From assembly GCA_913060505.1 (NCBI GenBank), contig CAJXRQ010000009.1, forward strand, positions 1-64,000: a DNA stretch of 64,000 nt, written 5' to 3'. The notes under the pieces are model-generated. The model did no database searches. It was not told where the DNA came from and saw only the letters and a program-made list of their open reading frames with translations. This DNA comes from an uncultured Desulfovibrio sp. GTDB taxonomy: Bacteria; Desulfobacterota; Desulfovibrionia; Desulfovibrionales; Desulfovibrionaceae. Both the position numbers and the translations under genes were made by a program. Below, one piece after another: positions 1-64,000 of the stretch (the stretch's first letter is position 1; the number at the start of each line of letters is the position of its first letter).

Positions 1-77
<77 letters not shown>

Positions 78-87
78 AGAGAATCAA

Positions 88-117
88 AGGCCGAACACAC
101 AGTGTTCGGCCTTTTTT
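88..117 (+). terminator. Rho-independent terminator of the tRNA gene
   Basis: A perfect 10-bp stem (GGCCGAACAC / GTGTTCGGCC) with a 3-nt loop is followed by six T residues. It lies 11 bp after the tRNA CCA end. Its T-run abuts the stop codon of the convergent histidine kinase; the T-rich side favours the plus strand. Confidence 0.9.
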
Positions 118-3056
118 CATACGTGAAAACCACTCTCTTCTCTCCCTTTTTCCGGAAGTATGACGAGTTGTACGCCGTCGTGGGAAGACAGTCTGGACAG
201 ATCTATCACACCAGACGCCCACGCAGGCAAAACAACCGTTCCCTGAAATCCGTTTTCAAGACGCTTCCAAAGCTCTGCCTCATTGCAATACTCGATTTCG
301 CCCGAAGCGAGGGCAAAGTATGGCATTAATTCGTCCTTGCCGTTGCGATGCAGGACAATGGCCGGGCGCAGAGGCCTGTCTTGGCTCAGCAAACTTCTCA
401 GCGAAGCCAACAATTCCTTTTCATCAATAGGCTTGTATACTCTGCCGTCCACCTCGGTACGCAGGCTGTTCTGCATGACGGAAATCACCAGAATCGGAAT
501 GGACGCCAGTTCGGAGTCGGCCCGAAGGCGGCTAATGGCTTCATTGCCGTCCATGCCCGGCATCATGATGTCCATGGTTATGCAGTCCGGCCGCAATGTC
601 CGGGCCATGGCCAGTGCTGCGGGACCGCTTTGGGCCGTAGCCACCCGATATCCTTCATTCGTCAGCAACTGCAAAAGATATGAACAAATGGCGGGTTCGT
701 CGTCCACCACCAGAATCAGGGCGCCTTCCGAGCCGAGTTCGGCATTGGCAACCATGACCTCGGAACCGGCAACCCCTTGCAGGGCGTCACCGGAAGAGCT
801 GTAAATGGGCAACTCGGCAAAAAACGTGCTCCCTTTCCCAAGTTCGGACTCCACCCATATTCGCCCACCGTAGTGCAACAGGATCTGACGGCAAATGGTC
901 AGTCCAAGCCCGGTCCCCTGCGGTTTGTCCTGCAGGGTATCCTCCTTGCACACTTGATGAAACTTATCAAAAATAAGATCCTGCTCTTCGGCGGGGATGC
1001 CTTCTCCCGTATCGGACACCTTGAACTGGAAAAAGCCTTCAGGAGTGGTGCAGGCAGAAAGAATCACGGAACCTTGATCCGTAAATTTGGCCGCGTTGTT
1101 CAAAAGGTTGATGACAACCTGCTCTATCCGGTCCGGATCCGCAAAAAGGGTAGGCAAGTCGGACGGAACATCAACCACCAGCTCAACTCCGTTTTTTTCG
1201 GCAAATAAGCCGCCAACAGATTGGGCAGCCCTGACAAGGGAACTACCGGGGTCAATTTCACTGTCACGCCATTCCAAACGGCCGGATTCAATCTTGGTCA
1301 AATCCAGAAAGTCATTGATCATTCTGGTCAAACGCTCTCCCTCAACCTCGATTATCTCAAGGTTGCGGCGAATGCGTGTTCCCTTCTTTTTCAACCATTT
1401 TTCATCGGAAGCCAAAGGCTGGAAAAACCGGCTGAAGTCCTTGTTGATCAGCTTGGTAAATCCCAGCAAGGAGGTCAGTGGTGTGCGTAATTCATGCGAA
1501 ACCGAAGCAAGAAATCTGGATTTCAACTTGTCCATGGCCAGAAGCTTTTCGTTCGCTTCTTCCAATTCCCGGGTCTTGGCCAATAAATCTTCGGTGCGCT
1601 CGTCCACCAGAACCTGAAGACTGCGGTTCATTTTTGCCAGCTCTTCTTCAGCTTCCTTTCTGGGGGTGATGTCCTGCAACAGGCCCTCGACAAGCGCCAG
1701 TTCTCCCTCTTCGTCGAAGATCGGACGGGCGTGCAACATGGTCCAAATCGTTTCTCCCGACTGATGCCGCAGCCGGACCTCAAAGTCCGGAACAATCTTC
1801 CCGGCTCTGAGGCCTTCCAGCAGGATGGCCCGATCCGAAGGATCAAGATATAAATCCATACTGACGTCGGAAATGCCGTTAATGACTTGCTGGGGATTTT
1901 CAAACCCGAGGATGGATGCCATTGCCGGGTTGGCATTCACGATGCGCCCGTCGGGAGTGCTTTGGAATATGCCCTCCAGAGCGTTCTCGAAAATCGATCG
2001 ATATTTGGCTTCGGAAAGACGCAACTGGGCCTCACGATTCTTGACCATGGCGGCCATGGTTTCAAACTCGGCCGCCATGGTTCCCAGCTCCACGAACGCA
2101 GCTTCCGGCACTTCAAACTCCTCGCGCCCACCTTCAGCAAACCGGTGGATAATTCTGGTGAATGCATCCAGAGGAGAAACTATCAGCCGTCGCATCTCCC
2201 GGTTAAGCAATGCCGCGAGTATTCCAAAGAAAAGAAGGAGTGCGCAAACAAGCATACCCAACGGGAATATGATGGGTTCAAAGACCTTTTGCGCCGGTTT
2301 GTAGAGTAATAAAAGCCAGTCCCCGCTCTGGAGAGGCGTTACCGATCCCATTTGCAGACTTTGACTCTGTCGCACCCAGAAATGCCCGGTCCCGGCTTCC
2401 TTGGCCCGGTGAAAAAGCGCGGTATGACCAATATTTGTTTGCTGTTCCACGGCATCCCTGTCGGGATGCACGATCAGGTTGCCGTATATGTCGCACAGAA
2501 TGACACTGATCTCTTCCATGGACAGAAAACGGGTCAACGCCTGTTGCACGGCGTCCAGACTCAATTCGCCCACGAGCGTGTGTCCGGTTCTGGTGGGTTG
2601 TGTGAGTTGGACAACCAGCTTGCCGGATTCCGGAGAGAGAAACGGCGAGAAGGCAAGGCTGGCGGTCATTGTTTCCAACCGGGAAATGCTGGGCAATTCC
2701 GCACCGACCATTCCGGCCGGGGCAGAAGCCATGATGATCCGCTGGCTATCAAGCAAAATGACCCGCTCGAATTCAGGAAAGGCTTCAAGAGTTGCCTGCA
2801 AGGCCTTACTGGTCACAGCCGTATCTCTGGCAGGCAAAAATAACGAAAGCTGGCGCAGACTGCCCTGAGCAGTCTGAATGTAACTGGAAACATATTTGGC
2901 CAGAGAAAACGTCAATTCCCGATTACGGCGCTCAAAGGCATCCTTTTCCCGCGCAGCAAAGTAACTGCCCAACAAAAGGACTGTCACGATTCCAGGGCCG
3001 ATGGTCCACAGAAACAGGTTGCTTCGAATCAGCCGTGATAGGTGCTTCATGGCCAT
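117..3056 (-). CDS. Hybrid sensor histidine kinase (Cache-like sensor, HAMP, PAS, HisKA, HATPase, receiver, extra C-terminal tail)
   Basis: This 979-residue inner-membrane kinase has a first membrane span at about 15-35, a periplasmic sensor region to about 255 and a second span at about 262-284. HAMP and PAS (about 350-475) follow. The phosphoacceptor is His521 in SHELRTPLTS, the ATPase domain spans about 635-755 with the GTGLGL box, and the receiver spans about 780-890 with Asp829 in TMDIMMPGMDG. After the receiver a tail of about 80 residues resembles the tail of the kinase at 54597-57146. It lies 44 bp downstream of a binding-protein gene on the same strand, so the two are probably co-transcribed and the binding protein may present the ligand. 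No output regulator is adjacent. ATG codons at 3056 and 3050 are both possible; neither has a strong Shine-Dalgarno. Confidence 0.93.
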   Translation of the reverse strand: MAMKHLSRLIRSNLFLWTIGPGIVTVLLLGSYFAAREKDAFERRNRELTFSLAKYVSSYIQTAQGSLRQLSLFLPARDTAVTSKALQATLEAFPEFERVILLDSQRIIMASAPAGMVGAELPSISRLETMTASLAFSPFLSPESGKLVVQLTQPTRTGHTLVGELSLDAVQQALTRFLSMEEISVILCDIYGNLIVHPDRDAVEQQTNIGHTALFHRAKEAGTGHFWVRQSQSLQMGSVTPLQSGDWLLLLYKPAQKVFEPIIFPLGMLVCALLLFFGILAALLNREMRRLIVSPLDAFTRIIHRFAEGGREEFEVPEAAFVELGTMAAEFETMAAMVKNREAQLRLSEAKYRSIFENALEGIFQSTPDGRIVNANPAMASILGFENPQQVINGISDVSMDLYLDPSDRAILLEGLRAGKIVPDFEVRLRHQSGETIWTMLHARPIFDEEGELALVEGLLQDITPRKEAEEELAKMNRSLQVLVDERTEDLLAKTRELEEANEKLLAMDKLKSRFLASVSHELRTPLTSLLGFTKLINKDFSRFFQPLASDEKWLKKKGTRIRRNLEIIEVEGERLTRMINDFLDLTKIESGRLEWRDSEIDPGSSLVRAAQSVGGLFAEKNGVELVVDVPSDLPTLFADPDRIEQVVINLLNNAAKFTDQGSVILSACTTPEGFFQFKVSDTGEGIPAEEQDLIFDKFHQVCKEDTLQDKPQGTGLGLTICRQILLHYGGRIWVESELGKGSTFFAELPIYSSSGDALQGVAGSEVMVANAELGSEGALILVVDDEPAICSYLLQLLTNEGYRVATAQSGPAALAMARTLRPDCITMDIMMPGMDGNEAISRLRADSELASIPILVISVMQNSLRTEVDGRVYKPIDEKELLASLRSLLSQDRPLRPAIVLHRNGKDELMPYFALASGEIEYCNEAELWKRLENGFQGTVVLPAWASGVIDLSRLSSHDGVQLVILPEKGREESGFHV

Positions 3057-3100
3057 AGGATGAACGCTCGCTCCAAGTGTTGTTCAATTGGCGGGGAAAT

Positions 3101-4255
3101 TTACTCCTGCACACGCGAAAGCGTTTTCAACGCCCTGTTCCTTACCGTCACAACAAAGTGTGTCCTGTTCACATCGCCATTCTCGTCAAGGGTGAACGGT
3201 CCCATGGAGCCCGGGATGTCCCGAACCTCGGTAAGAGCCTTGGCGAGTCCGGTGGATTTTCCTCCTGTCCGGCCCAAGGCGTCGGCCAAAGCCAGAATGG
3301 CATCATAGGCAAAAGCCGCGGCAAACTGGGGATCGGTCCCGAATCGATTGAGATAGGCATTTTTAAAGGCGAGGAATTCGGTGGCCTCGCTGTTTTCGTC
3401 ATAACTCATTGAGGTGATGACGCCTTCCACGGCAGAACCGGCCAAGGCTACCAGCTCCTTGGTATAGGATGAAGGAGTGATCATGATGGGCAACGTCTCC
3501 CCGGCAAGCCGAACCCTGCGGGCCAGAGAGGCCGCATCCGAAGCAGACGCCGCCACTAGCAATGCCTGCGGTTTATTTACGGCAATCCGATCCACTACGG
3601 CCTGCTCCCACCCTTTCGAGTTGGAAAAAAAGTGAAATTCACCGGAAGCTTCGCCTCCCAATTGAACGTAGCGATGCGCAAAGGCTTCGCAGAATGTGGC
3701 AGTATACCCTTTATTGTCCGCGTCCATTATCATCAGAACCGATGGGGCGCCCATTTCCGAGGCAGCGAATGACGCCAGCGCAGCAGCCCAATTTTCATTG
3801 GAAGGCATCACACGGAAAAAAATATCCTTCAGCCCGGATAACAGCGGCGTGGAAGTGGTTGGAGAAATCAGTATCAACGGACGGTCCGCAAATTTTTCCA
3901 CGGCGGCCAGGGACTGCACACTGAGGAAATGACCTATGACGGCAACAACCCCTTGCCCCATCATTCTTTCATCGGCTTTCAAGGCACCCTCAATTGAACC
4001 ATTGTCATTATGCACGACCATTGCCAAAGGGCGTCCGTCTACCCCTCCACGCGCATTAACCATCTCCAGGGCAAGCCGGGCCCCGTTGCGGCCCTGCACT
4101 CCCAAATCCGCATACTTGCCTTTGAGGGGACCGGAAAAACCGATAAGTACAGGCTTGTCCTCACCACAACCGCTGCATACACCAGCAACCAGCACCAACA
4201 ATAACATCATGAAAAACAGACGCTTGATGAGAAAAAAATATTTTGCCGCGGCCAT
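3101..4255 (-). CDS. Periplasmic ligand-binding lipoprotein, Leu/Ile/Val-binding (Peripla_BP_6) type
   Basis: About 384 residues. A hydrophobic signal segment ends in cysteine-containing SGC at about residue 32, suggesting a lipoprotein or exported protein. The mature N-terminus (VLIGFSGPLKG) and the following block with NGARLALEMVN and GGVDGRPL are typical of type I amino-acid/amide-binding proteins of ABC importers. No permease or ATPase gene is nearby; instead a hybrid histidine kinase follows directly. The likely role is therefore ligand presentation to that kinase rather than transport (inference). The ATG at 4255 is preferred over upstream GTG codons because AGGAG sits 5 bases upstream of it. 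Confidence 0.85.
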   Translation of the reverse strand: MAAAKYFFLIKRLFFMMLLLVLVAGVCSGCGEDKPVLIGFSGPLKGKYADLGVQGRNGARLALEMVNARGGVDGRPLAMVVHNDNGSIEGALKADERMMGQGVVAVIGHFLSVQSLAAVEKFADRPLILISPTTSTPLLSGLKDIFFRVMPSNENWAAALASFAASEMGAPSVLMIMDADNKGYTATFCEAFAHRYVQLGGEASGEFHFFSNSKGWEQAVVDRIAVNKPQALLVAASASDAASLARRVRLAGETLPIMITPSSYTKELVALAGSAVEGVITSMSYDENSEATEFLAFKNAYLNRFGTDPQFAAAFAYDAILALADALGRTGGKSTGLAKALTEVRDIPGSMGPFTLDENGDVNRTHFVVTVRNRALKTLSRVQE

Positions 4256-4650
4256 CACCACTCCTAGGATTCCGTGCTTTCCGATATCGAAGAGACATTT
4301 GCCTTTGGAATGTTATTCCACAACTTGCGTAGGTATTCCATTAGCAATGGAATTATTCCCTTTAGAAAAAGCATATTGATTGTTTATTTTTTTATACATA
4401 GTTGCACTTCGATGAGCAACTTGTACACGAAATATTCAGATTGGGCATCAAGTCCAATCATCACAAGACGCAAGAAACAAAAATGGATTGCAATGAAAAA
4501 TTGCAATTCTTCTTATGGAAAACGTTTTCCGGCCTTCTGGCCGTCATGGATTCCGTTTTTCCACTGTTCTCCGTGAATGCCTTGGGCAGGTGAATCGCAC
4601 ACTCCCGGCCTAAAAAAAATTGCGATAAATGACAGGTAAGCGACGATTAA
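4256..4650. promoter_or_regulatory. 395-bp AT-rich intergenic region with two inverted repeats
   Basis: No convincing gene is present. The region should carry the promoter of the minus-strand binding-protein/kinase operon and the 3' end of the aarF-like transcript. Two inverted repeats stand out. ATTCCATT-AGC-AATGGAAT (4335-4353) is perfect with 8-bp arms. The other, at 4394-4424, has the core AGTTGC...GCAACT flanked by TACA/TGTA. The motif TATTCC occurs three times between about 4310 and 4360. These could be operator sites or transcript hairpins. I could not place a reliable -35/-10 pair. Confidence 0.4.
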
Positions 4651-5955
4651 TCAGTAAGGCCACTCAAAGGGATTTCTGAAACGGACACGTGCTTCCATGC
4701 GTTCGAAGATACGGAGAAGCCCGTATCGTGTGCGGTCAAGAAAAACGAAATCCGGGTTGATGTTCAACTCGCGCAATACGCTTCGCATACTCATGGAAAG
4801 TTCTTTGCCCTCACGCATAAAATCACGCTCCGTGCCGAAATCGAAAACCCCGTCAGCATACAATCTCGAAATCCATTCCCCATAAGTGGCAAAAGCTTCA
4901 CCGATCCTTTGGACCTGAGCGGGATCAGCATCCTCTTCTATGGTGCCGAGCTCGCCCAATAATGCGACACAGGCCTGCCGGTCGTTCCGGTTCAAGGCAA
5001 GGGCCAACCGTCGAAACCGATCAACAAAACTCGGGCTGAACCGCTTGACGCACCCGAAATCAACTACGCCAATCTCCAAATTCGGAAAAACAAGAAAATT
5101 TCCGGGATTGGGATCGGCATGGATGCACTGCAACTCATAAAGACTACGAATGAAAATATCCTGTAGCCGCTGCGCCACCATGTCGCGTGAACGGGAATCC
5201 GGGCCGGTCTTCAGCCACGAATTTAACGGCTGGCCTTCCAGCAGCGAAACGCAAAGCACTTGCTCCGTGCAAAGTTCGGGAAAAACTTCGGAGATAAAAA
5301 CGCCCTTCATGTTCAAGGAATTGCGAAAGAACTCCATATTCTCCGCTTCGCGCAGATAATCCGTTTCTTCCAGAAAACGCGCTTCTATCTCGCCGATCGC
5401 CGGCGCCAAGGCCCCGTATTCGGGGAATGGTCGCAATAGCCCCTTGAGGATGCGCACATCATTGTGAATGGTCCCGCGAATACCCGGATATTGTATCTTC
5501 AGGGCCAGTTTTTCTCCATGCGCTGACAGAGCCTTGTGGACCTGCCCGAGACTGGCGGCAGCAAAGGCCGTGGAATCAAAAGATGTAAACATCTTCTCGG
5601 GGCTGATGCCATAGGCGTTCACCAACACCTTGCGCGCCACGGCACGATTCATGGGCGGGACTTCGTTACAGGAACGCTCCAGTTGTGAACGCACTTCCGG
5701 CGGAAACATATCAAGTTCGAGGCTCAACATCTGCGCCATTTTAAGCGCAGTTCCCCTGAGCTGGCACAGGCCGTCCAGCAGGATACGCGCTCCCTTGCCG
5801 GACATTTCCCGCCGCGCCGCTTCGCGCCCGGCCTCGGAACGAAACCTTTTGGACGCGGCATAGCGAAGATACACTCCGCCCACGCGCGCAACGGTTTTAC
5901 CGCCTACAAGGCTTCTGGCCAATCGCCCTTCCGGGATGTCATCGCGGCTCGACAT
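4651..5955 (-). CDS. AarF/UbiB/ABC1 family atypical kinase
   Basis: The 434-residue protein carries the hallmarks of the ABC1/ADCK/UbiB protein-kinase-like family. The N-terminal family signature reads ALKMAQMLS, that is KxAQ in place of the usual KxGQ. The alanine-rich loop AAASLGQVH is followed by the ATP-binding lysine in LALKIQYPG. The catalytic segment is HADPNPGN and the metal-binding triad is VVDFGC. Family members support quinone biosynthesis or lipid homeostasis at membranes, with an unsettled reaction. The gene overlaps the end of the upstream TetR gene by 17 bp, so the two form one transcript. There are no ubi genes nearby, so a role in quinone synthesis is not supported by context. 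Confidence 0.88.
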   Translation of the reverse strand: MSSRDDIPEGRLARSLVGGKTVARVGGVYLRYAASKRFRSEAGREAARREMSGKGARILLDGLCQLRGTALKMAQMLSLELDMFPPEVRSQLERSCNEVPPMNRAVARKVLVNAYGISPEKMFTSFDSTAFAAASLGQVHKALSAHGEKLALKIQYPGIRGTIHNDVRILKGLLRPFPEYGALAPAIGEIEARFLEETDYLREAENMEFFRNSLNMKGVFISEVFPELCTEQVLCVSLLEGQPLNSWLKTGPDSRSRDMVAQRLQDIFIRSLYELQCIHADPNPGNFLVFPNLEIGVVDFGCVKRFSPSFVDRFRRLALALNRNDRQACVALLGELGTIEEDADPAQVQRIGEAFATYGEWISRLYADGVFDFGTERDFMREGKELSMSMRSVLRELNINPDFVFLDRTRYGLLRIFERMEARVRFRNPFEWPY

Positions 5956-6679
5956 TGTCCATGAACTCCTGCTTCAGCTTCCTGAACGTAGCCTTGTGTT
6001 CATCGAACATATCCACCCTGCTCAGGATATGCGACTTGAACAGGAAAGAAGCCAATCCAGTAATTTTATCCAGCACCCCGGACCTGATCACCGAATAACC
6101 AAGGTCCATGCTCCTGTCGATGAACACCGTCGTGTTGGAGAACTGTTCGGAATCATCACGCAGCCAGTACAGAACCACGGCCACAAAAAAATCCCAGACA
6201 AAATGGCAGACAAGCTCCCGGAACATCATTTCCGTCAATTCTCCAGACTCTTCGGCCGCCTGAAATTGCTCTTTTACCACGCCCATAAACTGGTTGCGCA
6301 TGGCGCGCACACTTTTCCCCGCGGGAATGGGATCGAAAAAGACCGATGCAAACGTCAGGTTTACGAACTCCCTGTCGGCAAGAAAGCACTCCAGTATGGC
6401 CTCAAACAATATTTGCAGACGCTCGTTCAAATTGCACTGCTCAAAATCCTCCACGGAATGCAGGGAATCGACTGCCTGTGAGAACGCCTCAATGTAATAG
6501 CCCTGAATAAGGGCTTCCTTGGTGGGAAAATAGTTATAAATCGTGGCATCCCCGACTCCTGCCTGTCGTGCGACGGCGCGCATGCTCGTGCTTCGCACCC
6601 CGTTTTCTATGATCAGATCCACTGCTGCGGCCAATATGGCCTGCCGGTTTTCCGCTTTTTTTCGTGCGCTGATTTTCAT
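5939..6679 (-). CDS. TetR/AcrR family transcriptional regulator
   Basis: 246 residues. The N-terminal helix-turn-helix is clear: ILAAAVDLIIENGVRSTSMR, then VARQAGVGDATIYNYFPTKE (split here for length), followed by a large helical ligand-binding domain without recognisable specificity. It is divergent from the DUF2867-like gene and upstream of, and overlapping, the aarF-like gene. It therefore probably controls both its own operon and the divergent gene. No clear palindrome was found in the 122-bp divergent region. Confidence 0.9.
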   Translation of the reverse strand: MKISARKKAENRQAILAAAVDLIIENGVRSTSMRAVARQAGVGDATIYNYFPTKEALIQGYYIEAFSQAVDSLHSVEDFEQCNLNERLQILFEAILECFLADREFVNLTFASVFFDPIPAGKSVRAMRNQFMGVVKEQFQAAEESGELTEMMFRELVCHFVWDFFVAVVLYWLRDDSEQFSNTTVFIDRSMDLGYSVIRSGVLDKITGLASFLFKSHILSRVDMFDEHKATFRKLKQEFMDNVEPR

Positions 6680-6718
6680 GGCTACCTCCGAAAATACTAT
6701 TTATTAAAAAAAGAATTA

Positions 6719-6747
6719 TTGACATTTAAGTATACCAATTTCATATT
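6719..6747 (+). promoter_or_regulatory. Probable sigma-70 promoter for the DUF2867-like gene
   Basis: TTGACA (6719-6724) is separated by 17 bp from CATATT (6742-6747), placing a start site about 45 bases upstream of the ATG at 6802. It lies in the TetR divergent region, so repression by that TetR is plausible. Confidence 0.5.
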
Positions 6748-6801
6748 ACGATCAAGGTGACAGATCATAAAACAGTTTCTTTTTACAACAGGAGATACCA
6801 A

Positions 6802-7302
6802 ATGGACATTCCCGAAAGCGTGTCAGCCATTCCGGTTTTGGCACAACTGGCAGAGGAAGGCGATGACCTGGTCATAATCAGTATCGACACCCGCAAGAGT
6901 CTGCGTGAATTTCTGGCCGGAGCCCTCTCCTACATGCCGGGATGGATGCGGTTTTTTTACCGCGTAAGAAAACATTTCGTGCGCCTGTTGGGAGTCAGCC
7001 AGGAAAATATCCCGCAACAGGAAAAACTGCGCCCGGAAAAAATTTCATTCGCTCCCGGCGACATGGAATCATTTTTCACAATCACGGCCGCGCAGGATCC
7101 GGTCTACTGGATGGCGATGGCGCAGGACTCAACGATAGCCGGCTATCTGGGGGCGGTAGCAGAGCCATTGGAGAACGGAATCAACCGAATTCATTTAATA
7201 ACGATCGCACGCTACAAGTGCCTGGCCGGACGTCTCTATTACAATGCCATCCTGCCTTTTCACCATGTGATAGTGCGGCTCATGCTCAAAAACGGCAAGT
7301 AA
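6802..7302 (+). CDS. DUF2867-like protein
   Basis: 166 residues from the ATG at 6802, which has AGGAG 7 bases upstream; the longer frame starting at 6757 has no such site. The sequence resembles DUF2867 proteins, with an N-terminal region containing SIDTRKSLREFLAGAL and later VYWMAMAQ and a C-terminal segment ending in HHVIVRLML. No signal peptide is evident; the function of the family is unknown. It is divergent from the TetR/aarF pair and ends in a bidirectional terminator shared with the RND operon. It may be an envelope- or lipid-stress protein controlled by the TetR (inference from context only). Confidence 0.65.
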   Translation: MDIPESVSAIPVLAQLAEEGDDLVIISIDTRKSLREFLAGALSYMPGWMRFFYRVRKHFVRLLGVSQENIPQQEKLRPEKISFAPGDMESFFTITAAQDPVYWMAMAQDSTIAGYLGAVAEPLENGINRIHLITIARYKCLAGRLYYNAILPFHHVIVRLMLKNGK

Positions 7303-7304
7303 GG

Positions 7305-7342
7305 CAAAAAGGGCGGGGCCGTATGGCAGCTCCGCCCTTTAA
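7305..7342. terminator. Bidirectional terminator between the DUF2867-like gene and the RND operon
   Basis: A 9-bp stem, GGGCGGGGC / GCTCCGCCC with one G:T pair, has an A-run on its left and TTT on its right. It lies between convergent genes and can serve both strands. Confidence 0.75.
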
Positions 7343-7360
7343 CGAACATCTCTCCTGCGG

Positions 7361-10300
7361 TCAGGAAGGGGACTTGCTCCGCGTCAACAGGACATAGAGA
7401 GCGGGCACAAGCAGCACGGCTCCGATCGTGGCCGTGAATTCCCCGAAAATGATGGCCTGGCACAATGGCGCCCACCCCGGATCGGACAGGGCCAGCGGTG
7501 CAAGCCCGGCAAAATTGGTAATGGTGGTACTGACAATGGGGCGCAGCCTGTCGGCCACGCCTTGAGCCGCGGCCTCGCGAACACCCGCACCGTTTTTTCG
7601 TCGGGAATTCATGGTTTCCACCATGATAATGGCATCGTTGACCACAATCCCCACGAGAGCGACCATGCCGATGGATGCGGAAAACGAAAAAGGAATCCCC
7701 AAAAAGAAAAACCCGGTAAACACGCCGACCAGTGAGAACAAAACCGTGCTCAAAATGATGACGGGGTGCAGCAGGGAGTCGAACAGCAGGGCCAGCATGG
7801 CGTAGACCAACAGCACGGAGAGCAGGAATGTCCGAAACATGTTGGCATATGTCGCCTCCACATCAGCCTCACCCGCGAACAGATATTCATACCCCGCAGG
7901 CCAACTCTGGCGCATGTTTTCCATTTCCGGGCGCATTCGATCCAGCACCTCGGACACATAAACTCCGTCCAGCTTGGCCAGCACAGTGACCGTGCGCCGT
8001 CCCTGTTTGTGCAAAATCACCTGCGAGGCTGCCTCAACGCGGGGCTGGACCAGGCTCCAGAGAGGAACGGAGTGACCTTCGGCGTTGACGACTGCCAACC
8101 GCTCCAACTCCTTCCAATCCTCAGGGCCGGTGGCAGAAGGCCGGGTATTCTCCCACCTGCCGCCCAGCCGGATATCCAGATCGTCGCGCGTACCGGACAG
8201 ACGGTAGGTTCCGACCTTCTCGTTCTCCATCCATGCCACCATCTGCCCGGCAAGCCCTTCACGGTTCACTTTGTGGAAGTCCATGGACTCCGGCTTGGGT
8301 GTGAAGCGCAGCTCGGTTCTCGCGGGCCCAAGGTTGTCACGCACGTCAACCACGCCCGGCACATGCTTCAGGGCGGCCATAACCTGTTCGGACATATGAC
8401 GCAATTCGCCCATATCCTCGCCGGTCAGGTCGATCTGTATGGCATCCCCACGGGACGAGCCGCCGACCTGCGGCGTCATGAACACCTTTGCCCCGGGTTC
8501 GTCCCGCAAGGCTTCTTTCAATTCGGCCCGAAGCTCCGGCACATACTGATAGGCCAACCGGTCCCGTTGGGAACCGGGAACCAGAAAACAGGCAAAACCG
8601 GCAACGTGGGAGGCCTTGTTTTTGCCGATCAGGTCATGGATGGAAACCATGGAAAAGGAATCCTTGCCGCCCACCACCATCATCACGTGCTCTAACCAAG
8701 GCTTCTTTGCCAGAATATCGCCGACTCTGCGCGCCACTTTGGCGGTGTGCTCCAGGGGCGCTTCCGGAGCCAACGTCACGGTTACGCCCAATTCGCGGCC
8801 GTCTTCCTTGGGATACAATGTTTCCCGCAGGTTGGCGGCAAAAAACAGGCTGACGCACAATGTGAGCGCCGCTCCGGCCACCCAGCGCCATGCCTGGCCG
8901 CGAGAGCCTACGACACGAATTCCTAACCAACGCTGCAAGCGATCTTCCGCCGCATGGGAGAACCTGTCCATGACCCCCGGGCCATACGTGCGGTCCGGTT
9001 TTATGAACATGCGCACAAGAGCGGGGCCCAGCAAAACCGAAACCACATAGGATACGATAAGGCACACGGCTGCCGCGACCGGGATGACCCGGATGAACTT
9101 GCCGTCCACACCGCCCACAAAGGCAAGTGGCAGCAGGACCAGAACAGTGGTTACGGAGCCGGAAAAGGAAGGCATGGCATACATGCGGATGGTCCGCCGC
9201 ACGGATTCGGCAAAACCGAGGCGCTGGATGAAAATTCCTTCGTGCATGCCCTCCATGATCAGGATAAAATCATCCACCAGTAATCCAAGGGCCAAAATCA
9301 TGCCCACAAGGACCAACATGTTGAAGGTATACCCGGCCATCCAGAGCACGGCCATACTTCCCAACAGCGTCAGGGGTACGGAAATCGCGGCCACCAGGGC
9401 CTCGCGCCATGTAAGCAGTACGAAAAGCACCAGAAAAACAGCCAGCATGGATTGCCAGCCGTTGCCCAGCCCCCGGTCCAGCTCTACCTGAATGGCCTCG
9501 GCCTGGTTTGCGGTCAAACGGCACTGTACGCCCCGGGGCCATTCGGAAGACTGCGTGGCCCGGTCCAAGGCTTGCTTGACACGGTTCACCAATGCGATGG
9601 TATCCTGGCCCGGCTCCTTGAGCAATTCGATGGCCACCACAGGCTCGAACGCCGACCCCTTCCAACTCAGAAAGGCCCTTGTCCGTTCGGGCAGATGCCC
9701 TTTTGACACCTGTGCGACATCCCGCAAGCGAAGAGGACTGCCGGATTCATCCCGCTGCAGCACAAGGTTTCGCAGCGTATCCAGATCGCGGTATGCACCG
9801 TCCAATTTCATGGAAAATCCGAAATCCGGATTATCAAACCGGCCCCACGGCGCGTCGCTTCCGCTGTTCATGATGCGCTCGCGCACAAGGGTCGCTGGAA
9901 TGCCGGCCGCACGCATCTGTTCGGGCTGCAGCCGCACCCGTACCACCTGTTTGCGTCCACCCACCAGCCGGGCCTTGCGGATGCCGGAAACCCGGTTCAT
10001 CTCCCGGGCAAGTTTGCGAGCCTGCTCCTCAAGCACCGATCGTGAAACGGACGCGGCTTGGGTGGTTCCTTCCGAGTACAGCACCAAGGAGCCAATGGGC
10101 AGGTCACGCACGGAAGTGGCTTCCACCCGCGGACGCTTTGCGGCCTTTGGCAAAAGACTGGCGGCTGTGGATACCTGCCGCTCCAGTAGCTGCAGGCTTT
10201 CGGAAACCGAGCAATCCGCATGAAACGAAACCGCTATGATGGAAAGCTCATGCTGGGACGAACTATACATGTTCTTCAGTCCCTTCATTCCCCGAAGCTG

Positions 10301-10543
10301 CCGCTCGATCTTGGCGGTAACTTCCTTTTCCACCATGGCGGGAGTTGCTCCCTCCCATGTGGTGATAACATAGGCTTCGGGGATTTCCAGATCGGGAAGG
10401 GATTCGCGGACCATACCCTGATATCCAGCGAATCCGGAAAACAACAACAGCATGATCCAAATGATGGCCGGAACCCTGCGGATGAACAGAAAATCAAAGA
10501 CCGGCCCGAACGAGTTTTTACGAGAACGTTCATGAGTATTCAT
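7361..10543 (-). CDS. RND family efflux pump permease (AcrB-like)
   Basis: A 1060-residue inner-membrane proton-driven exporter. It has the first span near the N-terminus (IIWIMLLLFSGFAGYQG), a large periplasmic loop, and a cluster of spans starting near LVLFVLLTWREALVAAIS. The proton-relay pair DD is present in GLLVDDFILIMEG, and the second half repeats the layout with GIVVNDAIIMVETM. Length and layout match the hydrophobe/amphiphile (HAE) branch, and the gene overlaps the membrane-fusion gene by 4 bp (ATGA). No TolC-like gene is adjacent, so the pump must use an outer-membrane channel encoded elsewhere. The substrate cannot be told from sequence. Confidence 0.93.
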   Translation of the reverse strand: MNTHERSRKNSFGPVFDFLFIRRVPAIIWIMLLLFSGFAGYQGMVRESLPDLEIPEAYVITTWEGATPAMVEKEVTAKIERQLRGMKGLKNMYSSSQHELSIIAVSFHADCSVSESLQLLERQVSTAASLLPKAAKRPRVEATSVRDLPIGSLVLYSEGTTQAASVSRSVLEEQARKLAREMNRVSGIRKARLVGGRKQVVRVRLQPEQMRAAGIPATLVRERIMNSGSDAPWGRFDNPDFGFSMKLDGAYRDLDTLRNLVLQRDESGSPLRLRDVAQVSKGHLPERTRAFLSWKGSAFEPVVAIELLKEPGQDTIALVNRVKQALDRATQSSEWPRGVQCRLTANQAEAIQVELDRGLGNGWQSMLAVFLVLFVLLTWREALVAAISVPLTLLGSMAVLWMAGYTFNMLVLVGMILALGLLVDDFILIMEGMHEGIFIQRLGFAESVRRTIRMYAMPSFSGSVTTVLVLLPLAFVGGVDGKFIRVIPVAAAVCLIVSYVVSVLLGPALVRMFIKPDRTYGPGVMDRFSHAAEDRLQRWLGIRVVGSRGQAWRWVAGAALTLCVSLFFAANLRETLYPKEDGRELGVTVTLAPEAPLEHTAKVARRVGDILAKKPWLEHVMMVVGGKDSFSMVSIHDLIGKNKASHVAGFACFLVPGSQRDRLAYQYVPELRAELKEALRDEPGAKVFMTPQVGGSSRGDAIQIDLTGEDMGELRHMSEQVMAALKHVPGVVDVRDNLGPARTELRFTPKPESMDFHKVNREGLAGQMVAWMENEKVGTYRLSGTRDDLDIRLGGRWENTRPSATGPEDWKELERLAVVNAEGHSVPLWSLVQPRVEAASQVILHKQGRRTVTVLAKLDGVYVSEVLDRMRPEMENMRQSWPAGYEYLFAGEADVEATYANMFRTFLLSVLLVYAMLALLFDSLLHPVIILSTVLFSLVGVFTGFFFLGIPFSFSASIGMVALVGIVVNDAIIMVETMNSRRKNGAGVREAAAQGVADRLRPIVSTTITNFAGLAPLALSDPGWAPLCQAIIFGEFTATIGAVLLVPALYVLLTRSKSPS

Positions 10544-11853
10544 GACGTTTCCTCCACCATGCGGACATGGTCACCAGCTTTCAGTGCTCGGCGTCCCTTC
10601 GTTACAATGCGTTCTCCACGGGACACTCCGTCGCGAACTTCAACGTATTGTTCATCCTCTATCCCCAACCGGACATCCCGGCGGACGGCTATCCCCTTTT
10701 CGACCACAAACACATAAGGCATGTCCTTGTCGTACAGCAGACTGTTGGTAGGAATACGCAAGGCGTTCGTCTTGTGCTCAATGGCTATCCAGCAGGTAGC
10801 GATCATACCGTCCGGAATGTCATTGTTCTGTTGATGAAAACGGACCCGGATACGGGCAGAACGCCTGTTTGCCGTCAATTGGGGACTGACGGAATAGACG
10901 GCCCCATTCAATTCATGCGTATGGTCATCATGACCCTCCGTGCTGCTGCCTGAATCCAGCCAATCCAAAGCCCCGGCCGCAATTACGGCTTTTTGCCCCA
11001 CGCGAACATAACGCCCCTCGTACACAGGCATGTTCAGCGTCACTTCCATTTCCGAAGGATCGATAATGGTCATGGGAGAATTCTGTGCGGTGACACCCTG
11101 CCCTTCATAAACATCCGGGTCCATGTACTCGCCGATCCGGATGTCGATACGCGCCACGACACCGTCGAAAGGCGCATGCAGCGAGTTTTTTTCCTGCCCC
11201 CTGTTGACAATATTCAGCTGTTCAACCTCGGACCGTACGCGAGCCTGTGCTGCCGCCAGTTGCGCGGAAGCGCTCTCTACCTGGGTAGCGGCGTTACGGC
11301 GGGCGTCTCGAACTTTTTCAAACTCGTCCCGGGGCAAAATTCCTTTTGTGAACAACTGCCGTTTGCGTTCAAAATCACGCGCTGCGGTTTCCTGCTCCGT
11401 TCGAGCCTTTGCAAGGGCGGCGCTGGCGGACTGCACATTGTTGCGAGCTGCGGCAAGATCCGCTTCTCCCTGTGCCGAGGCGGAAACGCGGTCACGCAAG
11501 TCCAGCCGGGCCAGCAATTGACCAAAGCGCTCGCCTTCCGCCGGACCACGCACCCGTGAGCCTTCACGAATCATCGCTCCATTGGAATCCAACGCAATAA
11601 ATTCCACTTTTCCGGAAGTCTCGAATTGAAGATGCTGTTTGCGCACGGCCTCGGCAATACCTTCCCCCAGAACCCAACGGGAGACTTCCCCTGTACCGAC
11701 GCAAACAGTTTGCACCGTAATCGGAGTCGATTCCCTGACCGCCCCCTGCTCAAGGGCATGATTATCTTCGATTCGCCATGCGGCCAACAAAACCAACACG
11801 CCTGTGACCACTGCCCCCAAGGCGACAAAAAGAGTTTTTTTTCCAACGGACAT
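10540..11853 (-). CDS. RND efflux pump periplasmic adaptor (membrane-fusion protein)
   Basis: A 437-residue adaptor. One N-terminal membrane anchor (about 7-27, LFVALGAVVTGVLVLLAAW) precedes a lipoyl/barrel-sandwich domain split around a long alpha-helical hairpin (about 140-225, rich in Ala/Glu/Arg). The lipoyl half-motif NSLHAPFDGVVARIDIRIGE is the signature of the family, followed by beta-barrel and membrane-proximal domains. The start ATG has GGAGG a few bases upstream. It is the first gene of the pump operon and faces a TetR gene across a palindrome-bearing gap. Confidence 0.93.
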   Translation of the reverse strand: MSVGKKTLFVALGAVVTGVLVLLAAWRIEDNHALEQGAVRESTPITVQTVCVGTGEVSRWVLGEGIAEAVRKQHLQFETSGKVEFIALDSNGAMIREGSRVRGPAEGERFGQLLARLDLRDRVSASAQGEADLAAARNNVQSASAALAKARTEQETAARDFERKRQLFTKGILPRDEFEKVRDARRNAATQVESASAQLAAAQARVRSEVEQLNIVNRGQEKNSLHAPFDGVVARIDIRIGEYMDPDVYEGQGVTAQNSPMTIIDPSEMEVTLNMPVYEGRYVRVGQKAVIAAGALDWLDSGSSTEGHDDHTHELNGAVYSVSPQLTANRRSARIRVRFHQQNNDIPDGMIATCWIAIEHKTNALRIPTNSLLYDKDMPYVFVVEKGIAVRRDVRLGIEDEQYVEVRDGVSRGERIVTKGRRALKAGDHVRMVEETS

Positions 11854-11879
11854 CCGTTCCTCCAGGAGAGAACTTTTTA

Positions 11880-11911
11880 GTCAAACATTCATTCGATAAA
11901 TTCTGTTTGAC
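11880..11911. promoter_or_regulatory. Inverted repeat upstream of the RND operon, possible TetR operator
   Basis: GTCAAACA and TGTTTGAC form perfect 8-bp arms separated by 16 bp. The element ends 26 bp upstream of the adaptor start codon, where a repressor would block RND transcription. Confidence 0.45.
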
Positions 11912-11937
11912 GACTTCTTTCGCTCATGTCAAGATTA

Positions 11938-11955
11938 ATAGAATAATTATTCTAT
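11938..11955. promoter_or_regulatory. Perfect 18-bp palindrome, likely TetR operator
   Basis: The sequence ATAGAATAATTATTCTAT is its own reverse complement. It lies 14 bp before the ATG of the divergent TetR gene, immediately ahead of its ribosome-binding site. This position and symmetry are typical for an autoregulated TetR operator. Confidence 0.65.
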
Positions 11956-11969
11956 AAAAAGAGGCAGAC

Positions 11970-12578
11970 ATGGGAAGAAACGTCAACAGACAAGGCACGT
12001 TGCGCAGGAAAAAGCAGATAGTGAAAGCTGCGTTGGAGTGTTTCCGTTCAGGAGGAATCCGCAAATCCAGCATGCAGCAAATATGCAAGCAGGCGGGATT
12101 GAGTCCGGGAACCGTGTATCATTATTTCTCGTCCAAGGACGATATTATTGCCCACGTGGCCCGAATCGAGCTGGAAAAGGCACAAGAGTTCGCTGCGCTC
12201 ATAACTCATGCCGCAAGCCTTGAAGAAGCAATGACAACGGCTGTGGACCACATACTCCACAACAATGAATATGACGGACAATTCCAGGTTTATATGGAAA
12301 TCGCCTGCGAGGCGGGACGCAATGAGCAGGTTGGAAAACTCCTCTTGCAATCCGATAAAACCGTCCTTGAAGCGCTGACAGCCCGCATCCGCAGGGAACA
12401 AATGCTGGGGATACTGAAAACAGGCACCAATCAGGCGTTTTCCCCGGAAACAATCGCGCAATTTCTGGGCAGCCAGTTGGAGATGCTGGAGATGTTTAAA
12501 CGATCCTCACCGTCAACAGACGATTGTACGGGAATGGCCTCCCTGACCAAGCAGATGCTGACTGCAATACTACGTTAG
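11970..12578 (+). CDS. TetR/AcrR family regulator of the RND pump
   Basis: 202 residues with the TetR DNA-binding domain at about 14-60 (IVKAALECFRSGGIRKSSMQ, then the recognition helix in GLSPGTVYHYFSSKDD). The C-terminal helical domain matches AcrR/TtgR-like repressors that sense pump substrates. It is divergent from the RND operon with a 116-bp gap that holds two inverted repeats, so it is the obvious local repressor (inference). The ribosome-binding site is GAGG at 11961-11964. Confidence 0.92.
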   Translation: MGRNVNRQGTLRRKKQIVKAALECFRSGGIRKSSMQQICKQAGLSPGTVYHYFSSKDDIIAHVARIELEKAQEFAALITHAASLEEAMTTAVDHILHNNEYDGQFQVYMEIACEAGRNEQVGKLLLQSDKTVLEALTARIRREQMLGILKTGTNQAFSPETIAQFLGSQLEMLEMFKRSSPSTDDCTGMASLTKQMLTAILR

Positions 12579-12589
12579 GCTTACGCCCT

Positions 12590-12622
12590 GAAAAAACAAA
12601 GCCGCAGAAAAAATCCGCGGCC
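12590..12622 (-). terminator. Terminator of the psp operon
   Basis: Read on the minus strand, GCCGCGGA...CTGCGGC forms a stem with an ATTTTT loop and is followed by TTTGTTTTTT. It sits 25 bp after the pspC stop codon. There is no T-run on the plus side. Confidence 0.7.
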
Positions 12623-12647
12623 TGCTTACTGCGTGGGCAATTGTTCA

Positions 12648-13112
12648 TCATCCTTTGAGCTTCTGCTCCCATTCAAAATCCTTACTGGTTACCACATCCT
12701 CCATTCGGCGAATACGGCGGTCAAGATTATCGAACTTGCGTTTGACGCGAGCCAGCGCATTGCTGCGCGAGTCCGCATAGGAATCGTAAAATTCCCGCTC
12801 GTCATCGTTACTGAAAGGAATGACCGGTTCCGGCTTCATGAGCACCGCAGCTACCAGGTACAGGATACCCACAGGCCAGATGCCGGTAATGATAAACGAC
12901 ACCACGACCACTGCGCGAACCATGAAAACGGACATATCAAAATAATCCGCCAGCCCCCGGCACACGCCAAGAAGGATACCGCTCCGTGAACGATACAGGG
13001 GAACACGTTGCATGGCCTGACGGCGCTCATGCCAGTTACGTCCCGGGCCAAACCCGCTGAAACGTCTGCTTCGGCCCCATCCGTTATGTTTTTTTCCGCC
13101 CATGCGCCTCAT
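12648..13112 (-). CDS. pspC: Phage-shock protein C (PspC domain)
   Basis: 154 residues. The PspC domain is recognisable from LYRSRSGILLGVCRGLADYF, followed by one membrane span (about 62-82). A charged cytoplasmic C-terminus (ALARVKRKFDNLDRRIRRME) includes a short coiled coil. The N-terminal 35 residues are unusually basic and aromatic. The start ATG overlaps the pspB stop by 4 bp (ATGA), indicating translational coupling. PspC is the membrane sensor that binds PspA under envelope stress. Confidence 0.9.
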   Translation of the reverse strand: MRRMGGKKHNGWGRSRRFSGFGPGRNWHERRQAMQRVPLYRSRSGILLGVCRGLADYFDMSVFMVRAVVVVSFIITGIWPVGILYLVAAVLMKPEPVIPFSNDDEREFYDSYADSRSNALARVKRKFDNLDRRIRRMEDVVTSKDFEWEQKLKG

Positions 13113-13333
13113 TGCCTGCTCTCCTTTTCCAAAAGGATGGTTTCCAGGGATTCGACACGGCTTTCCATACGGCTCATGGCGTTATACATCTCCTGAATCA
13201 TCCTTGCTTCCTCCTCGGAACCATTCTGCCGGGGCGAGGCCTTGAAAGCCCTGACAACACCGACCAGAACAGCGCCAACCAGCACTATTCCCGCAAGGAT
13301 GAACAAGAATATGACTCCAAAAAAATGGCCCAT
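13109..13333 (-). CDS. pspB: Phage-shock protein B-like membrane protein
   Basis: 74 residues from the ATG at 13333, which has AGGAGG upstream; the longer upstream frame overlaps pspA and is not credible. One N-terminal membrane span (about 5-29) is followed by a cytoplasmic helix, MYNAMSRMESRVESLETILL, the usual PspB leucine-zipper-like region. It lies between pspA and pspC and partners PspC in relieving PspA inhibition of PspF. Confidence 0.85.
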   Translation of the reverse strand: MGHFFGVIFLFILAGIVLVGAVLVGVVRAFKASPRQNGSEEEARMIQEMYNAMSRMESRVESLETILLEKESRQ

Positions 13334-13409
13334 GGGACCTCCTCCTTGATGCATGGTGAACGAGCCATAGCATAACGCACTCAGACCGTGCCCACAAATC
13401 GTTTCATGG

Positions 13410-14072
13410 CTACTTCTTGGCCGCGTCCTTGCGAAGAGCCTCAAGTTCGGCCTCAATGGCATCGCTGTTTTCCAACTGGGCAAAAGCGCCTTCCAGATTA
13501 CGCGAGCTTGAAGGTCCGGCCAGTTCGGCTTCGGCTTCAAGACGTTCAACCCGCTGCTCAAAACGATCAAATCGCATTATAGCTTCAGCGGACTGTGCCT
13601 TTCGAACATCATTACGCACCCGCTTGCGCTGATCCGCACGAACATGGCGCTTGATAAGGCTCCGCTGACGCTCCCGGGCCGAATCCAACTTGGCCTCAAG
13701 CTGATCCATATCTTCACGGGCCTGGCCGATCAGCACGTTGAAACGCTCCTGTTCGCTTTCCAGCCCTTGTGCAGCACGTTCGGCAGCATGTTTTTCCAGC
13801 AAAGCTTCACGTGCAAGATCCTCGCGTCCCTTTTCCATGGCCAACCGTGCGCGGGATTCCCAAAGCTGCACTCGGGCATCCGCCTCCTCGCGCTCGCGAT
13901 CAATTCGCTTGCGGTCAGCCATCAACCCTGCGCAACCGGCCTTGAGTTCCACCAACGTTTCTTCCATCTCCTGAATCATGAGCCGGATCATCTTTTCCGG
14001 ATCTTCCGCCTTGTCCAGCATGGAATTGATATTGGAACTGACGATATCCTTGAATCTCGAAAAAATACCCAT
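13410..14072 (-). CDS. pspA: Phage-shock protein A (PspA/IM30)
   Basis: 220 residues from the ATG at 14072, with AGGAGG ahead of it. The N-terminus MGIFSRFKDIVSSNINSML is the PspA amphipathic membrane-binding helix, followed by the family signature DPEKMIRLMIQEMEETLVEL and long coiled-coil helices. The protein assembles into ESCRT-III-like scaffolds on stressed membranes and holds PspF inactive. The gene is preceded by a sigma-54 promoter and faces pspF, as in E. coli. Confidence 0.95.
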   Translation of the reverse strand: MGIFSRFKDIVSSNINSMLDKAEDPEKMIRLMIQEMEETLVELKAGCAGLMADRKRIDREREEADARVQLWESRARLAMEKGREDLAREALLEKHAAERAAQGLESEQERFNVLIGQAREDMDQLEAKLDSARERQRSLIKRHVRADQRKRVRNDVRKAQSAEAIMRFDRFEQRVERLEAEAELAGPSSSRNLEGAFAQLENSDAIEAELEALRKDAAKK

Positions 14073-14102
14073 GAGTGCCTCCTGATCTGTTTGCCCAGAC
14101 AA

Positions 14103-14118
14103 AGCACAGCCCGTGCCA
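14103..14118 (-). promoter_or_regulatory. Sigma-54 promoter of pspA
   Basis: On the minus strand the sequence TGGCACGGGCTGTGCT has the invariant GG and GC exactly 10 bases apart, matching the -24/-12 consensus. The predicted start site lies about 20 bases upstream of the pspA ATG. Confidence 0.85.
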
Positions 14119-14180
14119 TAAAAAACAAAACACTGTAATAACTTTAAATAATTACATTTATCGACTTGACAACCATACAC

Positions 14181-14223
14181 ACTTTTGGTAAATAGTAATA
14201 ACTTTTGGTTGATTAAACCAAAA
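14181..14223. promoter_or_regulatory. Probable PspF-binding upstream activating sequence
   Basis: ACTTTTGGT occurs twice, exactly 20 bp apart (14181 and 14201). The second copy is part of an inverted repeat, TTTTGGTT-GATTA-AACCAAAA (14203-14223). The site is 65-120 bp upstream of the pspA sigma-54 promoter and overlaps the likely pspF promoter (TTGACA at 14166), which would allow autorepression as in E. coli. Confidence 0.65.
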
Positions 14224-14233
14224 TACGGTGAAA

Positions 14234-15271
14234 ATGAATACCGACATCCATTCCCAAACCACCGAAGCCATCGGGCAGTCAGAGAGCTTTCTGGAATTTC
14301 AGGAAGCTCTCTCTCTGGCTGCCCGGGCCGAACGTCCAACCCTGATCATAGGAGAACGCGGAACAGGCAAGGAATTGGCAGCGGCAAGGCTCCATTATCT
14401 TTCCAGCCGGTGGCAGGGACCATTCGTTCCCGTCAACTGCGCAGCACTGGCCCCCACAATCCTCGATTCCGAACTTTTCGGACACGAGGCCGGAGCGTTC
14501 ACAGGAGCGACGACACGCCGCAAAGGCCGCTTTGAAGCGGCACACCACGGCACATTGTTTTTGGACGAAATCGCAAGCCTTTCTCGTGAAGCGCAGGAAA
14601 AAATACTTCGAGCCGTGGAGTACGGCGTTTTTGAACGGGTGGGAGGCGTTACGCCCATGGAAGTTGACGTTCGCGTCGTCGGCGCAACCAACGCAGACCT
14701 GCCGGAGATGGCTGATCAGGGACGCTTCAAACGCGACCTTTTGGACCGCTTGAGTTTCGAAGTGCTTACCCTGCCACCCTTGCGGGAAAGACATGGAGAC
14801 ATAGAATTACTCGCAAGGCGTTTTGCCGCCCGCATGTCTGTTGAGATGGGGTTTGCCGAACCGCCGGAATTTTCAAACACGGCGTGGACGGAACTGTTGT
14901 CATACACATGGCCCGGCAACGTGCGCGAACTCAAAAACACCGTGGAGAGAGCCGTATATCGCAGTAACGGCGAGATCATCGACTCCATTGTGCTGGACCC
15001 GTTCAAATCCCCTTACCGCCCGGCACAGAAAAAGCGCCTCCCCCAAAAAGAGAAGCTCCCGGAGGCTCCGACGATTCGAGAGCGTCAAACCTTTCCTGAC
15101 CTCATGATTCCGATCAAGCAGGCCGTCCGCAATCTGGAACGCCAATACGTGCAATCTGCTCTGGAAGCCGCACGGCACAACCAACGCAAGGCCGCACAGA
15201 TCATGGGGCTGACCTACAACCAGTTCCGCGGCCTGTATCGCAAACATATCACCAATATAACACGGGAATAG
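14234..15271 (+). CDS. pspF: Sigma-54-dependent activator of the phage-shock operon (PspF)
   Basis: About 345 residues (a GTG at 14228 is an alternative start). There is no receiver domain; the protein begins almost directly with the AAA+ domain, as PspF does. Visible motifs are Walker A GERGTGKE, the sigma-54 contact loop GAFTGA, Walker B LFLDEI and the R-finger region RFKRDLLDRLSFE. A C-terminal Fis-type helix-turn-helix contains NQRKAAQIMGLTYNQFRGLY. A proline/lysine-rich linker of about 45 residues separates the two. Its location opposite pspA and the matching sites between them support the assignment. Confidence 0.92.
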   Translation: MNTDIHSQTTEAIGQSESFLEFQEALSLAARAERPTLIIGERGTGKELAAARLHYLSSRWQGPFVPVNCAALAPTILDSELFGHEAGAFTGATTRRKGRFEAAHHGTLFLDEIASLSREAQEKILRAVEYGVFERVGGVTPMEVDVRVVGATNADLPEMADQGRFKRDLLDRLSFEVLTLPPLRERHGDIELLARRFAARMSVEMGFAEPPEFSNTAWTELLSYTWPGNVRELKNTVERAVYRSNGEIIDSIVLDPFKSPYRPAQKKRLPQKEKLPEAPTIRERQTFPDLMIPIKQAVRNLERQYVQSALEAARHNQRKAAQIMGLTYNQFRGLYRKHITNITRE

Positions 15272-15326
15272 GCGTTTCAGGCGTTCAGACAGTTGTACAT
15301 CCACCAACCCTGTGGTATCCGAAATC

Positions 15327-15584
15327 ATGCAATGTCCACAGTGTCAGAAACGAATCAGCAAGCATGCCCTCCAGTGTCCTCACTGCGGCATATTGATTCC
15401 ACGCGGCAGTGGTTCCAAACTGGCTGGCCGCCTGACCATGGATCCCAAGCTTTGCATGGCTGTCGGGCTGCTGTTGGCGTTCATCGGGCTGGTCCTGCTC
15501 CTGAGTGACGCCGCCTATTTCGCCATGCTGCCCATAGTGCTTGGCGGGGTATTCATTTTCCTGGGCAAAAGCATGAAACCTTGA
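15327..15584 (+). CDS. Small zinc-ribbon membrane protein
   Basis: 85 residues from the ATG at 15327; a GTG at 15312 is possible and neither start has a clear ribosome-binding site. The N-terminus has two CxxC knuckles (CPQCQKRISKHALQCPHCG) typical of a zinc ribbon. Two hydrophobic segments follow (about 35-55 and 58-76). Function unknown. It follows pspF by 55 bp and may be co-transcribed. Confidence 0.7.
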   Translation: MQCPQCQKRISKHALQCPHCGILIPRGSGSKLAGRLTMDPKLCMAVGLLLAFIGLVLLLSDAAYFAMLPIVLGGVFIFLGKSMKP

Positions 15585-15608
15585 ACAGCCAGGGGCGCTC
15601 AAGGTTTC
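15575..15608 (+). terminator. Hairpin overlapping the stop of the zinc-ribbon gene
   Basis: A perfect 10-bp stem (GAAACCTTGA / TCAAGGTTTC) starts inside the last codons. No T-run follows, so it may be a weak or Rho-assisted terminator, or a 3' stabilising hairpin. Confidence 0.4.
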
Positions 15609-15666
15609 AGACAAGTCACTATTTCACGTCATCAATACAAAAAAATCTTTTCCACCGCCTTCACAA

Positions 15667-16359
15667 TCATGCACGGCCAAAATGCAGCAGCATTTTCATG
15701 CCGCACGTCTCGTACCCATCCGGCAACTCACTAAGCAACCGCCAGCCTCTGCCACCCAAATAGTCCACAGCTTCACGGACAGGATAAAAACGTTCGCCTT
15801 CCAGATGACAGGTGGGGAAAATATCCGCAAACTCCTGCGGCGTCTTGTTGAAATGCCTGGAGGTACGGCACATGGGCTTGAGGGAAATCACCAACTCATT
15901 TGAAGCCCAGCCTTCCATGAGGTTGATGAAGTGGTGCATGTCTCCCCGACCTATGGTGGTATTTCCGATAATGTCGAACATCATGGCGACGTCGTATTTC
16001 CGGGCCGGAGGATTGGCAAAGTCGCAAACCATGAAGTCCGCATTGTCCACGCCGTCCTGTTCGGTCATGATCTGCGCGCATCGAACCAGCCGGGAATCGA
16101 TATCCACTCCTGTTGCCCGACTTGCGCCGAGATGGGCGGCCCGGCGGACAAAAGTCCCAACATTGCAGCCAAGGTCCACAACGGTTTTGCCGTGGAAATC
16201 AATATCCGCAGGAGGATGTTCCGGCAAACTTTCATCCCGATGGCCAGCCCCTCCTGCCAGAAGATTACCGTTACCATCCAGGACCGGCCGCCAGATTTCG
16301 GATTCGCCGATTTCCTGAACCAGCGTCCGCAACTCTTCACTCAACGTCAATTGTTTCAC
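15667..16359 (-). CDS. SAM-dependent class I methyltransferase
   Basis: 230 residues starting with GTG. Motif I for S-adenosylmethionine binding is VVDLGCNVGTF at about 61-71, followed by the acidic residue in ATGVDID and the DFANPPARKYDVAMMFDI block. The N-terminal WRPVLDGNGNLL stretch and a late cysteine-containing segment (GYETCGMKML) are not diagnostic. The substrate is unknown; tRNA, small molecule and protein are all possible. The gene stands alone between convergent and co-directional neighbours, 141 bp downstream on the chromosome from the hemerythrin gene. Confidence 0.8.
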   Translation of the reverse strand: MKQLTLSEELRTLVQEIGESEIWRPVLDGNGNLLAGGAGHRDESLPEHPPADIDFHGKTVVDLGCNVGTFVRRAAHLGASRATGVDIDSRLVRCAQIMTEQDGVDNADFMVCDFANPPARKYDVAMMFDIIGNTTIGRGDMHHFINLMEGWASNELVISLKPMCRTSRHFNKTPQEFADIFPTCHLEGERFYPVREAVDYLGGRGWRLLSELPDGYETCGMKMLLHFGRA

Positions 16360-16500
16360 CCTTCAATATCCTTTGTGCCTATTCCGGCACTTGGCAATAA
16401 AAAAAGCTCGACGATCCCGGAAACAGCCAAACACCAAGTTCGCAATATCGAGCGTTATCAGCCATAAACCGTTTTACACAATGCCTTCCTCACGGGCAAC

Positions 16501-17010
16501 TCAGGATTCGTCTTCCTCCGCTTCGGGACTTTCGGATAAAGCTTCATTTTCTGCCTGTTGCTCCGCTTGAGTGGGGACTTCCTTTTCGCCGGCCTTGATC
16601 TTTTTTTTCTCTTCCTCTTTGCGAACCCACTCGCCAATCTTCATGTCGCAATCAAGGATATGGCTAATGAGCCATTTCTTGAGAAAGTGTCGCAAAACAT
16701 CAACAGAAACGTCCCGGCGTTTATAGAGGTCACGCTGAAAAAGTTTGACTGACCGGGCAAGTTCCCTGTGCGCTGCATGATGTTCTCCACGAGCCGGATA
16801 ATGGATCTCCTCCATATACGACTCCTCGTCGTGGAAATGACGAACTGTGTATTCCCGAAGACGGGCAATAATCTCTTCCGTGATATCGTCGCCGCGTCCC
16901 CTTGCAACAGCTTCAAGGAATTCATCGACCAGCTCCACAAGCTTCATATGTTGCTTGTCTATGGCATAAACACCGATACAGAGCGATTCATCCCATTCCA
17001 AATGCGACAT
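16501..17010 (-). CDS. Bacteriohemerythrin
   Basis: 169 residues from the ATG at 17010, which has a GGAGGGGAAGGA ribosome-binding site; the upstream ATG lacks one. The di-iron ligands of the hemerythrin fold are visible in order: H in DKQHMKL, HFHDEE, HHAAH and the C-terminal HILDCD. The domain ends near residue 130 and is followed by an acidic/charged tail (KKKIKAGEKE then Glu-rich) that most bacteriohemerythrins lack. Such proteins bind O2 in the cytoplasm of microaerobic and anaerobic bacteria. The gene lies between the chemoreceptor and the methyltransferase. Confidence 0.92.
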   Translation of the reverse strand: MSHLEWDESLCIGVYAIDKQHMKLVELVDEFLEAVARGRGDDITEEIIARLREYTVRHFHDEESYMEEIHYPARGEHHAAHRELARSVKLFQRDLYKRRDVSVDVLRHFLKKWLISHILDCDMKIGEWVRKEEEKKKIKAGEKEVPTQAEQQAENEALSESPEAEEDES

Positions 17011-17082
17011 TCCTTCCCCTCCCCACACCATTGATTTCCTGCCCAGCATAAAGCAATAGAGGCCACAACTTCAACCATGCTC

Positions 17083-17121
17083 AAAACAAAAGGGCCCGAA
17101 GGCAAGCCCCCGGACCCTTTT
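17083..17121 (-). terminator. Terminator of the chemoreceptor gene
   Basis: Read on the minus strand, AAAGGGTCCG...CGGGCCCTTTT makes an imperfect stem followed by TTTTGTTTT. It starts 21 bp after the chemoreceptor stop codon. Confidence 0.65.
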
Positions 17122-17141
17122 CAAAACATATATTTCTGATG

Positions 17142-19448
17142 CTAATCACGCATGGAAAGAATCAAGTCACGAAGTTCATTGGCTTCCTGTTCCAAGTCCT
17201 TAACGGCTTGGCTGGAGCGTACCATGTTCTCCATCGTCAGGGTGGAAATCTCGTCGATCTCCGCCGTACCTCTGCTGATTTCCTCCGATGCGGCGGATTG
17301 TTCTTCCGCAGCCGTGGCTATGGCAGCCACTTCCGTGGAAGTACTTTCCACAACGCCCATAATATCCTTGAGCACCTCGCCAGACTGCCAGGTGAGATCC
17401 GTACTTTCGGAAACAGATTCTGTTGCCGACTCCGTATCCTTCACAGCCTGAGCCGTTCCGTCCTGAATCTTTCCGATGACTTCACCGACCTCCTTGGTGG
17501 CATTGACGGTCTTTTCCGCCAACTTGCGGACCTCGTCGGCAACCACGGCAAACCCGCGACCGGCCTCGCCAGCCCTCGCAGCCTCAATAGCTGCATTAAG
17601 CGCCAAAAGGTTGGTCTGATCAGCAATATCATTGATGACCTGCAACACCTGGCCGATCTCGCCAGCCTGGGAACCGAGATCGCGCATGACTTCGTTCAGG
17701 TTCTCGGCCTTGCCTTTGACTTCGTTGATGGAAGCGACAGCATGTTCTACCACAACGGCACCGGCCTTGGCCTTTTCGCTGGCCAAATTGGCATTTTCCG
17801 CAGCAGTGCTGGCGTTGCGGGCCACTTCAAGCACCGTTGCGTTCATTTCTTCCATGGCGGTGGCATTTTCGCCAGTCCGCGCCTTCTGGGTCTCGGCACC
17901 CAGTCTTGAGTCCTCAAGTTGCTCGGACAGTTCATTGGCCGATTTTGTCAGGCGGCGCGAAATTTTCATGGCATCTTCTGCAGCCTGTCCTATACGCTCC
18001 CCATGGGAACGGATGCGATCTTCCGCCGCTCGGATCTCAGTCATATTGTAATAGATGGCAAAGACGCCGATCATCTCGCCGTCCAAGTCATAAATGGGTG
18101 TTGCACTGATATCGAGGATCAGGTCACGTCCGTCATCTGTGGAAAGTAAACATTCTTCACGCTGAGTGCTTTTCTCTTCCAAAGCCTTCCTTGAAAGGGA
18201 GCGTTCTCCCGAATCGCCGTACATGAGGGTTTCAAGACACGCTCCCATGTACTCGCTCGGAGTTCCTGACTTGCCGAGAAGATCGAGATAATCCTGATTG
18301 AGGTAGGTCATGCACCCCTTGGTATCGATAACGGCACAAGGCAGTATGATGCCGTCCAGCACCCCCTGCACAAATCCAAATTTTTCCTTGAGGTCGCCAC
18401 TCATCTTGCCCAGGTGGTCGGCAAGTTCTCCCAGCTCATAACGGAACCTGCCGTCGAGTTCAGCATAGAAATCACCAGAGGCCACGCTGTTCGCATATTC
18501 GATGATCACACGCACAGGCTTTGTTATCGTTCGCCGGAATCCGAAAATAATAACGCCGACGGCCAGCAGCACTCCCGCTATTCCTGCAAGAATGATTACC
18601 AACTGTTGCCTGTTGGCGACCGAGGTCAGGTCATCCATGTACACTGTGATGCTGATGAACCAGCCGGTCAGAGGCTCCGATTGGAAAGTCTGAACCTTGT
18701 CACGTCCCTTATAATTGTAAAAAAAGTAGTCATCCTTGCCCTGCTTTTTCACTTCCAGCAAATGGTCAATAACGCTGGACCGCTTGCCAACAACCTTCGG
18801 GTTGGGATGGCTCACGATGGTCCCCTGCCCGGTCATCATGTAGGCGTAACCATCAGAACCAATGCTCAATTTTTTAATAAACCGCTCAGAGAACTGATTG
18901 AAGTCAATTCCCAAGGCAACGCCGCCTGAGTCATAGACCCGTTCGGCCATAACAAACAGTTCGTGCCCGAAGTCGTCGTGTTTGGGCCTGTCCGAGATGA
19001 AAAACTTCTTATCCCCGCTAAAAAGACCCTTGAAATAATCCTTGTCAGCAACGGAAGTAACATCGCCCCCTGTTTCGCCCATGGCACTGGCAAGCACTGT
19101 TCCGTCACTCTTGAAAAGAACGGCTGAAACAACACCGGCATCAGCTGCAACCAGTTTTTGCAAGATGCGCTTTGTTCGTCCGGCGCTATTGTATGACAAC
19201 GCGGTGACTACCGAGGGATTTTGTGCCAGAGTCTTGACCACAGTCTGATAACGGCTGAGATATTCCTCCAGCGAGTACAGTGCACTTTGGTTGAATTGGC
19301 GCATGTCCTTGATCTGGGTATTCTTGACCATCTCATAACTGGTGGTGTTGATGTAAACGACAAGAGCTGAAACAAGCGCGATCAAAAGCACTGAAATGGT
19401 CGCACAGAATTCCGTAGCGACACTTTTTACCCTGAACAGTTTGAACAT
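17142..19448 (-). CDS. Methyl-accepting chemotaxis protein with Cache sensor and PAS domain
   Basis: 768 residues from the ATG at 19448, preceded by GGGGGAGATG. The first span is at about 14-35 and the periplasmic Cache region runs to about 280 ([19 protein letters not shown] is a typical dCache segment). The second span is at about 287-307, with HAMP and then a PAS domain (about 365-480, [14 protein letters not shown] near its end). The signalling hairpin has the conserved tip [19 protein letters not shown], followed by [16 protein letters not shown]. The ligand is unknown. No che operon is adjacent; cheV lies 30 kb away. Confidence 0.95.
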
Positions 19449-19653
19449 TTGTACATCTCCCCCGTAGAATTCTCGACACAACGTAACAACAGAGCGGCGG
19501 CAGACCTTGATGAATCCAAAATTGATATAGGGTTATCGCGTCAATTTTGTAAAGCACATTCAAAAAACACCAGAAACACCCATACTTCTGTATAGAAAAT
19601 CAAACGTAGCACGTTCAACGTCAAAAAAATAAAAAACGGCCAAACAAGGAATC

Positions 19654-20115
19654 ATGATGAAACAGTTGGAAACTGAAACATGGGAAGTGATGCAGACCTG
19701 CAAGCGTCTTTTGGGGGTAACGAATCTACAAAAGATTTTTTCCCGGGGCAGAACGCAAATAAATCGTTACTGCATGGACCCTCGTTATGCCGATGCCCAA
19801 CGGAATCCGCTGGACAGACTCATAGCCATGTTTGAACTGGCTTTGGAGGCCGGAGGAAGGGAAACAGTCCGGGCAGCATTGAACATGCTGGCCAAACCGC
19901 TGGGATGCAGAGTTCAGGAGGTGGAAGAACCTGTTCCCGACAAGGCTACCGTGGAAGAAGAATGTCTGGATGACTATCCTGAACTGGTGGAGCTGAACCG
20001 GCTGATCACCGAGCGAAGGCACCCGGACGAAGTTCGACGCCAAGCGGAAATCACCATTCGTGAAATCGGCGAGACCTGCACTCTCTATGAACAGGTCTGG
20101 AAATCCCGTTCCTGA
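19654..20115 (+). CDS. Conserved protein resembling phage CII-like regulators
   Basis: 153 residues with AAGGA 4 bases before the ATG. The N-terminal part (LLGVTNLQKIFSRGRTQINR, then YCMDPRYADAQRNPLDRL) looks like a small helix-turn-helix region of the type in phage CII/YdaS-like regulators, in which a charged residue pair precedes a conserved NPLDRL. The rest is helical and acidic. There are no other phage genes nearby. Function unknown; regulation of DNA or transcription is a guess from fold resemblance. Confidence 0.55.
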   Translation: MMKQLETETWEVMQTCKRLLGVTNLQKIFSRGRTQINRYCMDPRYADAQRNPLDRLIAMFELALEAGGRETVRAALNMLAKPLGCRVQEVEEPVPDKATVEEECLDDYPELVELNRLITERRHPDEVRRQAEITIREIGETCTLYEQVWKSRS

Positions 20116-20139
20116 TGCAGATTGATCAGCACGCCCGGA

Positions 20140-21921
20140 TCAATTGAATCCTTCTGCAGCGGCCAGCCGGGAGGGGGTAAAGGTCATGGATCCGAGCTTT
20201 GCGAACGTGGTGGCCTGTCGCACGGTCAGACTTGCGGCATCCTGCTGGTCTATCAGGAAGGAATCACCCTTTTTCAACGGCTTCCCATTGATCATGGCCA
20301 CCAACTTGTTGTCCGGCCCGTTACTCCATGTTTCCTGCAAAACATATTTTCCTTGCGGAAGCGCATAACGACCGTCTTTGCTCCAGGGGATAAGCAGCGA
20401 TTGTCCCCGCTCGTCAGCAAGACGCAATGCATACACCTTACGCGGAGCTACATCGACGTAGAAGAAAGACCGTTTTACGCCCGGAGTCTCCCGTACAACC
20501 TTGAAACGCTGTCCTCCCGGCACATCGGAAGCGACGGCATAGCGGCCGATAAAATTCTCCGGGTCCAAAATGATTTCCCAGCCAAGGTCCTGCCCCTTGT
20601 TATCCCACGGGATGGCCACAAACCCCTTGAGATTCAAAACCTCGCGCCGGGCACCACCATATATTCCTTCCAGAATAAGCTGATCGCCGCGCACGGCATG
20701 CAACACTTCACCAGCACGCACGAAAACAGGACTCCCGTTCAGCCAGCATACGAACACCGGCTTGTCGTCACGAGGGTTTGAAGGCATGGTTCCGGTCCAG
20801 GCCACACGGGACCGCGCAATCCGGCGGCCGTCCACACGCAACTCCAAGTTGGAGAACGGCTCGAGAGCCATGCGGTGGGCCTCAATAAGGTTAACACCGG
20901 GCCTGTCCGAGGCAAACAAGGCCAAGGCCGGTTCGAATTCCTTGACACCGGTTTCTTCGGGCTTCACATGGAGCGTGGAACCGGGGGCAAGGCGAATTAC
21001 AGAACCGTTATTCACAGCCCGCCCGTTGACGGTCACCCGCACTCCCTTCGCTGCATAACGTTTGACGTCCTCACCGGTAAACACAGGAGGCACGGCTTCA
21101 ACGCCAAATTCCGCCAGGAGCAGGCAAGTGGCCTGTAACTGCTGATGGACCTTCCAATCCATCTGAATAATGTCCTTGCTTACCTCAACGGCAATGGCAG
21201 GAATGTTGTGTTCCGCCAGAGCATAGCAGGTCAGGGACTTGCGCATTTCAGGATAGCTGGTGGCCTTGTCGAAGGTCCGTGTATTGAAAAGTTTGAACTG
21301 ATAGTCGTGGGAACGGATATGAGAATTCAGGCGTGAGAGCACGTCATTGACGGTGTTCTCAAGGTTGATGCTGTGCCTTGCCCCTTTCCACAACAGGGTA
21401 TCGACAATGATCGACTGTCCATACCGTTTGGGGTTGCGCATTTTGTCGATGTACGTGGGATAGTAGAAACCGCTTCCTTCATGCAGGTGAATAAAGGCAT
21501 CGCATTGGGGCAGCAAAAAACGGATGACCCGCGCTACACGGTCTTCATAAAACCGATTGTAATTTTTGTCGAAACGCCGGTTCATATCGACGTTGATCTG
21601 GCGAAGATGCAAATTGATGGAAGGTACGTTGGCTCGGGGCAGAACGATGAGGTTTCCCCTGTGGAGCGTTGACCGGGAGAGGAGCTGGGCCGTGACGAAT
21701 CCGGATTGTTCGTCGCCCTGAATACCGCCTTGCACCATAACCGTAGGGCCAGGGAGGTCGCCCTTTATGAAAACGACCTTCAGCGGATATTGGGTTCCCT
21801 TGAAAAAAACATACTCATGCGCGTCTGCATGGGCGACGGCGGAAACCAGCAGGACCGCGAGCAGACTAAGCCAGAATATTGTACAGCGGGTATGTTTCCG
21901 AGAAAATGACTGTTCCATCAT
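20140..21921 (-). CDS. M14-type D,L-carboxypeptidase-like protein, Csd4/Pgp1 type
   Basis: 593 residues starting at the ATG at 21921 with GGAG upstream. A signal peptide ends near AHADAHE. The N-terminal M14 domain shows GGIQGDEQSG, a Q-x-x-E metal site instead of the common H-x-x-E, and the later histidine in FIHLHEGSGFYYP. A glutamine zinc ligand is the known peculiarity of Helicobacter Csd4, which trims tripeptide to dipeptide in peptidoglycan. The C-terminal 300 residues contain beta-rich repeats (VTVNGRAVNNGSVIRLAPG) probably used for binding. It is the last gene of the purB operon, next to a Csd6/Pgp2-like enzyme, supporting a cell-shape role. Confidence 0.8.
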   Translation of the reverse strand: MMEQSFSRKHTRCTIFWLSLLAVLLVSAVAHADAHEYVFFKGTQYPLKVVFIKGDLPGPTVMVQGGIQGDEQSGFVTAQLLSRSTLHRGNLIVLPRANVPSINLHLRQINVDMNRRFDKNYNRFYEDRVARVIRFLLPQCDAFIHLHEGSGFYYPTYIDKMRNPKRYGQSIIVDTLLWKGARHSINLENTVNDVLSRLNSHIRSHDYQFKLFNTRTFDKATSYPEMRKSLTCYALAEHNIPAIAVEVSKDIIQMDWKVHQQLQATCLLLAEFGVEAVPPVFTGEDVKRYAAKGVRVTVNGRAVNNGSVIRLAPGSTLHVKPEETGVKEFEPALALFASDRPGVNLIEAHRMALEPFSNLELRVDGRRIARSRVAWTGTMPSNPRDDKPVFVCWLNGSPVFVRAGEVLHAVRGDQLILEGIYGGARREVLNLKGFVAIPWDNKGQDLGWEIILDPENFIGRYAVASDVPGGQRFKVVRETPGVKRSFFYVDVAPRKVYALRLADERGQSLLIPWSKDGRYALPQGKYVLQETWSNGPDNKLVAMINGKPLKKGDSFLIDQQDAASLTVRQATTFAKLGSMTFTPSRLAAAEGFN

Positions 21922-22564
21922 TGTTTTTGATCTCCAGCCGGATGCCGAAAACATCGCTTTTTTTCACCCCGGAGGGCATGATGAACGAGGTGCGTATGCG
22001 CTTGAAGCGTTGGATCTGGAACGTTAAGTCGTTCTTGTTGGTGTTGATGCTCACTTCTTCGCCGTTCTTTTTCACAAAAATGAAGTCGACCACTCCGGAC
22101 ATTGATTTGGTGGTCTGCATGTTGTTCAGCTCAAAACTGACAGTAGCCTTGGCACCGTTGATACGGGCCTGCAGATTTTCAACGCCGACCTGGCGCGTAT
22201 CCACACGGGAAAAAATCTTGCGCAAATCAAGGCTGGGCTGTTTGGTTTCAGGCTCGTCAGCGGCAGAAGAAAGCAGGGCCTGCAACTCTTTGGGGTCGTA
22301 GGATTGCAGAATCTTCTCCATATTGCCCAACCGTTCCAGACGAACTTCGGCGTCCACAAGACGCTGTTCCAATTTCTTCTTTTGAGCCAGCAACTCGGCA
22401 TTCTGCCACCAACCGCGCATCCCCATGTATATGCCGCCGGCAGCACAAAGAAGCATGAAAATCTGGGAAAACAGGAAAAGACGCAGCCAAAAGGGGCTGA
22501 GTCTGTAGCGCTTGACATCCGTATCGTCGCGCATGAAGAGAACGCTATATTTTGAATCGCTCAT
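21866..22564 (-). CDS. Membrane-anchored coiled-coil protein of the cell-shape operon
   Basis: 232 residues from the ATG at 22564, which overlaps the upstream stop by one base (TAATG). The cytoplasmic N-terminus of about 24 residues is followed by one span (about 23-43), a coiled coil (about 47-80, QKKKLEQRLVDAEVRLERLG) and a beta-rich periplasmic domain with GAKATVSFELNN. The family is not one I can name. Its last 56 bp overlap the M14 gene. Position between two peptidoglycan hydrolases suggests a scaffold or partner for them, comparable in role (not sequence) to Helicobacter Csd proteins. Confidence 0.75.
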   Translation of the reverse strand: MSDSKYSVLFMRDDTDVKRYRLSPFWLRLFLFSQIFMLLCAAGGIYMGMRGWWQNAELLAQKKKLEQRLVDAEVRLERLGNMEKILQSYDPKELQALLSSAADEPETKQPSLDLRKIFSRVDTRQVGVENLQARINGAKATVSFELNNMQTTKSMSGVVDFIFVKKNGEEVSINTNKNDLTFQIQRFKRIRTSFIMPSGVKKSDVFGIRLEIKNNDGTVIFSETYPLYNILA

Positions 22565-23820
22565 TACAGCTTTCTCCAGTCCTCGTGTTCTATCTTCCAA
22601 TCGTCTCCGACCGGGGCAAGGACTAATGTTTTTCGTCCCCGGTCCGCATAGCCAGCCGCGTCTTCATATTCCTGTATGAAATTGATTCGCAGGCCCTTCG
22701 GATCCGGAAAAATCCTCACATCGCCAACAGTTACCTTAACAGGAGGCTTCCGCTCCCACAATGTCTTTTTGTAATCGCCGATGGCTTTGGCTCCACGGTA
22801 GCTTCCCTGCACAGCATCATCCGTGTAAAAGGAAAGATACGAATCCACGTCCGCGCCCTGCCATGCTGCGGCCCAACGGTCGAGAACCGGACGCAGACGC
22901 TTGGCCATATTCCTGTAATAGAGCGGAGCAAGATCCTCTGAGGCAGAGGTATATTCGCGGCCGACCACAACCCAGCCGCCCTTGGCCGTGCGCATCCAGT
23001 ACAAACGCTTGCCAACGGTTTGCGACAGATTCGGAGAAAGGTAGAACTGGTCAAACCACGTCACCCAGTAATCAGGGCCGGCAATGGCATGGACATTGCC
23101 CACCATGACCTGAATCCACGGCGTTCTGTGAAAAATTTTCTCCTTGTGGCTTTTGAAGGCTGCAAAATCTCCGCTCCCGGACAAGGTGAAGGCCACGGGG
23201 TCAAAGTGGGAAAAAAAGTCATCCGACCGATTCTGCCAGTCCCTGGCCCATTTGTGAACTTCCTGAACGAGATCTGCAGCCGACTTGCCGTCGTCACCGG
23301 CATCGGATTTCCAGGAAACGTCCTCGGCCACGAGCACGGGCATACCCCGATACAAATCATGCCCCAAAGCCTTGAGATCAGAAGCCTTGAGAGCGATGCA
23401 TCCACGAGTGTCGTGCGGGGTGAGTTCCTTGCCCCGGCCATGCAGCCAGATGCCCGAACCGGTTTTGCCTTTGAGACGGTCAACCGGATTGGGGTAGTTC
23501 AGCGAGTACGCGATATTGCCATACAAATCCCAACCAAGGGAACGCCGAATGCGTCCACCGAGGAAGTACGCTCCCTCCGGCGTTCGCAAATCTCCCCGAG
23601 TCATCTTGTCGCCTTGGGCCTGCCCGGTGGTGCAGGGCAACTCCATCACCGCCTTAATGGGGCTTTCATGCTGCAAGACGAAAAGCCGCTGGGTGTCCTT
23701 GTCGACGGCCAGCAGGCGCTCCGGCACCCATTGGTGAGAAGTAACCGTAGGCCTCCAGCCGTCATCCGCAAAGGCAGGACAGCAGCACAAGGCAAAAAGA
23801 AAAACCAGAAGTACCCGCAT
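22564..23820 (-). CDS. L,D-transpeptidase-fold (YkuD) protein with NTF2-like C-terminus, Csd6/Pgp2 type
   Basis: 418 residues from the ATG at 23820 (an upstream TTG is less likely). A signal peptide ends at AFADDG. The YkuD domain spans about 30-180 with the active-site block GIWLHGR...DTRGCIALK, Cys being the nucleophile. The remaining part ends in an NTF2-like domain (about 285-418) with WAAAWQGADVDSYLSFYTDD. This two-domain layout matches Csd6 of Helicobacter and Pgp2 of Campylobacter, L,D-carboxypeptidases that convert tetrapeptide to tripeptide, the substrate of the M14 enzyme encoded downstream. It follows pyrE by 33 bp. Confidence 0.88.
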   Translation of the reverse strand: MRVLLVFLFALCCCPAFADDGWRPTVTSHQWVPERLLAVDKDTQRLFVLQHESPIKAVMELPCTTGQAQGDKMTRGDLRTPEGAYFLGGRIRRSLGWDLYGNIAYSLNYPNPVDRLKGKTGSGIWLHGRGKELTPHDTRGCIALKASDLKALGHDLYRGMPVLVAEDVSWKSDAGDDGKSAADLVQEVHKWARDWQNRSDDFFSHFDPVAFTLSGSGDFAAFKSHKEKIFHRTPWIQVMVGNVHAIAGPDYWVTWFDQFYLSPNLSQTVGKRLYWMRTAKGGWVVVGREYTSASEDLAPLYYRNMAKRLRPVLDRWAAAWQGADVDSYLSFYTDDAVQGSYRGAKAIGDYKKTLWERKPPVKVTVGDVRIFPDPKGLRINFIQEYEDAAGYADRGRKTLVLAPVGDDWKIEHEDWRKL

Positions 23821-23853
23821 AGACAAAACCTGTGCCCGATGCGGCGACCGAAG

Positions 23854-24414
23854 CTACCGGGAGGCAGCTTCCAGCAATTCGCCGCGCGTGAAAATCGAAT
23901 CCAGTTGCAGACCGGCTTTGGCGAGATTCTCGCGACCGCCCTCTTCGCGGTCCAGAACGCATACGACGGCGGCAATTTCAAGTCCCGCTTCACGCACACG
24001 CTCCGCAGCCGTCACCAAAGTCCCCCCAGTGGTGACAACGTCTTCAAGCAAGGCAACCTTCATGCCCGGCCTGAAGTTCTGCAAGCCCTCAAGATACTGA
24101 TTCGTCCCGTGCCCCTTGGGTTTCTTGCGAATGATGAAACCGGGCAGGGGACGCTTTTCAACATGGGAAATCACGGTTACGGAGGAAACCAGCGGATCTG
24201 CGCCCAGTGTCATCCCTCCCACGCCCTGAACGTCGTATCCTTTGAGCAGATCAAGGAAACACATCCCGATGAGCCAGCTGCCCTCCGGGTGCAACGCCGT
24301 CTGCTTGCAATCAAAGTAATAATCGCTCTTGCGTCCTGAAGTCAGCGTAACCTCGCCTTCCCTGTAGGAAAGCTCCATAAGCAGGCGAGCCAGACGTTTC
24401 TTCATATCATTCAT
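23854..24414 (-). CDS. pyrE: Orotate phosphoribosyltransferase
   Basis: 186 residues, usual length. It converts orotate and PRPP to OMP in pyrimidine synthesis. The PRPP-binding motif is VALLEDVVTTGGT, the flexible catalytic loop has FIIRKKPKGHGT, and the N-terminal FDCK motif is present in YYFDCKQTAL. Start and purB stop overlap by one base (TAATG), so the two are translationally coupled. Together with purB and the three cell-wall genes it forms a five-gene operon. Confidence 0.96.
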   Translation of the reverse strand: MNDMKKRLARLLMELSYREGEVTLTSGRKSDYYFDCKQTALHPEGSWLIGMCFLDLLKGYDVQGVGGMTLGADPLVSSVTVISHVEKRPLPGFIIRKKPKGHGTNQYLEGLQNFRPGMKVALLEDVVTTGGTLVTAAERVREAGLEIAAVVCVLDREEGGRENLAKAGLQLDSIFTRGELLEAASR

Positions 24415-25715
24415 TAGGCACCTGCTCCAAAAACACGCTCGAAAATGGCGTCTTCGTATTGTTTGTAATAATTCGGGTCAAAAGCATCGTCAAGGTCATT
24501 AGGTGAAAGATGCGTATTGATTTCAGCATCCTTGCGCACCTGCCCCTCGAACTGGACCTTCTCTTCCCAACAATGCATGGCAACACGCTGGACCATTTCA
24601 TAGGCAGTCTGGCGGCGCAGTCCGGAATCGATAAGCTTGCCCAAAACCCTTTGGGAGTAGAAAAGACCGTAAGATCCGAACAAGTTGCGTTCAATATTAT
24701 CCTTCTTGACGACCAAGCGGCTCAAAACACCTGCCATGCGATGCAGGACGTAATCCATGAGCATGGTGCTGTCCGGCATGATAACCCGCTCCACCGAGGA
24801 GTGGCTGATATCCCGTTCGTGCCACAGGGCCTGGCTTTCCATGGATGCCAGGGCATTGGAACGCACCAGCCGGGAAAGACCGCAAAAGTTTTCCGCGGAG
24901 ATGGGGTTCTTCTTGTGCGGCATGGCCGAAGAGCCTTTCTGCCCCTTGGTAAATCCTTCCTCGACTTCCAGTACTTCGGTGCGTTGCAGGTGGCGAAGCT
25001 CCGTGCTGAGACGTTCGATGCCGCCGGCCATAATGGCCAGCGTGGTGAAGAACTGCGCATAACGGTCACGCTGCACGATTTGGGTGGAATGAATATCAGG
25101 ATTCAGTCCCAGACGGGTGCAGGCTTTTTCTTCCAGCTCCGGGCTCAGGTGGGCATAGGTTCCCACGGCCCCGGAAATTTTGCCTACGCGCACAGCCTCG
25201 CGCGCGGCCTCGAACCGTTCGCGGTGGCGTTGAAATTCGGCGTAAAAACCAGCGAACTTGAGTCCGTAGGTTGTCGGCTCGGCATGAATGCCGTGTGTAC
25301 GCCCCATGCACAAAAGTCCCTTGTGCTCATGGGCGAGGTCATACAGTGCGTCCAGCAGTTCGTCCAGGGCCTGGGCAACAAGGTTGCCAGCACGGGTCAG
25401 CAATACGCCGTTGGCCGTATCCACGATATCGGAAGAGGTGCAGCCAAGGTGGATATACCGGGAGCGAGGACCGACTTTTTCCTCCACGGCAGTAAGAAAG
25501 GCTATGACGTCGTGCTTGGTGGTCTTTTCGATTTCAACAATCCGGTCCACCTCGAAGTCCGCTTTTTCACGAATTTCGGCCATGGCGTCTTCAGAAATCC
25601 GCCCCATTTCGCACCATGTCTCGCACACGGCCAGTTCCACTTCCAGCCATACACGAAACTTGTTTTCCAAGGTCCACAAGGTCGCCATTTCTGGCCTGGA
25701 ATACCGTTCAATCAT
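24414..25715 (-). CDS. purB: Adenylosuccinate lyase
   Basis: 433 residues. It cleaves SAICAR and adenylosuccinate in purine synthesis. The fumarase-superfamily signature is visible as KGQKGSSAMPHKKNPISAEN at about 256-275, with the catalytic serine in the SSAMPHKKNP loop. The general-acid histidine region is MGRTHGIHAEPTTYG, and the N-terminal MIERYSRPEM is typical. It heads the operon, followed by pyrE. Confidence 0.97.
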   Translation of the reverse strand: MIERYSRPEMATLWTLENKFRVWLEVELAVCETWCEMGRISEDAMAEIREKADFEVDRIVEIEKTTKHDVIAFLTAVEEKVGPRSRYIHLGCTSSDIVDTANGVLLTRAGNLVAQALDELLDALYDLAHEHKGLLCMGRTHGIHAEPTTYGLKFAGFYAEFQRHRERFEAAREAVRVGKISGAVGTYAHLSPELEEKACTRLGLNPDIHSTQIVQRDRYAQFFTTLAIMAGGIERLSTELRHLQRTEVLEVEEGFTKGQKGSSAMPHKKNPISAENFCGLSRLVRSNALASMESQALWHERDISHSSVERVIMPDSTMLMDYVLHRMAGVLSRLVVKKDNIERNLFGSYGLFYSQRVLGKLIDSGLRRQTAYEMVQRVAMHCWEEKVQFEGQVRKDAEINTHLSPNDLDDAFDPNYYKQYEDAIFERVFGAGA

Positions 25716-25748
25716 CTGCCTGCTCCCGTATTGTCTGTTCCAAAGCCC

Positions 25749-25780
25749 AAAAAAGGCAGCACGTATCTGCTGCCTTTTTT
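25749..25780. terminator. Bidirectional terminator between fmdB-like gene and purB
   Basis: The hairpin AAAAAAGGCAGCA-cgtatc-TGCTGCCTTTTTT is perfectly symmetrical with A- and T-runs. It ends 6 bp from the fmdB-like stop codon and terminates that minus-strand transcript before purB. Confidence 0.9.
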
Positions 25781-25785
25781 ACGTC

Positions 25786-26106
25786 CTACGATGCCGAGTT
25801 GGAGGTTGTGGTGCTCGTTGTTTCCAAACTCGCGGAAGCCGCGCTTCCGGCAGGTTCGGCACTCTCCGCACCAGTCTCGCTGCTCTTTCCGCTCTTGCCG
25901 TCTTCTCCGGAACCGTTGGAAGGGTTCTTTCCCGCGTAATCGGTAACATACCACCCGGTCCCTTTGAGCACGAAAGAAGTATTGGAAATCAGCCTTTTCG
26001 ACTCGCCCCCGCATGTTGGGCAAGACTGCTCGCATTCCTCAAAACCGGATTGCCACTCCTCGAAAACGTGGCCGCATTTCTGGCATTTATATTCGTAAAT
26101 AGGCAC
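25786..26106 (-). CDS. FmdB-type zinc-ribbon protein
   Basis: 106 residues beginning with GTG after AAAGGAG. The N-terminus [17 protein letters not shown] and the second knuckle CPTCGG are the FmdB/CxxC_CXXC_SSSS ribbon. The region [18 protein letters not shown] is the other hallmark of this family. The C-terminal 45 residues are a Ser/Gly/Ala/Thr-rich low-complexity tail. The family is described as putative regulatory, with no established mechanism. Confidence 0.88.
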
Positions 26107-26182
26107 GATTCACTCCTTTCCGGGCACAACACAGCCCCCGAAAACCGAAGCCTCCGGAAAGCATACGCCCGCTCGGAGGTCG

Positions 26183-26293
26183 CTACTTTTCAGCGGCGGC
26201 CTTTGCTTCCTTGATGCGATTCTTGATACGCTTGGCGCGACGCTGACGACGACGGTCTAATTCCTTTTTACGCTCGTGCTTTTTATGAGCCAT
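26183..26293 (-). CDS. Very small, highly basic protein (36 residues)
   Basis: The frame starts at the ATG at 26293 with a strong AAGGAG 6 bases ahead and stops at TAG. The product begins MAHKKHERKKELDRRRQRRA and ends KEAKAAAEK, with about half Lys/Arg and no hydrophobic segment; a single helix is expected. Strong ribosome-binding site, clean boundaries and codon use like the neighbours support a real gene. It resembles short basic proteins annotated as unknown in delta-proteobacteria. RNA or ribosome binding is plausible but unproven. It lies upstream of the fmdB-like gene on the same strand. Confidence 0.75.
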   Translation of the reverse strand: MAHKKHERKKELDRRRQRRAKRIKNRIKEAKAAAEK

Positions 26294-26476
26294 GATTATC
26301 TCCTTAACTAGTTATGATGGTCCTTCTCGGACCACTATTATCGTGAGCCGGTTTGCTTACCCCATTGTCCGCCGCTTTGTCCAGCCCTGCCGACCAGAGA
26401 TACCGGCACTTGACGCAACGTGTTTTCATGACCATATTCCCCCTTCAACGCAATTTTCCAGGAGGAGCCGGAAGCA

Positions 26477-26962
26477 ATGATCAAAAGTGTCAGCCTGAAA
26501 GCCGCAGTCAGGGATACCATACGGATTTTTCAATTCGAACAATGGATACGCTTCTATTACATTAAAGGGGAAGGCGACGCCTTGTGCGTTGAAATTCCCG
26601 ATGAAATCATGAAGCGGGTGGAAGAGGAATACCCTTCCCTCAAAAGTCTGGCCGAAACCATGACTGGAAGCATCGATTACAAAAAATCGCACGAAATCGT
26701 CTGTGCGCACGTAGCTTCCCATCTGGACGGCACCAAATACGACATGACGGTCATGCCTAAAGTGTTCGATTCTCCGCAGTTCAAAATTGAAATGTATGTT
26801 TTCAACATGTGGATGAAGATGCACGAACCCTATCTGGAAGAAGAAATCATGTTCTTTTCCGACTGGGAAGAGATGTGGGAAGAATGGAACAAGCTGGAAG
26901 AGGTCCAGCAATACCGCGAAAAACTGATCAACAGCGGCCAGACGCCCACCACCGTCCAGTAG
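26477..26962 (+). CDS. Conserved acidic hypothetical protein
   Basis: 161 residues with AGGAGG before the ATG. No signal peptide or span. The protein is rich in Glu, Trp, Met and aromatic residues, for example FFSDWEEMWEEWNKLEE near the C-terminus, and begins with SVSLKAAVRDTIRIFQFEQW. I do not recognise the family. It stands alone between the divergent small basic gene and a good terminator, so it is a monocistronic cytoplasmic protein. Confidence 0.75.
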   Translation: MIKSVSLKAAVRDTIRIFQFEQWIRFYYIKGEGDALCVEIPDEIMKRVEEEYPSLKSLAETMTGSIDYKKSHEIVCAHVASHLDGTKYDMTVMPKVFDSPQFKIEMYVFNMWMKMHEPYLEEEIMFFSDWEEMWEEWNKLEEVQQYREKLINSGQTPTTVQ

Positions 26963-26991
26963 CCGGAAAAACATACCCTGTCTTTTGAGCG

Positions 26992-27022
26992 GCGTCTTCG
27001 TCCCCGTACGGAGACGCTTTTT
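26992..27022 (+). terminator. Terminator of the 26477-26962 gene
   Basis: GCGTCTTCG / CGGAGACGC pairs with one mismatch around an 8-nt loop and is followed by TTTTT. Confidence 0.8.
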
Positions 27023-27042
27023 CTTGCACCGAGATCCGAAGA

Positions 27043-27306
27043 TTACTTGTTTTCCCCCGAATGCGGAGGGGCCACACCGGAAGATCCGGGGTGCAGGCCT
27101 TGTCCGTGAACGTCGAGAATCCTGCCGTCCTTGCCGCGGATGATAAGCATCGGGCGTTTTTTCTGGGCGTCCGCTTCCACAGGAGATGAATGATCCTCCC
27201 CATTATCGGGCAGGAGTGGAGGCCGCCCTTCCAGTGCAGCAGCATACGATGCGGACAGAGCCATAAGGCCCGCCGTACAAATACATGCGAAGATCAGTCG
27301 TCTCAT
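27043..27306 (-). CDS. Small secreted protein of unknown function
   Basis: 87 residues from the ATG at 27306 (GGGA upstream); upstream in-frame starts add residues without a signal sequence. A signal peptide runs to about SYAAALEG. The mature part is polar, with KKRPMLIIRGKDGRILDVHG and a Gly/Ser/Pro-rich end. No family recognised. Confidence 0.6.
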   Translation of the reverse strand: MRRLIFACICTAGLMALSASYAAALEGRPPLLPDNGEDHSSPVEADAQKKRPMLIIRGKDGRILDVHGQGLHPGSSGVAPPHSGENK

Positions 27307-27626
27307 GCCGTTTCGTCCCTTTCCTATTCCGGCAGTATATAGCAACGAACATGCCGAACGACAACACCTTGTAATCAAACACCTTTCCATCAGAACAATC
27401 ATGGGCGCGGCTCAGATGTGTACCAGCCGTGCGCACCAAGCGCAGCTTTCGGCATCGGAACCTTGCCAAGCGCCCGCCCCCACTGTCAATGCGCCGCCGC
27501 AAAAACGACACAAAAAAAACTGTTTTCATTTTTTGAAAAACCCTATATTACCGCCTTCCGATTTACATCGGGCACGCCCACCCTCCCCGGCGCAGGGCGC
27601 AAGATCAGTACACCAAGGGGGGCCGC
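27307..27626. promoter_or_regulatory. 320-bp divergent region upstream of potA
   Basis: No gene is supported here. A possible -10 (TATATT at 27544-27549) with a poor -35 lies about 80 bp before potA. The potA ribosome-binding site is AAGGGGGG directly before its ATG. No operator-like palindrome was found. Confidence 0.35.
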
Positions 27627-28733
27627 ATGACTGGAAACAATCCGATCATCCGGTTGGAAAACCTCGGCATGAGGTTCGACAATATCATGGTGCTCGAGGA
27701 ATTGAACCTCGATATCCACAACGGCGAATTCATAACTCTTCTCGGGCCAAGCGGCTGCGGCAAGACGACTTTGTTGCGGCTTATTGCCGGCTTTGAAAGC
27801 CCTACCTCCGGAACCGTCAGCATCGACGGCCGGATCATGAACGACGTGCCGCCCAACCAGCGCCGCGTCAACACGGTCTTTCAAAGCTATGCCCTTTTCC
27901 CGCACATGTCGGTATCGAACAACCTTGCGTTCGGCCTGCGCATGGCAGGCATAGCCAAAAGGGAGCGGGACCAGCGTGTACGCGAGGCGCTGGCGATGGT
28001 GGATCTGCCCGACATGGGAGACCGCATGCCAGCAAACCTTTCCGGCGGACAGCAACAACGTGTCGCCATAGCCCGTGCCGTCATCAACAATCCCAAGGCC
28101 TTGTTGCTGGACGAACCGCTTTCCGCTCTGGACGCCAAACTTCGAAAACGCATGCAGGTCCAGCTCAAGCACCTGTGCCGCAAACTGGGCATAACCTTTG
28201 TTTTCGTCACCCATGATCAACAGGAAGCATTCGCCATGTCAGACCGGGTGGTGGTGCTCGACAATGGACGTATCGAGCAAGTGGGCACGCCCGAAGAAAT
28301 CTACGAAGAGCCGGTCAACCTGAAGGTTGCCCGCTTTGTCGGAGAAACCTGCATACTGGACGGTAGCGCTCACCACTGGAGTGACGGAATTCTGCATGCA
28401 ATTGTGGAAGGCCAGCCCTGCCAGTTGAAGACACGACGCAGCTTCGGTTCGCATGAGAGCATCCGCGTGGTATTGCGCCCCGAAGATATGGTGATCGTTC
28501 CTGAAGACGACATTGCGTCTACTCACCAGCCAAGACTGCCCGGCACTGTCAATGAAACAGTTTACAAGGGCAGTACATGGGATATGGTTGTCGATCTGGA
28601 CTGCGGCAAACAAATCCTGATCACAGAATTCTTCAACGAGGATGAAGACCGCATCTGCCATAAAACCGGCGACCGGGTCATTGTCAGCTGGTTTGAAGGA
28701 TGGGAAGTGGTACTGCCCCATGAACATGCATAA
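27627..28733 (+). CDS. potA: Spermidine/putrescine ABC transporter ATP-binding protein
   Basis: 368 residues. ATPase with Walker A GPSGCGKTT (about 40-48), Q-loop in VFQSYALFPHM, signature LSGGQQQRVA, Walker B LLLDEPLSALD and the switch histidine in FVTHDQQEA. The C-terminal 120 residues form the TOBE-type regulatory domain. It energises the PotB/PotC permease. It is the first gene of a four-gene operon with overlapping ends. Confidence 0.95.
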   Translation: MTGNNPIIRLENLGMRFDNIMVLEELNLDIHNGEFITLLGPSGCGKTTLLRLIAGFESPTSGTVSIDGRIMNDVPPNQRRVNTVFQSYALFPHMSVSNNLAFGLRMAGIAKRERDQRVREALAMVDLPDMGDRMPANLSGGQQQRVAIARAVINNPKALLLDEPLSALDAKLRKRMQVQLKHLCRKLGITFVFVTHDQQEAFAMSDRVVVLDNGRIEQVGTPEEIYEEPVNLKVARFVGETCILDGSAHHWSDGILHAIVEGQPCQLKTRRSFGSHESIRVVLRPEDMVIVPEDDIASTHQPRLPGTVNETVYKGSTWDMVVDLDCGKQILITEFFNEDEDRICHKTGDRVIVSWFEGWEVVLPHEHA

Positions 28734-29580
28734 CCGTTTCCGATTCCTTTCCATCAGCGGGGCCATACTTTGGCTGTCCGTGTTTGGGCTGTTCCCCGGA
28801 TTATTGATGATGGGCACCAGCTTTCTGGCCCGGCATGAAGCTCATCTCGTCGATTTCCGGTTTTCACTGGAAGGTTACCGGACAATTATCGACCCGGCTT
28901 TTCTAAAAATCCTGTGGAACTCCCTGTATCTGGCCGCAGGCACGACCCTTCTTTGCCTGCTAGCCGCATATCCGTTCGCCTACACGCTGGCACGAATGGA
29001 GACACGCTGGAAAAAGGTGCTGCTCATGCTGGTCATGATCCCGTTCTGGACCAACTCGCTCGTGCGCACGTACGCTTTGGTATTCATGCTCAAGACCAGG
29101 GGGATCGTCTCGACCATTCTTGTCTGGCTGGGTATCACGGCCAAGCCCGTTTCCTTCATGTATACTGAAGCGGCTGTTTTCATCGGCCTGACCTATACTC
29201 TGTTGCCATTCATGATCCTGCCCCTGTACTCGGCAGTGGAAAAAATAGACGGCAAAATGATCGAGGCGGCCCGGGATCTGGGGGCCGGATCGTGGCGTAC
29301 GTTTTTCCATGTGACACTGCCCCTGACCATGCCGGGCATCGTGGCTGGTTGCATGATGGTATTCCTCCCGGCGCTGGGGATGTTCTTTGTTCCGGACATG
29401 CTCGGAGGCGGTAAGCACCTGCTCGTGGGCAATTTCATCAAAAACCAGTTTCTTGTGGCCCGCGACTGGCCCACGGGTGCTGCGGCCGGAGTCGTGCTCA
29501 CCCTGCTCATGCTTGCGCTGATCTATGTGCATGGGGTGAGCAAGGGCAGGCTCAACAAAGCAGGGAAGAAAAAGTCATGA
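28720..29580 (+). CDS. potB: Spermidine/putrescine ABC transporter permease
   Basis: 286 residues from the ATG at 28720, overlapping potA by 14 bp; an ATG at 28726 is an alternative. About six membrane spans. The ABC-permease EAA loop reads EAARDLGAGSWRTFFHVTLP. Its order, directly before potC and potD, fixes the subunit assignment. Confidence 0.94.
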   Translation: MNMHNRFRFLSISGAILWLSVFGLFPGLLMMGTSFLARHEAHLVDFRFSLEGYRTIIDPAFLKILWNSLYLAAGTTLLCLLAAYPFAYTLARMETRWKKVLLMLVMIPFWTNSLVRTYALVFMLKTRGIVSTILVWLGITAKPVSFMYTEAAVFIGLTYTLLPFMILPLYSAVEKIDGKMIEAARDLGAGSWRTFFHVTLPLTMPGIVAGCMMVFLPALGMFFVPDMLGGGKHLLVGNFIKNQFLVARDWPTGAAAGVVLTLLMLALIYVHGVSKGRLNKAGKKKS

Positions 29581-30344
29581 GCCAGATACGCAACACATGG
29601 CGATTACTGCCTGTTTACATTTTTCTCTACACGCCGATGGCCGCGTTGGTGGCTTTCAGCTTCAACAATTCAAAATTTTCCACGGCCTGGAAAGGATTCA
29701 CCTGGCAATGGTATGCCCGGCTTGCTTCCAACACCCAACTCATGGACGCAGCCATCAATTCCCTGACCATCGCCATCCTGTCCGCAACCATAGCCACGGT
29801 TCTCGGCGTGCTGTTGGCCGTAGCCCTGTTCCGCTACCGTTTTTGCGGCCGCCGTGCGGTGCAGGCCGGATTGTTCGTGGTCATGATGAGCCCGGACATC
29901 GTGTTGGGAATTTCCCTGTTGCTCCTGTTCGTACTCATGGGTATTCGCCCGGGATTCCTGCCGCTGCTGACCGCCCACACCACGTTCTGCCTCCCTTTTG
30001 TCGTTGCAACAGTGTACTCCCGGCTCAAGGGGTTCGATCCGCATGTGATCGAGGCAGCTGAAGATCTTGGAGCCAGCGAATACCAAGCCTTCAAAAACGT
30101 GATCCTGCCCATGATCATGCCAGCAGTGGCTGCGGGATGGCTCTTGTCCTTCACCCTTTCCATGGACGATGTGATCATCAGCTTTTTCATGACCGGACCA
30201 GACTATGAAGTCCTGCCCCTGCAAATATATTCAATGGTAAAGATGGGCGTGAAGCCGGATGTCAACGCACTGAGTACTATAATGATCGGCGTCACCGTCT
30301 GTCTTGTTTTCGTATCCCAACTTCTCATGAGGAAAACGAAGTGA
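29577..30344 (+). CDS. potC: Spermidine/putrescine ABC transporter permease
   Basis: 255 residues, overlapping potB by 4 bp (ATGA). About six spans. The EAA loop reads EAAEDLGASEYQAFKNVILP, and LSFTLSMDDVIISFFMTGP is a typical PotC segment. It pairs with PotB to form the membrane channel. Confidence 0.94.
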   Translation: MSQIRNTWRLLPVYIFLYTPMAALVAFSFNNSKFSTAWKGFTWQWYARLASNTQLMDAAINSLTIAILSATIATVLGVLLAVALFRYRFCGRRAVQAGLFVVMMSPDIVLGISLLLLFVLMGIRPGFLPLLTAHTTFCLPFVVATVYSRLKGFDPHVIEAAEDLGASEYQAFKNVILPMIMPAVAAGWLLSFTLSMDDVIISFFMTGPDYEVLPLQIYSMVKMGVKPDVNALSTIMIGVTVCLVFVSQLLMRKTK

Positions 30345-31384
30345 AAAAAGTAATTACTCTGGCAATCGCCTTGCTGCTGGCCCTGGCCACGGCCGGGCTT
30401 GTTCGAGCCGAATCCTCCCGCACTGTATACGTATACAACTGGACGGAATACATCCCGGAAGGCGTTATCGACCAGTTCACCAAGGAAACCGGCATCAAGG
30501 TGGTTTACGCCACCTACGAAAGCAATGAGGCCATGTATGCCAAGCTCAAGGTGATGAATTCCAGGGGATTCGACGTCATCTTCCCCTCCAGCTACTTTGT
30601 GAACAAGATGGGCAAAGAAGGCATGCTTTTGCCCATAGACAAATCAAAACTTAATAATTTCAAGAATATGGATTCAAGGCATTTGAATCACAGCTTTGAC
30701 CCCGGCAACAAATATTCCGTGCCGTACACTTGGGGTGGAACCGGCATTCTGGCCAACCCGGAACGGGTCGGTCCCATGCCGGAAAAATGGTCGGACCTCT
30801 GGGATTCCCGGTTCAAGGGAACCCTTCTTTTGCAGGACGACCTGCGCGAAGTGTTCGGAATGGCGCTCAAAAAAAGAGGTTATTCCCTGAACGACACAAA
30901 CCCGGACCATATCCGGGAAGCATACGAAGACCTTGTCGCGCTCATGCCTTCCGTGCGCACATTCAACTCTGACAGTCCCAAAATTCCGTTTCTGAACGAG
31001 GAAGTGGCTGCAGGCATGATCTGGAACGGTGAAGCACACGTTGCCATGGGCGAACTGGACACGCTTCAGTTCGTCTGGCCGGAAGAAGGCGCCATCTTCT
31101 GGATGGACTGCATGTGTATCCCTGCCGGAGCCAGAAATGTGGACGAGGCATACGCGTTCATCAACTTCCTGTTGCGGCCAGAAGTCGCGGCCACCATGGT
31201 CAGGGAATGGGGTTATGCCACTCCGAACATGGCTGCAATCCCGCTACTGGATGAAGCCACTCGCAACGATCCCGCGATATTCCCGCCCATTTCGGTTATG
31301 GAAAAATCGGAATTCCAAAACGACATTGGCGAAGCCATCACCCTATACGAAAAATACTGGAATAAACTCAAAGCCAACCAGTAA
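30341..31384 (+). CDS. potD: Spermidine/putrescine-binding periplasmic protein
   Basis: 347 residues starting with GTG that overlaps the potC stop (GTGA). Signal peptide to about LVRAESS. The mature protein begins VYVYNWTEYIPEGVIDQF, the polyamine-binding protein signature, with FDVIFPSSYFVNKM and VPYTWGGTGI further on. It delivers polyamine to PotBC. A strong terminator follows, closing the operon. Confidence 0.95.
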   Translation: MKKVITLAIALLLALATAGLVRAESSRTVYVYNWTEYIPEGVIDQFTKETGIKVVYATYESNEAMYAKLKVMNSRGFDVIFPSSYFVNKMGKEGMLLPIDKSKLNNFKNMDSRHLNHSFDPGNKYSVPYTWGGTGILANPERVGPMPEKWSDLWDSRFKGTLLLQDDLREVFGMALKKRGYSLNDTNPDHIREAYEDLVALMPSVRTFNSDSPKIPFLNEEVAAGMIWNGEAHVAMGELDTLQFVWPEEGAIFWMDCMCIPAGARNVDEAYAFINFLLRPEVAATMVREWGYATPNMAAIPLLDEATRNDPAIFPPISVMEKSEFQNDIGEAITLYEKYWNKLKANQ

Positions 31385-31392
31385 AAAAAGAA

Positions 31393-31424
31393 AAGCCCTC
31401 CGACATAACTCCGGGGGGCTTTTT
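31393..31424 (+). terminator. Terminator of the potABCD operon
   Basis: AAGCCCTCCG and CGGGGGGCTT pair with one wobble around a 9-nt loop, followed by TTTTT, 9 bp after the potD stop. Confidence 0.85.
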
Positions 31425-31447
31425 CAATGCTTGCAGGTGACATTCTC

Positions 31448-32140
31448 CTACCGCCGCCCCACCCAAAAAAATACAATGAGGCCGACCAAAAGCAACCAGG
31501 GCCACACACCGCCGGGAAGCTTGAACGGTAATTCGGGAATATCAAACGGCAATAACGAGCCTGAATTTTTTCCCCTGTCAAAGCGCATGGCGCGGATATG
31601 CTGACGCACTCGGCTCATGAACGGGTTATTCGGTCCCAGTGCGACCACATGCACCTCGCTCTGTCCGGTGAAAAAAAGAAATCTATCCATTTCAAACTGT
31701 CCCGCTTCAGTATGCAGGGAAAACATTTTCCGGGCTTCGTCATAGCGGGAAGAGGTGTGACGGGCACGCCCCTGAGGTGTATTTTCCCGCAAAAACGCTT
31801 CGTGGGACTTGCGCACGGCATCACACCGGGCCTGCATGGCCGCCCTGTTTCCGGCTTTGCGGGAAGAAATGAACACCATCACAACCGTGCTTTTCTCGAC
31901 ATGGGGCTGCCGGTAGACAGCCACGCAATCAAGCCCGTCCGCCAAGCCGGCCAGTGCACCAAGGTTACCGGCCATTTCAAGAGGCATCGCCTCCCATGCT
32001 CCCGGTAACGAAAGCGAGTAGGCAACATCCTCGTTATGAAATGTTGAATCCGCTAAAGCAGGCTTTGCACAACACGCCACGAACATGGCGACCACAAAGA
32101 CAAAAAATATCCGTGGACCGTTTCCATACATTGAGCACAT
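31448..32140 (-). CDS. Secreted protein with C-terminal membrane anchor, layout as at 35162-35941
   Basis: 230 residues. A signal peptide ends near KPALADST. The mature domain opens with YSLSLPGAWEAMPLEM, a PsbP/Mog1-like start (LPxxW), and later has MFSLHTEAGQFEMDRFLFFT. One span lies near the C-terminus (WPWLLLVGLIVFFWVG) followed by two arginines. The function is unknown. It points away from the kinase/regulator pair at 32261-35157, at whose other end lies a protein of the same design. Confidence 0.7.
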   Translation of the reverse strand: MCSMYGNGPRIFFVFVVAMFVACCAKPALADSTFHNEDVAYSLSLPGAWEAMPLEMAGNLGALAGLADGLDCVAVYRQPHVEKSTVVMVFISSRKAGNRAAMQARCDAVRKSHEAFLRENTPQGRARHTSSRYDEARKMFSLHTEAGQFEMDRFLFFTGQSEVHVVALGPNNPFMSRVRQHIRAMRFDRGKNSGSLLPFDIPELPFKLPGGVWPWLLLVGLIVFFWVGRR

Positions 32141-32260
32141 GCCGCTTGGTAACGTTTTATCCCTTCTTCAGGCAAGCACCCCTGTATTCATACCCCTTTT
32201 TTTTATGCATGATTTCATCTATCTTTTCACCAAAATGGAGCAAGCACTCCGGGGGTAACC

Positions 32261-33751
32261 GTGTTGAAAAGCCAAGATCGACAACGTCCCAGCCTGCGCA
32301 GCAAACTCGGTTTGCTGCTGGTCTGCCTGATCGTGACCACCACTGTGGGCGCGGGGCTGACCCTGCGATACGTATATACTACCCAGTCCCTGTTTGAGCG
32401 CATGCAGGACAGGGATATCGCCGGTCTCATAGCAGCACAGGGGCTTGAAGAAGAACTGGTGGCCCAAAAAGGCTTTGTGACATACTACTTCCTGAACAAT
32501 GATCCGGAGTGGCTTTCCGATCTGGAAAAGCACCACGAGGCGTTTGAAGGCTGGCTGCACAAAGCCCGGCAGTTCGAACATCTTGAGCAAGGCCGCGCCA
32601 CCCTCAATGAAATCGAATCCAATTATCTGCGCTTCACGCATGAACGCAGCACGGTCATTGAACTCTATCAGCAGGGAGACCGGGGCAAAGGGGCAAAACG
32701 CCATTGGAAAGTGCGCGACCAATTCAACACGCTCTACGCCCTGTGCGAAAAATACAAACAGCAGCATGAGCAAAGCATAGCTACCGAAGGAAAGCGCTAT
32801 CGCCACGAGGCACGAATCCTGACCATTCTGTCGCTCATGGCCATGCCGCTGACCATCGCACTGGCACTGTGGCTGGGCTACATCCTGTTCCGCCGAATCC
32901 TTGACCCGCTCCGGCGCCTTGCCCACGGGGAAGGCGCCGCCCCGAACCTGAGCGGCGAGGTTGGAGAACTTCAGGAACGCCTGTCCACGCTGATAGATGA
33001 TGTGGACGAGGCACACGTCATGTTGCAGGAGAGCCGCCAGCAAGTGGCCCAGGCCGAAAAGATGGCGCTGGTCGGAAAACTCGCGGCCGGTGTTGCCCAT
33101 TCGATCCGCAACCCGCTCACGTCAGTCAAAATGCGCCTGTTTTCGCTGGAACGCAGCCTAACTCTTTCCCCGGTACAGCAGGAAGATTTCGAAGTCATTT
33201 CGGAAGAGATCAGGCATCTGGATACCATTATCCGCAACTTCCTGGAATTTTCACGCCCACCAAAACTCAGAATGCAACGGGTATCTCCGTCCGAGGTGGT
33301 GGACATGACCCTGCAACTGCTCCGGCACCGTCTGGATTCCTGCGGCGTGGAAGTCCGGCGAGATACGGATACGTCGCTGCCCGAGGTGGACGCGGACCCC
33401 GAACAGCTCAAGGAGGTGCTGGTCAACCTCATCGTCAATGCCTGCGACGCCATGCCGGACGGTGGATTGATCACCATCAGGGAAACCATGGGAGACCTGG
33501 GAGGCCGTGAACACATGGCCGTCATCACGGTTGCGGACAACGGGCCGGGCATTCCCCCCTCGGTGCGTGACGACATATTCAAACCCTTCTTCTCCACCAA
33601 GGAGGAAGGAACAGGACTGGGGCTGTCCATCGCCAACCGCATCATGTCCGAGCACGGCGGCTGGATTCACCTCAAATCCTCAGGACAAGGCGGCACCACA
33701 TTCCTGCTGGCCCTGCCCCACAAGGAGAGCGCACGATGGCACAGATCCTGA
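32261..33751 (+). CDS. NtrB-type sensor histidine kinase
   Basis: 496 residues, GTG start after GGGGG. Spans at about 16-36 and 187-209 enclose a helical periplasmic sensor (four-helix-bundle type, about 40-185). The dimerisation domain has His280 in LAAGVAHSIRNPLTSVK, the ATPase box is FSTKEEGTGLGLSIA and the N-box is NLIVNACDA. The class matches NtrB/ZraS-like kinases. Its stop overlaps the sigma-54 regulator by 16 bp, its certain partner. The ligand is unknown. Confidence 0.93.
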   Translation: MLKSQDRQRPSLRSKLGLLLVCLIVTTTVGAGLTLRYVYTTQSLFERMQDRDIAGLIAAQGLEEELVAQKGFVTYYFLNNDPEWLSDLEKHHEAFEGWLHKARQFEHLEQGRATLNEIESNYLRFTHERSTVIELYQQGDRGKGAKRHWKVRDQFNTLYALCEKYKQQHEQSIATEGKRYRHEARILTILSLMAMPLTIALALWLGYILFRRILDPLRRLAHGEGAAPNLSGEVGELQERLSTLIDDVDEAHVMLQESRQQVAQAEKMALVGKLAAGVAHSIRNPLTSVKMRLFSLERSLTLSPVQQEDFEVISEEIRHLDTIIRNFLEFSRPPKLRMQRVSPSEVVDMTLQLLRHRLDSCGVEVRRDTDTSLPEVDADPEQLKEVLVNLIVNACDAMPDGGLITIRETMGDLGGREHMAVITVADNGPGIPPSVRDDIFKPFFSTKEEGTGLGLSIANRIMSEHGGWIHLKSSGQGGTTFLLALPHKESARWHRS

Positions 33752-35157
33752 TCGTTGACGATGACGCCCAGCTCCGCAAAAGCTTTGTAAAAATGCTGGC
33801 GCAGGAGGGCCATGAAATCCGCACGGCCAATTCCGGGGAATCCGGCATCACCGCAGTGCGGGAGTCTGCGCCGGACCTTCTGGTCATGGACGTGCGCATG
33901 CCCGGTATGACCGGGTTGGAAGCCTTTGAACAAATTCGCAAGATCGATCAGCGGATGCCCGTGATCATCATGACCGCATACAGCACCACGGAAACCGCCA
34001 TCGAGGCCACCAAGATGGGGGCGTTCGACTATATCCTCAAACCCTTTGAGCCAGCCGAAGTGCTGACTCTCATTGAACAGGCGCTGGAGGCCGGACGGCT
34101 GGCCCGCGAACATGTGGAAATGGGACCGGAACCGGAAGCGGCACCGGCCGGAGCTTTGGTCGGCAACAGCCGGGCCATGAACGAAATATACAAGGCCATC
34201 GGCAAGGCTGCGCCCACGGATGCACTGGTGCTTATCCGTGGCGAATCCGGCACCGGCAAAGAGCTGGTGGCGAGGGCCGTGTATCAGCACAGTCTCCGTG
34301 CAGACAAACCGTTTACGGTCATCAACTGCGTGGCCATTCCCGACACGCTGCTGGAGTCCGAGCTGTTCGGGTACGAACGGGGTGCGTTCACCGGTGCCAA
34401 CTCTCGGCGCGTGGGAAAAATCGAGCAGGCGGACGGTGGCACGGTTTTTCTGGATGAGATCGGCGACATGCCTTTGAACATTCAGGCCAAGATACTGCGT
34501 CTGTTGCAGGAGAAAAAAATCGAACGACTTGGAGGACGCGACCCTATCCCGCTGGACGTTCGCATTATCGCAGCGACCAACCGTGATCTGGAAGAAGCCG
34601 TAACCAGGGGAAAATTCCGCGAAGACCTTTACTACCGCCTCAAAGTGGTGACCATTACCCTGCCTCCCCTGCGGGAGCGCATTGAAGACGTGCCGCCGCT
34701 GGCAGAGTATTTCCTGAACCGCCTCAGTGTGGAGATGGATCTGCCCAATCCGGGATTGGCTGAAGATGCCCGGAAATACCTGCAATCCTACCCGTGGCCC
34801 GGCAACGTGCGCGAACTCTCCAATACAATGCAAAAGGCGCTTATCTTCAACCGCGGTGTTGCCCTGAACAGGGAACAACTGTCCCAGGCCGTGGATGTGG
34901 AACCGGACAGTCCTGTGGAACGGGATGAAAACGACAAGGCATTTTGCGCGCGCGTTCGCAAGGCCCTTGCGGAAAACGCAGGCAAAAACGCCTTTGAAAT
35001 GCTTATGAACAAGGCTGGCAAACTGATCATCAGCGAGGCACTGGCAATAACCGACGGCAACCGGACCCGGGCTGCCAAACTGCTGGGCATGTCACGGCCG
35101 ACTCTTGCCGCGCGTATCGAAAAATACGGCATCAAAACCAGCACAAAGGTTGAATGA
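33736..35157 (+). CDS. NtrC-family sigma-54 response regulator
   Basis: 473 residues. The receiver (1-120) has acidic residues VDDD and phospho-acceptor Asp52 (VMDVRMPGM). The AAA+ domain has Walker A GESGTGKE, the loop GAFTGA and Walker B VFLDEI, with [10 protein letters not shown] near its end. The C-terminal Fis-type helix-turn-helix contains [20 protein letters not shown]. All residues for sigma-54 activation are intact. It is a candidate activator of the sigma-54 promoters at 36157 and 44291. Confidence 0.95.
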
Positions 35158-35161
35158 CCGG

Positions 35162-35941
35162 CTATAAAACGTTGTCCTCGCCGTCCCCTGATTCATACAG
35201 TGTAAGTCCTACGCCAACGAAAATCAGCAGGATCATGACATAGATCAGCCAGATGAAATCATTCCGCCTGTGCTCCGGCGTGAGTGCGTCATCGGTTTGG
35301 ACATAGGTATTCCATGCGGCAAGGGAAATGCCGAGTACGGAACTATCCGCAGCCGGCAGTTGCCGCAGGGACTGCTGGTCGAAGAATCCGCGCAAGACCA
35401 GATACCCTGACCCGGTGTAGATATACCATGTACGTATGACCATTCCACCCGGCTCCGCAGTCACCGTAAACATCCAGCGGTGCTTGTCGAATTCCACGTT
35501 GCGCACGTCCTCGGCGCTGCCCGAGGCGTGAAAAACTTTGGAATCCAGCAACCTTTCCACTCTTCCCAACGCCAACCCGTTAAACTGCTCGATCTGAGCC
35601 TTGGGAATGCGTCCGCTTTGCCCTGCTCCCACCATGATAAACGGATATTCAAAATCTTCCCCGCCCATTCTGAATCCATCCAGCACCTTGAGGTCGGAAC
35701 CATTAATGGATCCTGAAAGAACCGAGGCCATGGAATCATTGAGCGCGGCGATTTCCCCCTTACCCAGACGCACCCAGCCGTCCGGCAGAATCATGCGGAA
35801 CCCCAGCATGCGATTTTCCACAAGCTGCTCCGCATGGGCTGCGGACACCCAAAAGATCGAAAACAACAGGGTCGCGCACAGCAACAGCCAGCTCATGCCC
35901 CTTCGCCACTGATCCGTCCGAATGCTCATTTTCTGCTGCAT
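35162..35941 (-). CDS. Secreted protein with C-terminal membrane anchor, layout as at 31448-32140
   Basis: 259 residues from an ATG at 35941 (35929 is also possible). Signal peptide to about SAAHAEQL. The mature domain starts LGFRMILPDGWVRLGKGE and contains VRNVEFDKHRWMFTVTAEP. A C-terminal span (WLIYVMILLIFVGVGLTLY) is followed by an acidic tail. No family name can be given. It converges with the NtrC-like gene, 4 bp apart. It may serve as a membrane-tethered sensor or effector of that two-component system (inference from position). Confidence 0.7.
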   Translation of the reverse strand: MQQKMSIRTDQWRRGMSWLLLCATLLFSIFWVSAAHAEQLVENRMLGFRMILPDGWVRLGKGEIAALNDSMASVLSGSINGSDLKVLDGFRMGGEDFEYPFIMVGAGQSGRIPKAQIEQFNGLALGRVERLLDSKVFHASGSAEDVRNVEFDKHRWMFTVTAEPGGMVIRTWYIYTGSGYLVLRGFFDQQSLRQLPAADSSVLGISLAAWNTYVQTDDALTPEHRRNDFIWLIYVMILLIFVGVGLTLYESGDGEDNVL

Positions 35942-36156
35942 GGCTCCCCCCAGGTTAGAGAGTTCACACCTCATAACAACCATACACTGTCTGGAACAGC
36001 CATGCAAACACACCGATACCGGATGTGACGACTTTTTTTACACCTTGACAAAATAACTGACGGCACCGGCTTATCCCGACCTTTGCAGCTCGCAATGCTT
36101 AAAAATTAAACCCAACAATTCAAAGCAAATACAAAATCAACGCGACAATATCCTCG

Positions 36157-36172
36157 TGGCACACTCCTTGCC
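36157..36172 (+). promoter_or_regulatory. Sigma-54 promoter of the 36202-44202 gene cluster
   Basis: TGGCACACTCCTTGCC matches the -24/-12 consensus in every key position, with GG and GC exactly 10 bases apart. The expected start site is about 20 bases before the first ATG. Two NtrC-type regulators encoded close by (33736 and 45830) are candidate activators. Confidence 0.88.
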
Positions 36173-36201
36173 TAGTATCAGACAAACCATGGAACAAATC
36201 G

Positions 36202-36621
36202 ATGAAAGGACCGCAAGTCACCATACTCGTTGCCGAGCGCAACCCCCACATGCGCGACTTCATTTGTCGGGAGCTGGCAAGACGCAACTTGCTGGTTTCC
36301 GGTGCGAAGAGCAGCGACGAAGTCATGGCCGCTCTGGACAGCCCCCGCCCCCCGGACCTTGTTGTGTTGGCGGTTAACACCATCAACACCGGGTCCGTGG
36401 GGCTTCTGGAGCGTGTGACCGCACAGTTTCCCAAAACTCCTGTGGTGCTGCATGCCTTTCTTGAAGACTTGAATGGAAATCCCGCGTTGGGGCGGGTTCA
36501 GGGCGTAGTGGAAAAAAGCGGCAACCCCGAGGAACTGATCGCCACGGTCATAAAGGTGCTTGAACGCAAATTTCCCCGCCTGATGAACGACACCGGAACG
36601 CAGGAGGCTCCCGATGCCTGA
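36202..36621 (+). CDS. Degenerate receiver-domain protein (pseudo-receiver)
   Basis: 139 residues with a response-regulator fold pattern: VTILVAERNPHMRDF at the start, LVVLAVNT at the third strand and a lysine near residue 104 (VVEKSG). The phosphoacceptor aspartate is replaced by Ala57 and the usual acidic pair after strand 1 by Ala-Glu. It therefore cannot be phosphorylated in the normal way, and may act as a decoy or binding partner for the kinase. The gene is the first after the sigma-54 promoter and overlaps the kinase start by 8 bp. Confidence 0.8.
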   Translation: MKGPQVTILVAERNPHMRDFICRELARRNLLVSGAKSSDEVMAALDSPRPPDLVVLAVNTINTGSVGLLERVTAQFPKTPVVLHAFLEDLNGNPALGRVQGVVEKSGNPEELIATVIKVLERKFPRLMNDTGTQEAPDA

Positions 36622-38335
36622 CCGCCACTACTACACGTCCCTGCACCGCAGCATGGTCGCCACGGTCATACTGGTATCGCTGATGCCCATGGCGCTGATC
36701 ACCCTGATCGGCGGATACCAGTATACAGCCGCATACAAGGCCAAAGTGCTGGCGCATCTCGGAGAGATCGTCCGCAAGCACGAGCAGAACATAGACACCT
36801 ACCTGCTCGAAAAGGTCGCCGAGATTCGGGTGCTGGCAGATAACATGGGGGTCTCCTGCTTCAGGGACGAAAACAAGCTTCAACGCTTGCACCAAACGCT
36901 CATGGAACGCCATGGCGGCGATTTCGTGGACCTCGGGCTGGTCAATGAGCATGGCATGCAGGTGGCCTATTCCGGCCCGTTCCGGCTGGGGGAGGCCGAT
37001 TACGCGGATGCGGAATGGTTCCGTGAAGTCATGAAACGCAAGGTTTATATTTCCGATGTATTCCTTGGCCTGCGCGGTGTCCCACACTTCATCATCGCCG
37101 TACAATTCCACTCCGAAGGCCAGCGATGGATTCTGCGCACCACCATTGACTTCGTAGCCTTCAACCGGCTGGTGGAAAACATCCGAATAGGTCAAACAGG
37201 TCTGGCGTTCATCATGAACAGAAACGGCGACTTCCAAACCACGCCGCGTCTGGACCTCAACGCCGAAATTCCGTTTTTGAAGCGGCTGCTGGATGAAACC
37301 GAAAACAAAAACGGGCCCCGTCTGGCGGACGGGCTTGTGGCTTCACGCATTGCCGAAAACCCGGCCACAGGACGCGAAACCATCTATCTGAGCACTCCCC
37401 TCAAACAAGGCGACTGGCGACTTGTGTACCAACAGGACGCAACGGACGCCTTTTCCGAACTGGTCCAGACCCGCAATCTGGTCCTGTTCGTACTGCTTTT
37501 GGGAACCATCGCCATCACCTTCATGGCCGTGTTGCTTTCCCGCCGCATGATCAAACGCATCAAGGCATCGGACAGGGAAAAGGAAATGATGAACGAACAG
37601 GTCATTGAAGCCGGGCGTCTTGCCTCGCTGGGCGAGTTGGCCGCAGGCATTGCGCATGAAATCAACAACCCTGTCGCCATCATGGTTGAAGAAGCCGGAT
37701 GGGTTCAGGACATGCTTGAAGAGGGAATGGAAAAGGACGGCAATCTGGATGAAACCCGGCGTGCCCTCGCCCAGATCCGTACCCAGGGTTCCCGCTGTCG
37801 CGAAATCACCCACAAGCTGCTCTCGTTCGCACGCATGATCGACCCGACCATCGTGGAAATGCAGTTGAACGACATGGTTGAGGAAATCGTGGGGTTGAGT
37901 TCGCAACGCACACGCTTCGCCAATGTGCAGGTGGAGACCGTACTGGCCGAGGATTTGCCCACCATAGCGGCCAGTCCCTCGGAAATGCAGCAGGTGTTGC
38001 TCAATCTGGTCAACAATGCCGTGGACGCCATGGAAAAGGATGGCGGGACCATGACCATCACCACCAAACGGGACCGCGACGACGTACTCATGACCGTGGC
38101 CGACACAGGATGCGGTATTCCCAAGGCCAACCTGCAACGATTGTTCGACCCCTTCTTCACCACCAAACCGGTGGGCAAGGGGACAGGGCTGGGACTGTCC
38201 ATCATTTACGGCATCATCAACAAGATGAAGGGAGAGATATCCGTGAACAGCGCCGTTGATATGGGAACGGCCTTTACCGTGCGCATTCCTTCGTCATCCG
38301 CAAACCAGAAGGAAGAGCGGCAAGGAAATGAATAG
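36614..38335 (+). CDS. Cache-domain sensor histidine kinase
   Basis: 573 residues. Spans at about 15-35 and 288-310 enclose a double-Cache periplasmic sensor (VDLGLVNEHGMQVAYSGPF and DYADAEWFREV are dCache features). There is no PAS domain. The phosphoacceptor is His in LGELAAGIAHEINNPVAI, of the NtrB/DctB type, with ATPase boxes NLVNNAVDAM, DTGCGIP and GTGLGLSI. Two stand-alone receivers follow and are the likely phosphate acceptors. Confidence 0.93.
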   Translation: MPDRHYYTSLHRSMVATVILVSLMPMALITLIGGYQYTAAYKAKVLAHLGEIVRKHEQNIDTYLLEKVAEIRVLADNMGVSCFRDENKLQRLHQTLMERHGGDFVDLGLVNEHGMQVAYSGPFRLGEADYADAEWFREVMKRKVYISDVFLGLRGVPHFIIAVQFHSEGQRWILRTTIDFVAFNRLVENIRIGQTGLAFIMNRNGDFQTTPRLDLNAEIPFLKRLLDETENKNGPRLADGLVASRIAENPATGRETIYLSTPLKQGDWRLVYQQDATDAFSELVQTRNLVLFVLLLGTIAITFMAVLLSRRMIKRIKASDREKEMMNEQVIEAGRLASLGELAAGIAHEINNPVAIMVEEAGWVQDMLEEGMEKDGNLDETRRALAQIRTQGSRCREITHKLLSFARMIDPTIVEMQLNDMVEEIVGLSSQRTRFANVQVETVLAEDLPTIAASPSEMQQVLLNLVNNAVDAMEKDGGTMTITTKRDRDDVLMTVADTGCGIPKANLQRLFDPFFTTKPVGKGTGLGLSIIYGIINKMKGEISVNSAVDMGTAFTVRIPSSSANQKEERQGNE

Positions 38336-38371
38336 GGCCGACCAGAAATGAACGCGACAGGGGGGAAAGCC

Positions 38372-38743
38372 ATGAGCGACAAAGCGACCAGAGTGCTGTT
38401 GGTGGATGACGAAACCGGATTCACCGACGTCATGTGCAAACGCCTTTCACGGCGAAACATGTCCGTGCGCACTGCTGGGGGCGGGTCCGAGGCCATCCAG
38501 ATACTGCGCAACGAGGATTTCGACGTGGCCCTTCTTGACCTGAAGATGGAGGACATGAGCGGCATCGAGGTTTTGCAGATATTCAAGAAGATGGTGCCGG
38601 AAATGCCGGTGATCATGCTCACCGGGCACGGCTCCGAGGAAGCTGCAAGGGAAGGCATGCAACAGGGCGCCTTCGATTACCTTCTCAAGCCCTGTGACTT
38701 CGAGCAGTTGCTGGCCAAAATCCGGTCCGCGACCAAGCAGTAG
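38372..38743 (+). CDS. Single-domain response regulator
   Basis: 123 residues from the ATG at 38372, preceded by GGGGGG; an ATG at 38348 is less well supported. The receiver is complete: VDDE, Asp56 (LLDLKMEDM), Thr in MLTGHG and Lys in YLLKPCD. There is no output domain, so it acts by binding a partner or as a relay element. It is a tandem paralogue of the next gene, sharing KRLSRR and EGMQQGAF. Confidence 0.93.
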   Translation: MSDKATRVLLVDDETGFTDVMCKRLSRRNMSVRTAGGGSEAIQILRNEDFDVALLDLKMEDMSGIEVLQIFKKMVPEMPVIMLTGHGSEEAAREGMQQGAFDYLLKPCDFEQLLAKIRSATKQ

Positions 38744-38755
38744 GAGGGGATTGCC

Positions 38756-39172
38756 ATGAGACCTGTCAACCTGCTCATTGTGGACGACGAACCGGACTTT
38801 GTGCGCACCATGGAAAAACGTCTTTCAAGACGGTCCATGAATGTTGTGACGGCAGTCTCCGGGGCCGAAGCCCTGAAGCTGCTGGACAATTTTTCCGCGG
38901 ATGTGGTGGTGCTTGACGTGAAGATGCCGGAAATGGACGGTATCCAGACGCTCAAGGCCATCAGGCGAAGGCATCCGCTGATAGAGGTGATCATGCTCAC
39001 CGGGCACGCCAGCATGGATGCGGCAGTGGAGGGCATGCAACAGGGCGCGTTTCATTATTTGATGAAACCTGCCGAGATCAACGAGCTCGTCTTCAAGATT
39101 GAAGATGCGTTCAAACGAAAAACGCTTCGGGAGGAACGGGTCCTGGAGGAACATTCGAACAACGCCCGCTGA
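38756..39172 (+). CDS. Single-domain response regulator, tandem copy
   Basis: 138 residues. Receiver with VDDE, Asp54 (VLDVKMPEM), MLTGHA and YLMKPAE, plus a charged C-terminal helix (KRKTLREERVLEEH). It starts 12 bp after the previous receiver gene and shares KRLSRRSMNV and EGMQQGAF with it. It is probably the second acceptor for the upstream kinase. Confidence 0.93.
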   Translation: MRPVNLLIVDDEPDFVRTMEKRLSRRSMNVVTAVSGAEALKLLDNFSADVVVLDVKMPEMDGIQTLKAIRRRHPLIEVIMLTGHASMDAAVEGMQQGAFHYLMKPAEINELVFKIEDAFKRKTLREERVLEEHSNNAR

Positions 39173-39224
39173 ACGGGCATGGCACTTGTGCTAACCAATC
39201 ATACAAGAAACGAGGACGAGACTC

Positions 39225-40481
39225 ATGAACATCGCACGAAGAATTTACGGGACCATGCTTCACGCGGCAAGAGCCCACGCCCAGTGGGATCTGGAAGTTT
39301 CGCGCAGCATACTGGGCAACAAGAAGAAGTTGCTCCTGCTGGTCATTCTGGCACTCCCCGCCATACTGGTGGCAACGGGTATGGCGGCAGACCTGAACCT
39401 ACCGGATATTCTGGGCGGGAAAAAGGCCTATACTCCGGCATTCTACACGCCGGACATATTCCTGGCCTCAATACTCATCGGCCTGTGCGCAGGCCTGATC
39501 ACCGGCTGCATCGGCGCCGGGGGCGGATTCATCATCACCCCGGCCCTCATGAGCGCGGGCATCAAGGGTATTCTGGCCGTGGGCACCGACCTGTTCCACA
39601 TTTTTGCCAAGGCAATCATGGGCACAGCCGTGCACAAGAAGCTTGGTAACGTATCCGTGGGACTGGCCGTAGCCTTTCTGGTGGGCTCCGGTGTAGGCGT
39701 CACCGGAGGTGGCGTGATCAACCGCTTCATCTACGAATTGAATCCAGTGCTCTCAGACACCTTTATCAGCTTCATCTACGTCATCCTGCTCGGCTTCCTC
39801 GGTACCTACGCCATGATCGACTTCCTGCGGCTTCGCAAGGCAGGAGGCGGAGACGCCCATGGCGGTGGCGGCGGAGGCGGCGGACTGCCCGCGGCTTTGC
39901 AGCGGGCCAAGATTCCGCCCATGATCGGCTTTGACGAAGACCTGGTTCCCGGCGGAAAGAAGATCTCCGCATGGTTCGTCGCCCTTTGCGGCGCGGTTGT
40001 CGGATTCATGGCCGCCATCATGGGCGTGGGCGGAGGATTCCTGACCTTCCCCATGTTCGTATACATTCTGGGCGTCAGTTCCTTCACCACCGTTGGTACG
40101 GACATCCTGCAAATCATCTTCACGGCCGGTTACGCCAGCATCTCCCAGTACGCGATATACGGCTTCATTTTCTACACCCTGGCCATGGGCATGCTGCTGG
40201 GTTCCCTGTTGGGCATCCAGATAGGCGCCCTGACCACCAAGCTGGTTCCGGGCATCTACATCCGCGGTTTCTATGCCATTGCCATTCTCGCAGGTTTTTT
40301 GAACAGACTGTTCGCACTGCCTAGCAAGCTATCGGACATGAAGCTGATCGCGGTGAATCCGAGCGTTTCGTCCATATGCACCCAAATCGGCAACTGGACC
40401 TTCTTCATCTGTGTCGGAATATTCGGCGTATGGGTCATCGGCACGTTCCTGACAAAGATCAACCAGCTCAGGGAGGACTAG
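39225..40481 (+). CDS. TauE/SafE-family membrane permease
   Basis: 418 residues with about nine hydrophobic spans. The first family repeat is seen in IGLCAGLITGCIGAGGGFIITPALMSAG (key pattern G-x-G-G-G-F) and the second in FMAAIMGVGGGFLTFPMF. A long N-terminal stretch precedes the first repeat. The cytoplasmic loop near 205-220 is Gly/His-rich (DAHGGGGGGGGLP). Known relatives export sulfite, sulfoacetate or other small organosulfur anions; the substrate here is unknown. Four bases separate it from the next membrane gene. Confidence 0.87.
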   Translation: MNIARRIYGTMLHAARAHAQWDLEVSRSILGNKKKLLLLVILALPAILVATGMAADLNLPDILGGKKAYTPAFYTPDIFLASILIGLCAGLITGCIGAGGGFIITPALMSAGIKGILAVGTDLFHIFAKAIMGTAVHKKLGNVSVGLAVAFLVGSGVGVTGGGVINRFIYELNPVLSDTFISFIYVILLGFLGTYAMIDFLRLRKAGGGDAHGGGGGGGGLPAALQRAKIPPMIGFDEDLVPGGKKISAWFVALCGAVVGFMAAIMGVGGGFLTFPMFVYILGVSSFTTVGTDILQIIFTAGYASISQYAIYGFIFYTLAMGMLLGSLLGIQIGALTTKLVPGIYIRGFYAIAILAGFLNRLFALPSKLSDMKLIAVNPSVSSICTQIGNWTFFICVGIFGVWVIGTFLTKINQLRED

Positions 40482-40484
40482 GAC

Positions 40485-41198
40485 ATGCTCATTCGAGACA
40501 AGAGACACTTCACGTGGGGCATTACGCTCATGATAGGCTTCCTGATTGTGCTGGCGTACATGTTCACCCCGAACTTCGGCGGCGTAAACGCATTCCATGC
40601 CTCGGACGCGGAGTTCAACGCCATATCCAAGGGATCGACCAACTATATCCCGTCCATCAAGAACGAGGCCAAGCAGTTCGAGGGACAACCCTTTGACGTA
40701 CTCATCTTTGAAAACGGGTCCAAGATACTGCGTCCGCTGGCAATGATGTTGCTCCAACCCGCAGGGATGACGGTTGAGGAAACCGACAACGGCCTGCGAG
40801 TGCAAGGCGATCTCGGCGCTCTCATGGCGGCAGCCCTTGAAGATTCGGACACCATGTTCAAGAACGACGGCGACACCATGAAGTCCCGCTACGGCATCAA
40901 GCCCCGCGAGGCCATGTTTGTATGGTGGAAGCTGCTCAAGGACGTCAAGCTGCATCTGGACAAACAAAAGATGTTCAAGCCTGCAACCTTCATCAACAAG
41001 AAGATCATCAAGCGCGCCGTGGAGGTGGGATACAACTACTTCGGCATCGAAGCCCGCAACGCTTCTGACGAATGGGAAAAGATTACCTTTGCGCTCATCT
41101 TCTACGTGGTCTACACATTGTGGTTCGGATACTCGATATTCTTCCTGTTCGAGGGACTGGGCCTTCAGATGACCGCGGGCAGGAAAAAGGAAATGTAA
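40485..41198 (+). CDS. Membrane protein paired with the TauE-type permease, unknown function
   Basis: 237 residues. One span near the N-terminus (about 11-27) and one near the C-terminus (about 203-225) bracket a soluble central region with FDVLIFENGSKILRPLAMML and a lysine-rich stretch. I do not know the family. The very close spacing with the permease suggests an accessory subunit. Confidence 0.75.
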   Translation: MLIRDKRHFTWGITLMIGFLIVLAYMFTPNFGGVNAFHASDAEFNAISKGSTNYIPSIKNEAKQFEGQPFDVLIFENGSKILRPLAMMLLQPAGMTVEETDNGLRVQGDLGALMAAALEDSDTMFKNDGDTMKSRYGIKPREAMFVWWKLLKDVKLHLDKQKMFKPATFINKKIIKRAVEVGYNYFGIEARNASDEWEKITFALIFYVVYTLWFGYSIFFLFEGLGLQMTAGRKKEM

Positions 41199-41221
41199 CC
41201 TGTAAAAAACGGGCCGCAAGC

Positions 41222-43858
41222 ATGGGATTTATGGACTGGTTGCCGTTCTTCGGGAAACGGAACAAGCAAGACCGTTGCGAAGACGCGCAGCAGTTCAAAA
41301 ATCTGCTTGCGGCCCGGTATCATCATTTCAAGCTGCTTCTCAGCGCGGACGGAGAAAACCACGAAATCATCACGGATATCGAGGAAGCCCTGCGCGGGGA
41401 AAGAATTTACGGTATGCACTTCGTGCGTGCGGCCTGCACGCGCAGCACCACCGCAGTTTTCCAGATGATCCGGCATATCAACGAGCTGGCACCCGGAAAA
41501 TATGAAAGGCTCTTCGAACAATTTGATGAAATCCGCGCCAAAATAGAACCGCACATCGCACACCGCAATGTGGAGCGGGGCGGCCCGTTGGTCATGAACC
41601 TTGCTGACGTCGGCATCAAAGACGCACTGCAATGCGGTTCCAAAATGGCCATGCTTTCCGAGGCCGGAATGGCTCTCGGCATTGCTGTCCCGTCCGGGTT
41701 CGTTATCACGGCCGAAGCCTTTCGTCTGTTCATGGCCGAAACCGGTCTGGACCGGGAAACCGAACGTATCCTGCAAGCCATGGACAAGGATGATCCGGAT
41801 GCCGTGAATCAGACTATGTCCAAGGTCATGCAAATGATTTTGAACGCCCCTCTGCCCGGGCAACTGGAAACGGCGATTATCCGGGCGCATGACCAACTGG
41901 AACAGGAAGTGGGACAGGCCCCGAGAATGGCCCTGCGCTCCAGCGCACTTGGGGAAGATGGTCAAAAGACTTCCTTTGCCGGGCAGCATCGCACCGTGCT
42001 CAATGTCACTCGCGAAGCCCTGCTTCATTCCTACAAGGAAGTGCTGGCCTCAAAATACTCCATGCAAGCGTTGGCCTACCGTTTGAGTCGGGGGATTCGG
42101 GATGAAGATGTGGCCATGTGCGTCGGTTGCATGGAAATGGTGGACGCCAGTTGTGGCGGAGTCGCCTATTCCACGAATCCTGTCGATCCGGAAGACGACA
42201 CCGTAAGCATACATTCAGTCTGGGGGTTGCCCAAAGGCGTTGTGGACGGTTCTGCCGAAACTGATATCTTCCGTGTAAGCCGCTCCACGCTGGAGATGGT
42301 GGAAGTTTCTGTCGCCGCCAAACCGGAGAAATTCGTTTGCCGCCAGAGCGAAGGAACCTGCCGAGAACCCAACCCCGAGGACGCCGGTACGCCTTCCCTG
42401 TCCCCCGAGCAGGCCAGGGAAGTAGCGAAGGCAGCCATACAGGCGCAACAACATTTCGGATGGCCGCAGGACATGGAATGGGCCATCGACAGGAACGACA
42501 ATCTGCGCCTTCTGCAATGTCGCCCTCTGCAGTTGCCGGAAACCGAACACCTCGTTCCGGGCAAAAACGGATTTTTCCACCCCACGCCACCGCCACTAGC
42601 CCGCGGTGGGACCACGGCCTCGGGAGGCGTCAGCATTGGCCCGGCTTTCGTGGTACGCAAGGAAGCCGACGTACTGTCCTTCCCGGACAATGCCGTGCTG
42701 GTACTTGCCGCAGCGCTCCCGCGACGGGCTTCACTGCTGCATCGCGCGGCAGCCGTAATCACGGAACGGGGCGGCGCCGCCGGCCATCTGGCCAACGTGG
42801 CCCGGGAATTCGGTATCCCGGCACTTTTCGGTATCCGCGGCATCATGAACCAATTGCAGAACAACGACATGATCACCGTGGATGCCGACATGCGCGCCGT
42901 GTATCCCGGAAAAATCGACACCCTGCTGTCCCGAAAACACAATCGCAAAGATCTCATGCGCGGCAGCCCGGTGCACAAAGCGCTGGCCGGGGCCGCACGT
43001 CACATTATCCGGCTCCGGTTGCTGGACCCGGATTCACCGGAATTCCGTCCCCGCAACTGCAAGACCATGCACGACATCGTACGCTTCTGCCACGAAACGG
43101 CAGTGCGGGAAATGTTCGACTTCGGCATCAGCGCCAGCTACCAGAAAGCTGCCTGCCGCCAGCTCATCTGTGATGTGCCCAAACAATTCTGGGTACTGAA
43201 TCTTGAAGACGGATTTGATGAAGCAGGCCAGCAACGAAATGATGCCTGCGTCATGGTCTCGGAAATACAGTCCGTGCCCATGCGCGCTCTGTGGGAAGGC
43301 ATGACGGCTGTTCCCTGGGAAGGGCCTCCTCCGGTCAACGCCCGCGGATTTCTTTCGGTCATGTTCGAGGCTACCATGAATCCGAACCTGACGGCGGACC
43401 GTCCAACGGACATGGCCATGAAGAATTACTTCATCATTTCCAAGAATTTCTGCAGTCTCCAATCGCGCTTTGGATTCCACTTCTGCGGAGCCGAGGCCGT
43501 TGTGGGAGATCGTCCCAGTGAAAACTACGCCCGATTCCACTTCAAAGGCGGCGCAGCCAATCTGGAGAGGCGAATCCTGCGTGCACGGTTCATCAAAGAA
43601 ATACTGGAAGAATACGATTTCCGCGTCAAATTGCGGCAGGACAACCTCCGCGCCCGTCTGGAAGGCTTCGGCCCCACGACCATGCTCAACCGTCTTCGCA
43701 TTCTCGGATACATGATCATCCACACCCGCCAGTTGGACATGATCATGACCGATGCAGATGCCGTCGCACGGCTAAAAAACAAAATACTGGAAGACCTTGC
43801 AGTCATAAGCACAGACCCGCAACAGGAAATGGATACTCGTTCTCCTGAAAATAAGTGA
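41222..43858 (+). CDS. PEP-synthase-like phosphotransferase without the C-terminal PEP/pyruvate barrel
   Basis: 878 residues from the ATG at 41222. An N-terminal region of about 130 residues, unlike known domains, is followed by the ATP-grasp domain of PPDK/PEP synthase (about 145-430; ALRSSALGEDGQKTSFAGQH, VAYSTNPVDP, LRLLQCRPL). The swivelling phosphohistidine domain follows with His522 in ERGGAAGHLANVAREFGIPA. The C-terminal 300 residues show no PEP/pyruvate-binding barrel signature. The layout is reminiscent of rifampicin phosphotransferase, which also uses the histidine domain without the barrel. The substrate is unknown. It follows the TauE-type permease pair by 23 bp. Confidence 0.8.
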   Translation: MGFMDWLPFFGKRNKQDRCEDAQQFKNLLAARYHHFKLLLSADGENHEIITDIEEALRGERIYGMHFVRAACTRSTTAVFQMIRHINELAPGKYERLFEQFDEIRAKIEPHIAHRNVERGGPLVMNLADVGIKDALQCGSKMAMLSEAGMALGIAVPSGFVITAEAFRLFMAETGLDRETERILQAMDKDDPDAVNQTMSKVMQMILNAPLPGQLETAIIRAHDQLEQEVGQAPRMALRSSALGEDGQKTSFAGQHRTVLNVTREALLHSYKEVLASKYSMQALAYRLSRGIRDEDVAMCVGCMEMVDASCGGVAYSTNPVDPEDDTVSIHSVWGLPKGVVDGSAETDIFRVSRSTLEMVEVSVAAKPEKFVCRQSEGTCREPNPEDAGTPSLSPEQAREVAKAAIQAQQHFGWPQDMEWAIDRNDNLRLLQCRPLQLPETEHLVPGKNGFFHPTPPPLARGGTTASGGVSIGPAFVVRKEADVLSFPDNAVLVLAAALPRRASLLHRAAAVITERGGAAGHLANVAREFGIPALFGIRGIMNQLQNNDMITVDADMRAVYPGKIDTLLSRKHNRKDLMRGSPVHKALAGAARHIIRLRLLDPDSPEFRPRNCKTMHDIVRFCHETAVREMFDFGISASYQKAACRQLICDVPKQFWVLNLEDGFDEAGQQRNDACVMVSEIQSVPMRALWEGMTAVPWEGPPPVNARGFLSVMFEATMNPNLTADRPTDMAMKNYFIISKNFCSLQSRFGFHFCGAEAVVGDRPSENYARFHFKGGAANLERRILRARFIKEILEEYDFRVKLRQDNLRARLEGFGPTTMLNRLRILGYMIIHTRQLDMIMTDADAVARLKNKILEDLAVISTDPQQEMDTRSPENK

Positions 43859-43929
43859 CAAAAAACCGCACATGCCCCATTATGAAATATAATATGAAAA
43901 ATGGTGCGTCACTATCGTAGGAGGAACTC

Positions 43930-44202
43930 ATGAAGAGCTTGCATTGCATCGTGAAAGGGACAGTTCAGGGCGGCAACTTTCAGGGCTGGCTGCAAAAGGA
44001 AGCGGAACAACTGAACATCAACGGATGGGTACGCAATATTGCAGACAGTGAAGCCGAAATCATGGCTCAAGGCGATCCCACTAATTTGAAGGAATTGGCG
44101 GAACTCATCCGCAATAAAGCCCCGCTTCCGGATGTGGAAGACATCCAGTGCGAAGTGGTCGACTACGACAAGACCTTCGAAGGATTTGAAATGCGCGGCT
44201 GA
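43930..44202 (+). CDS. Acylphosphatase-fold protein lacking the catalytic arginine
   Basis: 90 residues, standard length. Alignment by eye to acylphosphatases is clear: the phosphate-loop motif usually VQGVGFR reads VQGGNFQ, and the catalytic asparagine segment NGWVRN is kept. The essential arginine is therefore Gln. The enzyme is probably inactive on acyl phosphates or has altered activity. A strong GGAGG precedes the ATG. It follows the phosphotransferase gene by 71 bp and may be part of the same transcript. Confidence 0.8.
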   Translation: MKSLHCIVKGTVQGGNFQGWLQKEAEQLNINGWVRNIADSEAEIMAQGDPTNLKELAELIRNKAPLPDVEDIQCEVVDYDKTFEGFEMRG

Positions 44203-44290
44203 CGGGCAACGAATGCGCTCCAAGCGCAGATATTGCACTCCACCCCCCTTTCGGACAAACAAAAAACCGCTGACAACACGGGCCGCTCTT

Positions 44291-44306
44291 CGGCACATAC
44301 TTTGCT
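44291..44306 (+). promoter_or_regulatory. Sigma-54 promoter of the 44388-48538 genes
   Basis: CGGCACATACTTTGCT keeps GG and GC exactly 10 bases apart and matches the consensus except the first base. It lies about 95 bp before the kinase ATG at 44388. Confidence 0.7.
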
Positions 44307-44387
44307 ATTATGTCGGGTTGCGGTCCGTTGCCTTTGCGTGGCTACCCCGGTATAGAGACTGCAGAAACAGCAAGCCGTGGAGCGCGC

Positions 44388-45809
44388 ATGAGAATCTTTC
44401 CGGCGATGAGCATTTCCGCAAAAATGCTTGTCTGGGCCATGTCCATCACTACCATTTTTTGCGTAACCACCGCGTACCTCGTCTATCAGATACGCAACGA
44501 GTCCGACCTGACGCGGGAAATCGCTTCCACCCGTTACGAAATCGGCCTTGCCGTCCAGCAAATGGAAGAACGGTTGGACAGTGTGCAGAACAACATCCGC
44601 CGGTTCAAGGCCCTTGGCGACGAAACCGCCGCCCGATTCATCGTGGAAGACCTGACCCGTTTTGGGGAAATACTTCGGGAAACCCTGAGCAGGCACCCGG
44701 AATATGCGCATGACTGGAAGCCTCTGACCGGCGAGTTCACCCTTCGCCTGACCAAGGGGGATTCTCCGGACGACGCATTTGCGGCCGACGCCACAATTCA
44801 ATACTGGCTCTCCATTCTTGCCGGAACCAGAAACGACAACCAACAGCGTATTTCCCTTGGGCTGGCCAGACTCAGGCGCGACAACGTCCATGCGTACCGC
44901 GTCGGTTTCTATGGGCTGATCATCTGCCTTTTGCTGGCCATTCCGGGCAGTGCCATGTTTGCATGGCGCATCAATGCGCATCTCGAATCCATCCGTTCTG
45001 GTCTCAGGGCGTTGGGGGAAGGTGAAACCCCTCCCCCGGTTCGGGTGGAATCCGGGGACGAACTGGAAGAGCTGGCCGACGCCTACAACGTCATGGCGGA
45101 ACAATTACGGCGTGAGGAGCGAATGCGCACGGACTTCATTTCCATGCTCAGCCATGAAATCAGAACCCCGCTGACATCCATCCGCGAGTCCGTGGACATG
45201 ATGGCCGACGGTGTTTTCGGACCTGTGAATGAACGCCAAACGCGCTTCTTGCGCATCGCGGAAAAGGAAACCGACCGCCTGGCCGAGCTGCTGCGCAGAC
45301 TCATGACCGTAACACGCATGGAAGCGGGAAACCCGACCCTGAACCGGCAACCCATGGATTGTTCAGGCCTGATCCGAACCACTCAGGAACGGCTCGAATC
45401 TTCGGCCATGGCAAAAAAAATCAAACTGGAATCCCGATTGCCGGAAGACGATGTTTACATATCGGCGGACACGGAAAACCTTCGGCAGGTACTCCTGAAC
45501 CTCGGAGGCAACGCCATCAAGTTTTCACCGGACGAAAGCACGGTGACATTCCGGCTCGACATGGCGGAGAACGGTGTCGTATTCAGTGTGGAGGATCAGG
45601 GGCCGGGCGTACCGGAAGCCGAACGGGAACTGATATTCAAAAAATACTACCGGGCCGAGGGTGTGCGCATGGACAAGGACGGCGCAGGACTGGGGCTGGC
45701 CATATGCCGCAAGATAGTGGAAGCGCACGGCGGACACATGTGGGTGGACTGCGGTATTGAAGACGGATGTGCCTTCCGCTTTTTCATCCCCTCGGAACTC
45801 CCGAATTGA
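44388..45809 (+). CDS. Sensor histidine kinase (HAMP, HisKA, HATPase)
   Basis: 473 residues from the ATG at 44388, which has GGAG 6 bases before it. Spans at about 11-31 and 166-188 enclose a small helical sensor of about 130 residues. A HAMP linker leads to the dimerisation domain with His in ISMLSHEIRTPLTS, and the ATPase boxes are NLGGNAIKF, DQGPGVP and DGAGLGLAI. It is the partner of the sigma-54 regulator that follows 20 bp later. Confidence 0.93.
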   Translation: MRIFPAMSISAKMLVWAMSITTIFCVTTAYLVYQIRNESDLTREIASTRYEIGLAVQQMEERLDSVQNNIRRFKALGDETAARFIVEDLTRFGEILRETLSRHPEYAHDWKPLTGEFTLRLTKGDSPDDAFAADATIQYWLSILAGTRNDNQQRISLGLARLRRDNVHAYRVGFYGLIICLLLAIPGSAMFAWRINAHLESIRSGLRALGEGETPPPVRVESGDELEELADAYNVMAEQLRREERMRTDFISMLSHEIRTPLTSIRESVDMMADGVFGPVNERQTRFLRIAEKETDRLAELLRRLMTVTRMEAGNPTLNRQPMDCSGLIRTTQERLESSAMAKKIKLESRLPEDDVYISADTENLRQVLLNLGGNAIKFSPDESTVTFRLDMAENGVVFSVEDQGPGVPEAERELIFKKYYRAEGVRMDKDGAGLGLAICRKIVEAHGGHMWVDCGIEDGCAFRFFIPSELPN

Positions 45810-45829
45810 ACCTTTCTCACGGAGAATTC

Positions 45830-47170
45830 ATGAATCAGAACGAAACTCCGGCCGTTGTCATGGCCGTTGACGACGACGAACATATCCTGACCGTGCTTGA
45901 GGCGCGGCTGGAAAACGCCGGTTACGAGCCTCTTTTGGCGGATTGTGCGGAAACCGCGCTGGAGATGCTGGCAGAAAACCGGGTGGACCTGATCATATCG
46001 GATGTAAAAATGCCCGGCATGGGGGGGCAGGCCCTGTTAGAGGAAGTCTCGCGCTCATGGCCGCACATTCCGGTCATCATGCTGACGGCCCACGGCTCCA
46101 TTCCCGATGCCGTCACTTCCATCCAGACCGGTGCGGCCGACTATGTCACCAAGCCGTTCGATGGCCACGCCCTGATGCAACGAATCGCGGCCATGCTTGA
46201 TAAAAGTCCGCAAAAAAAGAACGCCCCCGCTCCGAAACTCGGGAACAACTTCTGGGGCGGCCAGGCTCCGGCCATGAAAGATTTCATCGGACTGTTGACC
46301 CGGGTGGCCCCGGCCGAGGCAAACGTCCTTTTGCTGGGGGAATCCGGCACAGGCAAGGAATGCGCGGCCAGAATCATTCACGAGAACAGTCCGCGAGCAC
46401 AAGGCCCGCTCGTGGTGGTGGACTGCGGTTCCACGCAGCCCACCCTGCTGGAAAGCGAACTGTTCGGACACACCAAGGGATCCTTTACCCATGCGGTCAA
46501 GGATAAAAAAGGCCTTATCGAAGAAGCGGACGGCGGCACCCTGTTTCTGGATGAAATCGGCAATATTTCGCCGGAAATGCAAACCCGGCTGCTGCGCTTC
46601 CTGCAAGAACGCACCATACGCAGGGTTGGAGACAACCGGGAACGACAGGTCAACTGCCGAGTGGTTTCAGCTACCAACGCCGGGCTGCAGGATATGGTCC
46701 GTGACGGGGATTTCCGGGAAGACCTCTATTACAGACTCAAGGTCGTGACACTGCATATTCCTCCGCTGCGCCAACGCATGGAGGACGTGCCCTTGCTGGC
46801 CCGTAACTTTGCCGCGAAACTCTGCGAGGAGCAGGGACGCCCACCTGTGGAATTTTCGCAACAGGCCATGGAATGCATCATGGAACATCCGTGGCCCGGT
46901 AACGTTCGCGAATTGCAACACGCTGTGGAAGGCGCCCTGGTCTTTTGCACCGGCAATACCATAGCCCCGCAGGACTTGCAGCTGGAAGTGCTGGAAACGC
47001 CACACACAACCGACGATTCTCTCTCTCTGGAAGACAATGAACGCAAGGCCATCCTGCGCGCTCTGGAGCACTGCAACTGGGTCAAGAAGGCCGCTGCCGA
47101 TGAATTGGGCATCAGCCGCCGGGCCATCCATTACAAAATCAAAAAATACGACATCAGCGTACCGGAATAA
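45830..47170 (+). CDS. NtrC-family response regulator with altered GAFTGA loop
   Basis: 446 residues from the ATG at 45830 with ACGGAG upstream. The receiver is intact (DDDE, Asp58 in IISDVKMPGM). The AAA+ domain has Walker A GESGTGKE, Walker B LFLDEIG and a complete R-finger region. The sigma-54 contact loop at residues 217-222 reads GSFTHA instead of GAFTGA. A Fis-type helix-turn-helix ends the protein (KKAAADELGISRRAIHYK). The loop change raises doubt whether it can open sigma-54 complexes in the usual way. Confidence 0.93.
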   Translation: MNQNETPAVVMAVDDDEHILTVLEARLENAGYEPLLADCAETALEMLAENRVDLIISDVKMPGMGGQALLEEVSRSWPHIPVIMLTAHGSIPDAVTSIQTGAADYVTKPFDGHALMQRIAAMLDKSPQKKNAPAPKLGNNFWGGQAPAMKDFIGLLTRVAPAEANVLLLGESGTGKECAARIIHENSPRAQGPLVVVDCGSTQPTLLESELFGHTKGSFTHAVKDKKGLIEEADGGTLFLDEIGNISPEMQTRLLRFLQERTIRRVGDNRERQVNCRVVSATNAGLQDMVRDGDFREDLYYRLKVVTLHIPPLRQRMEDVPLLARNFAAKLCEEQGRPPVEFSQQAMECIMEHPWPGNVRELQHAVEGALVFCTGNTIAPQDLQLEVLETPHTTDDSLSLEDNERKAILRALEHCNWVKKAAADELGISRRAIHYKIKKYDISVPE

Positions 47171-47299
47171 TCCGGTACATTTCTTTTCTTTTTTTGCGGT
47201 GGGAGGTTGCTCTTCCACCGTAATTTCATTTACCGTTACCGAAAATCGAAATACGGCACCCTCCGTGCGCCAAACCGTTCTGCCGAACAAGGAACAGCC

Positions 47300-48538
47300 A
47301 TGTCCCGTGTACGTTTCCGCGCCCCGTTTATCAATACCAGTTCCCTGATCGAACACCAGTTCCTGCAATATGATCCCGCCTTCAGCGAGGAAAAAGCCAA
47401 GCGCGACCCGCAACTGGTGGACATGGAAACCACACTTGGAGAATTCGAGAAGCAGGGCAAGGAGATGATGATCTCCCGCCAGCATTATTTTGAATCCAAA
47501 TGGCTTGAGGAATACACCGCCTACTTCAGGCACTTTGACGAATCCCGTGAAATTTTCCTGCGTTCGCTGGAGGACACGGATCAGCCCGACCAACTGGAGC
47601 AGGCACCGGACGGTTCATGGGGCAGATATCTGCACCTTTTCTTTCTCAAGCTCGACCAGACAGTGGATGCCATCAATGACCTGAGCGACGATGACCCTCA
47701 GGTTTCGCCCGAATACCCGCTGTCCTTCATGGCCCGGCTGAACAACCCGCAAGTGCGGGACCGATACATCAAGCAGTTGCTGGTATCCGATATCGCCGAA
47801 ACAGGCATCAACAACCGTGATGCACTCAATGCCGTGGCCTCCGGGCTGGCTCAATTCTGCTTCAAGAAACGGCTCAGGAAATACATTCGGAATTTCACCA
47901 CGGGCTTCGACCTTACGGATGAATACATCGATTCATATAAAAAACTGGTGGACTGGTGGCAGGACGAAACCACCGGCTATTGGGGCGCATGGTACAAAAC
48001 GGATCTCGGCATCGTGCATACGCAGGATCTGAGCATCACCTATCACATGATAGCCTACATCAGAAAGGCCAAAACCCTGCCCATCAACTACTGGAACAAA
48101 ATCATCGCCACCACCTTTGCCATCAAGGAACGGCCTTATCCGTATGGCTGGATGCACGACGGACACATGAACGATCACAACAACTACGATGTGGCCAAGA
48201 TTTTCAGGTATGGCTGGAATGAAATGACCAAAGGCCAAAAGAGCCGGGCCAGCGCGGAAATTCAGGACATGCTCGATTACTGCCTCAACGTTTCCTGGAG
48301 TGACGACATCGGCTTCAAGGGCGATCCGACCTTCTACAACTCCCTGAGCTCCGCCTATTATTTCGCGGTTTCCCTTCTTTGTACCATCGGCTACTTCAGC
48401 AAGGACGACCGTTTTTGGACGGACAGAAATTTTCCGGAATCAGAGGAATTCCGTAAAAAGATCCTGGCCAAGATGGATGAACTGGATATGGACGACCGTA
48501 TTTCCGAAGCGGCACGGGAGAGGCTCACAGGCTGCTGA
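47300..48538 (+). CDS. Orphan protein downstream of the sigma-54 regulator
   Basis: 412 residues from the ATG at 47300 (AAGGAA upstream). No signal peptide or membrane span. The central region is rich in Trp/Tyr/Asp (WWQDETTGYWGAW, then GWMHDGHMNDHNNYDVAKI). The pattern of long helices with Gly-Trp and Asp/His turns recalls alpha/alpha-barrel folds, but I cannot name a family. It follows the regulator by 129 bp, on the same strand, and may be its target or a co-regulated effector. It converges with the next gene, 9 bp apart. Confidence 0.7.
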   Translation: MSRVRFRAPFINTSSLIEHQFLQYDPAFSEEKAKRDPQLVDMETTLGEFEKQGKEMMISRQHYFESKWLEEYTAYFRHFDESREIFLRSLEDTDQPDQLEQAPDGSWGRYLHLFFLKLDQTVDAINDLSDDDPQVSPEYPLSFMARLNNPQVRDRYIKQLLVSDIAETGINNRDALNAVASGLAQFCFKKRLRKYIRNFTTGFDLTDEYIDSYKKLVDWWQDETTGYWGAWYKTDLGIVHTQDLSITYHMIAYIRKAKTLPINYWNKIIATTFAIKERPYPYGWMHDGHMNDHNNYDVAKIFRYGWNEMTKGQKSRASAEIQDMLDYCLNVSWSDDIGFKGDPTFYNSLSSAYYFAVSLLCTIGYFSKDDRFWTDRNFPESEEFRKKILAKMDELDMDDRISEAARERLTGC

Positions 48539-48547
48539 CGGTTGCGA

Positions 48548-49537
48548 TCAATAGAAGCGTACGGCCATTTCAAGAGACTCGGGTAATGAAAATTCCATGC
48601 GCTGCATGGTGGACCTGTTCACGCCGAGCCGTATATCGCTTTTGTCTGCAACGCCTACCGGCATATCCTTGAGTGGATACCCATTGCGATGCGCCAACAA
48701 CTGGCGGGCGGCCATTCGCCCCATGTGTTCATAATCCACGACTACGCCGAACAAAGCCCCATCGCGAACAAGCTGGTCATTCGATCCTATGACCGGAATC
48801 CCGGCCCGGACACAGGAATCGACAATCTCCTGCACCTTGGAACACAAGTAGCTGTCCGAAGGCAGATACAAGGCGTCGATATCTTCACAGCCCTCTTCCA
48901 TGGTGGTCAAAAAACATTCCAAATAATCCGAGCCAGGTGCAACACGGAAGGTTTTCAAATCAAGCCCGATTTCGGCCGCGAAAGCCTCGACATCTTTCTT
49001 TTGGATGATGGAATTGGGTTCACGAGGATTGAACAAAAGCCCCAGTCGGGAGCACCCCAAAAGACGGACAGCCATGCGGATTTGCACGGAAACAGGGATA
49101 TGATGGCTCACGCCGGCAAGGTTGGCACGGCCTCCGCAGCCCATGGAAACGGCCAACCCGGATTCTCTGGGATAGAAAACGAGGCTGTAAATGTGTGGTA
49201 CGCGCCCTTGCAGAGCCTTATGTACTCGCACGGAACAGGAAGTACCAAACGTATAGACATAGTCGAATTTGTCAGGATCAAACTCGGCGCGCAAAAACGA
49301 ACCCAACTTTGCGGAGTCCTGCCCGGCGTCCCAATGAAAATACTCGACCGGGCAGCCGTTGTCGGCCAACTCGGCACGAAATCCCTGTTCGGCCAGAGTT
49401 TCTCCACGCCAGGTCAGCATAGCCACGCGAAGCGGCGTTGCGCCATACGCCATGAAGGCGGATACCATAATGCCGCTGCACACAACAGCCATCAGCGACG
49501 CAAGCTTCGCAAACACTAACGATATTCGAAATATCAT
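48548..49537 (-). CDS. ABC-type substrate-binding protein (ABC_sub_bind family), solitary
   Basis: 329 residues with an N-terminal signal segment (to about FMAYGATPL). Family features are LAEQGFRAEL, the YVYTFGTSCSVRV segment, RLLGCSRLGLLFNPREPNS and the C-terminal GIPVIGSNDQLVRDGALFGV. These are periplasmic binding proteins for ABC importers of the tryptophan/unknown-ligand type. No permease or ATPase gene is next to it. It is divergent from cheV, so a sensory role is possible. The start codon sits within an AT-rich inverted repeat (GATATT...AATATC, 49521-49535). Confidence 0.8.
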   Translation of the reverse strand: MIFRISLVFAKLASLMAVVCSGIMVSAFMAYGATPLRVAMLTWRGETLAEQGFRAELADNGCPVEYFHWDAGQDSAKLGSFLRAEFDPDKFDYVYTFGTSCSVRVHKALQGRVPHIYSLVFYPRESGLAVSMGCGGRANLAGVSHHIPVSVQIRMAVRLLGCSRLGLLFNPREPNSIIQKKDVEAFAAEIGLDLKTFRVAPGSDYLECFLTTMEEGCEDIDALYLPSDSYLCSKVQEIVDSCVRAGIPVIGSNDQLVRDGALFGVVVDYEHMGRMAARQLLAHRNGYPLKDMPVGVADKSDIRLGVNRSTMQRMEFSLPESLEMAVRFY

Positions 49538-49711
49538 AATACATTATACGATATTATTTGCCTATAAACAACTATATTCCTTCCAATTGTGCTTTGTATT
49601 CCGTATCATGATAAATCAGCCTCCACACTCCAATGCCCTTGCTTGTCCATTATGCCTTGGTGTAAAAGGAGACTCCAAAATAACGCTTTCATGCTCCCGC
49701 GGAGGAAATGA

Positions 49712-50665
49712 ATGGGAAAAACCGACATCCTGCTTGAGTCCGGCACCAACGAACTGGAAATTGTGGAATTCTATCTGGACGAAGTCGCCAAAGAGGATGG
49801 AGCAGAAGGATACAGGGGATTTTACGGCATCAACGTGGCCAAGGTTCTGGAAATCATACGCCTTCCAGCCTTGACAGATATGCCGGAAGCCTCCCATCCG
49901 GCGGTTTTGGGCGCATTCAACCTTCGCGACCAAATAATACCGCTCATTGACCTGGCCAAATGGCTGGGCAAGGAACGCGCCGAAAGCGAGGAAGCCAAGG
50001 TCATCGTCACGGAATTCAACAAAACCAGAAGTGCATTTCTCGTTTCCGGCGTGACGCGAATCCACCGCATCAGTTGGCAGGAGGTCGAAGCTCCCACCAA
50101 GTATGTTTCTGCCTTGACCGTCAATTCCATCACAGGCGTTGTCAAATTCAACAACAGGCTGGTCTTCATCCTCGACATGGAAAAGATCACGGCAGACCTG
50201 AATCCCGGCATGCACGAACCAGAGGCGCCGGAGCCGCAGGTTGTCGAGCAGGTCCGCAGCCGCAAGCTGCGCGCTATTGTTGTTGACGATTCGAACATGG
50301 CTCGCAAGATGGTTTCCGGGGTGCTGGAGAAATCCGGATTCGAAGTCATAACCGCAGAACACGGCGAGCAGGCATGGAACCGCCTGCAAGACCTCCGCGA
50401 CAGAGCCCAACAGGAAAACAGACCGATGCAGGACTTTCTGGATATCGTGGTTTCCGACATTGAAATGCCCATCATGGACGGGCACAACCTGACCAAGCGC
50501 ATCAAGGAAGACCACCTTCTCAAAACGCTTCCCGTGGTACTTTGCTCGTCCATCATAACGGACACTCTGCATCACAAGGGGATGTCTGTGGGGGCGGACG
50601 ATCAGGTATCCAAAGCGGAACTCGGCCAACTGACGGGAAAAGTTCTTCAACTGGTGCAAGGATAA
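49712..50665 (+). CDS. cheV: Chemotaxis coupling protein CheV
   Basis: 317 residues with GGAGG before the ATG. The N-terminal CheW-like domain (about 12-165) includes FYGINVAKVLEII and AFNLRDQIIPLIDLAKWLG. The C-terminal receiver (about 185-317) has VVDDSN, the phospho-acceptor in VVSDIEMPIMDG and Lys in VSKAEL. CheV couples receptors to the kinase CheA and adapts by phosphorylation. No other che gene is nearby. The adjacent gene starts 9 bp downstream. Confidence 0.95.
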   Translation: MGKTDILLESGTNELEIVEFYLDEVAKEDGAEGYRGFYGINVAKVLEIIRLPALTDMPEASHPAVLGAFNLRDQIIPLIDLAKWLGKERAESEEAKVIVTEFNKTRSAFLVSGVTRIHRISWQEVEAPTKYVSALTVNSITGVVKFNNRLVFILDMEKITADLNPGMHEPEAPEPQVVEQVRSRKLRAIVVDDSNMARKMVSGVLEKSGFEVITAEHGEQAWNRLQDLRDRAQQENRPMQDFLDIVVSDIEMPIMDGHNLTKRIKEDHLLKTLPVVLCSSIITDTLHHKGMSVGADDQVSKAELGQLTGKVLQLVQG

Positions 50666-50674
50666 ATAGAAAAG

Positions 50675-52309
50675 ATGTTCGCCGGTCCGGCCAAGCGCTA
50701 TTTCAATTTCATGGGCAAGGCCTTTCCCGTGCTGTGTGCATCGGGAAAGCTCACGTTTATTCCATCGTCTCACAAAGCTGCGTCCTGTATGGACCGTTTC
50801 GAGGATTTCTCGACTCGTTCCATGGCCAAAAAACGCGAAATCCTCGAAGGCTTCCTGAAGACTTTTGAAGAATGCGCAGCAAAGGCTTCCGGAAAGGAAA
50901 AGGCACTCAACAACGCGCTGGCCGCCAATGTTCGCGGCGTGCTGCTTGAACTTTTTCAGGTGCGCCCATGGGAAACCTTGCCGCAGATATATCCGCTCAT
51001 AGCGTTTACCGGTGTGTACCATGCGCTCACGCTGCCCATGGACAACCAGCGAAAACGACTCGGCAATCTTTGCAAGCGGTTACGCGCCATTCCCCCATTC
51101 CTGGCACAGGTGCAGGATAATGTTGAAACCGTAACCCCCTTCAACCGGGGAACGGCACAGACCATGACGCGACACTGTGCTCGGTACCTCAAGGAAATCA
51201 CTGTCGACGAACGTCTGACCGGAGACAAAAACATTCCCCATCTGCTCGAAGGCTGCCTTCAGGCGCTACGGAATTATGACAGGCACATCATCTCGCGCCC
51301 GCAGGTTGAAAGCCATCCGGGACCGGACCTCGACACGGTCCTGCACGAAGCCTATGCCAACGTCCGCCCGGTGGCAGAAATTTTCGAGCTTGCCGATGAA
51401 CAATGGCGGCAGGCAAAAAATGCGCTGGAATCGATTGCTTCCGAATTCGGGTTCCCGGACTGGCGGTCAATCTACGACGACATTCCCGGTCTCAACGATC
51501 TGCGCCCTTGCGACAATGAAGAAAACGAACATTCCGCGCACGAACGCATTTTTGACTGTCTTCGCCGTGAAACGGAAACTCTTGGGAGTACGTTCCGCAA
51601 CATGACCGGCAACAACCACGTGCCGGACATACAGCTCACAGTCGAAGACGCTCCTTCCTTCATGACCACCATGAACGGTCCCATACGCTACTGTCCGCCG
51701 CCTGCCCCGGCCAAAAAGAATCAGGCACGCCTTCTGGTCACTCCCGCAGCATTTTATGCGCAGGGATTGGGAAGCAACGACGGCAGCATGGCAAGCATTC
51801 GCAAGGGAGCACGTATTGCGCTTGCTCGCGAAACATGGCCGGGCCGACACGTGCTGGCCTGTCACAGACTGGCTTCCACGGATACCGTTACGGCCCAGTT
51901 GCGCAATCCTCTGATGGAAGCCGGTTGGATGGTGTATACCGAAGACCTGCTTCTGGCTGGCAATTATCTTGAAACGCCTGACGAACGAGTGGCGTTGGAA
52001 CGCCACAGGTTGTACCGCGCAACCCGCTGCATGGTGGACACGGGATTGGCCACGGGCCATGCCGACCAGAACCGTTGCACGGAGTTGCTGGAGCAGTGTG
52101 GCATGAGTCGCGATCAGGCTTTACGTGAAATTCGGGATATTTGCATGCGACCGGGCAGGGAAATCGTTCCGGTACTTGGAAGGGCCATATTAAAGGAAAT
52201 GCATCAGGAATCAGGTCTTTCCAGCGGGGATTTCCGGGCCGCATTCCTTGCAGGTGGAGAAACTTCGCCGGAGATGACACTCCTGCGGATCAATTCCAGG
52301 GGTTCCTGA
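50675..52309 (+). CDS. DUF885-like protein with disrupted metal site
   Basis: 544 residues, no obvious signal peptide. The C-terminal half matches DUF885 metallopeptidase-like proteins in order: LGSNDGS, then the motif normally HExxPGHH, then EAGWMVYTEDL, then VDTGLATGHADQN and RPGREIVPVLGRAIL. The metal-binding histidines are not kept: the segment reads ALARETWPGRHVLACH, with Arg for the first His and Arg-His for His-His. It is therefore probably a non-catalytic relative. It starts 9 bp after cheV and is likely co-transcribed. Confidence 0.7.
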   Translation: MFAGPAKRYFNFMGKAFPVLCASGKLTFIPSSHKAASCMDRFEDFSTRSMAKKREILEGFLKTFEECAAKASGKEKALNNALAANVRGVLLELFQVRPWETLPQIYPLIAFTGVYHALTLPMDNQRKRLGNLCKRLRAIPPFLAQVQDNVETVTPFNRGTAQTMTRHCARYLKEITVDERLTGDKNIPHLLEGCLQALRNYDRHIISRPQVESHPGPDLDTVLHEAYANVRPVAEIFELADEQWRQAKNALESIASEFGFPDWRSIYDDIPGLNDLRPCDNEENEHSAHERIFDCLRRETETLGSTFRNMTGNNHVPDIQLTVEDAPSFMTTMNGPIRYCPPPAPAKKNQARLLVTPAAFYAQGLGSNDGSMASIRKGARIALARETWPGRHVLACHRLASTDTVTAQLRNPLMEAGWMVYTEDLLLAGNYLETPDERVALERHRLYRATRCMVDTGLATGHADQNRCTELLEQCGMSRDQALREIRDICMRPGREIVPVLGRAILKEMHQESGLSSGDFRAAFLAGGETSPEMTLLRINSRGS

Positions 52310-52319
52310 CCGTCCCTCC

Positions 52320-54065
52320 TTACATCATGGACATACGTTCGATATTGGGCATTCCCGGTTGCCGTTGCAGGCTGACGGCATCCGCAAGCCGTTCTATGCG
52401 CCCCACATTATCGATAAACAGCTCGGCAAGACGCGAATCCAGTTTGCCGTCCCGCGCTTCCAGGCCAATGATCTTCAAGGCCTGTTCACGGGTTTTGGCA
52501 GGTTTGTAATGCCGCTCCTGCGTTATGGCGTCATACACATCCACGATGGCCAGCATACGGCTTTGGATGAGTATATCGCTTCCTTTCAAGCCGTCAGGAT
52601 ACCCTGAGCCATCCATGCGCTCGTGGTGTTGGCGAATAATGGAAAGCATGTTGTCCAGTCCTTGGTGCAAAGGGATATGCTGGAGGATACGCTCGCTTTC
52701 CGCTGGATGACGTTGAATCTCCTTGCGCTCGTCCGGTGTGAGGTTGCCGTATGGCAGCAAAAGACAGGCACATTCATCTTCGCACAAAAGAGAGATGTGT
52801 GAGCCGTTGCTCCCCAGCCCAAGCTTGCTCAAACTGCGGACATACTCCAGTTGTTCTTCACTGGGCGACATGGAAATATTGATCTCACGCAGCCGTTCAT
52901 AGGCAGCTTCCCACTCGAATTCTTCGACCTGTCCGTAAAGCTGCATCCGGGTGCGCACAATATCCAGAATTTTTTCGGGCAGTCGGGAGTCCTTGGTCAG
53001 CACGTCTTCCTTGATGCCGATCTTCCCGATATCGTGCAAAATGCCGGAATAATAAATTTCGCGCACCTGCGCTTCCGAAAAATACAATCCGGGATAGGCG
53101 TCGTTGTCCTCATTCACTTGCAGGGCAAACGCAACGGCCAACTGCGCAACCCTTCGCGAGTGGCCTGCCGTGAAGGGATCACGGGAATCGATAGCTTCGG
53201 CCAACGCCTGAAGAATGGCGTCCATTCGCGTCTGCGAATTTTCAAAATTGAAAGCATTGCTTAAGGAGATGCCTGCGATACTGGCCATGGTCTGCAAATT
53301 CTTGCGGTGTCCGGCGGTAAAGGCTCCCGCGGTATCCGAGGCGAGGAACAGAATACCTTCGCAACGGTTCGGAGAAACTATGGGCAAAAGAAGAATGGAC
53401 TGGACTCCCGGCAGGGAAACGTTCCAACGATCATCCATCACCACATTGTTAAGAATTTCCCCTTTGCCGCCAGCGCCGACATTGGCAAGCAAGGGGTAAC
53501 TGCCAAGGCTGGACAGCGTTGCAAGATCCCTGAATCCGAAATGGTCGGCAAGACGAAATTTGTCGGAACCGGCCACGGTCAGGAAAACAGCACCCTTGTC
53601 TCCGGAATAGTTGCTGCGACGGCACTCGTTAAGCAGGGAACGGACGACATCGTGCAGTCGCAGTGATGAGTTGAATTGGGAAACGGAACGGTGCAGCAGC
53701 GAAAGTTCCCGGTATTTTGACAAGGCCTCGTCTGCGATGGAACGCCGAGCAGTCTCCATATCAATGAAGGCCTGCATGGTGAATTCCATAAGGCCCAGAA
53801 GCTGCCGGGCAGATTCTGGATCAGTTTTCTGCCCATCCCTGCCACGCAGGGCAAGATGCCCGGGCCGACCTCCAACCTCTATTTCAAGGCTGAAAACATC
53901 GGCATCATGCAGGTCAAAAGAGTTTTTGGAATCCTCCGGGGCAACGGCATGTAACTGCCCATCAAGGAAAAAGGCCACGGCAGAACCTTCACCAGCAAGA
54001 GCTTGGGCTTTGTGCAGGAAGTCGCGCACTATCCCGGGGCGGATGGTTTTCTTTAACTGTTGCAT
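52320..54065 (-). CDS. HD-GYP phosphodiesterase with GAF-like sensor domain
   Basis: 581 residues from the ATG at 54065 (a TTG at 54077 is the only other choice). An N-terminal region of about 120 residues precedes a GAF-type domain (about 135-285, ILLLPIVSPNRCEGILFLAS). The HD-GYP domain follows, with FTAGHSRRVAQL, HDIGKIGI and HHERMDGSGYPDGLKG. Such domains hydrolyse cyclic di-GMP. An insertion of about 70 residues separates the HDIGK segment from the GYP part. It is downstream of a single-domain receiver gene by 32 bp. Confidence 0.92.
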   Translation of the reverse strand: MQQLKKTIRPGIVRDFLHKAQALAGEGSAVAFFLDGQLHAVAPEDSKNSFDLHDADVFSLEIEVGGRPGHLALRGRDGQKTDPESARQLLGLMEFTMQAFIDMETARRSIADEALSKYRELSLLHRSVSQFNSSLRLHDVVRSLLNECRRSNYSGDKGAVFLTVAGSDKFRLADHFGFRDLATLSSLGSYPLLANVGAGGKGEILNNVVMDDRWNVSLPGVQSILLLPIVSPNRCEGILFLASDTAGAFTAGHRKNLQTMASIAGISLSNAFNFENSQTRMDAILQALAEAIDSRDPFTAGHSRRVAQLAVAFALQVNEDNDAYPGLYFSEAQVREIYYSGILHDIGKIGIKEDVLTKDSRLPEKILDIVRTRMQLYGQVEEFEWEAAYERLREINISMSPSEEQLEYVRSLSKLGLGSNGSHISLLCEDECACLLLPYGNLTPDERKEIQRHPAESERILQHIPLHQGLDNMLSIIRQHHERMDGSGYPDGLKGSDILIQSRMLAIVDVYDAITQERHYKPAKTREQALKIIGLEARDGKLDSRLAELFIDNVGRIERLADAVSLQRQPGMPNIERMSMM

Positions 54066-54097
54066 GGCCGTTTGCAAAACGATGATACCAGTTCCGG

Positions 54098-54478
54098 TTA
54101 AAGATCGAGCATTTCCCGGGATACCTTCAGGATCTCATCAGGATCAAAAGGCTTGGTCATGTAAAGCTTGGCACCAAGCTCAAGCCCCTGCCTGCGGTCC
54201 ACTTCCTGTCCCTTGGCTGTGAGGAGTATGATCTTGATATCCTTCAGTTCCTCATTTTCCATAACCGTACGGCAAACCTCATAACCGTTCATCTTGGGCA
54301 TCATGATGTCCAGAAAGACCAGATCGGGTTTTTCCTCATTGATAAAACCGAGTCCCTCTTCCCCGTCCGAAGCGGTAAAGAGTTCAACCCCGTATTCGTC
54401 CTCAAGCTCTTCGAGGGTTTGCTCAAGAAGCATCTTGATGTGGACCTCATCGTCAACGATGAGAATCTTTTTCCCCAT
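54098..54478 (-). CDS. Single-domain response regulator
   Basis: 126 residues. Intact receiver: VDDE, Asp57 (VFLDIMMPKMNG), LLTAKG and MTKPFDPDE. Upstream of the HD-GYP gene on the same strand, so it may control that enzyme. It also lies between that gene and the hybrid kinase at 54597-57146, whose phosphate could reach it. Confidence 0.93.
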   Translation of the reverse strand: MGKKILIVDDEVHIKMLLEQTLEELEDEYGVELFTASDGEEGLGFINEEKPDLVFLDIMMPKMNGYEVCRTVMENEELKDIKIILLTAKGQEVDRRQGLELGAKLYMTKPFDPDEILKVSREMLDL

Positions 54479-54596
54479 AATCAGGATCCCCCTTTGTCCA
54501 CCGTATTCGCTGTTGTTATATAACTCATTCCTATCAAATCACGATAAAACAAGTCCGGCAATCGGGCAAGGTTGATATTCTGTACTGCCCAAAAAA

Positions 54597-57146
54597 TCAC
54601 GCGACAGCCTGTGGAAGAATAACCACCTGCACGCGTTCCTGTGCACTCAGGGCCACCAGATCGACCCGCCCCACCAGATCGCTGCTGATGAACACAAAAC
54701 CGGAGAACCCGCCTTCCACCGTTTCCATGACCGTTTCCGGGTCGCAAAAAATGATTCGCTCCGGATTGACCACGGTCCATTGATCCATGCCTGAAGGCCT
54801 TCCCGCCCCAACCACGATACAGGATCGGGACATGTCGCGATCCCGAAGAAGAGCATTGACCATTCCCAGCAACTTGTCCTGATCCACAGGCTTGAGCATA
54901 ACGGCATCACCCCCGCTTGCCTCGAATTCCGAAAGAGCCGACACGACCAGTATGGGGATATGCGCCGTATAAGGGTTCTTTCGCAGGCACCTGATAGCGG
55001 TGTCGCCGTCCATGCCGGGCATCATCAGGTCCATGGTGATGAGATTGGGCAGGTATTCCTTTGCCGCGTCCACAGCATCCCTACCGTCCATGGCAATCAT
55101 GACCCGGAACCCTTCGTCCCGGAACAACTGCGAAAGGTAGTCGGCAAGCGCCGAATCGTCATCCACCACAAGAATCAGCGGAGGAACATCCTCTCCGGCA
55201 GGCTCAACCAGCATGGCCTTGCCGGAACGGGCCGTTATGTCCGCCTCGTCTTCGCAGGGGATTTCAACCGCAGGGGAGTGCGGAATGGTCGTTCTCCCGG
55301 CCTGTCTGGGTACCTCGCAAACAGGCAATGTAAAATGGAAAGAGCTGCCCTTGCCCAATTCACTGTCAACCCAGATATCACCGCCGTAATGCTTGACGAT
55401 TTGCTGGCAAATAGGCAACCCAAGCCCTGTTCCGCTGGGCTTTTCCGTCAGGGTGTCCCCGACTTGCCGGAACTTCTCGAACACCTGCCCCAACTCCCGG
55501 GAATCAATACCTGTGCCCGAATCCTTCACACTTGTCTTAATCATGGTGCCATGTACCTCGACACGGCAACGGATCTCGCCGGAATCCGTAAACTTGATCG
55601 CATTGGAAAGCAGGTTGACCACAACCTGGATCAGACGGCTCCTGTCGCCGCAAATCGGGGGCACATCCGCCTCCGCATCAAGAGAAATATCCAGATTCTT
55701 TTCGCTGCTCATGCCACGAACAGACTGGATGGCGTGACGGGCAACGTCGACCATGGAAACAATTTCTTCCTTCCACTGCGCCCCTCCGGACTCCATCTTG
55801 GCAATATCAAGCACGTCATTGATCATGTCCGTAAGCCGTTTGGCTTCGGATACGATAATGTCCATATTGGACTCGACACGGTTGACGACTGGGGCCAGTC
55901 GGTCACGCTCCGGCCCCAATGCCGGGAAAATATCTTCAACAAGTTTCTTATGAATGATTTTGCTGAACCCGAGAATCGAGGTCATCGGCGTTCGCAACTC
56001 GTGGGAAACCGTTGATATAAAATCCGTTTTGAGCCGGTCCAACTCCTTCTCCGGCGTGATATCGCGAATAAGGAAAACACCGCCGAGAAACGTGTCCGAT
56101 CCGGGCAGACGAACAGGAGATCCGATAGCCTTGCCGAAGCGCCCCTGCGAAAGTGGGCCTTCCGCGCTGAGTACGGACTCCTCTCCTTTATGCACATGAG
56201 CCATTAGCTCCGAAAATTCACCGAAAAAAACCGTATCAAACCGCCGGTTCAGGCAGTCCGAAGGAGACAGGTTGAAAAAATCGCACAGGGCGGGATTGAT
56301 CAAGGTCACCATGCCTTCAGGATCAATGGTCACCAGCCCGTCAGCCAGATTGTTGAGTACTGCGGTCTGATGCCCCAGATTCTCGCGAAGCTCCCGCGTG
56401 GCCTTTTTCACCTCCCCGTCCATCTCGTTGAAAAGGGCGGAAAGTTCATGCGCCATTAGCTGCATGGTCCGGGCCAGCAACCCGATTTCATCGCGGGAAT
56501 CGATGTCGATCTGTTGGGAAAAATCATGCCGGGCCAACGCTTGGGCATATTCCGTGAGCTTGTTGAGCGGAGAAGAAAATCCGCACACCAGATAATAGAG
56601 AATACCCATGCAAAAAACAAAGATCACGGCCATGAGCCCCAACATCCGCATGGCTGTTTTCCAGAAAAAGGACTCGATAAGTCCGCTGTCCATGCCCACA
56701 TACACGGTGCCACCTATACCTTGCAGTATGGGAGCTATCACCTCCATGATTTCCCCAAGGCCTTGCACCGTCACATTACGTTCGGCAAAGGACACTGACG
56801 GTTCCTCAACCACGGCGAGCGAAGAGGGAATACGGGGCACGAAGGTATGCGCCACTATTTTTCCGTGGGCGTCACGCACGTAAATATAGGCAACGCCGCT
56901 TATGTCGAGATAATGATCAATGGAAGCCTGCAACACGGCCGGATCCCTGTTGAGCAGCACCTCCTGGCTGGCCTCGGCAATACTGGTAGCGATGACATGT
57001 CCCTTGCTACGGAACTCGCTGGTCATGTGGTCATGGAGAATATACGCGGCAAGTCCGGAAGAAAGCGCGGCAACCACACCGAAAAGATACAGACTCAGCA
57101 GGAATGTCTTCTTAAATATCGGGGACAGGCCCTTTATTTTTGCCAT
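54597..57146 (-). CDS. Hybrid sensor histidine kinase with receiver and C-terminal tail, second copy of the binding-protein-linked type
   Basis: 849 residues from the ATG at 57146, overlapping the upstream binding-protein gene by 13 bp. Spans at about 17-37 and 163-188 enclose a periplasmic sensor of about 125 residues (AYIYVRDAHGKIVAHTF). HAMP and PAS (about 262-365) follow, then His382 in STVSHELRTPMTSILGFS. ATPase boxes are NLLSNAIKF and SGTGLGL. The receiver has Asp706 (TMDLMMPGMDG). The last 75 residues resemble the tail of the kinase at 117-3056. Confidence 0.94.
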   Translation of the reverse strand: MAKIKGLSPIFKKTFLLSLYLFGVVAALSSGLAAYILHDHMTSEFRSKGHVIATSIAEASQEVLLNRDPAVLQASIDHYLDISGVAYIYVRDAHGKIVAHTFVPRIPSSLAVVEEPSVSFAERNVTVQGLGEIMEVIAPILQGIGGTVYVGMDSGLIESFFWKTAMRMLGLMAVIFVFCMGILYYLVCGFSSPLNKLTEYAQALARHDFSQQIDIDSRDEIGLLARTMQLMAHELSALFNEMDGEVKKATRELRENLGHQTAVLNNLADGLVTIDPEGMVTLINPALCDFFNLSPSDCLNRRFDTVFFGEFSELMAHVHKGEESVLSAEGPLSQGRFGKAIGSPVRLPGSDTFLGGVFLIRDITPEKELDRLKTDFISTVSHELRTPMTSILGFSKIIHKKLVEDIFPALGPERDRLAPVVNRVESNMDIIVSEAKRLTDMINDVLDIAKMESGGAQWKEEIVSMVDVARHAIQSVRGMSSEKNLDISLDAEADVPPICGDRSRLIQVVVNLLSNAIKFTDSGEIRCRVEVHGTMIKTSVKDSGTGIDSRELGQVFEKFRQVGDTLTEKPSGTGLGLPICQQIVKHYGGDIWVDSELGKGSSFHFTLPVCEVPRQAGRTTIPHSPAVEIPCEDEADITARSGKAMLVEPAGEDVPPLILVVDDDSALADYLSQLFRDEGFRVMIAMDGRDAVDAAKEYLPNLITMDLMMPGMDGDTAIRCLRKNPYTAHIPILVVSALSEFEASGGDAVMLKPVDQDKLLGMVNALLRDRDMSRSCIVVGAGRPSGMDQWTVVNPERIIFCDPETVMETVEGGFSGFVFISSDLVGRVDLVALSAQERVQVVILPQAVA

Positions 57147-58402
57147 TGCTGCCACCCCTCGTCCGGCAGGGATACAAAACAACCGTCACGAACCGTAGTG
57201 AAATAGACCCGGCTCAGTCCCTGATGGCGCTCCTTGCCAAAGCTGACGGCAGCATCAATTCCGGCATCGACATCCTGCAATCCTTCCGCTGCAGCCTCCA
57301 GCGAACAGTGGGGAACGGTCACAAACCGTTTCAGAACCTGTGTCATGATCACGGCATCAAGGAACCCCTCAAAACCGACATCGCTCAACCCCGGAGAAAC
57401 GTAACCCGTCTCGGCTCCGGGTGGAACGGGGATCTTCCCAGCCAAAAGACGGCGGTACAGGCGAACGGCATCAAGGTGTTCGTCTCTGTAGGAGGGAACA
57501 ACCTGCGTGTTGATGAGATTTACTGTCAAATCCCGATCGACTTCGCGTCCAAGACGTTTAAGCCTGCGTAAAAGATTTTCGCTTCCGGCAAAAGAAATAT
57601 TGGCGATGGGAACAGTCAATCCCATAAGCCGTGCATCACGAATAAAGCTCGCGCCAGCCGAATAGGAGGCAACAAGCACGATAGCGTCAGGCTTTCCCTC
57701 CATGAGAATTCGCACCTGCCCGGCCATGGAATCGGAATACGTGGCCCCCCTGCGATAGGTGGCCTCGGCAACGATATCGAGCCGGTGCATGCTCAGGGCC
57801 TGACGCAGGCTGTTCCAGCCGCTGCGGCCATAGGCGTCATTCTGATAAAAAATCGCAACGCGTTTGAGCCCTGCAAGGCTGAAACGGTTAACCAGAGCGG
57901 CAAGCTCCTGCCGATAGGATGCCCGCAAATTGAAAACGAAACGGGCATAGGGTTCTTCCCGCTGCGGCTGGGCGCCCGTAAACGGGAAAAAAAGTAATTT
58001 TGCGTTTTGGCTGGAAGCCTTGAGCACGGGCAAAACACGAGTCACGGTTGGTGTTCCCACGTAGCCGAACAGACAGAGAACTGACTTATCGTTCAAAAAA
58101 CGGATGGTATTCTGAAGGGCTGGTCCGGGATCATAGCCGTCGTCCAAGGCCAATATGCGTATCTTCCGCCCTTCCACGCCGCCTTCGGCGTTCACATGAT
58201 CGAAGTAGGCCCGGGCTCCTCGGTAGAGTTCAATACCCAACCCTCTGCTCGGTCCTGAAAACGGTGCCGACATGCCCAACACGATATCCCCGGAGCCGGT
58301 CTTCGAAGCGGACCACGCATAATGAGGCTGAACAACGTGCAATCCCACGCTGAACAGGACGAACAGGAATGACGAGATAAAACCGCACCGCAGCCCAAAC
58401 AT
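57134..58402 (-). CDS. Periplasmic binding protein of branched-chain amino acid type, kinase-linked
   Basis: 422 residues from the ATG at 58402 with GGAGG 6 bases before it; a longer frame starting at 58537 is not supported by a ribosome-binding site. Signal segment in the first 30 residues. The mature part has IVLGMSAPFSGPSRGLGIEL and VNAEGGVEGRKIRI, Peripla_BP_6 hallmarks, and FYQNDAYGRSGWNSLRQAL. It overlaps the hybrid kinase gene, with no transport genes, repeating the arrangement at 117-4255. It probably delivers a ligand signal to the kinase. Confidence 0.9.
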   Translation of the reverse strand: MFGLRCGFISSFLFVLFSVGLHVVQPHYAWSASKTGSGDIVLGMSAPFSGPSRGLGIELYRGARAYFDHVNAEGGVEGRKIRILALDDGYDPGPALQNTIRFLNDKSVLCLFGYVGTPTVTRVLPVLKASSQNAKLLFFPFTGAQPQREEPYARFVFNLRASYRQELAALVNRFSLAGLKRVAIFYQNDAYGRSGWNSLRQALSMHRLDIVAEATYRRGATYSDSMAGQVRILMEGKPDAIVLVASYSAGASFIRDARLMGLTVPIANISFAGSENLLRRLKRLGREVDRDLTVNLINTQVVPSYRDEHLDAVRLYRRLLAGKIPVPPGAETGYVSPGLSDVGFEGFLDAVIMTQVLKRFVTVPHCSLEAAAEGLQDVDAGIDAAVSFGKERHQGLSRVYFTTVRDGCFVSLPDEGWQQWQK

Positions 58403-58578
58403 TCCGAACCTCCACAGAAAGATGGTCCAACTGTAACGCAAGCGCGGACGATGTGAAAGGGCTATAGAAAAAAGGAAAACGCCGCCCCATAACATCCCGA
58501 AAAGAAAACGTAAAAACTGTCTCCAGCCCCTATGCAATGGCTTGAATACGGAGACTTCCCGGAAGGATCGAATTTCGT

Positions 58579-61443
58579 TTAAAAGGAAATCCGGGGATCA
58601 CTCTCATCGCAAATCCTTGAATCAGCATTTTCTTCATGACCGCTGTTTACTACAGACGATGAGCCGACTTCGCCCTCCCCGGCAAGCAGCCGCTTCACGG
58701 CATTCAGGTATTCCTCCCGATCCACGGGTTTGCGGACAAGAGCATTGGCCCCCATGACGCAAACGGCATCGTCAGCGGTAGTATCCACAGTGACGATCAG
58801 TACGGGAGTGTTGGCAAGGTCTCGGTCCATGCGAAGGTTCTCAACGGTTTCCAGACCGCCCATGCCGGGCATGATCAAGTCGAGACTGATGAGATCCGGG
58901 TGAAGCTTGCGGGCCAGTTCCAGGCCGTCTTCAGCGCAGGCCGCTGTTTCCACGTGATATCCGGCATGGTCGAGAATCGAATGCAACAATTGGCGCATGG
59001 CCGGATCATCATCCACCACCAGGATGCTTGGAATCCCTTGGGCAGAGTTATCCCCAGGCGAAGGAACAACACATGCAGATGGTAGTGCCACGTGCATGGT
59101 CGTACCAACTCCGGGTTCGGAAGTCGCCCAGATGTGCCCCCGATACCGGTCTACGATATGCCGACTGATGGCCAGTCCCAACCCGGAACCTCCGGAAGGC
59201 ATTCTGAGCGTATCGCCTTCATTGGCCTGCTGGAATTTGTCGAAAATGGTTTCAATACAATCCGGCGCAACACCAATGCCCGTATCCCTGACCTGAACAT
59301 GAGCATAGCCACGGGCATCCATGGAGGCCTCGATGGTCACACTGCCACGCTCCGTGAATTTGGCCGCGTTGTTAAGCAAATTGATGAACACCTGAAGCAT
59401 GCGGTCTTTGTCCACATGAACAAGGGGAAGCCCTTCCATATGGCCGAGAACGAGCTTCACATCCTCCTTTTGGACAAACTGCCCGCTGACCGAATCCGCA
59501 GCCTGCCGCAACAGCTTGGCGAGATCCACGTCCTGATCCCGCCATGTAACCTTGCCGGTTTCAATGCGGCTCAGGTCGAGCACATCGTTGATCAGCCGGG
59601 TAAGGCGTTCACCCTCGCTATGGATGATTTCAAGGTTGGATCGAATACGCTGCCCGATTTTTTGGCTTGTGGCGTCATCCGCCCGGGGCACAAACACGCG
59701 GGAAAAATCCCGGTCGATAAGCCGGGAGAACCCGAGCAGCGAAGTGAGAGGAGTCCGTAATTCATGGGAAACGGGGGAAAGGAAGTTGGACTTCATTTCG
59801 TCCAACTCGCGAAGCCGGCGGTTGGCACGTTGCAATTCCCGCGTCTTGCTGACCAACACCTGCGTCCGCTCCCGCACCGCCTGTTCAAGGTCGGCATTGA
59901 AGGAAAACAACTCTTCCTCGGCCTGCTTGCGCTTGGTAATATCTCCGACCACACAGACTATTTCACCCAAACTGGTCCGATATTCGCAAATCCGGAGACA
60001 TCGGCCGTCGGTCAGCCTTTGCTCAAAAGGCTTTCCGGGATTGGCATGCTGCTGCATGCGGTGCTCCAGCCAAGCCTGTTCCTCGCCTTCGGCGTCCTTG
60101 TATATCCCCCGGTTGAGGTTGCAACGAATGATATCCTTGAAGCGGTCGCCTATATCGAACATTTCAGGAGTATTCCTTTCAATGTCCATGTAATTCCGGT
60201 TGCAAAGAGCCAGCCGGTCGTGCCGGTCATAAAGAGCAAACCCGTCGGGAACGCTTTCAATGGCTTCGATCAGTCGATCGCCTGCAACTGCGGCCTCTTT
60301 TTCCAGATCATCGACCAGCCGGGTCATGCGTGCGGCCATGCCGTCAAGCGTTGCGCCAAGTTTACCGAATTCGTCAGGGGCGTCGATGTTTGCGCGCGCA
60401 TCCATGTTGCCCCGGCTCAATTCCTTGGCAGTCTGGGAAAGCCGCAATACGTTACCCGCCATGGAACGGAACAAAAGCCGGTAGATGAATAACGTCAAAA
60501 CCGTACATAACAACAGCGTTACGATTACTGCGCCCAGAGCCATGGCCATGGCCTCATCAATACGCATGCGCGCAGCCTGGGCTTCGTTGGAGGTAGCTTT
60601 GACCAAACGGTCTACAACAGGCTCAACAAGTTCCATCTGCCGGTCAAACACGGCCATGCAACGGGCAAGACGCACTTCGGCGGCATCGGCATCGGCAAGT
60701 CCGGACTCAAGTTGAATAAGTGCAGCTACCAATCCGGTCCTGTCTTTTTCCGGCAAGGAAAACTGCATGGAAACGGCCCTATGAAGCTTCCCCAAAACCT
60801 GTTTTGCAGACTCCATGTCCTCAAAACGATGAATCAGGGCAAACTTGAGTACCAAAAGACGAAATTTGCGGAACAAGGCCAGAAGGTCTTCGCGTCCCAA
60901 TTGGGCCAATCGTGCGCCAGCCTGGTTGCCGAGTTCGTCCATCCGGGCGCGCAGTCCTGTGGCGTCCTGCCCCAACATGGACACGATGCTCACTCCGCGC
61001 TCAAAAGTCTGCACATAATCGTTGGCAGCACGGATGATCACTTCCACATGAGAGTCCGCACCAAGCGTACTCAACCCGGATTCCTTGGCAAGAGTCAGGG
61101 CTTTCTGCAGCTCCTGGCTGTTTTGGATTACGGAAGAAAGCGATTTGCGGCACGGTTGCGCATGACGCCGATGTGCTTCGTCGAACCCCACGTTAGGCCA
61201 TGAGTGAAAAAAATCTTCCTCGGACCGCCGGGCACGAAGCAGATCCGATTGAACCTGCAAAACCAGCCGTTGCACACGGACAGCGTGCTGTACCACATCA
61301 TCGGTGCGGGCGCGCAAAAAATTGAGCGCCACGGCGGCTACCAGCCCCACAAAAACAACCAGCGCCAGCATGGCTCCGGACGCCGCGGACAGTTTTCCCA
61401 CTACACCAAGACCGTCCCAGCGATGCCGTATGAATTTGATCAT
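58579..61443 (-). CDS. Hybrid sensor histidine kinase (helical sensor, HAMP, PAS, HisKA, HATPase, receiver)
   Basis: 954 residues. Spans at about 20-42 and 300-322 enclose a large, mostly helical periplasmic region with cysteine 98 and a histidine-rich stretch near 90. HAMP (about 323-375) and PAS (about 390-505) lead to His560 in SPVSHELRTPLTSLLGFS. ATPase boxes are NLLNNAAKF and GGSGLGLAI, and the receiver has VDDD and Asp in SLDLIMPGMGG. It shares the kinase core and receiver with the other two hybrid kinases but lacks their C-terminal tail. A binding-protein gene starts 177 bp after it on the same strand, so it may be upstream of that module. Confidence 0.93.
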   Translation of the reverse strand: MIKFIRHRWDGLGVVGKLSAASGAMLALVVFVGLVAAVALNFLRARTDDVVQHAVRVQRLVLQVQSDLLRARRSEEDFFHSWPNVGFDEAHRRHAQPCRKSLSSVIQNSQELQKALTLAKESGLSTLGADSHVEVIIRAANDYVQTFERGVSIVSMLGQDATGLRARMDELGNQAGARLAQLGREDLLALFRKFRLLVLKFALIHRFEDMESAKQVLGKLHRAVSMQFSLPEKDRTGLVAALIQLESGLADADAAEVRLARCMAVFDRQMELVEPVVDRLVKATSNEAQAARMRIDEAMAMALGAVIVTLLLCTVLTLFIYRLLFRSMAGNVLRLSQTAKELSRGNMDARANIDAPDEFGKLGATLDGMAARMTRLVDDLEKEAAVAGDRLIEAIESVPDGFALYDRHDRLALCNRNYMDIERNTPEMFDIGDRFKDIIRCNLNRGIYKDAEGEEQAWLEHRMQQHANPGKPFEQRLTDGRCLRICEYRTSLGEIVCVVGDITKRKQAEEELFSFNADLEQAVRERTQVLVSKTRELQRANRRLRELDEMKSNFLSPVSHELRTPLTSLLGFSRLIDRDFSRVFVPRADDATSQKIGQRIRSNLEIIHSEGERLTRLINDVLDLSRIETGKVTWRDQDVDLAKLLRQAADSVSGQFVQKEDVKLVLGHMEGLPLVHVDKDRMLQVFINLLNNAAKFTERGSVTIEASMDARGYAHVQVRDTGIGVAPDCIETIFDKFQQANEGDTLRMPSGGSGLGLAISRHIVDRYRGHIWATSEPGVGTTMHVALPSACVVPSPGDNSAQGIPSILVVDDDPAMRQLLHSILDHAGYHVETAACAEDGLELARKLHPDLISLDLIMPGMGGLETVENLRMDRDLANTPVLIVTVDTTADDAVCVMGANALVRKPVDREEYLNAVKRLLAGEGEVGSSSVVNSGHEENADSRICDESDPRISF

Positions 61444-61754
61444 CCCTTGCTTGCTCCCCTCGCCCCACTCACGCCAAGCGCATGAGGCATCTACTCACGT
61501 TCTGCCGTTTAGCCCGATTGGCTGGAAAAATCCACCTTCGCAAATCCTGTTTTCAATCACCTGAAATCAATGGTTTATAGCAAAAACTATTTTTAAGCCC
61601 TTCTTGAGAAGAGGACACAATTTTCTTGCCTTTGGACACCGGGTGCATTAGTGCTTCATACACATGAATGTAATGAGCGGGGCACATGCCCGTTTCCCAT
61701 CAATCATGCCCTACCGAAAGACATCATTCATCCTCATACAGGAGAACGAATAAT
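61444..61754. promoter_or_regulatory. 311-bp divergent region upstream of the GlmS-like gene
   Basis: No gene is supported. A small hairpin, CGGGGC-acat-GCCCG, lies at about 61678-61692, and CTTCT-TG-AGAAG is at about 61599-61610. Both could sit in the leader of the GlmS-like transcript. I found no convincing promoter pair and no recognisable glmS ribozyme. The GlmS-like ribosome-binding site is AGGAGA just before the start. Confidence 0.3.
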
Positions 61755-64000
61755 ATGTGTGGAATCGCCAGTTTTCTGAGCAATGACCATTGGCACAAAC
61801 ACGCGGACACCAAATGGGTGGCCGCGCTAGCCTCCCGCTTTGCCGATGCAAGCGGACAAGGCGATCTTGCAGCTGCAACTCCCCTGCTGGACGAAATTGC
61901 CGCTTCATTCCAGCAACTCATGAGCTTTGGCCTGCATCATGCCCTGCTGAACGAACCCGGCACTCTGGCCGCCCTTGAAACCATGCGTGACGCCATCCGG
62001 ACACTGCGCACCAACGTGGCCGTCCGTCTTGAACACGACGTGCGCACCGATGAACTGGAAGCGCTGCTTGAGCGGCTTGAGGACTACTTGTGGCAAATCG
62101 ACCGCGAGGTTCTGGCCAACGTAGGACGAGTCAAGGCCATCATGCCCGAAGCGCTGGCGCGGAATACCGAAGCATTGCACCGCCATTTTCTTGCATGGGG
62201 CCTTGAACAGGTTCTGGAAAGCATAGACAAACTGGAAGTACGCGGCCGCGATTCCGCAGGCATTGCCGTCACGTTCATACTCCCCGAAGGTGCCGATCCG
62301 GTAGCATCGCTCACCCCGGCTCTTTCCTCCGAGCTGAAGGAACGCACCGCCATCAAGAACGCTGCCGACCGCCATGTTCTCGTGCGCAAACTCGATGACG
62401 GAAGGACCGCCTGCCGCTTCCTGTACAAGGTCGCCCAGCTTGTCGGACAGCTCGGAGATAACGGCGCCGCACTGCGTGCCTCCATCCGTGAAGACGAGCT
62501 ACTGTGGTCCATGGCCGCAGGACTGGAGACCCTGAACATCATCGCCCACACGCGGTGGGCTTCCAACGGTATTATCAGCGTTCCAAACTGCCACCCGGTG
62601 GACGGGCTGGTGGAAGGCGACGTGAGCACCGGACTGGACAAAACCATGTTCGTACTCAACGGCGATGTGGACAACTACCGCACGCTGGTGCAACAAAGCG
62701 TTCTCCCCAAGGGAGCGACCATTTCTTCCGCCATTTCCACGGACGCCAAAATTCTGCCCGTGCTCTTTCACCTGGACGGACCGGAAAACGGCGGTTCCGA
62801 GGACCGCTTCCGCAACGTACTCCAACGCTGCGAAGGCTCACTGGCCGTGATCATGCAAAATCTCTCGGATTTCAACAGCCAGTTTCTGGCCCAGAAAGGC
62901 AGCGGCCAGAGCTTCTATGTGGGCAGCACGCTGGACGGTTGGGTCGTAGCTTCCGAGGCATACGGACTTGCCGCGCGTTGCCGAAGTTCCTACCCCATCG
63001 CCGTACACAAACACGGCGGGGTCAGCGTGGTGCTTTCCAGCACAGATACGGACGCCATGCCTGTTGCCCGCTTTCTGGACACGGGCGAAGCCGTGGAGCT
63101 GGCCGAGGAAACCATCGAAATATTCTCTCGCGACATCTTCCGTGGCGAATATGCCCACTATATTGAAAAGGAAGTGCACGACGCATCCGACTCCGTGCGC
63201 AATACCCTGTATGGCAAATACATCAAATCCGACGGAAAAGTTCAGTTCTTGGCGGAAGGCTTCGGCAACGGCCCGGCTCTGCGTCAACGGCTGCTGGACA
63301 AAAAATCCCCGGTAAAACGAATTATTACCGTGGGACAGGGGACTGCCGCCATCGCAGCCATGGGCATGGCCCACCTGCTCAAGCGGTCTCTGGGGCAAAC
63401 CGACATCAGCATTGAAAGCTATACAGGATCTGAACTCATCGGATTCATGGGCGACGGGCGCATGGACGATGTGCTGCTCATCCCGGTGTCCCAATCCGGC
63501 ACCACCACAGACACCAACAGGGTCGTGGACCTCTGCCGTGATCGTGGCGCATGGGTCAATGCCGTGGTCAACCGCCGCAACTCCCCGCTAGTCAAAAAAT
63601 CAGACTCCTACTGCTATACGTCCAACGGCCGTGACGTGGAAATGGCCGTGGCTTCCACCAAGGCTTTCTACTCCCAGATTGCTGCTGGCAAGCTGCTGTC
63701 CTTGTGGATGGCTGCCGAACTCGGCTCCATGGGCAATAAAGAACTGCTTGACGATCTCGAAGCGCTGGAATCCCTGCCCGATGTCATCGACGCAGTGCTT
63801 GCCAACAAGGAAGCAATCGGTGCCGTTGCCCGTGCCCACGCCCCCAACAACCGCTACTGGGCGTTGGTGGGCAACGGATCCAACTGCATCGCAGCGCAGG
63901 AAGTGCGCATCAAGCTCTCGGAACTCTGCTACAAGTCCATTCCCTGCGATGTAACCGAAGACAAGAAACACATCGACCTGTCCACTGAACCGCTGACTCT
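61755..64000 (+). CDS. glmS: GlmS-family glutamine-fructose-6-phosphate transaminase-like enzyme, enlarged, cut by window end
   Basis: 748 codons are visible and the frame is open at the window edge. The N-terminal MCGIASF has the nucleophile Cys2 of class II glutamine amidotransferases. RGRDSAG (about 163-169), AHTRWASNG (about 264-272) and VLNGDVDNYR correspond to GlmS motifs. The sugar-isomerase half has TVGQGTAAIAA, PVSQSGTTTDT and VASTKAFYSQ. In E. coli the RGYDSAG and HTRWATHG motifs lie near 28 and 72, so about 190 residues, mainly helical, are inserted in the amidotransferase half. Typical product: glucosamine-6-phosphate for cell-wall synthesis. Confidence 0.8.
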   Translation, partial: MCGIASFLSNDHWHKHADTKWVAALASRFADASGQGDLAAATPLLDEIAASFQQLMSFGLHHALLNEPGTLAALETMRDAIRTLRTNVAVRLEHDVRTDELEALLERLEDYLWQIDREVLANVGRVKAIMPEALARNTEALHRHFLAWGLEQVLESIDKLEVRGRDSAGIAVTFILPEGADPVASLTPALSSELKERTAIKNAADRHVLVRKLDDGRTACRFLYKVAQLVGQLGDNGAALRASIREDELLWSMAAGLETLNIIAHTRWASNGIISVPNCHPVDGLVEGDVSTGLDKTMFVLNGDVDNYRTLVQQSVLPKGATISSAISTDAKILPVLFHLDGPENGGSEDRFRNVLQRCEGSLAVIMQNLSDFNSQFLAQKGSGQSFYVGSTLDGWVVASEAYGLAARCRSSYPIAVHKHGGVSVVLSSTDTDAMPVARFLDTGEAVELAEETIEIFSRDIFRGEYAHYIEKEVHDASDSVRNTLYGKYIKSDGKVQFLAEGFGNGPALRQRLLDKKSPVKRIITVGQGTAAIAAMGMAHLLKRSLGQTDISIESYTGSELIGFMGDGRMDDVLLIPVSQSGTTTDTNRVVDLCRDRGAWVNAVVNRRNSPLVKKSDSYCYTSNGRDVEMAVASTKAFYSQIAAGKLLSLWMAAELGSMGNKELLDDLEALESLPDVIDAVLANKEAIGAVARAHAPNNRYWALVGNGSNCIAAQEVRIKLSELCYKSIPCDVTEDKKHIDLSTEPLT

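Follow-up and report, generated by a model that had tools for sequence, protein, structure and literature searches.

A conserved, sigma-54-linked gene cluster of Desulfovibrio as a candidate sulfur-oxyanion transport system with a predicted phosphohistidine enzyme

Why should a sensor kinase, receivers without an output domain, a TauE-type permease and an unusual phosphotransferase share one gene cluster in Desulfovibrio? The question touches on sulfate uptake: according to Marietou 2018 (PMC5840216, in excerpt), no study had identified the sulfate uptake proteins of sulfate reducers, and growth on sulfate persists in a D. vulgaris strain that lacks three annotated permeases (PMC7531388, in excerpt). 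The cluster lies in a 64,000-nucleotide stretch of DNA from an uncultured Desulfovibrio sp., referred to here in its entirety as the window, and comprises the following features and flanking genes:

32261..33751, +, histidine kinase of an upstream sigma-54 two-component pair (Pfam HisKA and HATPase_c)
33736..35157, +, NtrC-type sigma-54 activator with a receiver (Pfam Response_reg, Sigma54_activat and HTH_8)
36157..36171, +, predicted sigma-54 promoter, TGGCACACTCCTTGC, the sole exact consensus match in the window, at a site conserved upstream in relatives
36202..36621, +, degenerate receiver with Ala at the phospho-acceptor site (Response_reg E 0.0015, below the cut-off; aligned with 25 homologues)
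36614..38335, +, membrane sensor kinase, dCache_1-HisKA-HATPase (Pfam)
38348..38743, +, stand-alone receiver 1 (Response_reg, without output domain)
38756..39172, +, stand-alone receiver 2 (Response_reg, without output domain)
39225..40481, +, long TauE/TSUP permease (Pfam TauE, 9.1e-33)
40485..41198, +, two-span partner, its spans separated by a domain of about 165 residues (unmatched in Pfam and NCBIfam)
41222..43858, +, PPDK-C phosphotransferase, PPDK_N plus PEP-utilizers mobile domain (Pfam)
43930..44202, +, acylphosphatase-like protein, probably a passenger (Pfam Acylphosphatase)
44310..47170, +, second kinase-activator pair of uncertain membership (Pfam; homologues likewise placed in L061, strong, and L066, weaker)

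The eight-gene cluster proposed in a preliminary description is real in its layout: all eight frames (36202-44202, +) are open and co-directional, and their spacing ranges from an 8-bp overlap to 71 bp, as described. The sigma-54 promoter placed at its head is likewise borne out. TGGCAC-N5-TTGC has a single exact match in the window, and since sites with one mismatch occur there at chance level (9 against 7.2 expected), the weight of the promoter rests on its conservation. Among the 60 named loci whose upstream sequence is long enough, 29 have TGGCAY-N5-TTGC, in coding-strand orientation, upstream of the permease and its two-span partner (hereafter the pair). These upstream sites number 30 on the + strand and 4 on the -, against an expectation of approximately 0.75 on each; in relatives the stretch downstream of the operon has 9 and 1, respectively. 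A chance site was rejected on the strength of this conservation. Both hallmarks of a sigma-54-dependent operon, a -24/-12 element and a linked activator gene, are thus predicted at this locus. A kinase-activator pair like that at 32261-35157 precedes the operon in, for example, L062-L067 and is absent in L061, the nearest relative; the conserved unit thus extends upstream to such a pair, and its activator (33736-35157), judging from position, probably switches the operon on. Terminator-like sites across the region occur in chance number (9 found, 9.1 expected). These data support a single conserved unit, predicted to be a sigma-54-driven operon.

The core of this unit is the pair itself. The permease matches PF01925 TauE over residues 83-357, which places it within TauE/TSUP, and its long-form homologues within the family are 60-81 % identical. 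A scan of named genomes yielded 553 relatives of the partner, 80 of which were retrieved, and in all 75 testable named loci the two genes adjoin. The partner is confidently modeled (pLDDT 95.2), with no PDB match to its fold at E <= 0.001 and no Pfam match in profile searches; its domain between the spans would be extracytoplasmic, judging from charge. When the gene order was sought in other Desulfovibrionaceae, as had been suggested, it was found there and in other Desulfobacterota lineages, and the bare pair extends to MAGs named as Clostridia and Nitrospirae. A strain-specific assembly of genes was therefore rejected, the order being kept across many genomes. In Desulfobacterota the pair is usually preceded by a sigma-54 promoter, a kinase and stand-alone receivers, with the phosphotransferase downstream, where neighbors were taken from open frames called by a simple greedy rule that may miss some. 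A PPDK gene lies immediately downstream in 53 of 76 named loci, a count from a geometric rule that misses some genes that are present (e.g. L079 and L134); no PPDK-C gene adjoins the pair in L101, L108, L111, L130 and L139, which are Clostridia and Nitrospirae loci. Two of the distant loci have suggestive neighbors. In a Peptococcaceae-named MAG, one strand carries aprA (926 bits), two HdrA/Qmo-like genes, HdrC-like and HdrB-like genes, a kinase, a receiver and Usp, and then the pair, followed by a CBS gene and, about 9 kb further on the opposite strand, a Na+/sulfate symporter gene. In a Clostridiales-named MAG, two Na_sulph_symp genes and a CitMHS gene lie within 6 kb of the pair.

The distribution of the pair follows aprA, the gene for APS reductase. 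Within Desulfovibrionaceae it is present in 63 of 72 aprA-positive and in none of 27 aprA-negative genomes, where the positives comprise 70 genomes over the cut-off plus two whose gene is split at contig ends (G000 and G014), and G007, which has a distant partner homologue only, is scored as lacking the pair. None of the 16 family genomes with dsrA and without aprA has it. Across the phylum the raw counts, which ignore phylogeny, are 69 of 119 against 3 of 178, with 116 genomes over the cut-off plus three split cases (G000, G232 and G258) and with G173, whose aprA is partial, scored as negative; 50 of the 119 positives lack the pair. The C-terminal domain of PPDK-C shows the same bias (101 of 119 against 6 of 178, phylogeny again ignored). 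Plain PPDK_N occurs in 295 of 297 phylum genomes, and PPDK_N in general was rejected as a sulfate-linked trait on this ground. Among 16 genomes behind named pair loci, aprA passes the cut-off in 12 and is fragmentary in two; no aprA was found in two Nitrospirae MAGs with the pair (L130 and L139). Within the phylum, the pair and PPDK-C occur almost only in genomes equipped for sulfate respiration.

PPDK-C comprises a helical N-terminus, an ATP-grasp domain, a swivelling phosphohistidine domain bearing His522, and a C-terminal domain (model pLDDT 87.0). PF01326 and PF00391 match the ATP-grasp and His domains, and the key residues, His522 included, are invariant in 54 of 54 sequences. The proposal of an ATP-grasp/phosphohistidine enzyme without the PEP barrel is supported: the ATP-grasp and His sites are intact, residues 581-878, where a PEP/pyruvate-binding TIM barrel was sought, have no Pfam match even at E 5, and no PDB sequence matches the C-terminal domain. 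The NCBIfam PEP synthase model scores 304.5 bits against a cut-off of 598, with the match ending at residue 573; an ordinary PEP synthase was rejected on this score and the missing barrel. The closest solved relatives, PEP synthase and rifampin phosphotransferase (2ols, 5hv1), share the ATP-grasp and phosphohistidine domains, whereas PPDK-C has neither the PEP barrel nor the rifampin domain and instead features an extra N-terminal helical region and the unmatched C-terminal domain, whose invariant set includes C613, D618, R621, H624, R749, H753 and G776-G777. Up to eight PPDK-C matches occur per genome. The four copies found in the source genome each lie less than 5 kb (0.7-4.6 kb) from a TauE gene (contigs C9, C8 and C24) or a Na+/sulfate symporter gene (C16). 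Twenty PPDK-C regions were drawn as every third entry of ranks 42-99 in the PPDK-C list, rank 98 replacing the overlapping 96. A TauE-family gene lies within 7 kb in 13 of these and in none of 20 PEP synthase regions hand-picked from the top rows of the PPDK_N list; the PPDK-C share may be inflated, as the ranking profile was built largely from transporter-linked proteins. The other seven have no TauE or DASS gene detectable with the seeds used.

As previously noted, the receivers have no DNA-binding output: Response_reg is their only domain in the Pfam search. The pseudo-receiver at the head of the operon did not prove to be a general feature, as the phospho-acceptor Asp missing here, and in three of 25 aligned homologues (L062, L063 and L065), is retained by the other 22. 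No Hpt protein of a classical phosphorelay was matched by Pfam among the eight proteins, and we hypothesize that His522 of PPDK-C might be a member of the relay. Of 31 sampled PPDK-C genes, 13 have a stand-alone receiver on their own strand no more than 3 kb away, compared with none of 20 PEP synthase genes; for any HK/REC gene within 7 kb the figures are 17 of 20 PPDK-C and 10 of 20 control regions. The receiver linkage lends indirect support to the earlier idea that the relay may act on the transporter or the phosphotransferase, as does the resemblance of the receiver and phosphotransferase mutants of the Desulfovibrio nitrate cluster to its permease mutant (PMC4001038, in excerpt). The acylphosphatase, by contrast with its listing as part of the cluster, is probably a passenger. 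It matches its family profile (PF00708, 3.8e-21), and its gene is linked to the pair in one of 63 testable relatives, L061, for which reason a functional part was rejected. Both proteins have Gln for Arg in the VQGVxxR loop, a position we take to be the catalytic arginine.

Our preferred reading, tentative and with slightly less than even confidence, is that the cluster encodes a transport system under sigma-54 control, run by a relay and a phosphohistidine enzyme, for an oxyanion of sulfur, with sulfate the likeliest candidate. The long permease and its partner would form a transporter for dissimilatory sulfate respiration, the partner's inter-span domain probably providing the permease with a tethered module for capture or gating. 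Transcription would be turned on by the upstream kinase-activator pair; the Cache kinase would detect an external ligand and phosphorylate the stand-alone receivers, which would act on the transporter or on PPDK-C. PPDK-C would phosphorylate its own His522 with ATP and tune the transporter by passing the phosphoryl group, or a conformational change, on to a target within it or close by. Sulfate as substrate, its import, the partner's role, receiver-to-enzyme contact and direct control are all elements that we infer. A broader and doubtful extension casts PPDK-C as a phosphohistidine switch dedicated to sulfate respiration, one that reads sulfate-activation load and, with the receivers, gates oxyanion transporters of several kinds (TSUP with the two-span partner, TSUP with PtxB, and DASS). 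The ATP-grasp/His chemistry would connect ATP with AMP and phosphate. Since a main source of AMP and pyrophosphate in sulfate-reducing cells is sulfate activation by Sat and APS reductase, the degree of His522 phosphorylation could reflect activation load while the receivers report outside supply.

The main rival to sulfate uptake is export. The permease might release sulfite, or some other reduced compound of sulfur, that builds up whenever APS reductase works faster than sulfite reductase, with the relay and PPDK-C tuning the valve. APS reductase produces sulfite, so a permease of this type would likewise be expected to follow aprA and to be absent from sulfite-only reducers, as seen, and the family name 'Sulfite exporter TauE/SafE' points the same way. 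We nonetheless judge export unlikely, given the symporter genes near the pair in the Clostridiales MAG and the related nitrate-cluster TauE, which looks like an anion entry route (PMC4001038, in excerpt). That the transporter imports a different sulfur anion, for instance thiosulfate or a sulfonate, seems improbable to us. Use of these compounds is independent of APS reductase, for which reason the near-restriction to aprA-positive genomes and the absence from all 16 dsrA-positive, aprA-negative genomes fit sulfate better, although a leaky thiosulfate transporter has been considered for the paralogous nitrate cluster (PMC4001038, in excerpt).

Two further explanations detach the genes from sulfate transport. 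PPDK-C could be a metabolic enzyme whose C-terminal domain serves to phosphorylate a small molecule, with the transporter importing that molecule or its precursor and the receivers regulating something else. Its closest solved relatives are PEP synthase and rifampin phosphotransferase, and the invariant C-terminal residues could form an active site; yet its genes sit beside unrelated transporter families (TSUP and DASS) and stand-alone receivers, and as many as eight matches per genome better resemble an accessory controller than one pathway enzyme, making this quite improbable. The link to sulfate respiration might also be indirect, the genes simply being part of the extensive environmental gene repertoire that free-living sulfate reducers carry. 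In its favor, 24 of the 27 aprA-negative family genomes are smaller than 3 Mb, and the aprA contrast is clustered by descent and uncorrected for it. The PPDK-C contrast across the phylum (101/119 against 6/178) persists despite many large aprA-negative genomes, and the Peptococcaceae MAG shows aprA-linked synteny; we regard an indirect link as very improbable.

The permease-partner pair and the phosphotransferase family, one of whose domains is undescribed, each closely track APS reductase, and annotations that had stood apart (TauE 'sulfite exporter', 'PEP synthase', orphan receivers) thereby come together as one testable system. This provides a testable lead on the control of sulfate uptake in sulfate-respiring bacteria, and a concrete model for the unexplained nitrate-cluster phenotype, which is relevant to souring control with nitrate. 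Should PPDK-C indeed read AMP and pyrophosphate from sulfate activation, this would be a new regulatory principle, with the uptake of a respiratory substrate coupled directly, and in a novel manner, to its activation.

Contrary to the initial view that no single known pathway uses this combination, a close counterpart exists in the Desulfovibrio nitrate cluster, DVU0251-DVU0245 / Dde_0597-0605 (Korte 2014, PMC4001038, in excerpt). There, transposon mutants of DVU0251 (TauE), DVU0250, DVU0247 (receiver) and DVU0246 (PPDK) grew equally with and without 100 mM nitrate, although assays disagreed for DVU0250; the DVU0245 mutant showed no nitrate resistance, and that of the DVU0248 kinase, an annotated pseudogene, little or no advantage. 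The authors suggest that TauE is an anion entry route whose loss protects from external nitrate, and propose a leaky thiosulfate transporter, citing unpublished mild thiosulfate defects. The source genome carries a paralogue (L187) in the published order, with a PPDK-C of the window's family (656 bits); there TauE precedes both the receiver and PPDK, an order in which simple polarity would fail to account for the mutant phenotypes. Both clusters combine a TauE, a small membrane protein, a kinase, an output-less receiver and a PPDK_N plus PEP-utilizers protein. In the nitrate cluster, however, TauE is shorter and different, the two-span partner gives way to a periplasmic protein of PtxB type and a 200-residue membrane protein that looks unrelated, a dual-specificity phosphatase stands in place of the acylphosphatase, and the kinase is sCache/PAS rather than dCache. 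The PtxB-type protein and the phosphatase are both in L187 and absent among the window's eight proteins; with the paralogue elsewhere in the genome, the window cluster was rejected as the nitrate cluster proper. Separately, regions L145, L168 and L170-L172 hold short-TauE or PPDK-C clusters with membrane-bound activators.

Other known systems resemble the cluster more loosely. No mention of a sulfate transporter or TauE was found in the G20 and DvH genetics papers searched. TSUP clade B, which includes DVU2958, is described as highly conserved, in 25 of 44 sulfate reducers from six phyla, and two species had TSUP proteins as their sole sulfate-transporter candidates (Marietou 2018, PMC5840216, in excerpt). 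We liken the pair to this clade by description and similar share (25/44 against 69/119), with putative orthology to DVU2958, as to DVU0246, based on gene order and annotation; the excerpted text on the clade mentions neither partner nor phosphotransferase. In the DASS and SulP clusters of Desulfobacteraceae, whose excerpted main text (PMC11887813) mentions neither pyruvate phosphate dikinase nor TauE, sulfate-type transporters are likewise accompanied by Cache-domain kinases and response regulators, but the transporters belong to other families and the regulators are of the WalR type.

The eight genes of the preliminary description are all present on a single strand, spaced between an 8-bp overlap and 71-bp gaps. 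Pfam and NCBIfam assign three receivers, one of them weak and two canonical but lacking output, besides a dCache_1 histidine kinase, a TauE permease, a PPDK_N and PEP-utilizers protein (here PPDK-C) and an acylphosphatase; the two-span protein, described here as the partner, has no match in either database. The cluster is preceded by a promoter element:

36157-36171, upstream of the receiver-like gene: sigma-54 element, sole exact match within 64 kb

Sigma-54 matches with one mismatch are at chance level in the window; the significance of this element stems from its recurrence in relatives. A profile scan for the partner across 84,980 named genomes yielded 553 relatives; the analysis retained the best 80. 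Among these best 80 of 553, a coding-strand sigma-54 site lies upstream of the TauE-partner pair at 29 of the 60 named loci whose upstream sequence is long enough. Sites upstream number 30 on the coding strand vs 4 on the other (~0.75 expected per strand), and 9 and 1, respectively, downstream. Between the activator and the promoter, an ORF on the minus strand (35162-36013) has a signal-like start and no Pfam family, and among the best 80 of 553 relatives is conserved in place only in the nearest, L061. Directly upstream of the kinase-activator genes lies an ABC transporter set (27627-31384), comprising an ATPase with TOBE, two permeases and an SBP_bac_8-type binding protein.

The partner has a match in 64/99 family genomes, that of G007 being only distant. 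Within the best 80 of 553 relatives, TauE is directly upstream of the partner at 75/75 testable loci, a PPDK follows immediately 3' at 53/76, a stand-alone receiver lies ≤1.5 kb upstream of TauE at 49/65, and a kinase resembling that of the window is found at 23/49. The acylphosphatase, initially counted as part of the cluster, is linked at 1/63 of these loci and is probably a passenger. The remaining gene order extends well beyond this strain: activator, receiver-like gene, kinase, receivers, TauE, partner and PPDK, in that order, are widespread in Desulfobacterota, with signalling genes gained and lost among versions of the operon. Five loci from MAGs named Clostridia or Nitrospirae (L101, L108, L111, L130, L139) keep TauE and partner with no PPDK nearby, and in two genomes of the window's genus (G091, G072) the PPDK is located elsewhere. 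Given this pattern of conservation, the permease-partner pair is the core and the remaining genes would be a control layer. In a MAG named Deltaproteobacteria (L092) the pair occurs in tandem, its two partner genes 99.9 % identical in DNA. Distant homologues of the pair, found at L147, L150, L151 and L152, comprise a TauE-like gene, then a longer partner-like ORF (385-527 aa), with further ORFs of ~311-315 aa and ~800 aa; four genomes belonging to a single genus share this set.

The distribution of these genes follows that of the APS reductase gene aprA, counted as present in 72/99 family genomes: in 70 it passes the curated cut-off, and in two the gene is split at contig ends. In counts that ignore phylogeny, the pair occurs in 63/72 aprA+ vs 0/27 aprA- genomes of the family and in 69/119 vs 3/178 of the phylum set (297 genomes), the C-terminal domain of PPDK taken by itself (alignment A5) in 101/119 vs 6/178 of the phylum set, and strong matches to full-length PPDK (E < 1e-90) in 68/72 vs 0/27 of the family. 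In the family, 24/27 aprA- genomes are smaller than 3 Mb; the phylum comparison is the better control. The PPDK_N domain itself is present in 295/297 phylum genomes, and the pair in 0/16 family genomes with dsrA over its cut-off and no aprA. The three aprA- phylum genomes with the pair are G173 (partial aprA), G208 (76 % complete) and G290.

Genomic context agrees with a link to sulfate respiration. A MAG named Peptococcaceae carries, on one strand, aprA, two HdrA/Qmo-like genes (the Qmo names for these HdrA-type genes are our reading), HdrC- and HdrB-like genes, a kinase, a receiver, a Usp gene and then the pair, followed by a CBS gene and, ~9 kb further on the opposite strand, a Na+/sulfate symporter gene; a MAG named Clostridiales has two Na_sulph_symp genes and a CitMHS gene ≤6 kb from the pair. 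Among 16 genomes behind named pair loci, aprA is over the cut-off in 12 and fragmentary in two; two Nitrospirae MAGs have none, which counts against the link. Two Clostridia MAGs carry CitMHS/ArsB-type transporters close to the pair (L101 12531-13976 and L108 17512-18951, both minus strand), whose top NCBIfam match is the magnetosome transporter MamN, below cut-off.

The PPDK-C AlphaFold model (mean pLDDT 87.0, pTM 0.80) begins with a helical N-terminal region, followed by an ATP-grasp and a swivelling domain; the C-terminal domain starts at ~residue 583. In sequence and fold it matches PEP synthase, rifampin phosphotransferase and PPDK in the PDB, mainly over residues 121-590; for residues 581-878, Pfam yields no family even at E 5, and PDB sequences no credible match. 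Across 54 homologues, K141, R239, E419, Q432, R434 and His522 are invariant, as is a C-terminal set including C613, D618, R621, H624, R749, H753, G776, G777, D807, R812, R836, Q837 and D839. Judging by these invariant residues, the putative autophosphorylating part looks intact; the acceptor side would be new.

Four PPDK-C copies were found in the window's genome (81 % complete). Besides that of the window, the C16 copy is 1.3 kb away from a Na+/sulfate symporter gene, the C8 copy 4.6 kb from the TauE of the nitrate cluster described below, and the C24 copy 0.8 kb from a TauE frame (C24:3984-5012) that may be decayed or misassembled, since it is reported with one inner TAA stop. The C24 locus (L167) is the genome's third TauE/PPDK-C cluster and also holds a Usp protein and an NtrC-type pair. 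Both the C16 locus (L153, G000:C16:40000-59000) and L149 place PPDK-C close to a Na+/sulfate symporter gene and include several kinases and receivers; L149 additionally has a Yip1-domain protein and another TauE. A TauE-family gene lies ≤7 kb away in 13/20 PPDK-C regions sampled from the phylum list vs 0/20 true PEP synthase regions; eight of the shorter TauE proteins, including that on C8, were checked by Pfam. Stand-alone receivers lie ≤3 kb away on the same strand for 13/31 PPDK-C genes of the 20 regions (9 of the 13 within 250 bp) vs 0/20 controls, a contrast less sharp when any kinase or receiver match ≤7 kb is counted (17/20 vs 10/20). Seven of the 20 sampled regions show neither TauE nor DASS, and two of these (L197, L204) hold kinase, receiver and PPDK-C in a row. 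At L145, L168, L170 and L172, PPDK-C is beside large, probably membrane-bound sigma-54 activators, the three scanned being 860-898 aa with HAMP or Cache hints and Sigma54_activat.

The best-supported reading is that the operon encodes a sigma-54-controlled oxyanion transporter of permease and partner, with the kinase-receiver relay and PPDK-C as its control layer; the substrate would most likely be sulfate. Genes, gene order, promoter motif, co-occurrence and residue conservation are observed directly, and we infer substrate, direction of transport, complex formation and phosphotransfer. The partner's two spans (~residues 10-28 and 200-225, from sequence), together with its positively charged ends, suggest an outward-facing central domain; its modeled fold has no counterpart in the PDB. 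The main rival is that the permease exports sulfite, which would yield the same co-occurrence with aprA. That PPDK-C senses sulfate activation we consider unlikely.

Related systems are known from Desulfovibrio. In D. vulgaris, nine sigma-54 transport operons of the TSUP/PSE families have no known substrate, and the activator DVU2956 binds upstream of DVU2957 (Kazakov 2015, PMC4641369). A highly conserved TSUP clade including DVU2958 is present in 25/44 sulfate reducers (Marietou 2018, PMC5840216); from gene order and annotation, we suspect that it contains the window's permease. A 2025 study (PMC11887813) described sulfate-transporter clusters of the DASS and SulP families that include Cache kinases. 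The closest precedent is the 'nitrate cluster' of D. vulgaris and D. alaskensis, encoding TauE, a hypothetical protein, PtxB, a kinase, a receiver, a PPDK_N/PEP-utilizers protein and a phosphatase (Korte 2014, PMC4001038), whose locus tags also occur in PMC3431258. Growth of transposon mutants in DVU0251, DVU0250, DVU0247 and DVU0246 was the same whether or not 100 mM nitrate was present, although isolated and pooled data disagree for DVU0250; the DVU0245 mutant did not show this resistance, and that in the pseudogene DVU0248 had little or no advantage (PMC4001038). A leaky thiosulfate transporter was proposed (PMC4001038). Because TauE comes first in the cluster, the receiver and PPDK insertions are not simply polar on it; both genes therefore seem to be needed for the transport phenotype, via activity or permease expression.

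The window's genome holds this full cluster, with the published genes in the published order (L187, G000:C8:80000-98000, 3637-13570): a 371-aa TauE, a 200-aa membrane protein, a Phosphonate-bd protein, a kinase, a 119-aa receiver, PPDK-C and a dual-specificity phosphatase. An ORF ahead of its TauE (13118-13570, minus strand) has a cysteine pattern that suggests a 4Fe-4S protein. The proposal that no single known pathway uses the window's combination thus needs correction, as TSUP, two-component genes and a PPDK-like protein were already known together from a phenotype lacking a mechanistic explanation. The literature searched, which covers few subscription journals, gave no description of the window's combination; within that scope, what appears new is the partner, the C-terminal domain family, the near-confinement of this family to aprA+ genomes and its repeated occurrence next to TSUP and DASS genes. 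The two modules differ in that the nitrate cluster has PtxB in place of the partner's putative outward domain.
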